Assembly: GCA_026984515.1 (NCBI GenBank)
Contig: JALSRZ010000116.1
Location: 1-45,147, forward strand
Direction: 5' to 3'
Origin: Thiohalobacter sp.
Lineage (GTDB): Bacteria; Pseudomonadota; Gammaproteobacteria; DSM-19610
Length of the DNA: 45,147 nucleotides
Shown: one piece after another, positions 1 to 45,147 of the stretch
How positions within the stretch are numbered: position 1 is the first letter of the stretch
Layout: the number at the start of each line of letters is the position of its first letter
Made by a program: the position numbers and the translations under genes
Notes under the pieces: generated by a model
Databases searched by the model: none
What the model saw: the letters and a program-made list of their open reading frames with translations, nothing else
What the model was told of the DNA's origin: nothing

Positions 1-179
1 CCGCATTTCTCACCGGGTTCCGTAGCGAGGCGGTGGCAGGTCGTGTGATCAGCGGCGTTCGCGACCGAGGGCCGCGCAGGCATAGTCGACACGATGTCGA
101 GCAGCCCGACCGAGTGAACGCCGCTTAACGCGCGGCATGACGCCGCCGCAGCAGGAAGTCGGTGAGAAATGCGGGCTAG
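1..179 (+). mobile_element. 184-bp MITE-like repeat, copy 1 (left end cut by window)
   Basis: This is a copy of the element seen whole at 27775-27958; the first five bases lie outside the window. Its right end is the inverted terminal repeat finishing in CTAG at 176-179. It differs from the copy at 27775 at only about two positions. It contains no coding capacity I can defend. The terminal CTAG overlaps the TAG stop of bfd, which reads leftward into the element. Confidence 0.85.
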
Positions 180-370
180 CGGGAGGCTGAATCACTATCC
201 GCTGCGCCATTACGCGCCTGTTCGAGGATGCCACGGGCGCAACCGGCGCACTTGCCGCACTGGCTGGCGACACCGAGTTGCTGACGCAGATCGCGCACAG
301 TATCGATACCGGCGCTGGCGGCGGCGCGAATCTGGCCACAGGTAATCTGTTTACAGATACAAACGTACAT
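176..370 (-). CDS. bfd: Bacterioferritin-associated [2Fe-2S] ferredoxin
   Basis: A 64-residue protein with the Bfd cysteine pattern: C4 and C6 near the start, then C38 and C41 in QCGKC, with an extra C44. In the family these four cysteines hold a [2Fe-2S] cluster, and the protein reduces bacterioferritin to release stored iron. The ATG at 370 is chosen because AGGAGGT lies just upstream and the N-terminus MYVCIC matches the family. A Fur-box-like sequence at 404-422 suggests induction under iron limitation. The stop codon TAG is formed by the terminal CTAG of the repeat element. No bacterioferritin gene is adjacent. Confidence 0.9.
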   Translation of the reverse strand: MYVCICKQITCGQIRAAASAGIDTVRDLRQQLGVASQCGKCAGCARGILEQARNGAADSDSASR

Positions 371-403
371 GTGACCTCCTGAAGATAGCGTGAGGCCAAT
401 GTT

Positions 404-422
404 AATGAGAATTACTCGTATT
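404..422 (-). promoter_or_regulatory. Fur box upstream of bfd
   Basis: The 19 bases AATGAGAATTACTCGTATT strongly resemble the near-palindromic Fur site AATGAGAATTATTCTCATT. The site lies 34-52 bases upstream of the bfd start. Iron-repressed bfd is common in proteobacteria. Confidence 0.65.
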
Positions 423-449
423 GTCAATACTGGCTGACGCCGGACGCGC

Positions 450-2714
450 TCAGCGTCCCGCCCGCACCAGTCCGCCCAGCCCCGCGTCCTCCAGCGTGCG
501 GTGCAGCAGGGCGCGGACTGCGCCCGCTTCCTCAAACACCCAGGCCTCTTCCAGCAGGGCGCGGACCTCCGTCATACGGAAGCTGCGCACCGCCCATTTG
601 ACCCGTAACAGGCTGGCCGAGCTCATGCTGAGTGAATCGACGCCCATGCCGAGCAACAGCAGGGCGGCAGCGGGATCACCCGCCATCTCGCCGCACACGC
701 TGACCGGCCGGTCCGCCGCGTGCGCACTCTCAACCACCTGGCGTATCGCTCGCAGCACCGCCGGATGCAGGGCATCGAAGAGTTCCGCTACCTGCGCGTT
801 GTTCCGGTCCACGGCCAGCAGGTACTGGGTCAGGTCGTTGGTGCCGATGGAAAAGAAATCCACCCGCTTCGCCATCTCCGTCACCTGGTAGACCGCCGAC
901 GGAACTTCGATCATCACGCCGATCTTCGGGTACGCGAGTTCCTCCCCCTCCTCCAGCAGCTCATCCCAGGCACGCTTGATCAGCCCCAGCGCGCTGTCGA
1001 TTTCACGCACGCCACTGATCATGGGCAGTAGTAGCTGCAGATTGTTCAGCCCCACATCAGCGCGCAGAATGGCGCGCACCTGGCTGAGAAAAATCTCCGG
1101 GTGGTCCAGTGCGATACGGATACCGCGCCAGCCGAGAAAGGGGTTGTCTTCTTCCACGGGGAAATACGGCAGCATCTTGTCGCCTCCGATATCCAGGGTG
1201 CGTACCGTCACCGGCGCCGGTGCGAACGCTTCCAGCACCTGCCGGTAGGTGCGACGCTGCTCCTCCTCACCGGGAAACCGGTCGCGAACCAGGAACGGGA
1301 TTTCGGTGCGATACAGGCCAACACCCTCGGCCCCGCAACGCAGCGACGGGGTAATATCCGTCAACAGGCCGGTATTGGCGTACAGTGGCAGGTGCTGACC
1401 ATCCACCGTCTCCGACGGCAGTTCGATCAGCGCCTGCAATTCATCGGTCAGTTCCGCCTCTTCCTGCTGCAGGCGCTGGAACTCCTGGCGGATGGCGGCC
1501 GAAGGACGCACGAACAGGCGTGCCTGGTAACCATCGATCACCAGTTCCTGCCCGTCCAGGCGGGCGACCGGCAGGTCGTCGATACCCATGACCGCCGGGA
1601 TACCCAGCGCACGTGCCAGGATGGCCACGTGCGAGGCGCTGGATCCACGCGCGGATACCACACCCTTCAGCTGTTTGACCGGCACCTCGGCCAGCTGGCT
1701 GGCGCTGACTTCCTCGCCCACCAGGATGGTGTCCGGCGGGAAACTCCGCGCTACCGGGGAAACACTCTGCAGGCGTTCCAGGATGCGCCGCCCCAGGTCA
1801 CGCACATCACTGGCGCGCTCGCGCAGGTACGGGTCCTCCATGTCCTCGAACGCCGTGACGTGCTCCGCGATGGTATTGCGCAGGGCCCCGGGCGCCCAGT
1901 TGCCCGCGCGGATACCCTCGATGGTGCCGTCCACCAGGTTCTCACTGCGCAGCATCAGTATCAGTGCATCGAACAGGGCAATGTCTTCCACCGGCAGCGT
2001 ATCCACCATGCGCGCCGACATCATGCGCATATCCCGCTCCACCCCCGCTACCGCGGCGCGGAACCCGGAGATCTCCGCCTCGATATTCTCCACGGCGCGG
2101 TCCGGAATGGCCTCGAGGTTGGCCAGCGGGTACACCACGCAGGCACGTCCCACCGCTGCACCCGGCGTGCCGGAAATACCCTTCAGGGCATAGCGCGATT
2201 CGCGCGAATCCTGTAACAGGCGATCGATATCGCCACTGGCCCCGGCATGACTGATAGCACCGGCCAGCTGGGCAGCCAGCGTAAACAGGAAAGTTTCCTC
2301 CTGTTCGGCGAAACAGCGGCGCTCGCGCTGGCGCACCACCAGCACACCCAGCACGTTGCGGTGCTGAATGATCGGCACCCCCAGGAAACCGTGGAATGGC
2401 TCCTCACCGATTTCACTGGTGAAAACGTAGGCCGGATGGTCAGCCGCATTGTCCAGGTTGAGCGATTCCGCGCGGCGCGCGACTTCACCGACCAGGCCAC
2501 GGCCGAAATCCAGGCGCACGGCACCGAGCGCGTCCCGGTTGTAACCATCCGTCGCCATCAGCACATACTGCCGGCGCTCGCTGTCGACCAGGTACACAGA
2601 GCACACGTCCACCACCATCGCCTGTTTGACGCGGGTGACAATGATTGACAACGCCCGCGCCAGGTCCGGCGCGCGGTTGACTTCCTGTATGGTTCTGCGC
2701 AGGGTGTCCAGCAA
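450..2714 (-). CDS. ptsP: Phosphoenolpyruvate-protein phosphotransferase PtsP (EI-Ntr)
   Basis: At 754 residues this is close to E. coli PtsP. An N-terminal GAF domain (about 15-155) precedes the enzyme I core. The phosphohistidine is H362 in RGSSASHVAILA. The PEP-binding barrel shows LYRTEIPF and FFSIGTNDLTQYLL, and the catalytic cysteine is in SVCGEMAGDP. It takes phosphate from PEP to start the nitrogen PTS phosphorelay (NPr, EIIA-Ntr); no partner genes are in the window. The start is a TTG; the N-terminus MLDTLRRTIQEV aligns with E. coli MLTRLREIVEKV and no ATG is available upstream. It follows rppH by 44 bases, a gene order conserved in gammaproteobacteria. Confidence 0.95.
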   Translation of the reverse strand: MLDTLRRTIQEVNRAPDLARALSIIVTRVKQAMVVDVCSVYLVDSERRQYVLMATDGYNRDALGAVRLDFGRGLVGEVARRAESLNLDNAADHPAYVFTSEIGEEPFHGFLGVPIIQHRNVLGVLVVRQRERRCFAEQEETFLFTLAAQLAGAISHAGASGDIDRLLQDSRESRYALKGISGTPGAAVGRACVVYPLANLEAIPDRAVENIEAEISGFRAAVAGVERDMRMMSARMVDTLPVEDIALFDALILMLRSENLVDGTIEGIRAGNWAPGALRNTIAEHVTAFEDMEDPYLRERASDVRDLGRRILERLQSVSPVARSFPPDTILVGEEVSASQLAEVPVKQLKGVVSARGSSASHVAILARALGIPAVMGIDDLPVARLDGQELVIDGYQARLFVRPSAAIRQEFQRLQQEEAELTDELQALIELPSETVDGQHLPLYANTGLLTDITPSLRCGAEGVGLYRTEIPFLVRDRFPGEEEQRRTYRQVLEAFAPAPVTVRTLDIGGDKMLPYFPVEEDNPFLGWRGIRIALDHPEIFLSQVRAILRADVGLNNLQLLLPMISGVREIDSALGLIKRAWDELLEEGEELAYPKIGVMIEVPSAVYQVTEMAKRVDFFSIGTNDLTQYLLAVDRNNAQVAELFDALHPAVLRAIRQVVESAHAADRPVSVCGEMAGDPAAALLLLGMGVDSLSMSSASLLRVKWAVRSFRMTEVRALLEEAWVFEEAGAVRALLHRTLEDAGLGGLVRAGR

Positions 2715-2758
2715 CTGTCGGTTTCCGTTTCCGGCGGGGTGGGTTGCCCTGCCCCGGG

Positions 2759-3256
2759 TTAGCTAGCGGAAGAGTGCGGCTCTTGTGGAAATACCAGCGG
2801 CGCGAGCTCCTTGAGCGCCTTTTTGTAGACGGTGCGTTTGAACGAGACCACCTCGCTGAGCGGGTGCCAGTAATCGACCCAGCGCCAGTTATCGAACTCG
2901 GGCCGGGAACTGAGATCCAGGCGCACGAAGCGCTCTTCCCCGACCAGGCGCAGCATGAACCACACCTGCTTCTGGCCTACGCAGACCGGTTTCTGGTGGC
3001 GTCGGATAAAACGCTCCGGCAAGCGGTAACGCAGCCAGCCACGGGTCGAACCCAGCACATCCACGTGCCTGGGCTCCAGGCCGATCTCCTCTTCCAGCTC
3101 GCGGTACATGGCCTGTTCCGGTGTTTCCTTCGGGCGAATGCCGCCCTGCGGGAATTGCCAGGCATCCTGCCGAATGCGGCGCGCCCATAACAGCTGCCCG
3201 TCGGGACGGGTGAGGATGATGCCCACATTGGGCCTATAGCCATCTGAATCAATCAC
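2759..3256 (-). CDS. rppH: RNA pyrophosphohydrolase RppH (Nudix)
   Basis: This 165-residue Nudix hydrolase removes pyrophosphate from the 5' end of triphosphorylated mRNA and so triggers RNase E decay. The Nudix box begins at GGIRPKE and contains RELEEEIGL with the metal-binding glutamates. RppH signatures [24 protein letters not shown] and GQKQVWF are all present. I chose the GTG at 3256 because it gives [12 protein letters not shown], matching E. coli [12 protein letters not shown]; an upstream in-frame TTG at 3268 would add four residues. Neither start has a good ribosome binding site. It is the first gene of the rppH-ptsP unit. Confidence 0.93.
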
Positions 3257-3409
3257 TTGCAAGAACAATTATCTGTTGGATGCGATGTATTCATTGTACA
3301 CAGGGCACCGAAAGTCGCAAATCAGCGAACCCTGATTTACCTTTTTCAGCCAGACCGCTATGCTGGGGGACATACCCGGCGGATAGCAATTCATAGCAAT
3401 TACAAAATC

Positions 3410-4063
3410 ATGGCCCTGGCTCTTTTTGACCTGGACAACACCCTGCTGGACGGTGACAGCGACTACCTGTGGGGTTGTTTTCTGGCGGAACACGGTATTG
3501 TCGATGGTGAGCGCTATGAATCCGAAAATCAGCGCTTTTATGACCAATATCTCGAAGGTTCGCTGGATATCAATGAATTTTTACGCTTTCAGCTAAAACC
3601 GCTGGCCGCCCACAGCCGCGCCACGCTGGAGCAATGGCGCGAACAGTACCTGGCGGAAAAAATCGATCCCATTCTGCTGCCACGCGCGCACGCGCTACTG
3701 GAGCAGCATCGCGCACAGGGGGACCAGTTGCTGATCATCACCGCCACCAACCAGTTCATTACCGAGCCCATTGCCCGGCGTTACGGGGTTGACCAGCTGC
3801 TGGCGACAGAAGTGGAAATGATCGACGGCGAATACACCGGCGAAGTCAGCGGCACACCCTGCTTCCAGGACGGCAAGGTGGAACGGCTGCAGCAATGGCT
3901 CGAACGTGAGCAACAGAGCCTGGCAGGCAGCTGGTTCTACAGCGATTCCCACAATGACCTGCCATTGCTGGAACGGGTCGATCACCCGGTTGCCGTCGAT
4001 CCCGACGACAGGCTGGCGGCTCACGCCCGCAGCCGGGGCTGGCCCGTGACCAGCCTGCGCTAG
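3410..4063 (+). CDS. HAD subfamily IB phosphatase
   Basis: A 217-residue haloacid-dehalogenase hydrolase related to SerB. Motif I is LFDLDNTLLDGDSD (nucleophile D7, acid D9), motif II is LLIITATN, and motifs III/IV fall in WFYSDSHNDLPLLE. The arrangement fits HAD subfamily IB. Members include phosphoserine phosphatases and alternative histidinol phosphatases, so the substrate cannot be assigned. The ATG at 3410 puts motif I at residue 7, as is usual; an upstream extension exists but has no family similarity. It is followed 15 bases later by an ABC permease gene and is probably cotranscribed with it. Confidence 0.85.
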   Translation: MALALFDLDNTLLDGDSDYLWGCFLAEHGIVDGERYESENQRFYDQYLEGSLDINEFLRFQLKPLAAHSRATLEQWREQYLAEKIDPILLPRAHALLEQHRAQGDQLLIITATNQFITEPIARRYGVDQLLATEVEMIDGEYTGEVSGTPCFQDGKVERLQQWLEREQQSLAGSWFYSDSHNDLPLLERVDHPVAVDPDDRLAAHARSRGWPVTSLR

Positions 4064-4078
4064 CGCCGCGGACACTGC

Positions 4079-5065
4079 ATGTCGAAGATACACCAGGCTC
4101 GCACCCTCCCACTGCTGCTGGCACTGGGCGCTGCGACGCTGCTGGGTGGCTGGTTCAGCCTGGCAACCGGCCCGTTGCACCTGTCGATGCTCGACGCCAT
4201 CCAGCAGCCCGCGTCACTGCAGGGACAGATATTCTGGGAGCTGCGCTGGCCGCGCACGGCCAGCGCTTTTGTCACCGGCGCCCTGCTCGGCGTTGCCGGC
4301 GCCATGATGCAGGTCCTGCTGCGCAACCCGCTGGCCGACCCGTATATCCTGGGCGTATCCGGCGGCGCATCGGTAGGCGCCCTGCTGGCCATCCTGACCG
4401 GGGCCGGCACCCTGCTGCTGCAATCCTTTGCCTTTGGCGGTGCGCTGTTTTCCACACTGCTGGTGTTTTCCCTGGCACACGGCAGAGGAAACTGGGACAC
4501 CACCCGCCTGCTACTGACCGGCGTGGTACTGGCCGCCGGCTGGGGCGCCATCATCAGCCTGCTGCTGGCCCTCAGCCCCGGGACACAGGTGCAGGGCATG
4601 CTGTTCTGGCTGATGGGTGATCTAAGCGCTGCGCGCACACCGCTGGCGGGCAGCCTGGTGCTGGCCGGGGTCGGCAGCGTCGCACTGCTGCTTGCGCCTT
4701 CGCTCAACCTGCTGGCAGGTGGCGAACTGCGGGCTACCGCGCTGGGGGTGGAGACCGGCCGGCTCCGCAGCACCATCTATATACTCGCCTCGCTGGCAAC
4801 CGCGACCGCGGTCACCCAGGCAGGCAACATCGGTTTTGTCGGCCTGATCGCACCGCACATGCTGCGCCTGGCCGGCGCCCGCGACCACCGCGCACTGATC
4901 CCCGGCGTGGTCTTGCTGGGCGGCACGCTGCTACTGGTTGCGGACGGCCTGTCGAGACTGCTGGTGGCGCCCCGCCAGTTACCGGTGGGGGTGCTCACCG
5001 CCCTGCTCGGTGTGCCATTGTTCCTGCTCCTGCTGTACCGCTCACAGCGGACCCCGCATGCCTGA
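4079..5065 (+). CDS. FecCD/BtuC-family ABC transporter permease
   Basis: A 328-residue integral membrane protein with about ten hydrophobic helices. Family signatures include RWPRTASAFVTGALLGVAGAMMQ, shortened here to RWPRTASAF, then NPLADPYILGVSGGASVGA and GLIAPHMLRLAGARDHRALIP. The FecCD family imports iron-siderophores, haem or cobalamin through the inner membrane. The ATPase gene overlaps its last 8 bases. No periplasmic binding-protein gene is adjacent, and no cobalamin riboswitch or Fur box was found just upstream, so the substrate is open. Confidence 0.9.
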   Translation: MSKIHQARTLPLLLALGAATLLGGWFSLATGPLHLSMLDAIQQPASLQGQIFWELRWPRTASAFVTGALLGVAGAMMQVLLRNPLADPYILGVSGGASVGALLAILTGAGTLLLQSFAFGGALFSTLLVFSLAHGRGNWDTTRLLLTGVVLAAGWGAIISLLLALSPGTQVQGMLFWLMGDLSAARTPLAGSLVLAGVGSVALLLAPSLNLLAGGELRATALGVETGRLRSTIYILASLATATAVTQAGNIGFVGLIAPHMLRLAGARDHRALIPGVVLLGGTLLLVADGLSRLLVAPRQLPVGVLTALLGVPLFLLLLYRSQRTPHA

Positions 5066-5831
5066 AAACCTGCTCCACTGCCGCGGCGTCAATGTACACA
5101 TCGGCAAGGTCGATGTGGCGCACGGGCTCAACCTGGATGTGCAGGCCGGCCAGTGCTGGTGTCTGCTGGGCCGTAACGGCAGCGGCAAGACTACCCTGCT
5201 GCACACGCTGGCCGGCCTGCGCGCACCAGTAGCCGGCCGCATCGAACTCGGCGGTACGCCCCTGGAGCGACTGACACGCGCACACATCGCCCGCCGGCTC
5301 GCCCTGTTGTTCCAGGACAACAGAGACCCTTTCCCTGCCAGCGTACTGGAAACCGTGTTGCAGGGACGCCATCCCTACCTGCACAACTGGCAATGGGAAA
5401 ATGCAGCGGACCACGATATCGCCAACCGCACCCTGGACCGGCTTGGACTGCGCCACTTCGCGCAACGCAATGTCCAGACCCTGTCCGGCGGGGAACGCCA
5501 GCGGGTTGCCATCGCCACCCTGCTGACCCAGCAGACCGGCCTGCTGTTCCTGGATGAACCAACCAACCACCTGGACCTGCACCACCAGCTGGACATCCTG
5601 GATCTCCTGCGGGACGAATGCCGGGACAGGCATAAGGCGGTATTCATGGTACTGCACGATATCAACCTCGCGGCCCGTTACGCTGACCACGTTCTGCTGC
5701 TGCTGGGGGATGGTGAAAGCCGCGCCGGCACTGCGCAGGAGATACTGCAGACCGCGCTGCTGGAACAGCTCTACGGCCACCGCCTGATCGAACTGGAAAC
5801 CCCGGCCGGCGCCGCCTGGCTGCCCCGTTGA
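5058..5831 (+). CDS. ABC transporter ATP-binding protein (FecE/BtuD/HmuV type)
   Basis: A 257-residue ATPase with Walker A GRNGSGKTT, Q-loop LLFQDN, signature LSGGERQRV, Walker B LLFLDEPT and switch histidine VLHDI. It powers the FecCD-type permease encoded immediately upstream. The ATG at 5058 overlaps the permease stop (ATGCCTGA), typical of translational coupling; a longer upstream extension lies wholly inside the permease gene and lacks family similarity. Cobalamin, haem and ferric siderophores are all possible substrates. Confidence 0.9.
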   Translation: MPENLLHCRGVNVHIGKVDVAHGLNLDVQAGQCWCLLGRNGSGKTTLLHTLAGLRAPVAGRIELGGTPLERLTRAHIARRLALLFQDNRDPFPASVLETVLQGRHPYLHNWQWENAADHDIANRTLDRLGLRHFAQRNVQTLSGGERQRVAIATLLTQQTGLLFLDEPTNHLDLHHQLDILDLLRDECRDRHKAVFMVLHDINLAARYADHVLLLLGDGESRAGTAQEILQTALLEQLYGHRLIELETPAGAAWLPR

Positions 5832-6094
5832 GTCTCCGCCCGGTGGTGCAAATCCGTCGGTTTACTTAACGCCGCAAGGTATGCATTCCCGCTGGCACAA
5901 ATCCGTTACCTGTTGTAATACATCAATTTTTCGTACATTTACTCGGCCGGCCGGCGCGCCAGACAGTCGAAATAGTTTACATAAAATTACATCGACCCAC
6001 ACCCCCCGCCTGTAAACCATTGAGTTATAACAACCCAACTGATCCGGCATGCCAATTGCTCTATATCAGGCTGTACCGTCGTGGAAAGAGGCCC

Positions 6095-6586
6095 ATGAGA
6101 AGCCAGACAAACTCCATCGTACTCGGCGCGGAAGACGATTCCGCCGCCGAACGCAGGACCGGCCAGGACCGGCGCCGCCACAGCTGGCGCACGCTGACCT
6201 ATTGCGGCCTGCAGGGGCGTGGCCGCAGGCGCACGGCACGCCGGGATGGCCACAGTTACTACCTCGACTGGTACAAACCCGGCCTGGTATTCACCGGTCT
6301 GGCCGTGCTGCTGCTGAGCTGCGTGGATGCCCTGCTGACGCTGACGCTGCTGAACCGCGGCGCCTATGAAGCGAACCTGCTGATGGCGCGCCTGCTGGAA
6401 ACCAGCGATGCCGTTTTTGTCGTCACCAAGGTCACCATGACAGCCATCGGCATCGTGTTCCTGCTGATGCATTCCCACTTCCGGCTGCTGAAGGTCACCA
6501 GTGGCCGGCACATCCTGCAGATCCTGGTCCCGGTCTACGCGGCACTGATTATTTACGAACTGTTTCTACTGGGGGTAATGAAATGA
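6095..6586 (+). CDS. DUF5658 family membrane protein
   Basis: A 163-residue protein with an Arg-rich cytoplasmic N-terminus (about 1-60, with ERRTGQDRRRH) and three or four membrane helices from about residue 68. The first helix contains DALLTLTLLNRGAYEANLL, close to the DUF5658 signature in which a helix with an Asp precedes a G..EANP-like stretch. Its function is unknown. The ATG at 6095 follows GGAAAGAGG; an in-frame upstream ATG at 6020 lacks such a site. It converges on the next gene with only 9 bases between the stops. Confidence 0.7.
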   Translation: MRSQTNSIVLGAEDDSAAERRTGQDRRRHSWRTLTYCGLQGRGRRRTARRDGHSYYLDWYKPGLVFTGLAVLLLSCVDALLTLTLLNRGAYEANLLMARLLETSDAVFVVTKVTMTAIGIVFLLMHSHFRLLKVTSGRHILQILVPVYAALIIYELFLLGVMK

Positions 6587-6595
6587 CACGTCAAA

Positions 6596-7036
6596 TCAAC
6601 TGGCAAACAATCGCTGCCACCAACGACGCCGATTCCCCGGCTGCGGCATCGGCGCTTGCAGATCGACTGGCGGCAGCTTGGAGAGGATCCAGCCGGGCAA
6701 CGGCGGGTTATCACTGTAACCACAGGAAACGCCCAGGTTATTGGGGTCAAAAATTTTCACGAAACTAGGCATGCTGGCATCGTCCACGTAGACGATGCCG
6801 CAGTAGTCCTCTTCGTGCTCCTTGCGCAACAACTCGTCCATTTGCTCGATAAAATGGACCACCTCAGCTTCTGAAACGGTCGCTACCGGCGGTTCCTCGC
6901 CCACGGCATACAGGTACCAGGCGCCGGCCGCGTCTTCGCGCACCCGCTGCCACAGCTCGTCGAGCTGTTCCCAGCGCAATATCCCGGAGAACGTCCCCCT
7001 GAAGGCCTCGCGAAAATCGTTCTGTTCATTATTCAT
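6596..7036 (-). CDS. Conserved hypothetical acidic protein
   Basis: A 146-residue soluble protein that I do not recognise. It is acidic through the middle (EAEVVHFIEQMDELLRKEHEED), then has GIVYVDD and FVKIFDPNNLGVSCGYSDNPPLPGW, and ends in a basic tryptophan-containing tail (RRRWWQRLF). The pattern of short conserved-looking blocks suggests a compact folded domain. There is no signal peptide and no membrane helix. The ATG at 7036 is preferred to the TTG at 7045. It lies downstream of ampE on the same strand, with a palindrome (7093-7110) between them. Confidence 0.55.
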   Translation of the reverse strand: MNNEQNDFREAFRGTFSGILRWEQLDELWQRVREDAAGAWYLYAVGEEPPVATVSEAEVVHFIEQMDELLRKEHEEDYCGIVYVDDASMPSFVKIFDPNNLGVSCGYSDNPPLPGWILSKLPPVDLQAPMPQPGNRRRWWQRLFAS

Positions 7037-7092
7037 TGACTGCAACCGGTTGATTCAGGACAAATTGACACCGCTGTGCCCTGAAAACTAGC

Positions 7093-7110
7093 ACATACCA
7101 GTTGGTATGT
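7093..7110. promoter_or_regulatory. Palindromic operator-like site
   Basis: ACATACCA-GT-TGGTATGT is an inverted repeat with 8-base arms. It lies 57-74 bases upstream of the small gene starting at 7036. The length and symmetry fit a dimeric repressor of TetR type, but no such regulator is in the window. There is no T-run, so a terminator is unlikely. Confidence 0.35.
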
Positions 7111-7177
7111 CACCCGGCCGGCTGGCCGATAAACAGGACCGGGCCGGCGGCCGCAAAGCGGCTCATTGCACGGCCGA

Positions 7178-8047
7178 CTAGCCGGCCCAGCCGGCCAGGG
7201 TCAGCAGCGAAAGCGCCACCAGCCAGATCGTCAGGTTGCGCCAGACCAGGCGCATGGCGGCGCGTACCGGCGCCTGCAGGGGCGCTGCGGTTTTATCTTC
7301 CGCTTCCGTTCCCAGCGCGCCGAGGCCGGTCACTGCCAGCACCCGCTCGGAACCTTCGCTGCCCCGGGGATGCTCACTATGCGCTGCGCGCCAGCCTTCC
7401 ATCGCCGCATCAAAATGGCCACTCAGCGCATAACCCAGCGCCACCAGCCGGGCCGGCAGCCACACCAGCACCGCGTGCAGCCACGCAACACTGTTGCCAA
7501 ATTCATTTTCCTCGCGGCGCTGCCGGTACAGTACCGCTGCACTGCGATACAGCACCGCACCCAGCGGACCGAGCAGAATAAACCAGAACAGCACCGCAAA
7601 CAGGCGCTCGTTGGCTTCCACCAGCACGGCTCCGGCCAGCCGCTGCACAAGGGCCTCCGGGTCCTGCGGGGTTTCCTCTCCATGCAGCAGACGTCCCGCC
7701 GCGCGCCGGCACAAATCGCTGTCGCTGGATTCGGATACTTCGCACCAGTTATCGACATCCACTGACAGGTCGCGCGGTCCCATGCAATACACGAGTACCG
7801 CCACGTTGAACAGCAGTCCTGCCAGGCCGAACAACCAGTCGCTGACCAGGTTCTGCAGCAACCCGGTGGCGATCCAGAGTGGCAACAGCATCAACACCAG
7901 TCCGCCGATATGATCCCAGGCAGGACCGTTGAAACGTTCCCGCACCCAGTCCACATAGGACAGGAACTGGTGGTAGTGGCGGTATTCGTGCAGATGCGTC
8001 AACAGACGATCGGCAGTAATTCCCAGCAGGGCAGACAACAGAATCAT
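7178..8047 (-). CDS. ampE: AmpE-like regulatory membrane protein
   Basis: A 289-residue inner-membrane protein with hydrophobic helices near residues 50-65, 70-90, 150-170 and 270-288. The N-terminus (LLSALLGITADRLL) and the internal ERLFAVLFWFILLGPLGAVLYR match the AmpE family, which sits beside AmpD and is related to CobD-type membrane proteins. Its precise role in beta-lactamase induction signalling is not settled. It follows ampD by 32 bases on the same strand, as in enterobacteria and pseudomonads. Confidence 0.88.
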   Translation of the reverse strand: MILLSALLGITADRLLTHLHEYRHYHQFLSYVDWVRERFNGPAWDHIGGLVLMLLPLWIATGLLQNLVSDWLFGLAGLLFNVAVLVYCMGPRDLSVDVDNWCEVSESSDSDLCRRAAGRLLHGEETPQDPEALVQRLAGAVLVEANERLFAVLFWFILLGPLGAVLYRSAAVLYRQRREENEFGNSVAWLHAVLVWLPARLVALGYALSGHFDAAMEGWRAAHSEHPRGSEGSERVLAVTGLGALGTEAEDKTAAPLQAPVRAAMRLVWRNLTIWLVALSLLTLAGWAG

Positions 8048-8079
8048 GCCCGCACGCTACCGTTTGCGCGAGCCGGAAG

Positions 8080-8628
8080 TCAAGCGAGCAGGCGTTGCAA
8101 CCGCACCCAGTCGAAGGCGGGACCGGGATCGGTTTTGCGGCCGGGCGCAATGTCACAATGGCCGACCACGTCTTCCTTGCCGATGGCCGGGAACCGGGCG
8201 CGCAACACTTCGACGACCGCCGCCAGTTGCCGGTACTGGATATCTTCATACGGTTGATCGTCACTGCCCTCCAGCTCGACACCGATGGCGAAGTCATTAC
8301 AGGCATCCCGCTTCCCGTAGCTGGACTGGCCCGCGTGCCAGGCGCGCCGGGTAAAAGGCACGTACTGCACCAGCTCGCCATCGCGTCGCACCAGCAGGTG
8401 CGCGGATACGCGCAGGTGTTCGATCTCTGTAAAATACGGGTGCGCGGAAGCGTCCAGGCGGTTGGTGAAAAAATCATCAATCCAGCGACCACCGTATTCC
8501 CCCGGCGGCAGGCTGATGCCGTGCACCACGATCAGGGAGACCTCCGCGTCCACCGGGCGGGCGTCGCAATTCGGCGACAGCATCCTGCGCGCCGGCAGCA
8601 GCCAGGCGCCGTCTTCTGACAGTTTCAT
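8080..8628 (-). CDS. ampD: 1,6-anhydro-N-acetylmuramyl-L-alanine amidase AmpD
   Basis: A 182-residue cytoplasmic zinc amidase of peptidoglycan recycling that cleaves the peptide from anhydromuropeptides. Zinc ligands are visible as H36 (VVHGISLPP), H157 and D167 (VGHCDIAPGRKTDPG), with the catalytic-region glutamates in NDFAIGVELEG. Family landmarks HLRVSAHLLVRRDGE and RRAWHAG are present. I chose the ATG at 8628 because GGAAG precedes it and the length matches E. coli AmpD; an in-frame ATG at 8646 has no ribosome binding site. It is divergent from the SH3-domain gene. Confidence 0.95.
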   Translation of the reverse strand: MKLSEDGAWLLPARRMLSPNCDARPVDAEVSLIVVHGISLPPGEYGGRWIDDFFTNRLDASAHPYFTEIEHLRVSAHLLVRRDGELVQYVPFTRRAWHAGQSSYGKRDACNDFAIGVELEGSDDQPYEDIQYRQLAAVVEVLRARFPAIGKEDVVGHCDIAPGRKTDPGPAFDWVRLQRLLA

Positions 8629-8728
8629 CGTTGCTTCCGGGTCCATTCGGTCGTCATTATGGAGTCTCTGCCTATTCCGTTACAATGAGCAGCCTGTTGA
8701 ACAGAGACTGGCGTCACAAGGAGCTTTT

Positions 8729-9397
8729 GTGAAATCCACCACCCTACTTCTTATCCTGCTGTTCGGGATGATCACCACCGCCGTTGCAGAAACCCGTTAC
8801 GTCAGTGACCGGCTGGAAATCCAGATGCGTACCGGCAAGGGCACCAAGTTCAGAATTTTACGCATGCTGCCCAGCGGCACCCCGCTGGAAGTACTGGAGA
8901 CCGACCAGGAAAACGGCTACACGCGGGTACGGGCACCGGGCGGTGTGGAAGGCTGGGTCCTCAGCCGACGGTTGATGAAGGGTCAGGCGGCACGCGACAA
9001 ACTGGCGGACGCCGAGAAAAGACTGGCCAGCCTGGAGCTGGAAAACCGCAAGCTCAGCAGCGCACTGGAAAGCCTGAAAAAAGAAAAAGGGGGCAGTGAC
9101 CAGGAGCGCCAGCAGCTGGGCAAGGAAAACCGCCGGCTCAGTCAGGAACTCGAGAATATCCGCCGCACCGCTTCCAGTTCACTGGCGATCGACGCGGAAA
9201 ACAAGGACCTCAAAAGCCGCATCGTGGCCTACGAGCGGCAGGTGCAGAGCCTGCAGCAGGAGAATAGCGGGCTGAAAGACCGTACTGCGCGCGACTGGTT
9301 CATGGTAGGTGCCGGTGTGGTGATCCTCGGCATGATCATCGGACTGATCATTCCGCGCATTCGCTGGCGCAAGAAATCCAGCTGGGACACCCTGTAG
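8729..9397 (+). CDS. SH3-domain, coiled-coil membrane protein (TIGR04211/YgiM type)
   Basis: A 222-residue protein with a signal peptide (1-20, ending VAE), a bacterial SH3 domain (about 20-85; MRTGKGTKFRILRMLPSGTPL and GWVLSRRLM), a long coiled coil (about 90-185) and one C-terminal membrane helix followed by a short basic tail. This is the TIGR04211/YgiM layout, an envelope protein of unclear role. The start is a GTG at 8729, fixed by AAGGAG at 8718-8723; it places the signal peptide at the N-terminus. Confidence 0.88.
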   Translation: MKSTTLLLILLFGMITTAVAETRYVSDRLEIQMRTGKGTKFRILRMLPSGTPLEVLETDQENGYTRVRAPGGVEGWVLSRRLMKGQAARDKLADAEKRLASLELENRKLSSALESLKKEKGGSDQERQQLGKENRRLSQELENIRRTASSSLAIDAENKDLKSRIVAYERQVQSLQQENSGLKDRTARDWFMVGAGVVILGMIIGLIIPRIRWRKKSSWDTL

Positions 9398-9424
9398 ATA
9401 CAAGGGCCGGCTTTTGAGCGGCGG

Positions 9425-11104
9425 CTACTCGTCGGTTACACAGCCCTGCGAGGCGTCCTTTACATTCTTGATGTACTTGTACAGGGTGCCGCGTTCAGCC
9501 TTGTAGGGCGGCATTTGCCAAGCCGCACGGCGCTGTTCCATTTCCGCGTCACTGACATCGACGTTGAGGCTTTGCGTCCCGGCATCGATGGAAATCACAT
9601 CACCGTTCCTGATCAGGCCGATAGGTCCGCCTTCCTGCGCCTCTGGCACGACATGACCGATAATGAAACCGTGTGATCCGCCGGAGAAACGCCCGTCGGT
9701 AATAAGCGCCACATCCTTGCCCAGGCCCGCACCCATGATGGCCGATGTCGGTGTCAGCATCTCCGGCATGCCGGGGCCGCCCCTGGGCCCCTCAAAGCGG
9801 ATAACCACCACCTCGCCCTTCTGTATCTCCCGGTTTTCAAGACCCGCGAGCATATCCTCCTCGCAATCGTACACCCGCGCCGGCCCTGAAAACGTCAGGC
9901 CTTCCTTGCCGGTAATCTTGGCTACCGAGCCGCCCGGCGCCAGGTTGCCCTTGAGAATCTGGATGTGTGCGGTTGGCTTGATCGGTTTTTCCACCGGTAG
10001 AAATACCTCCTGACCCGGTTTCAGGCCCGGCAGGTCCGCCACATTCTCCGCCAGGGTATTACCGGTGACCGTCAGGCAATCCCCGTTCATCAACCCCTGC
10101 TCCAGCAGGTATTTGATGACCGCCGGGGTACCGCCGACATCGTGCAGGTCCTCCATCACATAGCGACCGGAAGGCTTCAGGTCAGCAAGGAAGGGGACCC
10201 GGTCGCTGGTTTTCTGGAAATCCCCGATATCCAGCGACACGCCCACCGAACGCGCCATGGCAATCAGGTGCAGCACGGCATTGGTCGAACCACCCAGCGC
10301 CATGACGATCACCATGGCATTCTCAAATGCCTCGCGGGTCATGATGTCGCGCGGTTTGATGTCTTTCTCCAGCAAGGTGCGGATCGCCTGCCCCGCCTGC
10401 AGGCACTCTTCCAGCTTGCCGGTGTCGACTGCAGGGATGGAGGAACTGTAGGGCAGGCACATACCCAGCGCCTCGATGGCGGAAGCCATGGTGTTGGCCG
10501 TGTACATACCGCCGCAGGCACCCGCGCCCGGACAGGAATGCGCGACGATCTGTTGTCGTTCTTCATCGTCGATCTTGCCCGCGATGTATTCACCGTAACT
10601 CTGGAAGGCCGAGACAATATCGAGCGTCGCGTTTTTCCAGTGCCCGGGCTTGATGGTGCCGCCGTAGACCATCAGCGAGGGTCGGTTGATGCGCCCCATG
10701 GCCATCAGCACACCGGGCATGTTCTTGTCACAACCGGGGATGGAGATGTTGGCGTCGTACCACTGGGCATTCATGACAGTTTCAATCGAGTCGGCAATGA
10801 TGTCTCGCGATTGCAGCGAATAACTCATGCCGTCGGTGCCCATGGAGATCCCGTCGCTGACCCCGATAGTATTGAAACGCATCCCGACCAGGCCGGCGGC
10901 CTTTACGCCTTTTTTAACCTGTGCCGCCAGGTCATTGAGATGCATATTGCAGGTATTGCCCTCCCACCAGACGCTGGAGATGCCAACCTCGGCTTTTTTC
11001 ATATCTTCGGGGTCAAGACCCGTGCCATACAACATGGCCTGGGATGCACCCTGGGAACGGGGCCCGGTGATGCGCGAACTGAATCGGTTCAGCTTTTCTG
11101 CCAT
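9425..11104 (-). CDS. ilvD: Dihydroxy-acid dehydratase
   Basis: A 559-residue enzyme that dehydrates 2,3-dihydroxy-isovalerate and 2,3-dihydroxy-3-methylvalerate in valine and isoleucine synthesis. The Fe-S cluster cysteines are C52 (TCNMH), C125 (GCDKNMPG) and C197 ([12 protein letters not shown]). Other signatures are [10 protein letters not shown] and [13 protein letters not shown]. It uses an ATG at 11104 and is divergent from gspC. No other branched-chain amino acid genes are nearby, which is common for ilvD. Confidence 0.96.
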
Positions 11105-11330
11105 AGCGGATTCTCAGGACCTGCCAGTGGAACACGGGGCGCTATTGTACCCCGGTTATGTGGTAGCTCCAACGCCTGGAAGGGCGGTACAATGACAGGC
11201 TAACCGGTTCGTTTTCCACTGTTTTAATCAACGATAACAATCGGTAAACCGCTTTGTCCAGCCAGCCCCGTCACGCTGGCCAGGGTCTGTACCATTGGAA
11301 AATCCGGCCGGTGTTCATTCGTCTTTCAGC

Positions 11331-12251
11331 ATGAAACTTGCAACTGACCTTAGCCTGAATCGCATCCTGCACTGGCTGCCCACGCTGGCCAATGTCCTGC
11401 TGTCAGCCTGGATTGCACTGCTCATTGCCGATTTGCTGTGGCCACTGATCGCAGCTGGCCCGGTGGCACCGCCACCGGAAAATGTTCCCGCCCCCGAGAC
11501 CAAACCCGCTGTCGAAGTCAGCGCCCCCGGCGAACAGCGGCTCGCTGCCCTGCACCTGTTTGGAGAAGCGGGGGCGCCGGACAAAAATACGCCCCGGGTT
11601 CCGGTCGACGCACCGGACACCAGACTTGCGTTAACGCTCAGGGGCATTTATGCCACCGGCGACAAACACCAGGGCCTGGCCATCATTCAAAACCGGAAAA
11701 AGGAAGAAAATTATTTTGCACGGGGCGACAGCGTGTTCGGCCTGGCGACCCTGGAAGAAATCCATGCGGACCATGTCATTCTGCTGAGAAACGGCCGCTA
11801 TGAAACACTGCGACTGCCGGAGGAATGGTTTGCCGTTCATTCAGCGGGCGGGGTGAACAAACGTATACATAAACGAATGTCGCCCGAAGAGTACGTAAAA
11901 TCCATGCGGGGGGAAATGAAGAAAATCCATAAAATGACACTGCGGGAAATGCAAAACCCCTGGCAATACCTGTATTTTGAACCTGAAATCGTCAATGGCA
12001 GCATGACCGGTCTGAAACTGAGCGCGGAAGAAGAACGTGAATTTCTTGCCCGGCACGGACTGGAACCAGGTGACATTATTACCAGCGTCAATGGCATACA
12101 GATCAATGGTGGCGGCGGCATGGCAAGGGCGCTGAATGCACTGAGTGACCGCGACGATGAAGACCCGCTGGAACTGACCGTGATGCGCAAGGGCAAGAGC
12201 CGGTCCATCCTCATTGAAAACAGGCGGGCAGTCACTGACGGCAAGCACTAA
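11331..12251 (+). CDS. gspC: Type II secretion inner-membrane protein GspC
   Basis: A 306-residue protein with one N-terminal membrane helix (about 16-38), a Pro-rich linker, an HR domain (LALTLRGIYATGD to about residue 165) and a C-terminal PDZ domain (GLEPGDIITSVNGIQING). This is the full GspC order, linking the inner-membrane platform to the GspD secretin. The ATG at 11331 is preferred; an in-frame TTG at 11295 would add 12 residues with no similarity. No other gsp genes are in the window, so it is separated from the main T2SS operon. Two exported ankyrin proteins follow. Confidence 0.85.
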   Translation: MKLATDLSLNRILHWLPTLANVLLSAWIALLIADLLWPLIAAGPVAPPPENVPAPETKPAVEVSAPGEQRLAALHLFGEAGAPDKNTPRVPVDAPDTRLALTLRGIYATGDKHQGLAIIQNRKKEENYFARGDSVFGLATLEEIHADHVILLRNGRYETLRLPEEWFAVHSAGGVNKRIHKRMSPEEYVKSMRGEMKKIHKMTLREMQNPWQYLYFEPEIVNGSMTGLKLSAEEEREFLARHGLEPGDIITSVNGIQINGGGGMARALNALSDRDDEDPLELTVMRKGKSRSILIENRRAVTDGKH

Positions 12252-12413
12252 TTCGCTGATATTTATGGCATATGCCCTGTTTTTCTGCTAGTATTATCGA
12301 CCAGGACATGCATCGGAAAGAATGCAGAACATACCGTCATAATTCATACTTTTTCTGTCGTTCCTGACCACACTTTCCCTTGCCCCTTATTCAGCTACTC
12401 CGGAGAATTTGCT

Positions 12414-14078
12414 ATGCGACACCTTCTTTCACTTCTGCTGTCAGCACTGTTACTGGCGCCGGTATTTTCCTACGCAATGGGCGGCGGCGGCTCGGGATCC
12501 ATCGAAGATGCCAAGGCGGCCGCACTCGAAGAGATCAGGAAATCCTTGCCGGAGGAAACAGACGAAACACCACCCACACCGCTGATCGATGCACTGCTGG
12601 CAGAGGATAGCACCACACTCAACAAGCTGCTTGACGAAGGTGCGAATCCGAATGAAGCCAATGTAGCCGGCATGAGCATCCTCATGCTGAGCGCCTATAC
12701 CGGTGAGGCAGACATCGTTGACAAGCTGCTGGGAAAAGGAGCCGATGTAAATGCTCTGGACATCAGCGACCGCACACCACTGATGTTTGCCAGCCTGAAC
12801 GGTAACCCGAAAATCGTCGAGGCACTCATTGCCAAGGGCGCTGATGTCAATGCCCTTAGCGGTGAAAACAAGTCCGCGCTGTTTTTTGCAGCCGGTAACG
12901 GTAAAACCGATGCCGTCAGGATCCTGCTGAAAAACAAGGCCAACGTTAATGTCGCCGAGGATTCCGGTCTCACCCCGCTGATGGTTGCAGCCCAGGAAGG
13001 CTATTCCGGGGCAGCGAAAGTTTTGCTGGATCATGGTGCCGAGCCCAGGGCCAAGGACAAGGACAGCAAGACCGTGCTGATGTACGCGGTCGAGGGTGAG
13101 GATCCGCAACTGGTAGATATCCTGCTGAAGAAAGGCGCCAACCCGAAAGCGAAAACCAGGAAGCGGGAATTCTCCCCGCTCCACTATGCCATCTGGAAAA
13201 ACAATCCTGCCATCATTAATGCCCTGCTCGATGCCGGCGCTGACCCCAGGGCGGCAAATATTGACGGGGATACCGTGCTGATGGCCGCGATAGCACGCAA
13301 CCGGCTGAACATCGTCAAGTTACTGGTTGCAAAAGGTGCTGACGTCAACAGGACAGGCTCACGGGGCAACACTTCCCTGATGCTTGCAGCACAGGCGGGA
13401 CCTGCCCCGCTGGTACAGTATTTCCTGGACCAGGGCGTAAAAGTCAACGCGGTGAATGATGACGACTGGACTGCACTCACGTTCGCCTCGACGGGCAATC
13501 ATATTAATGCCATCAAGGCGCTCCTCAAGGCCAAAGCCGACATGGAACTCAAGGACAAGACCAAGGGCGCCACACCGCTGTACCTGGCTGCACTGAACGG
13601 CAACCTGGAAGCCACAAAAGTACTGCTGGAAAATGGCGCCAATCCGAACACTACCGGTTTCTTCGAAACGACACCTCTAATGGAAGTGGCCAAGCGCGGC
13701 AGGACGGTATTCGTCAACCTGCTCGCAGACCATGGCGCTGACGTCAATCTCGTCGACAAGCATTCCATGACCGCACTGCACTACGCGTGCACGACCAAAA
13801 ACGAGAAGGTCGTGGAAGCCCTGATCAAGCACGGCGCAGACGTGCAGGTTAAAACGGAGCAAAATGTCACCCCGCTGGTGTATGCCGCCTGGTATGGTGA
13901 TGAAGGCTCGGTCAAGGCATTGCTGGAGGCGGGAGCCGACCCGAATGTGATCGATAATGACGGCAGAACACCGCTGGATTATGCCATTGAGCGGTCAAGA
14001 AGCCAGGCCGTTCTGGATCTGCTCACCAGGGCCGGTGGCAAGCGCTCTGCAGAGTTGAAAACCGGCAAGGCCGGCTGA
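12414..14078 (+). CDS. Exported ankyrin-repeat protein (about 14-15 repeats)
   Basis: A 554-residue protein with a signal peptide (about 1-22, ending SYA), a Gly-rich stretch and then nearly continuous ankyrin repeats of about 33 residues. The units follow the pattern TPLM.AA..G....V..LL..GAD.NA, for example at DISDRTPLMFASLNGNPKIV and NVTPLVYAAWYGDEGSV. Ankyrin arrays bind other proteins; no enzymatic motif is visible. The ATG at 12414 has GGAG 8 bases upstream. It is 73 bases ahead of a second ankyrin gene. Export implies a periplasmic or secreted role, and the target is unknown. Confidence 0.88.
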   Translation: MRHLLSLLLSALLLAPVFSYAMGGGGSGSIEDAKAAALEEIRKSLPEETDETPPTPLIDALLAEDSTTLNKLLDEGANPNEANVAGMSILMLSAYTGEADIVDKLLGKGADVNALDISDRTPLMFASLNGNPKIVEALIAKGADVNALSGENKSALFFAAGNGKTDAVRILLKNKANVNVAEDSGLTPLMVAAQEGYSGAAKVLLDHGAEPRAKDKDSKTVLMYAVEGEDPQLVDILLKKGANPKAKTRKREFSPLHYAIWKNNPAIINALLDAGADPRAANIDGDTVLMAAIARNRLNIVKLLVAKGADVNRTGSRGNTSLMLAAQAGPAPLVQYFLDQGVKVNAVNDDDWTALTFASTGNHINAIKALLKAKADMELKDKTKGATPLYLAALNGNLEATKVLLENGANPNTTGFFETTPLMEVAKRGRTVFVNLLADHGADVNLVDKHSMTALHYACTTKNEKVVEALIKHGADVQVKTEQNVTPLVYAAWYGDEGSVKALLEAGADPNVIDNDGRTPLDYAIERSRSQAVLDLLTRAGGKRSAELKTGKAG

Positions 14079-14151
14079 TCATTCGCCTTACACGCAGTTT
14101 GGCAAAAGATACCGGTTCTAACAAACCATTAATGATTCAGGAAGGATTGCA

Positions 14152-15066
14152 ATGACCAGGTTAAACCACATTATCACGCTACTGTTTTTTTTAGTTTTTA
14201 CCGGGCAGGCTGCAATAGCGGCACAGGAAGTTACCAGCAAGGATTCCGATTTTATCGCCAGCGTAAAAACGGGCAAGACCGAGCAGGTGAAGGCCATGCT
14301 GGGTAAAGGCGCCGATGCGAACGAAACCGATGCGGACGGCAGCCCGGCTATATTTTTTGCCATCCTGGAAAAAAACCGGCCGATCGCTGACTTGCTGATC
14401 GACAGCAAGGCGGATATCAACAAGCCGAACACCCGGGGCTGGACAGCCATCATGCTGGCGGCCCAGTCCGGACAGGAGGAAATGGTCAGGATGCTGATCA
14501 GCAAGGGCGCCGATGTGAACCGGAAAACCCGGGCCGGCTGGACGGCACTGGCGCTGGCCGCGCAAAACGACCATGTCGATGTGGTAAACACCCTGATCGA
14601 TGCCGGCGCCAAAATACGCGTCTACACCGCCGACGGGTTTTCGCCCCTGATGGTTGCCGCCAACCGCGGAAACATCGAAACGATCAAAACGCTGATCGAG
14701 CATGGTGCTGACGTCAACGAAAAAGACACGGACCGCGGGACTACTGCACTTTCACTGGCAGTTGCCGGCGGACACGAAGAAACCACGAAGCTATTGCTGG
14801 AAGCCGGTGCCCGGGTCAATATGATCGACAACTTCGGGCAGACTCCGCTGATGTGGGCCGCGTGGATTGGTAATGCCAGTATAGCCAACATGCTTATAGA
14901 TCATGGCGCTGACGTCAACATGAAGAACCTGGAAGGAAGGACGGCCGTCAGTTTTGCCAAGCGCGGCGGACACAGCGAAGTCAAAAATATCCTGATAAAG
15001 GCCGGCGGGAAAATGGGAGAAAAACCAAAACCCGTTCAGTCTGTCCCGCATAAAAGCGGCCTGTAA
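14152..15066 (+). CDS. Exported ankyrin-repeat protein (about 7-8 repeats)
   Basis: A 304-residue shorter relative of the preceding protein. It has a signal peptide (about 1-24, ending IAA) followed by ankyrin repeats from about residue 30 to 280, with motifs such as GWTAIMLAAQSGQEEMV and GQTPLMWAAWIGNASIA. The start ATG follows AGGAAGGA. The two genes probably arose by duplication and form one transcription unit. A strong hairpin lies 22 bases after the stop. Confidence 0.88.
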   Translation: MTRLNHIITLLFFLVFTGQAAIAAQEVTSKDSDFIASVKTGKTEQVKAMLGKGADANETDADGSPAIFFAILEKNRPIADLLIDSKADINKPNTRGWTAIMLAAQSGQEEMVRMLISKGADVNRKTRAGWTALALAAQNDHVDVVNTLIDAGAKIRVYTADGFSPLMVAANRGNIETIKTLIEHGADVNEKDTDRGTTALSLAVAGGHEETTKLLLEAGARVNMIDNFGQTPLMWAAWIGNASIANMLIDHGADVNMKNLEGRTAVSFAKRGGHSEVKNILIKAGGKMGEKPKPVQSVPHKSGL

Positions 15067-15087
15067 GCCAAACCGGGAAGCACAGGC

Positions 15088-15118
15088 GTCATGCCGGCCG
15101 GCCGCAGGCCGGCATGAC
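15088..15118. terminator. Hairpin between convergent genes
   Basis: GTCATGCCGGCC pairs with GGCCGGCATGAC around a 7-base loop. It separates the rightward ankyrin genes from the leftward cus operon. CTTTT follows on the plus strand, so it probably terminates ankyrin transcription and may work in both directions. Confidence 0.6.
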
Positions 15119-15133
15119 CTTTGTGAACCGGGA

Positions 15134-15844
15134 CTATTTCTTCAGGTCCCTGAATACATCCTTCATCTTATCCCGGCCCTCCGGGTAATAGCCGGCCTTC
15201 TCTTCACTGACCGGGTTCTCGGGCTCCACCGGCTCATCGGCGAAATAGTCCTGCATGGCGTTGGGGCGGTACTGCCGCCCGTCCGGGTAGGTCTTGTCCA
15301 GGAACGGCACATTCATCGAAGGGGAATTCACCGCGTTCTGTGCACGGTTCCGGCCCTTGCCGGAGGTGCGCGGCACACTGCCCGTTCCCGGTGCCCCGGA
15401 CGAAGCTGATGCCGCAGCGCCGCCCGCCCCGGTATTTTCACCCGCAGCCACACTCCCGTCCGTAGTCAAAGTCCCGCCCGGGGCAGCATTTTCGTTTCCT
15501 GCGGCGCGCTCTGCCATACCCTCGGCCATGTGCCCTGCCCGCGGGTCTGCCGGCATACCGGCAGGCGGAGTAATACCCACGGGTTCAGTCAGGGTAGCGG
15601 CATCGTTCTCATCCGGAAGATCACGCCCGGCACCAGGCAGTGGAACCGCAACCGCCCTGTTTTCAGACTCCGGCACCCTGTTCATTCGGGCTCCGGGCGG
15701 CGAAACCCCACTCTCCGGGTTGTTCGCCGGTTGCGTACCTGCAACACCGGTGCGCGCATCACCGGACATAAACCGGTAAGCCAGAATGGCGGCTGTAACC
15801 GCGACAATCAGGGTAAACAACAAGATAATCTGTTTCATTTCCAT
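15134..15844 (-). CDS. Membrane-anchored Pro/Gly/Ala-rich protein of the cus operon
   Basis: A 236-residue protein I do not recognise. One N-terminal helix (about 4-24, IILLFTLIVAVTAAILAY) anchors a long low-complexity region rich in Ala, Gly, Pro and Asn (about 28-170). A more ordered acidic C-terminus has YPDGRQYRPNAMQDYF and KAGYYPEGRDKM. Its ATG overlaps the cusA stop as TGATG, with GGAG just upstream, so the two are translationally coupled. The C-terminal block may be the functional part, but there is no obvious metal-binding motif. An accessory role in metal efflux is inference from position only. Confidence 0.6.
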   Translation of the reverse strand: MEMKQIILLFTLIVAVTAAILAYRFMSGDARTGVAGTQPANNPESGVSPPGARMNRVPESENRAVAVPLPGAGRDLPDENDAATLTEPVGITPPAGMPADPRAGHMAEGMAERAAGNENAAPGGTLTTDGSVAAGENTGAGGAAASASSGAPGTGSVPRTSGKGRNRAQNAVNSPSMNVPFLDKTYPDGRQYRPNAMQDYFADEPVEPENPVSEEKAGYYPEGRDKMKDVFRDLKK

Positions 15845-18800
15845 CACACTCCAGCTATGGGTTCCTGTAACCCGGACCCTCGCCGCAGCTTGCGCGACTC
15901 CCACAGATAGTAGAGTACAGGGATAACAAACATGGACATCAGTGGCGCCGTCACCATACCACCGATCATGGGTGCAGCGATCCTGCGCATAAGCTCTGAC
16001 CCTGTACCCGTCCCTATCATGATAGGCAGCAGGCCGGCGACGATAACGGCTGCCGTCATTGCTTTCGGGCGCACACGCATAACCGCCCCTTCCACCAGCG
16101 CATTGCGCAATTCCCGGGCCGACGCAGGCTGATTACGCCTTACCGCCTCATCCAGGTAAACCACCATCACCACACCGAACTCGGCCGCTACACCGGCAAG
16201 CGCGATAAAGCCCACCGCTGCCGCCACAGAAAAATGATAGCCCAGCAGGTAGATGAACCAGAACCCCCCGACCAGAGCCAGCGGCACGGCACCCATCACC
16301 ATTAACGCGATGGAAAACCTGCGAAACACCAGGTACAGCAGCAGGAAAATGATAACCAGTGTCAACGGGATGATGTACGTGAGCTTGTTACGTGCACGGA
16401 TCATGTATTCATACTGACCGGTCCACGACAGGGTATAGCCCGGTGGTAATTTCACTTTCTCACTGACCGCCCTTTGCGCCTCCGTAACATAGGAACCTAG
16501 ATCCTGACCACTGATGTTGATGTACACCCAGCCATTCAGCTGTGCATTCTCGCTCTTGATAACCGGCGGCCCCTTGTCAATGCTGACCGTGGCCACGTCG
16601 CTTAACTGAATATGCTCGTCACGCGCAGTCACTATGGGCAGTGAGCGCAGTTTCTCGACCGAGTCACGGAAGTAGCGCGGGTAACGCAGGTTAACAGGGT
16701 ATCGCTCACGTCCTTCAACAGTATAGGTAACATTCAGGCCGCCGACCGCAGTGCTGATAATATCCTGCAACTCGCTCACACTGAGCCAGTAGCGAGCGGC
16801 TGCGGTGCGGTTAATATCTATATTGATATAACGCGCGCCGGTTTCACGCTCGGCGTAGACGGACCGGGTTCCGGGCAAGGTACTGATAAGCGGTTCAATC
16901 TGCTCGCCGATCTCCTGGATCACATCCAGGTCCGGGCCGGATATCTTGATACCAACCGGGGTGTTGATGCCGGTTGACTGCATATCGATCCGGGTTTTGA
17001 TCGGCATGAGCCAGGCATTGTTAAGACTGGGATACCGCACTCGCTCATCCAGCTCTTTCTTGATTTTATCCATGGACATACCCTCCCTCCACTGGTCCCG
17101 TGGCCGAAGCTGAATGGTGGTCTCTATCATGGTCAGTGGCGCCGGGTCGGTGGCGGTTTCAGCGCGGCCTATCTTGCCGAATACACGCTCGACCTCGGGC
17201 AGGGTCTTTATCAGCTTGTCGGTTTGCTGCAGAATTTCGCGCGCCTTGCCAATCGACAGTCCCGGGTAGGTTGTTGGCATATACAAAAGGTCGCCTTCAT
17301 TCAGTTCCGGCATGAATTCCGAGCCTGTGCGGTTCACGGGCCACAATACCGACAGGACCACCAGCAGCGCCAGCAGCAATGTCATCATCGGGCGTTCCAG
17401 TACCGACTCGATCGCCGGCCTGTAGATTGTAATCAGCCAGCGGTTGACCGGGTTCTCTTCCTCCTTCCTGATATGGCCCCGTATCAACATAACCAGCAAC
17501 ACCGGCACCAGCGTAATCGAAACCGCTGCCGCTGCCGCCATGGCATACGTCTTGGTAAAAGCCAGTGGCGAGAACAGGCGTCCTTCCTGCGCTTCCAGCG
17601 CGAACACCGGCAAAAAACTGAAGGTAATGATCAACAGGGATACGAACAGGGGTGGACCAACCTCTACACAGGCAGCCTGTATTGCGGACAGCCTGTCCGC
17701 CGGCTGGCCGGCGGACCGTTCGAGATGCTTGTGCACGTTCTCGATCATCACGATGGCAGCATCCACCATGGCGCCAATGGCAATGGCAATACCGCCCAGC
17801 GACATGATATTGGCATTGACGCCCTGGGCCTTCATGATAATAAAGGCCACCAGTATGCTGACTGGCAGGCTGATGAGGATCACCAGTGACGAGCGAAAAT
17901 GGAACAGGAACACCGCACAAACCAGCACCACGATGATGAATTCTTCCAGCAGACGGGACTGCAGCGTGTCGACGGCGCGCTTGATCAGCCCGGAACGATC
18001 ATAGGTCCCTACAATTTCCACACCGGCCGGCAGGCTCTTGCGTAACTGCGCCATTTTATCCTTTACCGCCCTGATCGTGGTCAGGGCATTTCCACCGTAG
18101 CGCATGACAATAATGCCGCCGACAACCTCGCCTTCACCATCCAGTTCGGCAATACCACGACGCATCTGTGGGCCAGTACGAATATCGGCAAAGTCTTTCA
18201 GCAACAGCGCAGAACCCGAGGTGGTGAATGCCTGCGTGGGAATCTGCTGCAAGTCTTTCTCACCCCGAATATAGCCTTTCGAGCGCACCATGTACTCCGC
18301 CTCGGCCATTTCGATCACTGAACCACCGGTCTCTTTGTTTGCCGCGCTGATGGCATTCTTGATCTGCTTGAGGGGGATGGAGTGTGCACGCAGGCGATTC
18401 GGGTCTACCGTCACCTGGTACTGCTTCACCATGCCACCGATGGTCGCGACCTCGGCCACTCCGGGCACGGTCTGCAACTCGTACTTGATAAACCAGTCCT
18501 GCAAACTGCGCAGTTCCGCCAGGTCATGTTGCCCGCTGCGATCGACCAGTGCATATTCATAGACCCAGCCGACACCGGTAGCATCCGGCCCCAGCGCGGT
18601 AGTCGCCTCTTTCGGCAGCTGCGCCGATACCTGGCTGAGGTATTCCAGCACCCGCGATCGCGCCCAGTATGGATCAGTCCCGTCCCTGAAAATCACATAG
18701 ACATAGGAATCGTTGAAAAAAGAATACCCCCGCACAGCCAGGGTGCCGGGTACCGCCAGCATGGCCGTGGACAGGGGGTAGGTGACCTGGTCTTCCACGA

Positions 18801-18978
18801 CCTGCGGTGCCTGTCCCGGGTAGGTCGTCTTGATGATAACCTGCACGTCCGACAGGTCGGGAATGGCATCCAGCGGAATATCACGCGCGGCCAGGAAGCC
18901 CCACGCCGCCAGCATCAGGGCCAGCACCAGCACCAGGAAACGGTTACTGACGGACCAGCGGATAATCGAATCAATCAT
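15844..18978 (-). CDS. cusA: Heavy-metal RND efflux pump, CusA/SilA type
   Basis: A 1044-residue inner-membrane pump of the HME-RND family that exports Cu(I)/Ag(I) with proton exchange. Family landmarks are [35 protein letters not shown], and the transmembrane acidic pair region [19 protein letters not shown]. The three methionines used by CusA for metal binding appear conserved, in [21 protein letters not shown] and [10 protein letters not shown]. This favours monovalent copper/silver over zinc or cobalt-nickel-cadmium. It lies 48 bases after cusB. No CusC outer-membrane factor or CusF chaperone gene is adjacent. Confidence 0.93.
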
Positions 18979-19026
18979 GAATCATCAAGCCGGGTACCGC
19001 GCATGTCCGTGAGCAAAACATGCGCC

Positions 19027-20292
19027 TTATTCGCTATCCAGCCGCCGGAAGCTTGCACTCAGACTGCTCTCCGAATCAATCAGGAACTGACCGGACACCA
19101 CAACGGATTGCCCTTCTTCCAGACCCTCCAGGATTTCCACCTTGTCGCCGCTTTCTATTCCGGTCTTTACAATAACCGGCTGAAACCTGCCGTCTCCCAT
19201 GGCGGTCACCACGCGCTCTTCATCCGCCGTACGGATCACTGCATCACGCGGAACATACAGCACCCCTTCGCGTGGCCGGGCAAAGATGGATATATCTGCG
19301 ACCATGCCCTCTTTTACCATCGGGTTCAGCGTCCTGAACGCCAGCCGGGCGGTCAGTGACCGGGTCTTGAAATTGATCGCCTCGTTAACACGTTCGACGG
19401 AACCTTCAAAGATTCCGTTCGGCACCGACGGCACGCTGATCACCGCGCGCTGCCTGAATTTCAGCCATGCCCAGCTCTGCTCGAAAACTTCCGCATTCAC
19501 ATCGACCTTGTAGTAACCGCCGATCGTATAGACAGGTGATCCCGCAATCACCCGGTCGCCGGGTCGGCCCAGACGCTGTATCAGCGCGCCGGTTTGCGGT
19601 GACACCACCCTGTAGATACGCTCTATCTCACGCGTCTCTTCCAGCCGCTTGATATCCGGACCGGAGAAATGAAATGCGTTCAGTGTTTTCCAGAGTTGCG
19701 GCAACAACTCATTGTCCTGTGCATCCCAGCTTTCCAGATACTCTTCCTGGGCCCGGATCCGCTCCGGTGACAGCACCGTATACAGCAGTTCACCTTTACG
19801 GATGATCTCGCCCTGGTCTTTTTCCAGGATCCATTCCAGGCGCCCGGGTATACCGGGTGATACTTCCACGTTGCGCGTGGAAATGATCTTGCTGATCATA
19901 CCCATTGTGTCGATGCGACGGCTCAGCTTGCCACGTTTGACCTTCTCGGTACGCACACCCATGTTGTTGACAACTTCGGGGTCGATACGAACCACTGGCC
20001 TGCCGGAATCGCTCCCGGCATCCGCGTCATGGTGTTTTGCCGGCACCAGGTCCATACCACAGATGGGACAGTTTCCCTGCGTGTCGGAAGTAATTTCCGG
20101 ATGCATCGGACATACATAGGTCTGGTGCTGGTGCTGGTGTGACGACACGGGCGCCGCATCGCTGATCGCTTCGAGAGACGGCCGGCCAGGCGCCGTTGCA
20201 TCGCCCAGGTAGAAAACCGTCGCCGCAATGCCTGCCACCACGCCCAGCAGTGGACCGAGTATCCATAGTAGTCGGTGGGAGGAGCTGCTCAT
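19027..20292 (-). CDS. cusB: RND efflux periplasmic adaptor, CusB type
   Basis: A 421-residue membrane-fusion protein. An N-terminal helix (about 9-30) is followed by a short His-rich stretch (SHQHQHQ) and a heavy-metal-binding domain with CPMHPEI (C61) and CPICGMDL (C75, C78). The lipoyl and beta-barrel domains follow, with GELLYTVLSPERI and YVPRDAVI. The metal-binding domain can capture Cu(I) or Ag(I) and pass it to CusA. It is the first gene of the cusB-cusA unit; no obvious metal-responsive regulator is adjacent. Confidence 0.93.
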   Translation of the reverse strand: MSSSSHRLLWILGPLLGVVAGIAATVFYLGDATAPGRPSLEAISDAAPVSSHQHQHQTYVCPMHPEITSDTQGNCPICGMDLVPAKHHDADAGSDSGRPVVRIDPEVVNNMGVRTEKVKRGKLSRRIDTMGMISKIISTRNVEVSPGIPGRLEWILEKDQGEIIRKGELLYTVLSPERIRAQEEYLESWDAQDNELLPQLWKTLNAFHFSGPDIKRLEETREIERIYRVVSPQTGALIQRLGRPGDRVIAGSPVYTIGGYYKVDVNAEVFEQSWAWLKFRQRAVISVPSVPNGIFEGSVERVNEAINFKTRSLTARLAFRTLNPMVKEGMVADISIFARPREGVLYVPRDAVIRTADEERVVTAMGDGRFQPVIVKTGIESGDKVEILEGLEEGQSVVVSGQFLIDSESSLSASFRRLDSE

Positions 20293-20409
20293 ACGGGTTA
20301 CTGACCTTGGGTAAGCGGGATACGGCTGCGGCGTCTGTGCTGTCTGATAATAATTTAACGCCCTGTTATTGTATAGACTTTAGCTGCTCATGTGACGACA
20401 TGCACCGGC

Positions 20410-20440
20410 AAAAAAAGAGGGGGGCTAAAAGCCCCCCCTT
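20410..20440 (-). terminator. Rho-independent terminator after the SELENBP1-like gene
   Basis: On the minus strand the stem AGCCCCCC/GGGGGGCT is followed by a run of seven T after two or three bases. It lies about 55 bases after the stop at 20495 and isolates this gene from cusB. Confidence 0.88.
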
Positions 20441-20494
20441 AATACCTCTTGTTATCTGTCCGGCCTTGTTATCCCGGCCGTTTCAAGCTGCTTT

Positions 20495-22801
20495 CTAACT
20501 GGTCCACCAGGCCATGCCGTGCGGTGTGCCGTGTCCGGAATCACCATGCGGCCAGCTCTTGCGGTCAAAGTCCACACAACCATCATAGTAGGTGAAGTAG
20601 AAGTGCGGCCCGTAACGCTGCCCTTCCGGACCCCAGGAAGGTACGTCAGAGTAGAGACCAAAGCGTTTGTCTGAACGCAGGCGTGCCTTGCCAATGCCCT
20701 TCTTCAGACGCTTCTTGAACGTGAACATGCACACACGGTCATCACCGATGGAACCGGAACCCGGCAGTGAACCCACCGGCTGCGGCAGCGCAAACTCCCT
20801 CAGGTCGAAGAAGTACAGGCTGCTGACCACACGGTTGTCCGCCGGGTTCGGCAGCGTGAAGTGCGGTCCGCCGGAACCCATCAGGTTATCCAGGTTATCC
20901 AGGATGACACGGCTTGCAATCACCGGACAGTCACTGGCGCCATTGTTACGTGCACCGGCAAAGATGGTGGTAGCAGAACCGTCGAAGGCATGCGCATACC
21001 CTTTCGCATCACTGTAGGTATTGGTGGATGCACTGGGGTAGTCACACTGGATACCGTCGGTATCGTTGATCAGCGGACGAACGTCCCAGGCCACAACACG
21101 ACGTGAGTGCTCAAACGGGTAGTCACGGTTATACAGCGGCTGTCCGGGTGAGATGATGCCGGAGATCGGTGCGATCAGGTAGGTGTCGTCCTGGGTCAGG
21201 AAGAACACGGAAACACCTGTGCAGGGACCGGTATCATAAACAGCGTGGATGTTCGGCGTCTGGCCCTGTTGCCAGGTCGTCATATCCTCGATGTAGAACA
21301 GCGTACCGCCACACATGGAAGCCACAAAGCCACCCTTGTGCTGTTTGCCGTGACAACCCGGGTCATCCGTCGGGCCACCGGTGCAGTTGGTCTTCCACGC
21401 AGCCATCAGGCCGACAAACTCGTCCATGGTGACCGAAGAAGCGCCTATGCTGACACCGGCATCCGTCATACCACCTTCACGACCCTCGTTACGCGGACCA
21501 TCCGGCACCTGGGCAATGTCTTCCGGACGGTAGTCATCGCCACCCATGCCACTCATGGATTTCATCTTGCTGATATCCCAGAAGCGCACCGTGCTGTCCA
21601 GGCCCTGGGCCTGGGTGTCAGCCGCCGTCTCATCAAACAGACCCAGCGGGGTCTGGCCGGACAGGGCCAGTGACACAGCGTCACCGTAGTCCGAAGTGAC
21701 CAGGGTGTTCAGGTCAGGACGGGCAAAGATGCCGTGCGGGTTCGCCTGGTTGTTGGTGTCCTGTGGCGTGGTGATATCCTCACCCAGGACCGCACACGGG
21801 ATACACTGCCAGCGGGGCTTGTGACGAATAGGACCCGGCGAGTTCAGCACCGCGCTGAATTCCTTGACCAGGGTGCCATCGTGGTTGAAGACCACCACAC
21901 CACCGGGCGTGGTCAGTGACGGCGGCAGCGTCGGGGCAAAACCGTTACCCGCGTCAAACGTGCCCTGGAAGTTTTCCTTGGTACCCAGGAAAGAACCTGC
22001 CAGCAGGTTATCGCCAATGGAGACAAAGTCATCCGCAACCGTCAGGTAGTTGGTGCCGCCAAAACCACCGGAGATCGCCAGACCACAGGTGTTTTTATAT
22101 TTCGGATCGGTCGCATCCGGACCATTGGCGTTATAACGTACCACCGAACCCTTCATATCACCCGAAACGATGGTGTTATGAATCGGGCGGATGTTCATCG
22201 GGTGAGTAACGTCGCAACCAAAGATGTTGCCACTGATCAGGCCACCGGCCCACATCAGCTTGCGACCGTCATTGGTCTCTTCCAGGAAGGCATTGGTGTG
22301 ATGCGCTTCGTTGGCAATCGCGGACGGCAGGCCGTCCTCGAACAGACCCTTGGTGGTGGCATCCGGTACGGAAGGGGTCAGACCGACATCACCGACATCA
22401 CCCACTTCCAGGCCGAAGGCAACCTGGGCCAGCACATGGGCGTTCAGGACGAAAGGCATGGTTGCGGTGTTTACCACCGCGCCGTACTTGTAGACGTGCG
22501 CAGGCTTGGCATCGACCACGGCAATAAAGTCACTGGCCAGGTCTGCCGGGTCGCCACTGCGTAAAAAACTGGCGACGCCTTTACCGTTCTGCTCATAGTT
22601 CGGGTCGGTCTTTTTGTTCAGCAATGGATCATTATGTGCGCCGGGTCCAGGCAACAGTGTATCGTTGATCGGCTCCCAACCACCCTTGTCGCCGGTCCAC
22701 ACCAGCACATACTGGTTGCCGGCGGCCGCCAGACCTCCGACCAGCGCCAGCGAAGCGCCGACGGCAGCCGCAATGGCGGTTCGTTTCAGTGATTTCTTCA
22801 T
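20495..22801 (-). CDS. Exported SELENBP1/methanethiol-oxidase-like beta-propeller protein
   Basis: A 768-residue protein with a signal peptide (about 1-27, ending AAA). The block around residues 162-198 (NEAHHTNAF then LMWAGGLISGNIFGCDV) resembles SELENBP1, where ELHHSGW is followed by LVLPSLISSRIYVVDV. Later stretches NPHGIFARPDLNTLVTSDY and STVRFWDISK also fit that propeller. Family members oxidise methanethiol to formaldehyde, H2S and H2O2 with copper. This protein is much longer than the usual 450-470 residues and is divergent, so the activity is not assured. A sigma-54 type promoter lies upstream (22953-22968), and the gene stands alone between that and a terminator. Confidence in the fold is moderate. 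Confidence 0.55.
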   Translation of the reverse strand: MKKSLKRTAIAAAVGASLALVGGLAAAGNQYVLVWTGDKGGWEPINDTLLPGPGAHNDPLLNKKTDPNYEQNGKGVASFLRSGDPADLASDFIAVVDAKPAHVYKYGAVVNTATMPFVLNAHVLAQVAFGLEVGDVGDVGLTPSVPDATTKGLFEDGLPSAIANEAHHTNAFLEETNDGRKLMWAGGLISGNIFGCDVTHPMNIRPIHNTIVSGDMKGSVVRYNANGPDATDPKYKNTCGLAISGGFGGTNYLTVADDFVSIGDNLLAGSFLGTKENFQGTFDAGNGFAPTLPPSLTTPGGVVVFNHDGTLVKEFSAVLNSPGPIRHKPRWQCIPCAVLGEDITTPQDTNNQANPHGIFARPDLNTLVTSDYGDAVSLALSGQTPLGLFDETAADTQAQGLDSTVRFWDISKMKSMSGMGGDDYRPEDIAQVPDGPRNEGREGGMTDAGVSIGASSVTMDEFVGLMAAWKTNCTGGPTDDPGCHGKQHKGGFVASMCGGTLFYIEDMTTWQQGQTPNIHAVYDTGPCTGVSVFFLTQDDTYLIAPISGIISPGQPLYNRDYPFEHSRRVVAWDVRPLINDTDGIQCDYPSASTNTYSDAKGYAHAFDGSATTIFAGARNNGASDCPVIASRVILDNLDNLMGSGGPHFTLPNPADNRVVSSLYFFDLREFALPQPVGSLPGSGSIGDDRVCMFTFKKRLKKGIGKARLRSDKRFGLYSDVPSWGPEGQRYGPHFYFTYYDGCVDFDRKSWPHGDSGHGTPHGMAWWTS

Positions 22802-22952
22802 AGATCAATATCTCCCACAACGTTAGCGTTTTAAACCAGCCCCGATCCCGGCAGTTTCGGGAAACATCCGTCGAGGATGAATTCCGTACCACTGTCATCA
22901 TTCAGGCTGAGTACTTGGTTGCTTATCCCGCCCAAGTATGGGGCACTGTATA

Positions 22953-22968
22953 AGCAGTATCCGGGCCA
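22953..22968 (-). promoter_or_regulatory. Sigma-54 (RpoN) type -24/-12 promoter
   Basis: On the minus strand the sequence reads TGGCCCGGATACTGCT. It has GG and GC with the required 10-base gap, matching TGGCACG-N4-TTGCW at nearly all informative positions. Transcription would begin near 22941, giving a leader of about 140 bases before the gene at 22801. A short palindrome (CCGGG/CCCGG) overlaps the -24 side. Confidence 0.65.
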
Positions 22969-23268
22969 CCCGGATTTTAATACGAAAAATCAATGAGGTA
23001 TGAAGATCTTGAAGGTATTTCAGCGTATAAACGGACAACCTGTACTGTCTGGGCCAGGCAGTGTAATGTTTATCGTCATAAACCGTCGTTTGTAGACAAC
23101 AGTAATTATTATTTACATGTTAATTCAGCTAGTTATAATTCAAAGAATTTTAAATAAAACGAATATTAAATTATTCTTATAATCTGTAACTTATATTGAC
23201 ACGGATTGCATGACTATGCATTTCTGTTCTATAACAGCCAGTTATGAACAAACAGGGAAGATGTAAAT

Positions 23269-23281
23269 AATTTCGACAGAA
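23269..23281 (-). promoter_or_regulatory. Candidate enhancer site, 13-mer shared with 29243-29255
   Basis: On the minus strand this reads TTCTGTCGAAATT. The same 13 bases, in the same orientation relative to transcription, lie upstream of the sigma-54 type promoter at 29345. Here it is about 330 bases upstream of the predicted transcription start, a distance that sigma-54 enhancers tolerate. Confidence 0.45.
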
Positions 23282-23475
23282 ATACCGAAATGCGACAAAA
23301 TGGCATGACAACACGTCACCGTGTCACGCATCAGCTATACCAATGTATACCGGGAAAACGCTGCCGTTGAGGCGACTTGCGACCCGCCCTGCTGACGTCA
23401 TTCAGCAAAGCAGTTACAGAGACATTGGCCACTGGATAAAGTTCAAATCCGATTCGCGGAGTAGCTGCCCGTCGA

Positions 23476-23522
23476 TCACAGTAACCGCCCCTCCTCCCTG
23501 TAAGGAGGAACGGTTACTGTGA
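23476..23522 (-). terminator. Long hairpin downstream of DUF2892 gene
   Basis: TCACAGTAACCG pairs perfectly with CGGTTACTGTGA (12 bp), with an inner TCCTCC/GGAGGA stem and a six-base loop. It lies 11 bases after the stop at 23534. There is no U-run, so it may be a factor-assisted terminator or an mRNA 3' stabiliser. Confidence 0.5.
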
Positions 23523-23533
23523 AACCGGATTCG

Positions 23534-23731
23534 TTACGCTGACCGACAAGACCTGAAGCCGAAAATGCGGTAGGCCGGGCACCAGCCCGTCAAACCCGTC
23601 AGCAAGGGCACAATGCCGATCAACCCCCACGGAAACAGCGTATCCGCCAGCGGCCCAAGCAGGGAAAGCGCCAGCAGTGCTGCACCGCCCAGTACCCGAA
23701 CAATTCGATCCACACCACATACATTAGCCAT
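23534..23731 (-). CDS. DUF2892 (YgaP-like) inner-membrane protein
   Basis: A 65-residue protein with two hydrophobic segments (about 12-28 and 32-50), the sequence VDRIVRVLGGAALL and a C-terminal GWCPAYRIFGF. This is the DUF2892 pattern (N.G..DR..R...G and CP.Y...G), which also forms the membrane tail of the rhodanese YgaP. C51 in GWCP and C62 are present. Such proteins often sit beside sulfur or redox genes. The ATG at 23731 has GAGGTG upstream. It lies downstream of a Crp/Fnr regulator on the same strand. Confidence 0.85.
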   Translation of the reverse strand: MANVCGVDRIVRVLGGAALLALSLLGPLADTLFPWGLIGIVPLLTGLTGWCPAYRIFGFRSCRSA

Positions 23732-23826
23732 TACACACCTCGCAGTTTACTCGTTGAATACCGGTAACAACGATACCCGCAAGGCCTGCCGGTAACCGTG
23801 ATTAAGTCACCAGGCGCCCGGTATTT

Positions 23827-24492
23827 TTACTCCGCATCCATCCAGACGCGCGCCAGCGCCTGCGGTTCGAGTATTTCAACCGAACCGCGCTGTACCGCGA
23901 TCCACGCCTGCTTTTCGAATACTTTCAACTGACGGCTGATTACCTCGCGGGCAGTACCCAGCTCGCTGGCCAGCTGCTGGTGCGTCGCGGTAATCAACCC
24001 GGGTTTATTGGCACAGCGATCCACCAGGTGCCTGGCCAGCCGGGCATCAATGCGACCAAACGCGACATCCTCGACACGCTTGATCAGGTCACCCAGGCGC
24101 TGACCCTGGCTGGCAAACACAAATTTTCTAAAGTTCTCCGAACGCCCCAGCGCCTCGTTGAACATCTCCTGGGGTATAACCAGTGCATCCGTTGCCGATT
24201 CTGTAATGCCTTCGGCCGGATACGCCTCGTGACTGATCAGGCAGGAAGTGGTGATCACACAGGACTGTCCCTCACTCACACGGTAGAGCACCACTTCGCG
24301 TCCGCCGGTCGACAGCACCTGCACACGGACGCTGCCACTCACCACTACCAGGTAGTTCCGGCAGGTATCGCCACGGTGGAATACCGCCTGGCCGGCAGGC
24401 AGGTGCACACTCTGCACCTGCGCGCGCAAGGACTGCAGGGGCGGGTCGCTGCGGGGAAACCATTCATCCAGTAGTGATTCTGCGTTCTGCAT
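23827..24492 (-). CDS. Crp/Fnr-family transcriptional regulator
   Basis: A 221-residue regulator with an N-terminal cyclic-nucleotide-type barrel (about 15-120) and a C-terminal winged helix (about 145-215; THQQLASELGTAREVISRQLKVFE as recognition region). It has no N-terminal cysteine cluster, so it is not a [4Fe-4S] FNR. Cysteines C44, C78 and C84 sit in the barrel; C78 and C84 fall in GQSCVITTSCLISHE. A thiol-based signal is possible but unproven. The DUF2892 gene follows after about 95 bases and may be its target. Confidence 0.88.
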   Translation of the reverse strand: MQNAESLLDEWFPRSDPPLQSLRAQVQSVHLPAGQAVFHRGDTCRNYLVVVSGSVRVQVLSTGGREVVLYRVSEGQSCVITTSCLISHEAYPAEGITESATDALVIPQEMFNEALGRSENFRKFVFASQGQRLGDLIKRVEDVAFGRIDARLARHLVDRCANKPGLITATHQQLASELGTAREVISRQLKVFEKQAWIAVQRGSVEILEPQALARVWMDAE

Positions 24493-24532
24493 CGCACCGG
24501 CAGCTTAGACAATAACCGGTGCAATTTGAATC

Positions 24533-24559
24533 AAAAAAAGCGCAGGCCGAAGCCTGCGC
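24533..24559 (-). terminator. Rho-independent terminator
   Basis: GCGCAGGC pairs with GCCTGCGC around a CGAA loop and, read leftward, is followed by seven T. It would end the leftward transcript of the gene at 24821-25822 after passing through the repeat element. The element therefore lies between that gene's stop codon and its terminator. Confidence 0.85.
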
Positions 24560-24640
24560 CAGGTTCCCGGTTCAGCGGGAGGGAGATGCTGAAAATAACT
24601 GAACCGCGAAATTCGAATCTGCGCTGAAAATCCTGAAAGC

Positions 24641-24824
24641 CTAGCCCGCATTTCTCACCGACTTCCTGCTGCGGCGGCGTCATGCCGCGCGCTAAGCGGC
24701 GTTCACTCGGTCGGGCTGCTCGACATAGTGTCGACTATGCCTGCGCGGCCCTCGGTCACGAACGCCGCTTATCACACGACCTGCCACCGCCTCGCTACGG
24801 AACCCGGTGAGAAATGCGGGCTAG
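24641..24824 (-). mobile_element. 184-bp MITE-like repeat, copy 2 (inverted)
   Basis: A complete copy in reverse orientation with CTAG at both ends (24641-24644 and 24821-24824) and 20-base terminal inverted repeats. It differs from the copy at 27775 at about two positions. The right CTAG supplies the TAG stop of the outer-membrane protein gene. The surrounding 24493-24820 stretch holds only this element and the terminator to its left. Confidence 0.9.
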
Positions 24825-25822
24825 AAAACCACCTGCCAGCTCGCATTGAGCATCCATTGCGTACTCATCTGCGGGCCGTCCAGGTTCTCGTAAACGGGCA
24901 CACCCCCTTCAATTGCCAGCCGGTTCCCACTAAAGACACCGGCGGGTGCGTAAAAGTTCACACCCGCCAGCAAATCGGCCCGGGTACCGCCCTGCAGGTC
25001 GGGATCTGCGGTGGGGACCACGCGTGGATTCAGCTTCGGGTCGCTGCCATCTATATTTCCCCAGGTCTGCCATTTCAGGCGCAGGGAAGTGCTCCAGGCC
25101 GGGGCGAAACGGTACGCACCCCAGCCGCCCAGCTCCAGCCGGTCACCCAGGGAGTAGTGATTGTCATTGTTCCCGCCCGTACGTACCGTGCCGAGCACCT
25201 GCCCACCCCAGGACCAGGCATGGTTCGCACCGACCCAGGTTACCCCGGGCAACAGATCCCAGGTTCCCGAGCCCAGCTGCATGGGATAGGGCAGCTGCGC
25301 ATTACGCATAGCCGGTGTATTACCTTTTTCATCAATGTCCCCCGTCGGGGCGCTGACACTGAAATTCAGCAACAACTGCCAGTCATCCCGGTTGTATACC
25401 TTGTATATACCACCCAGCTTTACATCACCGAGGCCGTCGCTGCTGGTACTGAAACGCGCCCCCATGCGCGTCCGGTGGTCCATTTCCTTGCGAATCCACG
25501 GCGCCATCGCCATCAGGGTGAAGTCATCGGTCACTGCGTACATGGTGCCAAACATGTGCATCTGCATATCCATGCTGGTGGGCGTCACCATGAAATCCTG
25601 CAACACCTCGGAATTGCCGAGGTCACTGGTACCATCGCGCATACCGTCCATGTGCATGGTCATGTAGGTGTAGGAAAACATCCAGCTGCCCTGGTGGTGC
25701 ACATGATCACCCATCACGCCGGCAGGAGACGTTGTCAGGTGCACGTGATGATGGTGATGGTCGGCAGCCAGGGCCGGACTGCCCGACATGGCCAGCAAAC
25801 AGGTCGTTATCAGTTTTTTCAC
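24821..25822 (-). CDS. His/Met-rich outer-membrane channel (MetA-pathway-of-phenol-degradation type)
   Basis: A 333-residue protein with a signal peptide (about 1-19, ending ALA). The mature N-terminus is strikingly metal-binding in look: DHHHHHVHL, then HVHH and many Met/His residues (MTMHMDGM, MDMQMHM). The remainder is a beta-barrel with alternating strands that ends in WQVVF, the C-terminal Phe expected of outer-membrane proteins. It resembles the transporter family PF13557. Copper binding or uptake is inferred from composition. It is divergent from regB across a region with two RegA-like boxes. The TAG stop is formed by the repeat element. Confidence 0.65.
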   Translation of the reverse strand: MKKLITTCLLAMSGSPALAADHHHHHVHLTTSPAGVMGDHVHHQGSWMFSYTYMTMHMDGMRDGTSDLGNSEVLQDFMVTPTSMDMQMHMFGTMYAVTDDFTLMAMAPWIRKEMDHRTRMGARFSTSSDGLGDVKLGGIYKVYNRDDWQLLLNFSVSAPTGDIDEKGNTPAMRNAQLPYPMQLGSGTWDLLPGVTWVGANHAWSWGGQVLGTVRTGGNNDNHYSLGDRLELGGWGAYRFAPAWSTSLRLKWQTWGNIDGSDPKLNPRVVPTADPDLQGGTRADLLAGVNFYAPAGVFSGNRLAIEGGVPVYENLDGPQMSTQWMLNASWQVVF

Positions 25823-25900
25823 CGTACTCCCCCTTATTCTCCGTCAATCACTGTTCTGTTGCGCAATGCAGGCTAGCAGCAACCACCGGTGTCGCGGAAT

Positions 25901-25930
25901 GCGGCACAAGGTCGCGCGACAATTTGTCGC
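25901..25930. promoter_or_regulatory. Two abutting RegA/PrrA-type boxes
   Basis: GCGGC-ACAAG-GTCGC (25901-25915) is followed directly by GCGAC-AATTT-GTCGC (25916-25930). Both fit the GCGnC-N5-GnCGC form recalled for RegA/PrrA/ActR/RegR sites; the second is a perfect 15-base palindrome. They sit 35-64 bases upstream of regB and 79-108 upstream of the divergent outer-membrane gene, so control of both by RegA is likely. Confidence 0.6.
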
Positions 25931-25964
25931 ACCCCGGGAAATAACGAACTGCTAGAATCCCCTC

Positions 25965-27224
25965 ATGCCCCATCAGGATCCAGCCGGTGCCAGCAGTACG
26001 CGCAACCTGAAGCGCCTGTTCCTGCTACGCAACCTGGTCATCAGCGGAGAACTGGGCGCGCTGCTGGTCGCTCACCAGCTGGCCGGACTGGAACTGCCCC
26101 TGCAGCCGTTGCTGCTTATCATCGGCACGCTGGCCGCGGTAAATTTCCGCACCTGGCGCAGGATCCGCAGCGCAGTGAACATCCGGGATGGAGAATTCTT
26201 TCTGCAGTTGACCATCGACGTAATAGCCCTGACCGGCGTACTGTACTTTACCGGCGGCGCGACCAACCCCTTTGCCTGGTTTTTCCTGCTGCCCCTGATC
26301 ATTGCGGCAACCGTGCTGTCAGCCCGGGCCACCTGGTCGATGGCACTGCTCACCATCGGTTGCTACAGCCTGCTGATGTTTTTCTTCATTCCGCTCCCCG
26401 GCAACGATCACATGCAACACAACGACAACTTCAGCCAGCACGTGTTCGGCATGTGGTTCGGTTTTGTCCTGAGCGCTGTACTCATTGCCTGGTTCGTCGT
26501 CGCCATGGCCAGGACCCTGCGGGAACGGGATCGTTTACTGGCTGAAGCGCGGGAACAGTCCCTGCGCGACAAACAGCTGGTGGCGCTGGGTACGCTGGCC
26601 ACCGGGGCTGCACACGAACTCGGCACACCCCTGGCCACCATGGCCGTGCTCACCGGTGAACTGGAACGCAGCGAGGTCCCTGCAGACATCAAACGCAAGC
26701 TGGGTATCCTCGATGACCAGGTGAAGCGCTGCAAGCAGGCGCTGTCCGTCATATCCGCATCCGCCGGGGAAGCACGCGCGGAGAGCGGCAGCCTGATACG
26801 GGTTGAACATTTTATTGAGTCAGTAAGGAGCGAATGGAACAGACAGCGCCTCGATGCAGCACTGGATGTCCGGATAGATCCCGGCACAGACCAGGCCCGG
26901 ATCGTCGACGAACACACGCTGCACCAGTCGCTCATCAACCTGCTCAACAATGCGGCTGACGCGTCAAGCGAACCCCTGCGGATGATTGCCGGCTGGGATC
27001 GCCATTACCTGCGTATCGATATACTGGATCGCGGTCCCGGCCTGCACCCGCACACCGCTGACAGCATCGGGCAGCACAAAACCAGCCACAAGGAATTCGG
27101 CATGGGACTGGGGCTGTTTCTCACCCATGCAACCCTGCAGCGCCTGGGCGGGACCATTGAGCTGTTCGACCGCGAGGGTGGCGGCACCTGTACACGCGTA
27201 CAATTACCACTGGCAACGTTCTGA
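25965..27224 (+). CDS. regB: Redox sensor histidine kinase RegB/PrrB
   Basis: A 419-residue membrane kinase. About six hydrophobic helices (25-180) contain the quinone-site motif GGATNPF (97-103). The phosphoacceptor is H217 in GAAHELGTPLATM, typical of RegB. C256 in DQVKRCKQAL matches the redox-active cysteine region of RegB. ATP-binding motifs are NLLNNAADAS, DRGPGL and GMGLGLFL. The family senses the quinone pool and oxygen and phosphorylates RegA. There is no ribosome binding site; a TAGAAT 7 bases before the ATG raises the possibility of a leaderless mRNA. regA follows after 5 bases. Confidence 0.9.
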   Translation: MPHQDPAGASSTRNLKRLFLLRNLVISGELGALLVAHQLAGLELPLQPLLLIIGTLAAVNFRTWRRIRSAVNIRDGEFFLQLTIDVIALTGVLYFTGGATNPFAWFFLLPLIIAATVLSARATWSMALLTIGCYSLLMFFFIPLPGNDHMQHNDNFSQHVFGMWFGFVLSAVLIAWFVVAMARTLRERDRLLAEAREQSLRDKQLVALGTLATGAAHELGTPLATMAVLTGELERSEVPADIKRKLGILDDQVKRCKQALSVISASAGEARAESGSLIRVEHFIESVRSEWNRQRLDAALDVRIDPGTDQARIVDEHTLHQSLINLLNNAADASSEPLRMIAGWDRHYLRIDILDRGPGLHPHTADSIGQHKTSHKEFGMGLGLFLTHATLQRLGGTIELFDREGGGTCTRVQLPLATF

Positions 27225-27229
27225 CGCGC

Positions 27230-27778
27230 ATGAGCACTGACACCGAAACAAAACCCTCCCTGCTGATCGTTGACGACGATGAAGTCTTCTGCGAAGTGCT
27301 CGCGGATGCATTAAGCCATCGAGACTACGCAGTAGCTACGGCAAGCACCATACAGGAAGCCCTGGAGAAGACGGCGCAACTGGAACCGGAATATGCCGTT
27401 ATCGACCTGCGTATCGGCCAGGAGTCGGGACTGGTGCTCGCCGGGAAATTGCACGCACTGGACGAAAATACCCGCATGGTCATCCTGACCGGTTACGCCA
27501 GTGTGGCTACGGCCGTTGAAGCCATCAAGCTGGGTGCCGTTCATTATCTTACCAAACCCGCCAACGCGGACGAGATACTGGCCGCGCTGCACAAGGACGA
27601 AGGGGATGCCAGCATACCCCTGTCCGACAACCCGCTGTCCGTCAGACGCCTGGAATGGGAACACCTGCAAAAGGTATTGAACGAATGCGACGGGAACGTA
27701 TCCGCTGCGGCAAGAACCCTGCGCATGCACCGGCGTACGCTGCAGCGCAAACTGGCCAAGCGACCGGTAAAAGACTAG
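27230..27778 (+). CDS. regA: Redox response regulator RegA/PrrA
   Basis: A 182-residue regulator with a receiver (acidic pair at D15-D17, phosphoacceptor D59 in YAVIDLRIG, conserved T in VILTGYAS and K in YLTKPA) and a Fis-type helix-turn-helix at the C-terminus (NVSAAARTLRMHRRTLQRKL). The end LAKRPVKD matches RegA/PrrA/ActR proteins, so the coding region appears intact. The stop TAG lies within the CTAG end of the repeat element. Confidence 0.92.
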   Translation: MSTDTETKPSLLIVDDDEVFCEVLADALSHRDYAVATASTIQEALEKTAQLEPEYAVIDLRIGQESGLVLAGKLHALDENTRMVILTGYASVATAVEAIKLGAVHYLTKPANADEILAALHKDEGDASIPLSDNPLSVRRLEWEHLQKVLNECDGNVSAAARTLRMHRRTLQRKLAKRPVKD

Positions 27779-27958
27779 CCCGCATTTCTCACCGGGTTCC
27801 GTAGCGAGGCGGTGGCAGGTCGTGTGATCAGCGGCGTTCGCGACCGAGGGCCGCGCAGGCATAGTCGACACTATGTCGAGCAGCCCGACCGAGTGAACGC
27901 CGCTTAGCGCGCGGCATGACGCCGCCGCAGCAGGAAGTCGGTGAGAAATGCGGGCTAG
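27775..27958 (+). mobile_element. 184-bp MITE-like repeat, copy 3 (reference copy)
   Basis: A complete element. The terminal inverted repeat CTAGCCCGCATTTCTCACCG occurs at both ends (27775-27794 and its complement ending 27958). A second, inner inverted repeat GCGGCGTTC/GAACGCCGC (27831-27839 and 27895-27903) surrounds a central near-palindrome CATAGTCGACACTATG. The RNA or single-stranded DNA could fold into a long nested hairpin. It lies between the convergent regA and motY genes, and its left CTAG forms the regA stop. Confidence 0.92.
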
Positions 27959-27991
27959 ACATCATAGTGTTAACAGGCCCTAAGGGAACCT

Positions 27992-28873
27992 CTACTGGTC
28001 CGCCAGCCAGACCGTAACGCGTCGATCCCTGCGCCAGGCCGCTTCCCCCGCCGCTTCGGTGCGTGGATTACTTTCGCCGAAGTAACGCGTTTCGATTGCC
28101 TTGCCGGCCACCCCGCGCGAACGCAGGTAACGGGCCGCCATCGCGGTACGCCGACGTGATAACTCCATATTATAGGCGGCTTCACCTCGCGCATCGGCAA
28201 ACCCGCCCAGCACAATGCGAAAATTCCTGCGCTGGCGATATTCGCGGGCAATCTGTTCGAGCGTACGGCGCGCGGCACGGCTCAGACGATCACTGTTGGT
28301 GGCAAAATACACATCCTTTTCGCTGCGCGGTTCGAAATCCAGGGACAACAAACCGGCCGTACATTCCAGGAACGCCGGCAGCGCCGCACGAAACCGGACC
28401 GGTAACAGGGCGACCCGCACCCTTTCCTGGCGTTCACCGGCCGAACCGAACTCAATCACCGGCTGCATGCCGTTCTCCAGCTGCTGGTAAATTTGCATGG
28501 CCTGGTCACGCGGCACACGCAGCGGCGTCCTGCCTTTTTTCAGGGCAAAGCTGCCCAGCACCTGCTGATCCGCGGCGTGATTCCAGGCCGGGGCTTCGAA
28601 ATAGAGGCTGGCCCTGTCATCATCCGGCTGCGGCTGGTCCAGCTGGAGAGAAAACTGCAGCTGGTGTCCCGACACCTGCTCGAACCGGGCACGACCCAAT
28701 TGCGGGATCCGGTGGGTCAGCGCACATTGTCCGGGTCCGGTCTCGACCTCCCAGCTCGACTGTTCCCAACTGGCCTGGAACTGCTGGGTGTTCGCCGCCA
28801 GCGCGGTACTGAGCAAAAGGATCGGAAAACCCAGAACCTGAACCACCAGGCGGCAATAACAGCAACGTTTCAT
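27992..28873 (-). CDS. motY: Flagellar motor protein MotY-like (OmpA-family C-terminus)
   Basis: A 293-residue exported protein with a signal peptide (about 1-27, ending LAA). The N-terminal domain (FQASWEQSSWEVETGPGQCALTHRIP, quoted in parts) matches MotY, and the C-terminal OmpA/peptidoglycan-binding domain has YFATNSDRLSRAARRTLEQ and GGFADARGEAAYNMELSRRRT. MotY forms the T-ring that helps anchor stator units. The ATG at 28873 gives a good signal peptide and the usual length; an ATG at 28942 would add 23 residues. No other flagellar genes are in the window. Confidence 0.82.
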   Translation of the reverse strand: MKRCCYCRLVVQVLGFPILLLSTALAANTQQFQASWEQSSWEVETGPGQCALTHRIPQLGRARFEQVSGHQLQFSLQLDQPQPDDDRASLYFEAPAWNHAADQQVLGSFALKKGRTPLRVPRDQAMQIYQQLENGMQPVIEFGSAGERQERVRVALLPVRFRAALPAFLECTAGLLSLDFEPRSEKDVYFATNSDRLSRAARRTLEQIAREYRQRRNFRIVLGGFADARGEAAYNMELSRRRTAMAARYLRSRGVAGKAIETRYFGESNPRTEAAGEAAWRRDRRVTVWLADQ

Positions 28874-29242
28874 ACCCGGTGTTTCGACGCCCGCACAGTG
28901 CTTCTTGAGTACCGGGCTGGAATCGGATAACTGGCACAACATCTGCTAGGGATATGTCACAATGTGACATTGTCACTAACTGTACGAAATTCAGCCACAT
29001 TCTCCCAATAAAAACATAGACTTTTGTCAGCATGACATGACAAATCGACAGATTGCCGTCTTATCCTGTCGAATAAGCATACAGTTCCTGAAATCCTGCC
29101 ACAGCCCCTGCAAGACTCTATTATTTATATATATTACAACACGATATATAAAATACAGGTGTCGGTATTCCTGCTGACGGTATTTTTAATGTTAGCTTTT
29201 CCTTATTTTCTAATTAGCTAAATAGTCATGATTGAATGGTTA

Positions 29243-29255
29243 TTCTGTCGAAATT
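29243..29255 (+). promoter_or_regulatory. Candidate enhancer site, 13-mer shared with 23269-23281
   Basis: TTCTGTCGAAATT lies about 125 bases upstream of the start predicted from the sigma-54 type promoter at 29345. It is identical to the motif upstream of the SELENBP1-like gene. Further CTGTCGA half-sites occur at 29066-29072 and, inverted, at 29045-29051. A FisR-type activator encoded at 43670 is the obvious candidate to bind here. Confidence 0.5.
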
Positions 29256-29344
29256 CTTATCACTCTCCCGACGCACCTGCCACCTCCATTACCCGCCCAA
29301 TCATAAACACCCTAACCAACTGTTTTAACAAACTTTATTAATTC

Positions 29345-29360
29345 TGGCCCGCAACCTGCA
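29345..29360 (+). promoter_or_regulatory. Sigma-54 (RpoN) type -24/-12 promoter of the sulfur operon
   Basis: TGGCCCGCAACCTGCA has GG and GC with a 10-base gap and fits TGGCACG-N4-TTGCW closely. It shares TGGCCCG and the C-TGC end with the site upstream of 22801. Transcription would begin near 29371, about 105 bases before the first gene. Confidence 0.7.
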
Positions 29361-29477
29361 ATAAGCCGCCGCAGTTCGGGCATGGACCCGGATAAAAACA
29401 TACCAGCGCGGGTAACCGCCAAAACAGAACCGGCACCGGCTCCATAACATGAACCGGGTGCCCGAAGGACGGGAAAA

Positions 29478-29909
29478 ATGGAAAATTTTACGCCAGTGGC
29501 ATCACTGGTCGGTGGAGTATTGATTGGACTCGCCGGCGCTGCCATGCTGTTTTTCAACGCCAGGATCGCCGGCATCAGCGGTATCTACGGTGGTCTGCTG
29601 AACGCCAAAAAAGGGGATACCCTGTGGCGGGCTGTATTCATCGCAGGTCTGCTGAGCGGCGGATTGATCCTCAGTCTGTTTCAGCCCCAGATGCTCGAAT
29701 TCGAAATGAACCGTACCACCGGGGCCATCATCGTCGCCGGCCTGCTGGTCGGTTTCGGCGCCCGCCTGGGGAATGGCTGTACCAGTGGCCACGGTGTCTG
29801 TGGTATCGGCCGCCTCGCACCACGCTCCATCGTCGCTGCCATCACCTTCATCATCACCGGCTCCATCACTGCCATCGTCATCAACCACTTTTTTGGAGGG
29901 AGCATCTGA
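29478..29909 (+). CDS. YeeE/YedE-family transporter, first half
   Basis: A 143-residue membrane protein with four or so helices. It has the family motif GFGARLGNGCTSGHGVCG, with cysteines C101 and C108 in the region that lines the pathway in YeeE-type thiosulfate importers. Short YeeE/YedE halves encoded as pairs (PmpA/PmpB style) are common near sulfide-oxidation genes. It likely moves a reduced sulfur compound or sulfane sulfur across the inner membrane; the substrate is inferred. It is the first gene of an eleven-gene unit, and its stop overlaps the next start. Confidence 0.85.
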   Translation: MENFTPVASLVGGVLIGLAGAAMLFFNARIAGISGIYGGLLNAKKGDTLWRAVFIAGLLSGGLILSLFQPQMLEFEMNRTTGAIIVAGLLVGFGARLGNGCTSGHGVCGIGRLAPRSIVAAITFIITGSITAIVINHFFGGSI

Positions 29910-30403
29910 TGGCTGCCTATATCGTTCTGTTTCTCTGTGGCCTGATGTTCTCCCTGGGGCTCGGCATTTCCGGGATGACCCAGCCCGAAAAAGTCATCGG
30001 TTTCCTGGATTTCGTCGGCAACTGGGATCCCAGCCTGATGCTGGTACTACTGGGCGCCGTGATTACCTATTTCATTGCCCAGCGATTCATCCTGGTGCGT
30101 GAAACCTCGGTACTGGGTGATAAATTCCAGTTACCCACCCGCATGGATATCGACCCACAGCTGGTGGTCGGCGCAGCCATGTTTGGTACCGGCTGGGGAA
30201 TGGTGGGCTTCTGCCCGGGGCCGGCCCTGACCTCGTGCATCACCGGCACCACCGAAGTACTCGAATTCGTCATCGCCATGTCACTGGGCATGTACCTGTT
30301 CGGCGCACTGCACCTGCGCTACAGCCGTGAACCGGACGGCGGCGCCAGTCCGCTGGATCACCCGAATACTGCCGGCGCACAGACCTCGGCACGGAGCGCC
30401 TGA
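29909..30403 (+). CDS. YeeE/YedE-family (DUF6691) transporter, second half
   Basis: A 164-residue partner of the preceding protein. It shows LGLGISGMTQPEKVIGFLDF near the N-terminus and GTGWGMVGFCPGPALTS, the second Cys-containing pore motif of the family. The ATG at 29909 shares one base with the previous stop (TGATG) and has GGAGGG upstream. The two halves probably form one transporter. A hydrophilic tail of about 30 residues ends the protein. Confidence 0.85.
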   Translation: MAAYIVLFLCGLMFSLGLGISGMTQPEKVIGFLDFVGNWDPSLMLVLLGAVITYFIAQRFILVRETSVLGDKFQLPTRMDIDPQLVVGAAMFGTGWGMVGFCPGPALTSCITGTTEVLEFVIAMSLGMYLFGALHLRYSREPDGGASPLDHPNTAGAQTSARSA

Positions 30404-30414
30404 GGAACCCGACC

Positions 30415-31221
30415 ATGGTCAAGAGAACCCTTTTTGGCTCCAGTGTACGTCGCCTGGTTACGCTCCTGGTGCTGGGCACTGTGGGCTACGCCGCCTACTC
30501 CAGTTACAAGCGGAGCGATTCGCTGACCGTCGAGACGGACCCGCTCGCCGCACAAAAAGGCGAGGAACTGGCGCGCAACGGGCGCGACGGCATCGCGGCC
30601 TGTTCCAGCTGTCACGGTGAAAACGGTGAAGGCAACTTTGAACTGGGCTACCCGCGCCTGGCCGGCCTGCACCCGAAATACCTCGCCAAGCAGTTGCACG
30701 ATTTCGCCCGTGACCAGATGGATATCGGGGTAAAAGTGGACCCAATCGCGCGCGACTACACGCAAACGCCCCGCATCTACAAGGATCTCACCATCTTCTC
30801 GCCCGGTATTCGCCGCGACCCGATGATGAACCCGATCGCACGGGCGCTGAGCGAGGAGGATATTTTCAACCTCTCTAATTACTACGCCAGCCTGCCCTTC
30901 ACGGCGAAACCGGAGGCCGTCGATTTTGAAACCCTGGAGCGCGGTCACGATCTGGCCCTGCGCGGCAAACCGGAATACATGATGCCGCGCTGCAATGCCT
31001 GCCACGGGCCGGATGGCGAAGGCTTCGGGGAACACTTTCCGCCACTGGCCGGTCAGCCGCCGCAGTACCTGATCAAACAGATCAGCAAATGGCAAAACGG
31101 TGACCGTGACAACGACCAGTTATCGATGATGAAAAACACCGCCAACCTGCTGACCGACGGCGACAAGATCAACGCCGCACGCTACTACAGCAACAAGTCG
31201 TACCAGGTCAACGTGGAGTAA
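30415..31221 (+). CDS. Membrane-anchored dihaem cytochrome c
   Basis: A 268-residue protein with an uncleaved-looking N-terminal helix (about 12-30) and two haem c sites, C63-SSC-H67 and C193-NAC-H197, each in a cytochrome c4-like fold half (HGENGEGNFELGYPRLAG; HGPDGEGFGEHFPPLAGQ). Methionines later in each half could be axial ligands. It would carry electrons on the periplasmic side, probably from the TsdA-like protein encoded next toward terminal oxidases. It is 11 bases after the YeeE pair and 6 before the next gene. Confidence 0.88.
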   Translation: MVKRTLFGSSVRRLVTLLVLGTVGYAAYSSYKRSDSLTVETDPLAAQKGEELARNGRDGIAACSSCHGENGEGNFELGYPRLAGLHPKYLAKQLHDFARDQMDIGVKVDPIARDYTQTPRIYKDLTIFSPGIRRDPMMNPIARALSEEDIFNLSNYYASLPFTAKPEAVDFETLERGHDLALRGKPEYMMPRCNACHGPDGEGFGEHFPPLAGQPPQYLIKQISKWQNGDRDNDQLSMMKNTANLLTDGDKINAARYYSNKSYQVNVE

Positions 31222-31227
31222 GCGGAA

Positions 31228-32136
31228 ATGAAACAGGCATTTTTACCACTACTGTCACTGAGCATCCTCGTTACACTGGCAGCGCCGCTGCACGCTGAAC
31301 CGACCGATCCGCTGGAAGTGCGCCCGACCCTGGTGGAACCACAGGTCAGCCTGCCCACCAACCTGGTCACCGTGCCGGTGGTCAACCCGGGCGAATACTT
31401 TGTGCCACCCCTGGTGGACGACATCCCGGACGACAAGACCGGCGACATGATTCGCTGGGGCCGCAATATTTTTGTGAATACCCAGAAGTATGCGCCGCGT
31501 TATGCCGGCAACGGACTCAACTGTGTCAGCTGTCACCTGTCGGAAGGCCGCCAGCCCTACGCGGCACCGCTGTGGTCGGCCTACCCCATCTACCCGATTC
31601 AGCGTAACAAGACCAAAACGGTGGTGACCTTCCCGCAGCGTATCCAGGATTGTTTCAAGTACAGCCTGGACGGTATCGCACCCACTGTCGACGCACCGGA
31701 AATGGATGCCCTGGTGACCTACGCCAAGTGGCTGTCGACGGCCGCACCGGTAGGTGTGGTGCTACCCGGCCGGGGCTTCGCCAGCATCAAAAAGACGCAT
31801 GACCCCTCTCCTATCGAAGGAGAAATCATCTACAAGTCCCGCTGCGCCCTGTGCCACGGCGAAAACGGAGAAGGCCAGAAAAACCGTGACGGTGTCGGTT
31901 ACATGTTCCCGCCGCTGTGGGGCACGGATTCCTTCAACCGTGCCGCCGGCCTGAATAAAGTCAAGACCGCCGCGCAGTTCATCAAGGCCAACATGCCGCT
32001 GGGCGCCGGCTACACCCTGAACGACGACGAGTCGCTCGATGTCGCTGCCTACATGTGGATTCACTTTCGCCCGGACGATCCGCGCAAGTCGTTTTTCATG
32101 AACCGTTTCGCTCCCAAGCCGGGAGGCGCCAACTGA
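31228..32136 (+). CDS. TsdA-like dihaem cytochrome c
   Basis: A 302-residue periplasmic protein with a signal peptide (about 1-23, ending LHA). Haem sites are C99-VSC-H103 and C206-ALC-H210. The stretch NCVSCHLSEGRQPYAAPL followed by FPQRIQDCFKYSLDG and WLSTAAPVG closely follows thiosulfate dehydrogenase TsdA. C142 corresponds to the cysteine ligand of the active-site haem in that family. TsdA couples two thiosulfates to tetrathionate and can work in reverse. The present substrate may differ, so no symbol is assigned. Confidence 0.75.
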   Translation: MKQAFLPLLSLSILVTLAAPLHAEPTDPLEVRPTLVEPQVSLPTNLVTVPVVNPGEYFVPPLVDDIPDDKTGDMIRWGRNIFVNTQKYAPRYAGNGLNCVSCHLSEGRQPYAAPLWSAYPIYPIQRNKTKTVVTFPQRIQDCFKYSLDGIAPTVDAPEMDALVTYAKWLSTAAPVGVVLPGRGFASIKKTHDPSPIEGEIIYKSRCALCHGENGEGQKNRDGVGYMFPPLWGTDSFNRAAGLNKVKTAAQFIKANMPLGAGYTLNDDESLDVAAYMWIHFRPDDPRKSFFMNRFAPKPGGAN

Positions 32137-32137
32137 C

Positions 32138-33802
32138 ATGAGTCCCGCCGAGATCAAACACACACTGGCCGGCCGCTTCTTTCCGTTTACGGAATGGCTG
32201 CCCATGCTGGACGCCGACACCATACGCAGTGACGTCTGGGCCGGCGTGGCGGCAGGCATCCTGATCCTGCCACAGGCCATTGCCCTGGCCACCATGGCCG
32301 GCCTGCCGCCGGAAGTGGGCCTGTACACGTCCATCTTTCCCATCTTCGTCTCGGCGCTGTTCGGCTCCTCCTGGCACGTGCTGTCGGGGCCCAACACCTC
32401 GATCTCTGTCATGGTGGCGACCATCGTGGGTGCCTATGCCAGCATCGGCACACCGGACTGGATCATGTACACACTGACGCTGACGTTCATCGCCGGCGCC
32501 ATCCAGCTGCTGTTCGGCATCCTTAGACTGGGCGCCGTATTCAATTACTTTTCCCACACGGTGATGGTTGCCATCGTCACCGGCGTGGGTGTCATCATCA
32601 TTGTCCAGCAGATCGGCAACTTTTTCGGCATGACCGTCAATCCCGGCGAACCGGTCGAAGACACCCTGTACTCGATCTTTTTCCGCATCCCCGATGCCAA
32701 CTGGTGGGCAGCCTCACTGGGCATCCTGACGGTAGGAAGCGGTATGTTCGTCAAGCGCTTCTTCCCGAAACTCCCCTATATTATTGTTGCCGTGATCGTC
32801 GGCATGCTCGGTGGCTGGCTGCTGGACCTGTTGTTCGGCAGCGGCAACATCAATGTCGACAAGCTGGGTTACCTGTCCCTGGAGGCCCTGCCGCTGTCCG
32901 CACCGGATTTCAGTCCGACCAACTTCTACGAGGCCGCTGAAGGTCTCATCATGGGCGGCTTCATTATCGCTTTCCTTGGGCTGATGCAGTCAGCGGTGAT
33001 TGCCCGCGCCATGGCGGTGCGATCGGGGCAGCACGTGGATATCGACCAGGAGGTCATCGGCCAGGGCCTGTCCAATATCGCTGGCAGCTTTCTTACCTGC
33101 TTCCCGAGTTGCGGCTCTTTCAACCGCAGCGCCTCCAATATCGATATGGGCGGCAGGACCCCGCTGGTCGGTATCGTCTCGGCCATCGTGCTGGCACTGC
33201 TGGTGGTCTTTGCATCGCCGGTAATCGCGCAGATGCCCCTGTCCGTGATGGCCGGCATCCTGTTCCTGGTAGGCGCAGCACTGATCAAGGTAAAGGATAT
33301 CCGCACCCTGCTGTCGGTACGCGGCGAAGCCCGCATCTCTTTCCTGCTGGTCTGCTTCACCACTGTATACGGTGGCCTGCAGTGGGGCGTCCTGCTGGGC
33401 ATCGCGGTATCCATCATTGCCTACATGCGCGCCGTATCGCGGCCAGAATTCGACGTCCTGTTCGAAAACGAAGCGGAACAGTACATGCCGGAAGGCGTCG
33501 ACGACGCGACCGTCGTGCAGCTCTCGGGCAGCCTTTTCTTCGGCTCGACACACACCGTGGAACGCGCGCTGGCAGATATCGCGCGCGACGACCAGCGCGG
33601 CAAACCCCTGATCATTGCCGGTGAGCTCATCGACAACATGGACGACGCGGGCGTCGCCACGCTGGCCCAGGAAGCCCGCAAGCGCAAGGAAGCAGGCAAC
33701 GGCCTGATCCTGTGGCTGCGTGACCATAACCTGGATGAATTACTCAAACGAAACGGTCTGTTCACCCTGCTGGGAACAGGCAACATCCACTACGCCACAT
33801 AA
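32138..33802 (+). CDS. SulP-family anion transporter with STAS domain
   Basis: A 554-residue inner-membrane transporter of the SLC26/SulP family. About a dozen helices (30-430) include LPQAIALATMAGLPPEVGLYTS, quoted in part as LPQAIALATMAGLPPEVGLY, and SGPNTSISVMV. FPSCGSFNRSASNIDMGGRTP is a further core motif. A C-terminal STAS domain (about 440-554) follows. Members move sulfate, bicarbonate or dicarboxylates. In this operon export or import of sulfate or a related oxyanion is plausible. It starts 1 base after the preceding stop. Confidence 0.88.
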   Translation: MSPAEIKHTLAGRFFPFTEWLPMLDADTIRSDVWAGVAAGILILPQAIALATMAGLPPEVGLYTSIFPIFVSALFGSSWHVLSGPNTSISVMVATIVGAYASIGTPDWIMYTLTLTFIAGAIQLLFGILRLGAVFNYFSHTVMVAIVTGVGVIIIVQQIGNFFGMTVNPGEPVEDTLYSIFFRIPDANWWAASLGILTVGSGMFVKRFFPKLPYIIVAVIVGMLGGWLLDLLFGSGNINVDKLGYLSLEALPLSAPDFSPTNFYEAAEGLIMGGFIIAFLGLMQSAVIARAMAVRSGQHVDIDQEVIGQGLSNIAGSFLTCFPSCGSFNRSASNIDMGGRTPLVGIVSAIVLALLVVFASPVIAQMPLSVMAGILFLVGAALIKVKDIRTLLSVRGEARISFLLVCFTTVYGGLQWGVLLGIAVSIIAYMRAVSRPEFDVLFENEAEQYMPEGVDDATVVQLSGSLFFGSTHTVERALADIARDDQRGKPLIIAGELIDNMDDAGVATLAQEARKRKEAGNGLILWLRDHNLDELLKRNGLFTLLGTGNIHYAT

Positions 33803-33815
33803 GGAAGACAGGACA

Positions 33816-34238
33816 ATGATGATCAAACACTGGTTTCTGGCTTGCGTGCTGACACTCGCTGCGGCTTCCGCCAACGCCGTGGAACAGGTCAAGTACCGGG
33901 TTCTTCTACAGGTCAGCGAAAACAGCATCGACAAGATGAACACCGCGCTGAACAACGCGCGCAACCTGCAGGAGCAGTTCGGCCCGGACAATGTCGAGGT
34001 CGAAATCGTGGTCTACGGCGACGGGGTCAATACCCTGAAGTACTATGCCCCGATCCCCATTGGCGACAAGGTGGAGGAGCTGACCACCAAGGGCGTCTAC
34101 ATCGCCATCTGTGAAATCGCCATGCGCAGCCACAAGCTGCGTCCTTCCGACATGCTGCAGCAGGTCCGTTACGTGGATTCCGGCGTTGCCGAGCTGGTCG
34201 AAAAACAGCACGAGGGCTGGGCGTATATCCGCCCCTGA
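33816..34238 (+). CDS. Exported DsrE-family protein
   Basis: A 140-residue protein with a signal peptide (about 1-21, ending ANA) and a DsrE/YchN-like fold: YRVLLQVSEN, the acidic VEVEIVVYGDGV, then YIAICEIAMRSHKL with the conserved cysteine C99. The C-terminus SGVAELVEKQHEGWAYIRP is typical. Cytoplasmic relatives carry persulfide sulfur; this one is periplasmic. The ATG at 33816 (or 33819) starts the signal peptide; an upstream extension overlaps the SulP gene and is not credible. Confidence 0.85.
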   Translation: MMIKHWFLACVLTLAAASANAVEQVKYRVLLQVSENSIDKMNTALNNARNLQEQFGPDNVEVEIVVYGDGVNTLKYYAPIPIGDKVEELTTKGVYIAICEIAMRSHKLRPSDMLQQVRYVDSGVAELVEKQHEGWAYIRP

Positions 34239-34253
34239 CACGGCATACCAGGC

Positions 34254-36095
34254 ATGAAGCACAGACTGACATTACCGGGACTCCTGCTGGCATTCCTGCT
34301 CCAGCTCGCACCGCCGGCACAGGCCGGTGACGGCGAGGTGACCCTGATTCACATCGGCGACCTGCACGGCCACCTGGTGCCGCGCCCCAACATGCGCGAC
34401 GGCGACCCGGATCGTGGCGTCATGGCGGGCGGGCTGGCCTACGTCTATGACCAGGTAAAAAAGATTCGTGCTCGGCACCCGCACAACCTGCTGGTAAACA
34501 CCGGTGACACCGTGCAGGGTTCTGCCGAAGCCCTGTACTCCAGTGGCAAGGCCATGGCGGACATCCTCAACCTGTTTGAAATCGATGCCTTCGCGCCCGG
34601 CAACTGGGACTTTGTCTACGGGCCGGAACGTTTCCGCGAACTGTTTGCCGGGGTTGACGGCCGCAAGCCGATGTTCCACTGGCAGTCGCTGGCGGCCAAC
34701 CTGTACTACGCCACCCTGTATGAATTCCCCGAAACACCCTATGCCGACGTGGCCGGGCAGCGGGTGGTTCCTCCCTACATGATCAAGGAGGTCAACGGGG
34801 TACGCATCGGCATCATCGGCCTGACCGCGGACCGCGGACCACAGGCGGTCAGCACGCGCGTCATGGACGGTTTCTACCTCACCCCGGGCGAAGATGAACT
34901 GGAAGCCGCCATTCCGAAGTTACGTGACCAGGAGAAGGTCGACCTGGTAGTCCTGATTTCGGAACGCGGCCTGGCCGCCAACCTGGAACTGGTGGAAACC
35001 TATCCCGGTATCGACGTCGTATTGTCTTCCGACATGCACGAGGAAACCTGGAAAGTACTGAAATCCCGATCCGGTACGCTGCTGGTCGAGGAAGGCCAGG
35101 ATGGCACCATGGTCGGCGAGATGGACCTGGTCGTCAAGGACGGAAAACTCGCCAGCTGGGACTTCAAGGCGCACCGCATCACGGTTGAAAACAACCAGCC
35201 CGATCCCGTCATCGCCGCAAAGGTCGCGGAGATTCGCAGCGCTTTTGTGAAAGGGGACAAATTCGTACCACACGTAAACCCGATGAACGGCTCGGTACTG
35301 CGAACGCCCATCGACATCGTGATCGGTTATACGAAAGTCGCCCTGCACCGCTCCAATTTTTCCGACGCGGATTCCATGCCCGCCGTTATAGAAGGGTCCT
35401 CACACGACTTCCTCGCCGATGCCTTCAAGGGCGCCTGCGAATCCGACGTCGGCCTGATCCGGGGTTTCCGTTACGGGACACACGTCGCACCCGGCCCCAT
35501 AAAACTGGAAGACATCTACCACTATATTCCGATCGGGCCGCAGATTGCCTGCGGCAAGATCAGCGGCGACGACCTGCGCATGATGATCGAGAACGGCGCC
35601 CAGGGTTCCCTCACCGGCATCATCGGCTACTGGGGCGGCGGCTGGCTGCTGGCATTTTCCGGCATCACCTATGACCTCGACCCGGGCAACGAATGGGGCT
35701 TCCGCGCCAGCAACATCCGCGTCAACGGCGATCCGCTCGACCCGGAAGAATACTATTCCGTCGCGGGTTACTGGTACATGGACCTGCCGGGCAGGATCAA
35801 CCGCTCGTCCGCGCTGGATATCCGCGTACTGAAAGACCGCTTTGGCGGCATCGTCGATGCGACCGCCGTAGTCGCCTACTACCTGCAAACCCTGCCCAGC
35901 CATACCGTCAACCCGCGCCTCAACCGCGTCACACTGATCAAGCCCCTGCCGGCCCCGATCGGTGACAACCGCGAGATCCAGCCGCTGGCCGGCGTTCCGC
36001 ACATCGAATACCTGTACCACAAGGATACCCCGTCCGTCGCCTTCAATGACCAGGGCAGAAAACCGGACCCCGCCGCCGAAAAGGATGACCCGTAA
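34254..36095 (+). CDS. SoxB-like periplasmic metallohydrolase (5'-nucleotidase superfamily)
   Basis: A 613-residue protein with a signal peptide (about 1-24) and two domains: a metallophosphatase core (about 27-330) and a 5'-nucleotidase C-terminal domain (about 350-590). Metal-site motifs include GDLHGHL (D36, H38) and NTGDTVQGSAEALY (D85). The latter and GNWDFVYGPERF read like SoxB. Yet expected positions differ: LISERGL has E237 where a His is usual, and SSDMHEE replaces GHTH. SoxB releases sulfate from SoxYZ-bound thiosulfonate; no SoxYZ, SoxA or SoxX is present, so a different sulfur or phospho-ester substrate is likely. Confidence 0.75.
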   Translation: MKHRLTLPGLLLAFLLQLAPPAQAGDGEVTLIHIGDLHGHLVPRPNMRDGDPDRGVMAGGLAYVYDQVKKIRARHPHNLLVNTGDTVQGSAEALYSSGKAMADILNLFEIDAFAPGNWDFVYGPERFRELFAGVDGRKPMFHWQSLAANLYYATLYEFPETPYADVAGQRVVPPYMIKEVNGVRIGIIGLTADRGPQAVSTRVMDGFYLTPGEDELEAAIPKLRDQEKVDLVVLISERGLAANLELVETYPGIDVVLSSDMHEETWKVLKSRSGTLLVEEGQDGTMVGEMDLVVKDGKLASWDFKAHRITVENNQPDPVIAAKVAEIRSAFVKGDKFVPHVNPMNGSVLRTPIDIVIGYTKVALHRSNFSDADSMPAVIEGSSHDFLADAFKGACESDVGLIRGFRYGTHVAPGPIKLEDIYHYIPIGPQIACGKISGDDLRMMIENGAQGSLTGIIGYWGGGWLLAFSGITYDLDPGNEWGFRASNIRVNGDPLDPEEYYSVAGYWYMDLPGRINRSSALDIRVLKDRFGGIVDATAVVAYYLQTLPSHTVNPRLNRVTLIKPLPAPIGDNREIQPLAGVPHIEYLYHKDTPSVAFNDQGRKPDPAAEKDDP

Positions 36096-38383
36096 TGGCC
36101 GAAAAAATTGCAAGCATAATCCTGCGCGGCAGGCTCCTGTGGATCCTGCTCAGCGTCGCTTTCGTGGCGTGGGCGGCCATGGGCGGACGCAACCTGCACC
36201 TGACCACCGACTACCGGGTCTTCTTCAGCGAGGAAAACCCGCAGCTCACTGCGTTTGAAACCCTGCAGAACACCTACACCAATAACGATAACATCCTGAT
36301 TGTGCTGGCGCCGAAGAAGCACGGCGTCTTTACCCGCGAAACGCTGGGCGCCGTCGAGGCCATTACCGAGGAAGCCTGGCAGATTCCCTTCTCGATCCGG
36401 GTCGATTCATTGACCAACTACCAGCACACCGTGGCAGAGGGCGATGACCTGCTCGTGGGTGACCTGGTGACTGGCGGCGCCGAACTGCTGGACTCGGAAC
36501 TGCGGCGGGTAAAGGAAATCGCCCTGCACGAGCCGCTGTTGCTGCACCGGCTGATATCGACCAGCGGTGAAGTCACCGGTATTAATGTCACCATCCAGAC
36601 CCCCGGCAAGGACCAGGCCACGGAAGTGCCCAGCGTGGTCGCTTTCGCCCGCGACCTGGTAAAGAAATACCAGGCAAGCTACCCCGGCCTGGACATCTAC
36701 CTGACCGGAACGGTGATGATGAACAATGCATTCCCGGAGGCGGCCAAACACGATATGCGCACCCTGGTACCGCTGATGTTCCTGGTTGTGTTTGCGTCCC
36801 TGTGGTTCCTGTTGCGTTCATTGAGCGGCATATTTGCCACCCTGCTGGTCGTCGCATTTTCGATTGCCACCGGTATCGGGCTGGCGGGATGGATGGGCAT
36901 ACGCATGACCCCACCGGTCGGCAGCGCACCTACCATTATCCTGACCCTGGCCGTCGCGGACTGCGTGCACCTGCTGGTCGCCTTTATGCATAACATGCAC
37001 AAGGGGATGGAAAAGCGTGCCGCCATGGCCGAAAGCCTGCGTACCAATTTCACCCCGGTCGCTCTGACCAGCCTGACCACCGCCATCGGCTTCCTCAGCA
37101 TGAACTTCTCGGACGCGCCCCCCTTCCGTGACCTCGGCAATATCGTCGCCATGGGTGTCGTTGCTGCGTGGCTCTACTCGTTTGTCTTTATGCCCTCCCT
37201 GGTCATGCTGCTCCCGGTACGGGTACACGCCAACCAGGAAAAAGCCAGCCACATGATGTCCCGGCTGGGTGAGTTCGTCATCCGCAACCGCGCGCTGCTG
37301 TTCTGGGGCAACCTGGTGTTGCTGGCAGTACTGGCCACCTCCATCACCCGCAACGAACTCAACGACCAGTTTGTCGAGTACTTCGACCAGAGCATCGAAT
37401 TCCGGCGCGCCACCGATTTTGTCACCGAGAACCTCACCGGGATCTACACCATCGACTATTCCCTGGAGACCGGTGGCAGCGGCACACTCAACGAACCTGA
37501 AGCACTGGCCAAAATCGAGGAATTTGCCAACTGGTACCGGCAGCAGCCGGAAGTAATCCACGTCAACGTGGTCACCGATATCGTCAAGCGGCTGAACATG
37601 AACCTGCACGCCGACCAGCGCGACTGGTACCGCATCCCGGAAAGCCGGGAACTGGCTGCACAGTACTTCCTGCTGTACGAGATGTCGCTGCCTTACGGCC
37701 TCGACCTCAACAACCAGATCAATATCGACAAGTCCGCGACGCGCATGACAGTCACCGTGAGCAACCTGACCACCAATGAACTGCTGGGACTCGAAACCCG
37801 CGCCCGTGGCTGGCTGCAGGCCAACGCACCGGCACACATGCACACGGTGGGCGCCAGCCCGGCCATCATGTTTGCGCATATCACTTCACGCAACATCCGC
37901 AGCATGCTGAGCGGCAATGCCATGGCCATGCTGCTGATCTCCTTCCTGCTGATCTTCGCCTTCCGCTCGTTCAAGTACGGCGTGATCAGCCTGATACCCA
38001 ACATCATGCCGGCTGTCATGGGCTTCGGTGTATGGGGGCTGCTGGTCGGGGAAGTGGGTGTTTCGCTGTCGGTCGTGGTCGCCATGACGCTGGGCATCGT
38101 GGTGGATGACACCATACATTTCATGAGCAAGTACCTGCGCGCACGCCGCGAGCAGGGCCTGAGTTCGGAAGACGCCATACGCACGGCATTCTCCAGCGTG
38201 GGCGTCGCGCTGATCATGACCTCGGTGGTGCTGATTGCCGGCTTTATCGTGCTCGCCCTGTCTTCGTTCAAGATGAACGCAGGTATGGGCCTGCTGACAG
38301 CCATCACCATAGGACTGGCGCTGTTTGCGGACTTCCTGTTCCTGCCACCGCTATTGATGAAACTGAAAGGGAAAAACCGATGA
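36095..38383 (+). CDS. RND-superfamily exporter (HAE3/MMPL type)
   Basis: A 762-residue inner-membrane protein with two halves, each a periplasmic domain and a helix bundle. Helices lie near 13-30, 225-380, 400-420 and 600-760. LAVADCVHLLVAFMHNM and TLGIVVDDTIHFMSKYL are the paired family motifs in the bundles. HAE3-type pumps typically move lipids or hydrophobic molecules and are often encoded with LolA-like proteins, as here. The ATG shares one base with the previous stop and the gene overlaps the next by 4 bases. Confidence 0.88.
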   Translation: MAEKIASIILRGRLLWILLSVAFVAWAAMGGRNLHLTTDYRVFFSEENPQLTAFETLQNTYTNNDNILIVLAPKKHGVFTRETLGAVEAITEEAWQIPFSIRVDSLTNYQHTVAEGDDLLVGDLVTGGAELLDSELRRVKEIALHEPLLLHRLISTSGEVTGINVTIQTPGKDQATEVPSVVAFARDLVKKYQASYPGLDIYLTGTVMMNNAFPEAAKHDMRTLVPLMFLVVFASLWFLLRSLSGIFATLLVVAFSIATGIGLAGWMGIRMTPPVGSAPTIILTLAVADCVHLLVAFMHNMHKGMEKRAAMAESLRTNFTPVALTSLTTAIGFLSMNFSDAPPFRDLGNIVAMGVVAAWLYSFVFMPSLVMLLPVRVHANQEKASHMMSRLGEFVIRNRALLFWGNLVLLAVLATSITRNELNDQFVEYFDQSIEFRRATDFVTENLTGIYTIDYSLETGGSGTLNEPEALAKIEEFANWYRQQPEVIHVNVVTDIVKRLNMNLHADQRDWYRIPESRELAAQYFLLYEMSLPYGLDLNNQINIDKSATRMTVTVSNLTTNELLGLETRARGWLQANAPAHMHTVGASPAIMFAHITSRNIRSMLSGNAMAMLLISFLLIFAFRSFKYGVISLIPNIMPAVMGFGVWGLLVGEVGVSLSVVVAMTLGIVVDDTIHFMSKYLRARREQGLSSEDAIRTAFSSVGVALIMTSVVLIAGFIVLALSSFKMNAGMGLLTAITIGLALFADFLFLPPLLMKLKGKNR

Positions 38384-39171
38384 AGACATTTCTGACTTTT
38401 ACACTGCCACTGCTGGCTTCCGTCAGCATGAGCACACCACTGCTTGCCGAAACCCCCGAGGAGCAGGGCATGGCCATTGCCGTAGAGGCCGACAGCCGTG
38501 ACAACGGCTTCGGTGACTTCAGCGCTGACATGCTGATGATCCTGAAAAACAAACAGGGCGAGGAAAGTACCCGCCAGCTGCGCTCCAAAAACCTGGAGGT
38601 TGAAAACGACGGGGACAAGAGCCTCACCATTTTTGACAAGCCGCGTGACGTCCAGGGCACCGCGCTGCTGACCTTTACCCACAAGACCGGGTCCGACGAC
38701 CAGTGGCTGTACCTGCCGGCCCTGAAACGCGTCAAGCGCATCGCCTCCAACAACAAGTCGGGGCCCTTCATGGGCAGCGAGTTTGCCTACGAGGACATCA
38801 GCTCCCAGGAAGTTGAAAAGTACACCTACAAGTACCTGCGGGACGAACAGCTCGACGGCGAGGATGTGTTCGTATTCGAACGCTACCCGGTGGATAAAAA
38901 ATCCGGTTACACCCGCCAGGTGGTATGGATGGACAAATCCGAATACCGCGAGCGCAAGATCGATTACTACGATCGCAAGAACTCCCTGCTGAAAACCCTG
39001 ACATTCAATGACTACCAGCAGTATGAAGGGAAATTCTGGAAGGCCAGCGCAATGAACATGGTCAACCACCAGACCGGCAAGAGCACCCGGCTGGTGTGGA
39101 ACAACTACCGTTTCAATACCGGTCTCAAGGATCGTGACTTCGACCGCAACTCGCTGAAACGGGCGCACTAG
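38380..39171 (+). CDS. LolA-like outer-membrane lipoprotein-sorting protein
   Basis: A 263-residue exported protein (signal peptide about 1-23, ending LLA). Features of the LolA-like family PF17131 are DQWLYLPALKRVKRIASNNKSG, quoted in part as DQWLYLPALKRVKRI, followed by SGPFMGSEFAYEDI and GYTRQVVWMDKSEYRERKIDYYD in segments. It probably shuttles a lipid or hydrophobic ligand between the RND pump encoded upstream and the outer membrane. The start overlaps the pump stop (ATGA). Confidence 0.85.
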   Translation: MKTFLTFTLPLLASVSMSTPLLAETPEEQGMAIAVEADSRDNGFGDFSADMLMILKNKQGEESTRQLRSKNLEVENDGDKSLTIFDKPRDVQGTALLTFTHKTGSDDQWLYLPALKRVKRIASNNKSGPFMGSEFAYEDISSQEVEKYTYKYLRDEQLDGEDVFVFERYPVDKKSGYTRQVVWMDKSEYRERKIDYYDRKNSLLKTLTFNDYQQYEGKFWKASAMNMVNHQTGKSTRLVWNNYRFNTGLKDRDFDRNSLKRAH

Positions 39172-39187
39172 GGGCCCGGGAACCGAC

Positions 39188-40411
39188 ATGCACACCGGAC
39201 TTCCAGTCATCAGGACGGCACTTGCGCTGGGCACACTGCTGCTGTGCGCGGGCAACAGTCTTGCCGATGGCTGGTCGGGTGATGTGGCCACGCAGTGGAA
39301 TGCCTTTGTAAAGGAACCGCTGGCCGATGAGCAGCATCGCAGCTACCTCTCGGTGTCGGCCCAGCCGGAATATTACCGTGAATGGGAGGATGGCAGTCGC
39401 AGCTTCCAGTTCGAACCGTTCGCGCGGGTCAGCCAGTATGACTCCAAACGCACCCACGTCGACATACGCGAGCTGAATTTCGGCATGGTGGAAGACAACT
39501 GGGAGCTCACAGCGGGCATCAGCAAGGTGTTCTGGGGCATGACCGAGTCACAGCACCTGGTCGACATCATCAACCAGGACGACCTGGTGGAAAACACCGA
39601 CGGCGAGGACAAACTGGGGCAGCCCATGCTGAACCTGACCCTGGTCAGTGACTACGGCAACCTCGACCTGTTCGTATTGCCCGGGTTTCGTACCCGGACC
39701 TTTGCAGGCCCGGAAGGTCGACCGCGCTTCGGCTTCCAGCTCGTCGACCAGAACAACCCGGAGTACGAATCGGGCGCGGAAGAAAAACACATCGACCTCG
39801 CCGCCCGCTGGTTCCAGATGATCGGTGACTGGGAAGTCGCGGTTTCCCAGTTCAGGGGCACTTCCAGGGAACCGGGGTTCATGCTGAAAAGCCCCGGGGC
39901 ACCGGGATCCCCGCAACTGGTCCCCTTCTACAGCCAGATCAATCATACCGGCCTGGAAATCCAGGGCGTATTCGGTGCCTGGTTATGGAAATTCGAGGGG
40001 ATACGCGTCAACGGTTTCAAGGAACGCGGCGTAAAAAGCCGTTCCTACTTTGCCAGCGACTTCGGTTTTGAATACACCTTTGTACTGGAAAACGGTTTCG
40101 AGATTGGCGCGCTGATGGAATACAACTGGGACCAGCGTGGCCGTGATGCATTTACCCAGTTCCAGAACGACGTGCTGGTCGGCACACGGCTGACCTTCAA
40201 CGACGTGCAAAGCACCCAGATACTGGCGGGCGTGATGATCGACGCAGGCAGTGCAGGGCGCAGTTACAACGTGGAAGCGGAGCGGCGTATCGGGGACAAC
40301 TGGAAACTGTCCCTGGAAGCCCGTGGCGTGTTCCACGTCAAACCCGGGGATTTCCTGTACCAGTTCCGGCGGGACAATTCGCTGCGGATCAACCTGGCGA
40401 GATATTTCTGA
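39188..40411 (+). CDS. Outer-membrane beta-barrel protein of the RND/LolA unit
   Basis: A 407-residue exported protein with a signal peptide (about 1-26, ending LAD) and amphipathic strands throughout, ending in INLARYF with the C-terminal aromatic of outer-membrane barrels. It resembles porin-like proteins commonly encoded after RND exporter and LolA-like genes, but I cannot name the family firmly. With its neighbours it would complete a path across the envelope. No ligand-binding motif is visible. Confidence 0.7.
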   Translation: MHTGLPVIRTALALGTLLLCAGNSLADGWSGDVATQWNAFVKEPLADEQHRSYLSVSAQPEYYREWEDGSRSFQFEPFARVSQYDSKRTHVDIRELNFGMVEDNWELTAGISKVFWGMTESQHLVDIINQDDLVENTDGEDKLGQPMLNLTLVSDYGNLDLFVLPGFRTRTFAGPEGRPRFGFQLVDQNNPEYESGAEEKHIDLAARWFQMIGDWEVAVSQFRGTSREPGFMLKSPGAPGSPQLVPFYSQINHTGLEIQGVFGAWLWKFEGIRVNGFKERGVKSRSYFASDFGFEYTFVLENGFEIGALMEYNWDQRGRDAFTQFQNDVLVGTRLTFNDVQSTQILAGVMIDAGSAGRSYNVEAERRIGDNWKLSLEARGVFHVKPGDFLYQFRRDNSLRINLARYF

Positions 40412-40437
40412 GAATCAGTATAAATGAGGCGGGCAAC

Positions 40438-41232
40438 ATGATGAACCAGTTACACACTACTCCATCCGAGATTACGGATATAAACAGCTTGAAATGCAAA
40501 TCAACCCGAAACGGCTCCAAGATATTCATCGTCGGGCACCAGGATTTCTCCCTGGACAGCCTCGCCAGTATGCTGGAATCAGCCGGCGACAACTACCTGG
40601 TTTCCTGTGTCGAACCCGGGGACGCCTGCATGGCCAAGTTCGTGGCCGCCGAACCGGATGTGCTGTTGATCCAGAACGAGGTACTTAGGGAACCCATCGA
40701 GCAGTTTATACAGGGCATCCTGGGGGAGTTCCCGGATATACGCTTCCTGGTGTTCGGCAAGAACATGAGTGACGACCACCTGTACCGCCTGGTGCGCTGC
40801 GGCATCCACGGCTACGTCAACGAGAGAATGAGCGGCGACCACATCAAGCGCGCACTGGAGTCTGTCATTGCCGGGCAGACCTGGATCGAACGCCATATCA
40901 TGGAGCGCTTTATCTCGACCCAGCACGATCTCGACCAGGTAATGGAAGACCAGTTCTACGCCAGGATCGAGCAGCTCTGCACCGGTCTCACCCGGCGTGA
41001 AACCGAGATACTCTGTGAAGTCGTAAAAGGGCTGGCCATCAAGCAGATCGCCGAGGAAGTACACCTCTCCCACCAGGGTGTAAAGATGCACCTTGCCAAA
41101 CTGTTCAGGAAGTTCAAGGTCAGCAACCGCAATCAGCTGATCCTGGCCACATTCGACGAAATAAGCCCGGTCAGGGACCTTTCAATCCTGCTGCGCAACG
41201 GCCTGACCCGCAGGATGGAATCTGCCGACTGA
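40438..41232 (+). CDS. LuxR-family regulator with degenerate receiver domain
   Basis: A 264-residue protein with a receiver-like domain (about 27-145) and a LuxR/NarL helix-turn-helix (about 182-240; LTRRETEILCEVVKGLAIKQIA and VKMHLAKLFRKF). The receiver lacks key residues: the acidic pair is replaced by G33-H34 in IVGHQD, and the phosphoacceptor Asp by Q79 in DVLLIQNEVL. It therefore probably does not take phosphate. Being the last gene of the operon, it may regulate it or a downstream target. GAGG precedes the start. Confidence 0.82.
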   Translation: MMNQLHTTPSEITDINSLKCKSTRNGSKIFIVGHQDFSLDSLASMLESAGDNYLVSCVEPGDACMAKFVAAEPDVLLIQNEVLREPIEQFIQGILGEFPDIRFLVFGKNMSDDHLYRLVRCGIHGYVNERMSGDHIKRALESVIAGQTWIERHIMERFISTQHDLDQVMEDQFYARIEQLCTGLTRRETEILCEVVKGLAIKQIAEEVHLSHQGVKMHLAKLFRKFKVSNRNQLILATFDEISPVRDLSILLRNGLTRRMESAD

Positions 41233-41261
41233 ACACTTCAGACTGAATGTACGCCCTCCTC

Positions 41262-41287
41262 GCCCGGCCCCGCTGCCGGGCTTTTTT
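41262..41287 (+). terminator. Rho-independent terminator of the eleven-gene operon
   Basis: GCCCGGC pairs with GCCGGGC around a six-base loop and is followed by six T. It lies 30 bases after the LuxR stop and closes the operon begun at 29478. Confidence 0.9.
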
Positions 41288-41353
41288 ATCCTCACACAAC
41301 AGAAAACCGGCTGTTATAGACACCAGTTTATTACGATTTCTTTTTTAGCCCGT

Positions 41354-41367
41354 ATCGATGCATCGAT
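41354..41367. promoter_or_regulatory. Palindromic operator-like site
   Basis: ATCGATGCATCGAT is a perfect 14-base palindrome about 145 bases upstream of the second SoxB-like gene, just past the operon terminator. It could be a regulator site for that gene. No sigma-54 type promoter was found in this gap. Confidence 0.3.
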
Positions 41368-41511
41368 CACTATGTCTATGTCTAGCTTTGGGCGCAGGGA
41401 CAAATAGGTTCAAAGCCACTTCTACATCTGCCATCGAACTGTCATGTTTAGCCACGCATTAACAAAATAAATGACGCTGACCTTTTCAGTGCTAATCCCC
41501 GGGAGATGTAC

Positions 41512-43437
41512 ATGTACTTACGCAAGCTGTTACCCGTTTTATGTCTTACCCTGGCAGCCGGTCTTACCCAGGCTGCAACCAGGACCATCACCTTTATAGA
41601 ACTCAATGATCTTCACGCCCACCTGCTGCCGCACAAGGACCTGGTGTCGGATGGCCATGGAGGAACCGTCGTTGCAACCCGTGGCGGCCTGACGCGTATC
41701 GCGACCGCGGTAAAGGCCATTCGCGCTGACAACCCGAACAACATACTCATGAACATCGGCGATACCACCCACGGCGGTGTCGAAGCCCTGTTTTCCATGG
41801 GCAACGCCGTCATGGGACCCTTGAATTCCCTGGGCATCGACGTCGGCGTTGCCGGCAACTGGGACTTTTACTATACCCCGGGGGTCACCCGTGCCCGCTA
41901 TGGCCGCTTCGATACCAGTTTCGGCGGCGTCATCCAGGTGCCGATACCCGGCATGGACGAGATGGTCGGCATCATCCAGCCGAACTTCCCCAACCTGGGA
42001 GCAAATCTATCTGATTTCACAGATTTTTTTCCCATCCTCCCGGATTTCATGCCGGCCACATGGACCACCACCGTGGCGGGCGCAAAAATCGGCTTCATCG
42101 GCCTGACGTCCGACATCGTGGCGGACATGCACCCGCTGCTGGCAACCGGCTTCAACTTTGCCCAGGGGGAAGCGGAACACCTGGATATCGTGCAGCGCTA
42201 CGCCGACCGGTTGCGTAGCAACGGCGCACACCTGGTGGTCGTCATGAGCGAACTGGGCATCCACAAGACCAAACGCCTGGCTGACCTGGTCAAGCCGGGT
42301 TCGGTCGATATGTTCTTCGCCGCGCATACCCACGAGGCACTCTATACGCCCATCACCTCAGACAGCGGGGCACTGGTGGTGGAAGCCGGTAACGATGGCT
42401 ACCTGGGCCGCATGGACGTGGTGGTTGACGTACGCAAGCGCCGCCGCGGCACCACCGTAAAGGTAAAGAGCAAAAACTGGTCGCTGATCGAACTGGATGA
42501 CAGTGTCGCCGATGACCCGGACATGCTGGCACTGGTCAACGAAGCACGTGCACCCTACCTGGGCGACAACGTGTTCCTGGAAGCTCCGCCATTCGTCATG
42601 CAGACCCTGACCCGGTCCATCGATACGGTCATCGGGCATGCCGACAGTCTGGTGGACCGCAAGGATTCACTGGAAAGCACGTTCAACAACGGCTGGGCCG
42701 ACCTGCTGCGCCAGACTACCGGCACAGAACTGGCCATGACGCCCGGTTTCAGGATGGGCGCCACCATCGCCGCCACCGGTTCCGTGTACGAGGACGGTGC
42801 CGTTGCCGACGGCGCCATCACCATCGAGGACGCCTACCGCTTCTTCCCGATGGCCTACTCGATCGCGACGGCCCAGGTGACCGGCAAGCGCATGCGGGAA
42901 GTCATCGAGGAAACACTGACCAAGGCCTACTCCCCGGATGTATTCAAACAGCGCGGCGGCTGGAACTACGGGTACGCCGGCCTGGATATATCGGTGGATC
43001 TTGCCGCACCGGACGGCCAGCGCATCCAGTCGATGCGTTACAGCGACAGTGGTGTGGCGGTAGCAGACAGTGATCTCATCAGTATTACCGGTTGCCGGCG
43101 TACGCCCATCGAGACCGGCGCATTCCTGTGCAGCTACGAAGGTTTCACCAACATCGAACCGGTGATCGGTGGCGGGCCGGGTCCGTTTGACCAGTTACCC
43201 ATCCAGGCAGTCGAACTGTTTCAGCAGGCGCTGGCGGCCAACCTGTTCAACGGCAGCCGGGTGAGCTTCACGGATACCAGCCATACGCCACGCTGGCCGG
43301 ACACCGAATTCATCCAGCCACTGGACGGCGCAGGCGCGCCCACCGGCGCCAATGGCGGCGCAGAGGACTGCGGTATGTTCGCCTTCCTGTGCGGTGGTAG
43401 TGGCGGATTCGGAGGTGGTGGATTCTTCGGATTCTGA
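41512..43437 (+). CDS. Second SoxB-like metallohydrolase with Gly/Phe-rich tail
   Basis: A 641-residue exported protein (signal peptide about 1-21, ending QAA) of the metallophosphatase/5'-nucleotidase superfamily. Motifs are NDLHAHL (D33, H35), NIGDTTHGG (D84), GNWDFYYTPG (N116) and AAHTHEAL (H272, H274). As in its paralogue, a Glu (E247, MSELG) stands where the core His is usual. An insert at about 125-185 and a tail CGMFAFLCGGSGGFGGGG-FFGF are unusual. The ATG at 41512 has GGGAG 6 bases upstream; the ATG at 41506 has none. Its own promoter is likely, since a terminator precedes it. Confidence 0.78.
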   Translation: MYLRKLLPVLCLTLAAGLTQAATRTITFIELNDLHAHLLPHKDLVSDGHGGTVVATRGGLTRIATAVKAIRADNPNNILMNIGDTTHGGVEALFSMGNAVMGPLNSLGIDVGVAGNWDFYYTPGVTRARYGRFDTSFGGVIQVPIPGMDEMVGIIQPNFPNLGANLSDFTDFFPILPDFMPATWTTTVAGAKIGFIGLTSDIVADMHPLLATGFNFAQGEAEHLDIVQRYADRLRSNGAHLVVVMSELGIHKTKRLADLVKPGSVDMFFAAHTHEALYTPITSDSGALVVEAGNDGYLGRMDVVVDVRKRRRGTTVKVKSKNWSLIELDDSVADDPDMLALVNEARAPYLGDNVFLEAPPFVMQTLTRSIDTVIGHADSLVDRKDSLESTFNNGWADLLRQTTGTELAMTPGFRMGATIAATGSVYEDGAVADGAITIEDAYRFFPMAYSIATAQVTGKRMREVIEETLTKAYSPDVFKQRGGWNYGYAGLDISVDLAAPDGQRIQSMRYSDSGVAVADSDLISITGCRRTPIETGAFLCSYEGFTNIEPVIGGGPGPFDQLPIQAVELFQQALAANLFNGSRVSFTDTSHTPRWPDTEFIQPLDGAGAPTGANGGAEDCGMFAFLCGGSGGFGGGGFFGF

Positions 43438-43669
43438 TTCCTGACGCTGGCATGCCGGGCCCGCCTGCAAGGGGGTCCGGCATTAATTTCTGCCAACCTG
43501 TCAGTTAGTTACAAAAGTTACATACAGTTTCCTTCGGCTGGATTTTAAAATATAAACAACTACTTATAATTCCTGCCATCGTGCACAGACCCCCGATGTG
43601 GACTACAATCATGGGTATACCCCGGAACCCTGCCAGTTTGGCAGTATGAATCATCTTCCCGGAGGAGCC

Positions 43670-45025
43670 ATGAGCAGCAAAAAAATATCCCTTGAAGTGC
43701 AATCGCTGATTGACGCCCAGGACAATCCGTTTGTGCTGATCGATGAGCACTACAACATCGTCTCCGCCAATATCGCTTACAAGCAGGCCTACGGATTCAG
43801 CGAACAGGATATCGTTGAACACAAGTGCTACGAGGTATCACACCGTTCCGACGTACCCTGCCATATGAACGGTGAAGACTGCCCGCACAAACGCGTGTTC
43901 GAAACCCGCAAGCCACACCAGGTACTCCATATTCATTACGATACCCACGCCCGGCCGGAGCACGTGCGCATCAAGGGATCACCGATTTTCGGCCAGGACG
44001 GCACCATGTACCTTGGTGAAGCCGTATTTCCGCTGGCGCACACCGAAGACCTGGACTGCGAACACCAGCGCATGATCGGCAAATCCAAGGCTTTCCAGGG
44101 CTGTATCGAAGCCCTTACCCGCGCGGCGGAAACCGACGCGCCGGTGCTGGTGTGCGGGGAAAGCGGTGTAGGCAAGGACCTGGCCGCAGAATACATTCAC
44201 CGGCGTTCGGATCGCAGCGGTCGCAGCTTTACCATGGTGGATTGCAGCGCCATTTCCGAATCGGTATTTGAAAGTGAACTGTTCGGGCACGAACGCGGCG
44301 CGTTTACCGGTTGCATCGGCCGGCGCTACGGCCTGTTCGAGCAGGCCGACGGCGGCACCCTGTTTTTCAATGAAATCGGCGACCTGCCGCAATCGCTGCA
44401 GGGCCGTCTGCTCAACGCCATGGAAACCGGCCACTTCCGGCGTGTCGGCGGACGCGAATTGCTGAGCGCAGATGCCCGCATCATCTGCGCGACCAGCCAC
44501 AACCTGCGCAAACTGGTCGCCGCCAGCCGTTTCCGCGCCGACCTCTATTACCGCATCGCGGGCATCATCTGTGAAATCCCGGCCCTGCACCAGCGCATCA
44601 GTGATGTACCGGACCTCGCCAGGGCCCTGCTGCACCGCATGGGCGCCAAGGATGACCCCAGTTACCACCTGACCGACGACGCCATCGAGCTACTGTGCCG
44701 GTACGACTACCCCGGCAACGTGCGCGAACTGCGCAATATCCTGCAGCGCGCGGCTTCCCTCAGCACCAACGGCATCATCACCGCGCAGGAGATTCATATC
44801 GAGGAATCGACCGAAACCCGTGGCAACAGCCCGGCGATCCACCTGGTAGACGATAACGGCAACGAACCCTCCATCAAGGGACTGGAATCCCAGTACATTG
44901 CCGAACTGCTGGCGGAGCACCAGGGGAAACGCTCCACGGTGGCACAGATCCTCGGCATCAGCGAGCGCACCCTGTACCGCAAACTGAAACAGTACGGCCT
45001 GCAATCGATCGGCAAGGCCAGCTAG
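43670..45025 (+). CDS. fisR: FisR-like sigma-54-dependent sulfane-sulfur-responsive activator
   Basis: A 451-residue enhancer-binding protein with a PAS-like sensor (about 10-125), AAA+ domain (about 135-365) and Fis-type helix-turn-helix (about 420-445). The sensor has cysteines C53 (HKCYEVSH), C64 (VPCHMNG) and C71 (EDCPHK). These are the very positions I recall as essential for polysulfide sensing in FisR of Cupriavidus pinatubonensis, which supports both identity and the ATG at 43670 (after GGAGGA). Walker A is GESGVGK. Two oddities: GAFTGC instead of GAFTGA, and Asn234 in LFFNEIGDLP where Walker B has Asp. The stop TAG is in the repeat element. Confidence 0.85.
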   Translation: MSSKKISLEVQSLIDAQDNPFVLIDEHYNIVSANIAYKQAYGFSEQDIVEHKCYEVSHRSDVPCHMNGEDCPHKRVFETRKPHQVLHIHYDTHARPEHVRIKGSPIFGQDGTMYLGEAVFPLAHTEDLDCEHQRMIGKSKAFQGCIEALTRAAETDAPVLVCGESGVGKDLAAEYIHRRSDRSGRSFTMVDCSAISESVFESELFGHERGAFTGCIGRRYGLFEQADGGTLFFNEIGDLPQSLQGRLLNAMETGHFRRVGGRELLSADARIICATSHNLRKLVAASRFRADLYYRIAGIICEIPALHQRISDVPDLARALLHRMGAKDDPSYHLTDDAIELLCRYDYPGNVRELRNILQRAASLSTNGIITAQEIHIEESTETRGNSPAIHLVDDNGNEPSIKGLESQYIAELLAEHQGKRSTVAQILGISERTLYRKLKQYGLQSIGKAS

Positions 45026-45147
45026 CCCGCATTTCTCACCGGGTTCCGTAGCGAGGCGGTGGCAGGTCGTGTGATCAGCGGCGTTCGCGACCGAGGGCCG
45101 CGCAGGCATAGTCGACACTATGTCGAGCAGCCCGACCGAGTGAACGC
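45022..45147 (+). mobile_element. 184-bp MITE-like repeat, copy 4 (right end cut by window)
   Basis: The first 126 bases of the element appear identical to the copy at 27775. The left CTAG (45022-45025) forms the TAG stop of the fisR-like gene. The rest lies beyond the window. Confidence 0.88.

Follow-up and report, generated by a model that had tools for sequence, protein, structure and literature searches.

A 176-bp miniature transposon of Thiohalobacter probably mobilised in trans by an IS1380-family transposase

The repeat described here, of which four copies occur in a 45,147-nt stretch of Thiohalobacter sp. DNA (hereafter the window, meaning the whole stretch analysed, which is the entire contig C116 of the draft genome G000 of 3.37 Mb in 189 contigs), is very probably a MITE of 176 bp mobilised in trans by an IS1380-family transposase, and from sequence comparison the probability of this reading is placed at about 0.9. 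In the proposed mechanism, a non-autonomous miniature transposon would be moved by an IS1380 enzyme that recognises its 16-bp ends CCCGCATTTCTCACCG and inserts it at CTAG, or with looser specificity at YTAR, with duplication of four bases. We infer mobilisation in trans from the matching ends and from the coexistence of the IS and the MITE, and likewise the role of an IS1380 enzyme as the mover within the source genome itself. The initial annotation had already proposed a MITE, which is supported by target duplications, insertion at unrelated loci, unoccupied sites in sister species and the presence of a matching autonomous IS elsewhere.

Architecture and copies of the element

The element proper is 176 bp long with 16-bp terminal inverted repeats and is flanked by a 4-bp target duplication that is CTAG in most cases; being short, devoid of a transposase gene and bounded by terminal inverted repeats, it has the characteristics of a MITE. 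The complete reference copy with its duplications occupies positions 27775-27958 of the forward strand, on which all its parts are given. The left CTAG (27775-27778), whose TAG (27776-27778) serves as stop codon for a response regulator gene (27230-27778), is followed by the left terminal inverted repeat CCCGCATTTCTCACCG (27779-27794), the left subterminal motif CGTAGCGAG (27800-27808), the left arm of a nested inverted repeat (27830-27839), the apical near-palindrome CATAGTCGACACTATG forming the top of the predicted hairpin (27860-27875), the right arm of the nested repeat (27895-27904), the right subterminal motif CGCAGCAG (27926-27933), the right terminal inverted repeat (27939-27954) and the right CTAG (27955-27958). 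The two subterminal motifs face each other in the hairpin and contain internal-loop bases that are near-invariant, for the left motif across 21 aligned relatives. The nested repeat and the central near-palindrome are thus present as first described, and so are the CTAG-starting inverted repeats, with the correction that CTAG belongs to the target duplication, which reduces the terminal repeat from 20 to 16 bases and the element from 184 to 176 bp.

The four-copy repeat is real, although strictly only two copies are complete, since both contig ends fall within a copy. Besides the reference copy, the other complete one lies in reverse orientation at 24641-24824 (minus strand), where its CTAG provides the stop codon (24821-24823) of a minus-strand ORF at 24821-25822. 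The copy at 1-179 (plus strand) is truncated by the contig start, with its first 5 bases absent, and its right CTAG provides the stop codon (176-178) of a minus-strand BFD-like [2Fe-2S] ORF, while the copy at 45022-45147 (plus strand) is truncated by the contig end after its first 126 bases, with TAG at 45023-45025 serving as the stop codon of a sigma-54 activator gene (43598-45025). Relative to the reference copy these show 2 (24641-24824), 2 (1-179) and 0 (45022-45147) differences. As had been noted, no transposase is encoded in the window, as judged by a Pfam scan of its 33 genes; no Rfam match at the gathering threshold and no tRNA were found in it either.

Genome-wide, the repeat far exceeds chance expectation: the 16-base repeat gave 97 and 96 matches, the reversed pattern one each, and patterns of 28 bases from the left end and 30 bases from the right end gave 80 and 84 matches, with 0 for the controls. 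Retrieval of the stretches around the listed end matches yielded 670,213 bases in 103 pieces, containing 118 element matches, which are near full length in 51 cases and comprise the left end only in 32, the right end only in 33 and neither in 2. This count, which had been suggested as a check, gives 83 left and 84 right ends, and therefore about 80-85 copies. Agreement to within about two positions holds in the window, whereas the 41 full copies of the genome differ on average at 5.3 of 176 positions (maximum 14). The accompanying claim of recent activity is borne out only in part, since the copies are on average about 3% apart and the source 189-contig draft yielded no intact IS1380 transposase, only a 219-bp remnant of the profile at a contig end; an intact copy may have been lost or left unassembled. 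Gene conversion, invoked earlier as an alternative to spread, is not needed, because the copies have duplications of their own, in which the tetramer varies.

Target duplications and the IS1380 connection

Both flanks were available for 48 of the 51 near-full copies, and because the flanking tetramers are identical in 31 of these 48 (CTAG 24, TTAG 4, TTAA 1, CTAT 1, CTGG 1), the tetramer is taken as the target duplication and the element as 176 bp with 16-bp inverted repeats. The CTAG, TTAG and TTAA duplications agree with the YTAR-type target originally suggested. In the other 17 copies the two tetramers do not match, often by a single base; later decay may account for some of these cases, and five of the 17 adjoin the same repeated flank ending in TCAG.

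Occupancy of two window sites was compared across the 17 genomes of the genus, source genome included, using response-regulator orthologues of at least 71% identity for the first site. At 27778, the element is absent after the stop in all 12 sister response-regulator orthologues, and in G007, G012 and G004 this stop is an unoccupied CTAG. At 45025, it is absent at the stop in 8 of 8 sigma-54 activator orthologues, among which the G006 locus shows a related end some 100 bases further downstream, while the sequence downstream in G004 consists of Ns. Both sites checked are thus empty in sisters, and vertical conservation at fixed sites, which would have spoken against a mobile element, was not what was found. 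At the orthologous empty site in G007 (L273), another palindromic repeat (CGTCATTGCGAGGAACGAAGTGACGCGGCAATCTC...) fills the intergenic space after the response-regulator stop. One copy, 97% identical, is present in G017, another genus of the same family, and suggests transfer.

A search for complete ISs with matching ends identified members of the IS1380 family. Scanning the named genome contigs for the end GCCCGCATTTCTCACCG recovered at least 102 stretches, among which two end pairs are IS-sized, L081 (Lichenifustis, 1639 bp, CTAG duplication, one end with 2 mismatches) and L084 (KSB1-labelled, 1735 bp, TTAG duplication, transposase divided between two ORFs), and the proteins of both match Pfam PF13701 and NCBIfam IS1380. 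L164, on a Bradyrhizobium plasmid, is 1654 bp long with 14/14 end bases on both sides and a CTAG duplication. PF13701 matches were found in 58 of 369 same-class genomes, and 28 new PF13701 loci include L247 (G303, 1748 bp) and L248 (G287, 1738 bp), both with 14/14 end bases on both sides and CTAG duplications, as well as L246 (G359, 1761 bp), with the end variant CCCGGATTTCTC and unequal tetramers, and L259, with looser ends and CTAG. Hence all five IS-sized elements with these ends (L081, L084, L164, L247, L248) encode PF13701/NF033539-type IS1380 transposases, and they share with the MITE both the ends, CCCGCATTTCTCACC, and the length and sequence of the 4-bp CTAG/TTAG duplication. The MITE differs from the IS1380 family (NF033539) in carrying no transposase gene and in having an interior without evident resemblance to the ISs examined, and because evident resemblance to their ends stops at the 16-bp repeats, it did not arise from any of them by simple internal deletion.

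The end sequence in a genome tracks that of its IS. Canonical-end matches number 122+119 (241) in G287 and 64+55 (119) in G303, while G359, whose IS has CCCGGATTTCTC, has 41+33 (74), nearly all of the CCCGGATTTCTC (CCCGG) variant among the matches listed; genomes with IS1380 transposases lacking these ends have 0 (G011, G280, G169) or 0+1 (G374). G287 contains dozens of matches to the 176-bp element (40 of 259 candidates scored), and all 7 loci retrieved from it contain the element, with ends reading CACCA as in the resident IS, so that an intact IS1380 partner coexists with 176-bp relatives in this genome. The IS1380 of G011 was rejected as a parent, as it has other ends, CCCGCATATTGCACCA.

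The initial annotation had looked to an IS5-type parent, on the grounds that IS5 elements use YTAR-type targets. The four-base YTAR-like duplications around the copies fit such a parent, but an IS1380 transposase is present in each of the five IS-sized elements in which these ends were found, which makes descent from an IS5-family element highly improbable. As regards vehicles, neither the plasmid nor the phage collection contains a match to the source element; the 17-base end matches five viral-contig stretches, of which L162 and L163 have CTAG-flanked ends near contig ends, while no CTAG precedes the other three.

Several further repeats were observed beside the MITE or with related ends. 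Five copies (G000 C11, C13, C36, C48 and C80; L171:17993-18147 and others) adjoin one repeated flank, ...TTGACAGGTCAAAACATATCAG. A full IS1380 in G011 (L150), whose ends are different, is likewise preceded by the final 23 bases of this flank, which runs off contig ends and is possibly an insertion hotspot or a component of some larger mobile unit. The core of a short palindrome, TTAGGGCCTGTTAACACTATGCGAACAGGCCCTAA, has 7 matches in the 670 kb, four of which abut the MITE, and about half of it follows the copy ending at 27958 (window positions about 27959-27984); it is apparently an independent REP-like repeat, with YTAG ends that provide targets. In G359 (L302-L307), MITEs of two sizes, 240-241 and 346-348 bp, have CCCGGATTTCTC ends like the resident IS1380 L246, together with another interior and likewise strand-biased long hairpins. 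Very short elements of 34-38 bp (L050, L094, L106, L125, L145, L082) are barely more than the two ends joined to each other; their flanking tetramers vary, and all but one of the six come from a single Verrucomicrobia-labelled genome.

Placement of copies at stop codons

The retrieved 670 kb contain 255 CTAG sites, elements included, as compared with about 2451 expected from base composition, a depletion of about tenfold. With 612 genes called by a simple codon-usage caller, 38 full copies with both flanks are distributed as 21 at a stop codon, 13 intergenic and 4 inside a gene, and 125 unoccupied CTAG sites as 34, 47 and 44, respectively. Copies thus differ from unoccupied sites for stop versus rest (p = 0.003) and inside versus rest (p = 0.004), but since stop versus intergenic alone reaches only p = 0.066, the enrichment at stop codons is mainly an avoidance of gene interiors, which presumably results from purifying selection. 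Under an alternative criterion, stop codons coincide with 23 of 38 copies and with 46 of 128 unoccupied sites. Three of the four window copies exceed the coding threshold of 8 at their CTAG; the fourth (1-179) scores 7.7 against this threshold, and its ORF has a BFD [2Fe-2S] domain. No orientation bias relative to genes was seen: 33 of 73 left ends and 28 of 80 right ends have the stop.

Because CTAG is depleted and about a quarter of the measured free sites are TAG stops, insertion would often fall on a stop codon. The duplication would restore the stop, such that the reading frame is retained and a hairpin is gained downstream, with possible effects on the upstream genes. In a large survey, IS1380 copies are reported to be over-represented between co-oriented genes (PMC9208149), which is compatible with the present result.

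The conserved hairpin and its interpretation

The whole element is predicted to fold into a single hairpin of -127.2 kcal/mol, compared with -75.6 (sd 4.5) for shuffled sequences (z -11.5). Evolution of this fold was followed in an alignment of 21 elements of 175-179 bp from the source genome, relatives and labelled contigs, selected by length so that relatives of 210-247 bp with the same motifs were left out, and with a mean pairwise identity of 66% (minimum 47%). The contigs are labelled Gammaproteobacteria, Holophagae, Actinomycetota, Deltaproteobacteria, Vicinamibacteria and Thermoanaerobaculales, these labels being metagenome bins in which some short contigs may be misplaced. Among the 102 named stretches listed, 36 have the subterminal motifs of the 176-bp class and 66 do not; random 22-mers match the left motif in 43 and the right motif in 380 of 20,400 cases.

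On the structure of the source element, 87.4% of alignment cells pair, versus 74.1% in shuffles, and double changes are found at 37 of 66 pairs, in 158 cells versus 58.0 (sd 5.9). Sliding the partners yields 26-50 double-change cells, a comparison biased against the slid versions by the use of a structure derived from one of the aligned sequences. Conservation is 0.95 in the terminal repeats, 0.89 and 0.96 in the loops (columns 23-25/28-29 and 157-159/162), 0.67 in helix 3, 0.68 in helices 4-5 and 0.87 in helix 6. As judged from this alignment, the hairpin is maintained over the long term by compensatory changes around invariant internal-loop bases. The left-first strand folds better in 21/21 elements, by 19.7 kcal/mol on average and, with DNA parameters, by 10.2 again in 21/21, the rows being related and hence not 21 independent events. 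When mismatched units were swapped between strands in 60-80 randomisations for each of 16 elements, the observed asymmetry was reached by at most one randomisation in 11 elements, which include the MITEs with other interiors L302, L308, L120, L064 and L083, and by 2, 5, 6, 8 and 28 randomisations in the remaining five. Among pairs predicted on both strands and mostly of Watson-Crick type, GU exceeds AC only mildly (26 versus 16 cells).

Among the 41 full source copies, no selection on the fold was seen, with substitutions amounting to 0.694 per site where bases pair and 0.690 where they do not, and new alleles comprising 14 GU, 11 AC, 14 other and 1 double. Resident copies therefore decay as if the fold were irrelevant, and the kept fold would therefore stem from the moving lineage, from a templated mutational process or from inherited old asymmetry. 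Selection on the fold, if any, would act on the moving lineage and not on each resident copy. Tentatively, transposition or long-term survival of the moving lineage may require a structured single strand (RNA or ssDNA) in IS1380-borne MITEs, a proposal to which we give well under even odds. Under it, one strand's hairpin with asymmetric invariant loops would be kept by compensatory evolution across distant bacteria, which is possible though doubtful, and strand-biased full-length hairpins would recur in MITEs with the same ends and seemingly unrelated interiors, a part held just as cautiously.

Much the same modest likelihood attaches to a mechanical origin of the covariation in the same MITE, by which template switching corrects one palindrome arm from the other with no selection on the fold. 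Such correction is an established process in quasi-palindromes, and the nearly equal rates at paired and unpaired sites of recent copies, with similar numbers of new GU and AC alleles, accord with it. Template switching should, however, erase mismatches, yet the loops are conserved to the level of the terminal repeats and well above helices 3-5, and the better-folding strand is identical in all 21 relatives. Alternatively, the invariant loops might be subterminal sites bound by proteins, with a different site at each end; binding by the transposase there is disfavoured because the ends of the examined ISs lack these motifs. A domesticated repeat, retained by the host as a terminator or mRNA stabiliser acting on upstream genes, might be suspected from the position at stop codons together with a strong hairpin, but is unlikely given the unbiased orientation, the lack of pairing constraint in recent copies and the two sites found empty in sister species.

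Certain features of the element that is here attributed to IS1380-driven mobilisation recall known systems. ISEcp1 and IS1247 are annotated members of the IS1380 family, and ISEcp1 mobilises resistance genes. Correia elements (NEMIS/CREE) of Neisseria are likewise short palindromic MITEs with many copies near genes and a one-hairpin fold, known to be processed by RNase III, but they differ from the 176-bp element in ends, target (TA) and restricted host range. REP/REPIN sequences are also high-copy palindromic non-autonomous repeats, but they are 20-40 bp units tied to TnpA-REP, whereas the 176-bp MITE has 16-bp DDE-transposon ends and a target duplication. According to a 2024 review of prokaryotic MITEs, QMITE2 of Coxiella burnetii is of similar size and forms a whole-length hairpin of similar energy, but has direct repeats of 7-9 bp and terminal inverted repeats of 23-29 bp; the term IS1380 is absent from that review (PMC10969869). 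No description of an IS1380-linked MITE or of the 176-bp repeat was found in the open-access literature searched.

A large and apparently undescribed group of MITEs gains a probable parent in IS1380. A further consequence is that assemblies are broken by the element, as at both ends of the window contig. Insertion at a rare site that frequently coincides with a stop codon could allow a transposon to fill a genome with little damage, and the covarying hairpin would provide a natural test of selection for the fold of a single strand in the MITEs of DDE transposons.

Follow-up and report, generated by a model that had tools for sequence, protein, structure and literature searches.

The window, the whole 45,147-nt stretch of Thiohalobacter DNA that was analysed, carries eleven genes (g1–g11) on the + strand between positions 29478 and 41232. 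Intergenic distances range from -4 to +26 bp (-1, 11, 6, 1, 13, 15, -1, -4, 16 and 26 bp from g1 to g11), and the reading frame of the RND gene, g8, overlaps both of its neighbours. The intrinsic terminator listed in Table 1 is the only strong + strand terminator found; no terminator or promoter splitting the eleven genes was found within the window, and g1–g11 probably form one transcription unit here. No structured RNA was detected in the region at Rfam gathering thresholds. Pfam and NCBIfam searches back the family assignments of g1–g9 and the GerE/LuxR assignment of g11. The starts of g2 and g6 were corrected to 29909 and 33816, and the long mechanical ORF starts were discarded. An earlier note on this DNA had described an eleven-gene composite of a sulfur block and a trans-envelope block, with gaps of less than 30 bases and a clear terminator. 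That description stands: all of the genes are present on the + strand, spacing and terminator are as described, and the composite is conserved in relatives.

Table 1. Positions of genes and putative regulatory features in the window
Feature	Position	Strand	Basis
Sigma-54-type -24/-12 site, TGGCAC-N5-CTGC	28932-28947	+	Single strict match in 45 kb window
Inverted-repeat footprint TTTGTCAnCATGACATGACAAAT, possible activator site	29023-29051	Not assigned	Near-identical in 3 Thiohalobacter genomes
Second sigma-54-like site, TGGCCCG-N4-CTGC	29345-29360	+	~120 bp upstream of g1
g1, PmpA-type half-length YeeE/YedE transporter	29478-29909	+	PF04143 (Sulf_transp) positions 177-307, C-terminal half
g2, PmpB-type half-length YeeE/YedE transporter	29909-30403	+	DUF6691 1.4e-42
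g3, dihaem cytochrome c, TsdB/c4-like electron acceptor	30415-31221	+	Haem motifs CSSCH, CNACH
g4, TsdA-type thiosulfate dehydrogenase/tetrathionate reductase	31228-32136	+	SoxA/TsdA cytochrome family; PDB matches
g5, SulP (SLC26) anion transporter with STAS domain	32138-33802	+	PF00916 8e-78, STAS
g6, exported DsrE-family protein	33816-34238	+	PF02635; N-terminal signal-like sequence
g7, exported SoxB-like dimetal hydrolase, distinct subfamily	34254-36095	+	Metallophosphatase and 5_nucleotid_C; SoxB-like model
g8, HAE3/MMPL-type RND transporter, 12 TM	36095-38383	+	PF03176 5.8e-34; 12 hydrophobic segments
g9, LolA-like periplasmic carrier	38380-39171	+	PF17131 8e-66
g10, outer-membrane beta barrel	39188-40411	+	Predicted barrel, pLDDT 76, C-terminal Phe
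g11, LuxR/GerE-type regulator	40438-41232	+	PF00196 1e-14
Intrinsic terminator	41262-41281	+	7 G-C pairs, then TTTTTT tail
g12, second SoxB-like exported hydrolase, separate unit	41506-43437	+	5_nucleotid_C and Metallophos
g13, PAS-domain sigma-54 activator, likely regulator	43598-45025	+	PF00158 4e-59, PAS, Fis HTH

At the start of the operon, a scan for standard sigma-70 promoters gave fewer sites than shuffled sequence, and a sigma-54-type site is conserved instead. Loose matches to the sigma-54 consensus are frequent by chance; at the position aligned to the strict match in Table 1, relatives carry TGGCAC-N5-TTGC. The footprint TTTGTCAnCATGACATGACAAAT is kept within intergenic DNA that otherwise varies among the three Thiohalobacter genomes. 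At the second sigma-54-like site, one relative (G009) has the aligned sequence TGGCCCGTAACTTGC, while another (G011) has lost one G of the -24 GG. The N-terminus of g11, as read from its sequence, is receiver-like and lacks the usual phospho-Asp motif; g13 is collinear in G009. Expression of the operon may be controlled by g11 together with the sigma-54 activator g13.

Each of the cytochromes g3 and g4 matches one half of TsdBA, with A. vinosum TsdA and the TsdBA fusion 5LO9 as points of comparison. The fusion is the top PDB match of g3 (E 2.3e-28), followed by cytochromes c4, and is matched by g4 at E 4.8e-53, with solved thiosulfate dehydrogenases at approximately E 1e-49. Both CxxCH motifs of g4 (C99/C102/H103 and C206/C209/H210), Cys142 and Met256 are invariant across 11 homologues. 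The features expected of TsdBA are present: two CxxCH motifs and a Cys axial haem ligand (Cys142) in g4, with the dihaem, TsdB-like g3 adjoining. Judged by sequence, g3 and g4 are a TsdBA pair with the diagnostic haem-ligating Cys, and conversion of thiosulfate to tetrathionate is predicted. Here the pair sits within a larger operon.

g7 resembles SoxB thiosulfohydrolase in fold, most metal ligands, export and sulfur context. Its predicted model is nearest to SoxB 2WDC (TM 0.70/0.79, E 6e-36), and D36, H38, D85, N117, E237, D260 and H262 are invariant in 25 sequences. A canonical SoxB is nonetheless ruled out by a score of 193 bits against the SoxB profile TIGR04486, whose curated cut-off is 550 bits, and by two altered metal ligands; the eleven operon genes, moreover, include no SoxY or SoxZ. 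Because E237 and D260, each invariant in the 25 sequences, replace two metal-ligand His residues of T. thermophilus SoxB, the chemistry of g7 may differ from that of SoxB. The subfamily is rare, since only the query genome was positive (at E 1e-120) among 259 sampled across the phylum. A search for plasmid-borne copies returned only distant 5′-nucleotidase-family proteins with <30% identity. A homologue of the second hydrolase, g12, lies inside the cluster in Sulfuriferula-type loci, and g12 itself is collinear in G009.

In the YeeE pair, g1 represents the C-terminal half of the full-length family and g2 the N-terminal half, the latter through a weak match to positions 25–110 of PF04143 that falls below the cut-off. 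Within the full-length YeeE protein, PmpA corresponds to the C-terminal half (PMC11582611), and g1/g2 share the half-length PmpA plus PmpB architecture found among the SoxT/TsuA/PmpAB sulfur importers (PMC11582611). In betaproteobacterial clusters the YeeE pair is a different one, sharing ~29% identity with g1, which makes it an interchangeable part of the cluster. PDB matches of g5 are prestin, SULTR4.1 and sulfate transporters; in g6, which matches MTH1491 (1L1S, E 1.8e-18), Cys98 is nearly invariant. The roles given to g5 and g6 below are guesses.

The remaining structural genes, g8–g10, make up an RND-LolA-barrel module. g8 matches the HAE3 profile TIGR00921 at E 2e-45, with 155 bits, below the 352-bit cut-off. 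g9 has a solved homologue, 3BK5 (E 1.3e-99). g10 matched no Pfam family; by fold, its model is nearest to AlgE and porins (E ~1e-9). A second RND-LolA pair is present elsewhere in the query genome. The closest parallel is AmeABCD of Castellaniella defragrans, in which an HAE3 RND transporter, a LolA-superfamily periplasmic protein and an outer-membrane barrel form one cassette linked to tolerance of hydrophobic monoterpenes (PMC6394551). AmeABCD differs in being linked to monoterpenes rather than sulfur, in having DUF1329, another LolA-superfamily family, and in its DUF1302 barrel and fourth component, AmeC; neither of the last two has a counterpart in the eleven-gene operon. Overall, the gene calls of the earlier note hold and can be sharpened to a TsdB/TsdA pair, a PmpAB-type YeeE pair, an AlgE/porin-like barrel and a hydrolase that is SoxB-like but not SoxB.

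Two further Thiohalobacter genomes carry the cluster in collinear form, with protein identity mostly 62–87%, and betaproteobacteria have the same genes in other gene orders; the arrangement is therefore more than chance. The sulfur core comprises five genes, for a dihaem cytochrome, TsdA, SulP, an exported DsrE protein and a SoxB-like hydrolase, and is complete in 17 of 18 loci from gamma- and betaproteobacteria, the contig of the single incomplete locus beginning too late to show the whole core. Two TsdA genes, rather than one, are carried by the betaproteobacterial loci and by one locus from Chromatiaceae. The RND-LolA-barrel module, whole or mostly so, adjoins the core in 11/18 loci and in three gene orders, and is not found near it in 7/18, which argues that oxidation does not strictly need the module. 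RND homologues occur in 121 of 369 genomes of the class, and the module is widespread alone, outside sulfur clusters. In a 120-genome sample of the Sulfuriferula order, by comparison, g8-type RND genes were found in only 3 genomes, all of them core-bearing. The two blocks are thus separable yet repeatedly joined. The earlier note had named as evidence against itself blocks that were separable and rarely adjacent, or independent promoters dividing them: separable they are, but rarely adjacent they are not, and although no dividing promoter was found in the window, RND and LolA are divergently transcribed in two Burkholderiales-level genomes. In the RND tree, the gamma- and betaproteobacterial cluster copies form two separate clades with stand-alone gammaproteobacterial copies between them. 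Since a single clade of cluster copies is not rejected (AU p = 0.21), we do not claim independent recruitment of the RND gene into the two sets of clusters.

We tentatively favour, at somewhat less than even probability, a system in which periplasmic sulfur oxidation is combined with a dedicated RND-LolA-barrel trans-envelope carrier for hydrophobic sulfur. Its oxidation part, a periplasmic thiosulfate/polythionate pathway resembling the TsdA-SoxB route to zero-valent sulfur of Erythrobacter flavus, is well supported; thiosulfate and polythionates are the indicated substrates because a TsdBA pair occurs with a SoxB-like hydrolase. What was observed is the set of genes with its homologies, together with conservation of catalytic residues and of linkage; the substrates, the direction of flow and the regulation are inferred. 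The TsdA protein, g4, would join thiosulfate into tetrathionate and pass electrons to g3, and g7, with g12 downstream, would split sulfonate groups off polythionates or related sulfane sulfonates to give sulfate and zero-valent sulfur. Sulfane sulfur could be carried on the conserved Cys of g6 and brought into the cytoplasm by g1/g2, while g5 may move an oxyanion. Together, g8, g9 and g10 would move hydrophobic sulfur (S8 or long polysulfane) among inner membrane, periplasm and surface, so that sulfur is placed outside the cell and recovered later. A more specific form of this proposal strikes us as unlikely: that g8–g10 are a dedicated S8/polysulfane carrier and the first genetically defined outer-membrane route, and that the variant SoxB-like hydrolase makes sulfur from polythionates without SoxYZ.

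The nearest described system is that of E. flavus 21-3. According to passages of that study (PMC7608252), thiosulfate is converted through tetrathionate to extracellular S0, TsdA and SoxB are each required for extracellular zero-valent sulfur, and one induced cluster holds TsdB, TsdA and several SoxB/5′-nucleotidase-family proteins. We propose a similar route for our operon; TsdA, TsdB and SoxB-family proteins likewise share one cluster here (g3, g4 and g7) and in the conserved core. The same passages (PMC7608252) also count against the parallel: deletion of two extra SoxB-like genes left sulfur globules unaffected, and the SoxB that matters is classed with typical SoxB, whereas g7 belongs to a divergent subfamily. 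E. flavus 21-3 further has the sulfur dioxygenase SdoA, which is absent from our operon, and no RND-LolA-barrel module or DsrE is named in the text searched. The congener T. thiocyanaticus HRh1, whose genome is not the one studied here, deposits sulfur outside its cells when given thiosulfate and consumes it at a later stage, as reported in passages of PMC6504805; the proposed transport substrate fits this behaviour.

A different explanation, possible though on the unlikely side, is that g8–g10 are co-regulated with Tsd/SoxB-like oxidation and stand outside the flow of sulfur, exporting or replacing envelope lipids or hydrophobes that are damaged by, or protect against, sulfur and acid stress. 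HAE3 relatives transport hopanoids or hydrophobes (PMC6394551), 3BK5 is a solved member of the LolA-like family to which g9 belongs, and the general substrate of g8–g10 may be a lipid because RND-LolA pairs are widespread outside sulfur clusters and a second copy lies in this genome. A general repair system would not be expected to show the restriction to core-bearing genomes seen in the Sulfuriferula-order sample, however, and the linkage of the blocks recurs in differing gene orders.

Inward transport, in which g10, g9 and g8 take up S8 from outside the cell, or sulfur derived from minerals, to feed oxidation in the periplasm and cytoplasm, is improbable. Characterised RND pumps work outward. 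Uptake would suit the YeeE-type pair within the cluster in both lineages, the consumption by HRh1 colonies of their own extracellular sulfur (passages of PMC6504805), and linked lineages such as Sulfuriferula, members of which grow on sulfide minerals or elemental sulfur (PMC12285272); some Sulfuriferula isolates, according to that paper, show no growth on S0.

Very improbable is the oxidation of an organic sulfur compound, with the RND module exporting the toxic substrate as AmeABCD does with monoterpenes: g8 and g9 have relatives in families that handle hydrophobes, but Pfam and NCBIfam searches revealed no organosulfur-cleaving enzyme among the 11 genes, and the named hosts belong to sulfur-oxidising groups. 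The groups on which TsdA and enzymes of the SoxB family act are inorganic, S-S and S-SO3. The earlier note's suggestion of an organic or lipid-linked substrate is not supported, as nothing points there and TsdBA with a SoxB-like hydrolase points to thiosulfate and polythionates. Coincidental adjacency through genomic drift, with only the operon promoter shared, is just as hard to credit: blocks apart in 7/18 loci and an RND type common elsewhere would allow it, but adjacency spans gamma- and betaproteobacteria and three gene orders, reading frames overlap here, and the RND gene is restricted to core-bearing genomes in one order sample.

The earlier note knew of no described pathway with such a composition, and our search likewise found no publication that describes the gene set; pathways closely related to it are known, however. 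The cluster is not described in the passages searched of Sulfuriferula genome papers. A role in a thiocyanate dehydrogenase locus was considered and rejected, the passages searched of the Thiohalobacter/Guyparkeria genome paper giving no sign of the gene set. The SoxB-like subfamily represented by g7 has an altered metal site, and annotation could confuse its members with SoxB or 5′-nucleotidase. Many sulfur oxidisers deposit elemental sulfur extracellularly and draw on it later; for its passage across the outer membrane, a recent study invoked outer-membrane vesicles as one component (PMC12285230). The cluster is a testable candidate for machinery carrying water-insoluble sulfur through the outer membrane, and its conserved tie between Tsd/SoxB-like enzymes and an RND-LolA-barrel module provides named genes for deletion and assay.

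The contig belongs to a 3.4 Mb genome, and the SoxB-like protein has an 84% identical counterpart in a Thiohalobacter-labelled relative. Successive genes of the operon are separated by -1, 11, 6, 1, 13, 15, -1, -4, 16 and 26 bp. Reading frames overlap at both ends of the RND gene, by 1 nt with the SoxB-like gene and by 4 nt with the LolA-like gene, and the sulfur and transport blocks therefore abut without a gap; no promoter or strong terminator dividing the two blocks was found in the window. Gene order is kept in two other Thiohalobacter genomes, for all eleven genes in G009 and for ten, up to the contig end, in G011. The cluster recognized in the earlier note is real and conserved, and the gene calls made there were good.

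Features of the operon and its surroundings (window coordinates; G009, a second Thiohalobacter genome)
Feature	Position	Strand	Remarks
Ankyrin protein	12414-14078		554 aa, mostly ankyrin repeats
PilS-like histidine kinase, Fis-type response regulator, MotY/OmpA protein	25965-28942		3/3 also upstream of operon in G009
Sigma-54-type site, TGGCAC-N5-[CT]TGC	28932		conserved; sole strict sigma-54 match in window
Inverted repeat TTTGTCAnCATGACATGACAAAT	29023-29051, within 28930-29478		upstream of operon; conserved island
Second sigma-54-like site	29345		intact in 2/3 genomes
Operon, eleven genes (g1-g11)	29478-41232	+	gene calls
Terminator	41262		7 G-C pairs followed by T run; 3' of operon
Second SoxB-like gene (g12)	41506-43437		separate unit downstream; collinear in G009
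PAS-domain sigma-54 activator (g13)	43598-45025		separate unit downstream; collinear in G009

The 536 bp 5' of g1 are alignable in three genomes and contain conserved islands. Loose sigma-54 consensus matches are common by chance, so the evidence lies in conservation and not in the match itself. The conserved sites, together with the activator gene g13, suggest that the operon may be under sigma-54 control. Homologues of g13 adjoin a SoxB-like gene at one locus (L025, 4339-5703) and lie near a stand-alone RND gene at another (L089, 12431-13813).

Among the sulfur proteins, g3 (E 2e-28) and g4 (E 5e-53) each correspond to one half of 5LO9, a TsdBA fusion. Both CxxCH motifs, Cys142 and Met256 are invariant in an alignment of 11 TsdA homologues, and Cys142 of g4 aligns with the TsdA haem ligand. 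The predicted model of g7 (pLDDT 84) resembles SoxB and 5'-nucleotidases in fold (2WDC, E 6e-36, TM 0.70/0.79), and its SoxB family score is 193 bits against a 550-bit cut-off. Its dimetal-site residues D36, H38, D85, N117, E237, D260 and H262 are invariant across 25 homologues, with E237 and D260 at positions that are His in T. thermophilus SoxB. The remaining members are an exported DsrE protein with one near-invariant Cys (g6), a SulP transporter (g5) and two PmpA/PmpB-type YeeE proteins of half length (g1/g2). Rows of SoxB-like/5'-nucleotidase-family matches numbered 13 and 15 in two same-genus genomes (G005, G015), which suggests paralogue expansion in the genus.

The biochemistry of TsdA is established. 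Taking it together with work on E. flavus, we consider it likely that the core (dihaem cytochrome, TsdA, SulP, DsrE and SoxB-like protein) is a thiosulfate/polythionate pathway without SoxYZ, whose product would be poorly soluble sulfur. Passages of the E. flavus report describe tetrathionate formation by TsdA and release by SoxB of sulfate and zero-valent sulfur, the latter seen extracellularly (PMC7608252). T. thiocyanaticus HRh1 grown on thiosulfate is likewise described as making extracellular sulfur that is later re-consumed, above all when the pH is under 6 or oxygen is low; TsdA is nowhere mentioned in the text of the HRh1 genome paper (PMC6504805).

Of the module proteins, g8 is an MMPL/HAE3-like RND protein with 12 TM segments, g9 is a close relative of 3BK5, a LolA-like protein of solved structure (E 1e-99), and g10 is predicted to form a barrel whose similarity to AlgE and porins is one of fold alone, with TM-scores of about 0.5 that are not enough to assign a substrate. 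A hydrophobe-type RND, a LolA-like carrier and a barrel would be plausible movers of poorly soluble sulfur, and we tentatively entertain sulfur transport as their role, at somewhat less than even odds; the main rival is that they handle lipid instead.

The association of module and core extends beyond the genus. In a gammaproteobacterium from a different family (G106), a contig beginning just 5' of DsrE carries DsrE-SoxB-like-RND-LolA-barrel, and four genomes of the Sulfuriferula family share the order barrel-RND-LolA-second SoxB-like-dihaem-TsdA-TsdA-SulP-DsrE-SoxB-like-YeeE-YeeE. The locus of a fifth, G402, is without RND and retains LolA and two barrels. At its L080/L112 the RND is gone from between barrel and LolA and the cluster is otherwise kept; lineage-specific loss or an assembly gap may account for this. 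G564 and G607 have the core, a barrel 3' of the SoxB-like gene and a divergent RND-LolA pair. A second, closely similar pair lies on a short G607 contig (C94, L118) with no sulfur core in view. No RND-LolA-barrel was found in the stretch read at the core loci of G386, G496, G215, G768, G777, G778 and G779; in G386 that stretch is short, and another contig of this genome carries a barrel/RND pair. Overall, the module is complete or mostly so at 11 of 18 core loci, which were retrieved through kinship searches and do not represent independent samples. We conclude that gene order has been reshuffled around a maintained core-module association.

RND alone is common, with matches at E 1e-150 in 121 of 369 genomes of the class. 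One match (G155:C7:336001-337557) was reported within an implausible 24526-aa open frame, likely a masked or odd stretch. In a sample of the Sulfuriferula order, 3 of 120 genomes have this RND type (G385, G564, G607), all three with the core. The window's genome carries a second RND-LolA pair (C139, L085 5246-12453; 60%/71% identical to g8/g9), which sits between a DrsE_2 protein and an exported DsrE. Exported DsrE was near RND in 6 of 14 stand-alone RND loci examined, a proximity that is suggestive at most because some loci share ancestral gene order. In the RND tree, betaproteobacterial and gammaproteobacterial sulfur-linked copies form separate groups with stand-alone gammaproteobacterial copies between them; a single clade of sulfur-linked RNDs was not rejected (p = 0.21), and we therefore make no claim of independent recruitment.

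Among known pathways the closest is the TsdA-SoxB route to zero-valent sulfur, to which the operon adds the RND-LolA-barrel module, SulP, DsrE and an altered SoxB-like site. Its interest is that sulfur transport at the outer membrane becomes a testable question.
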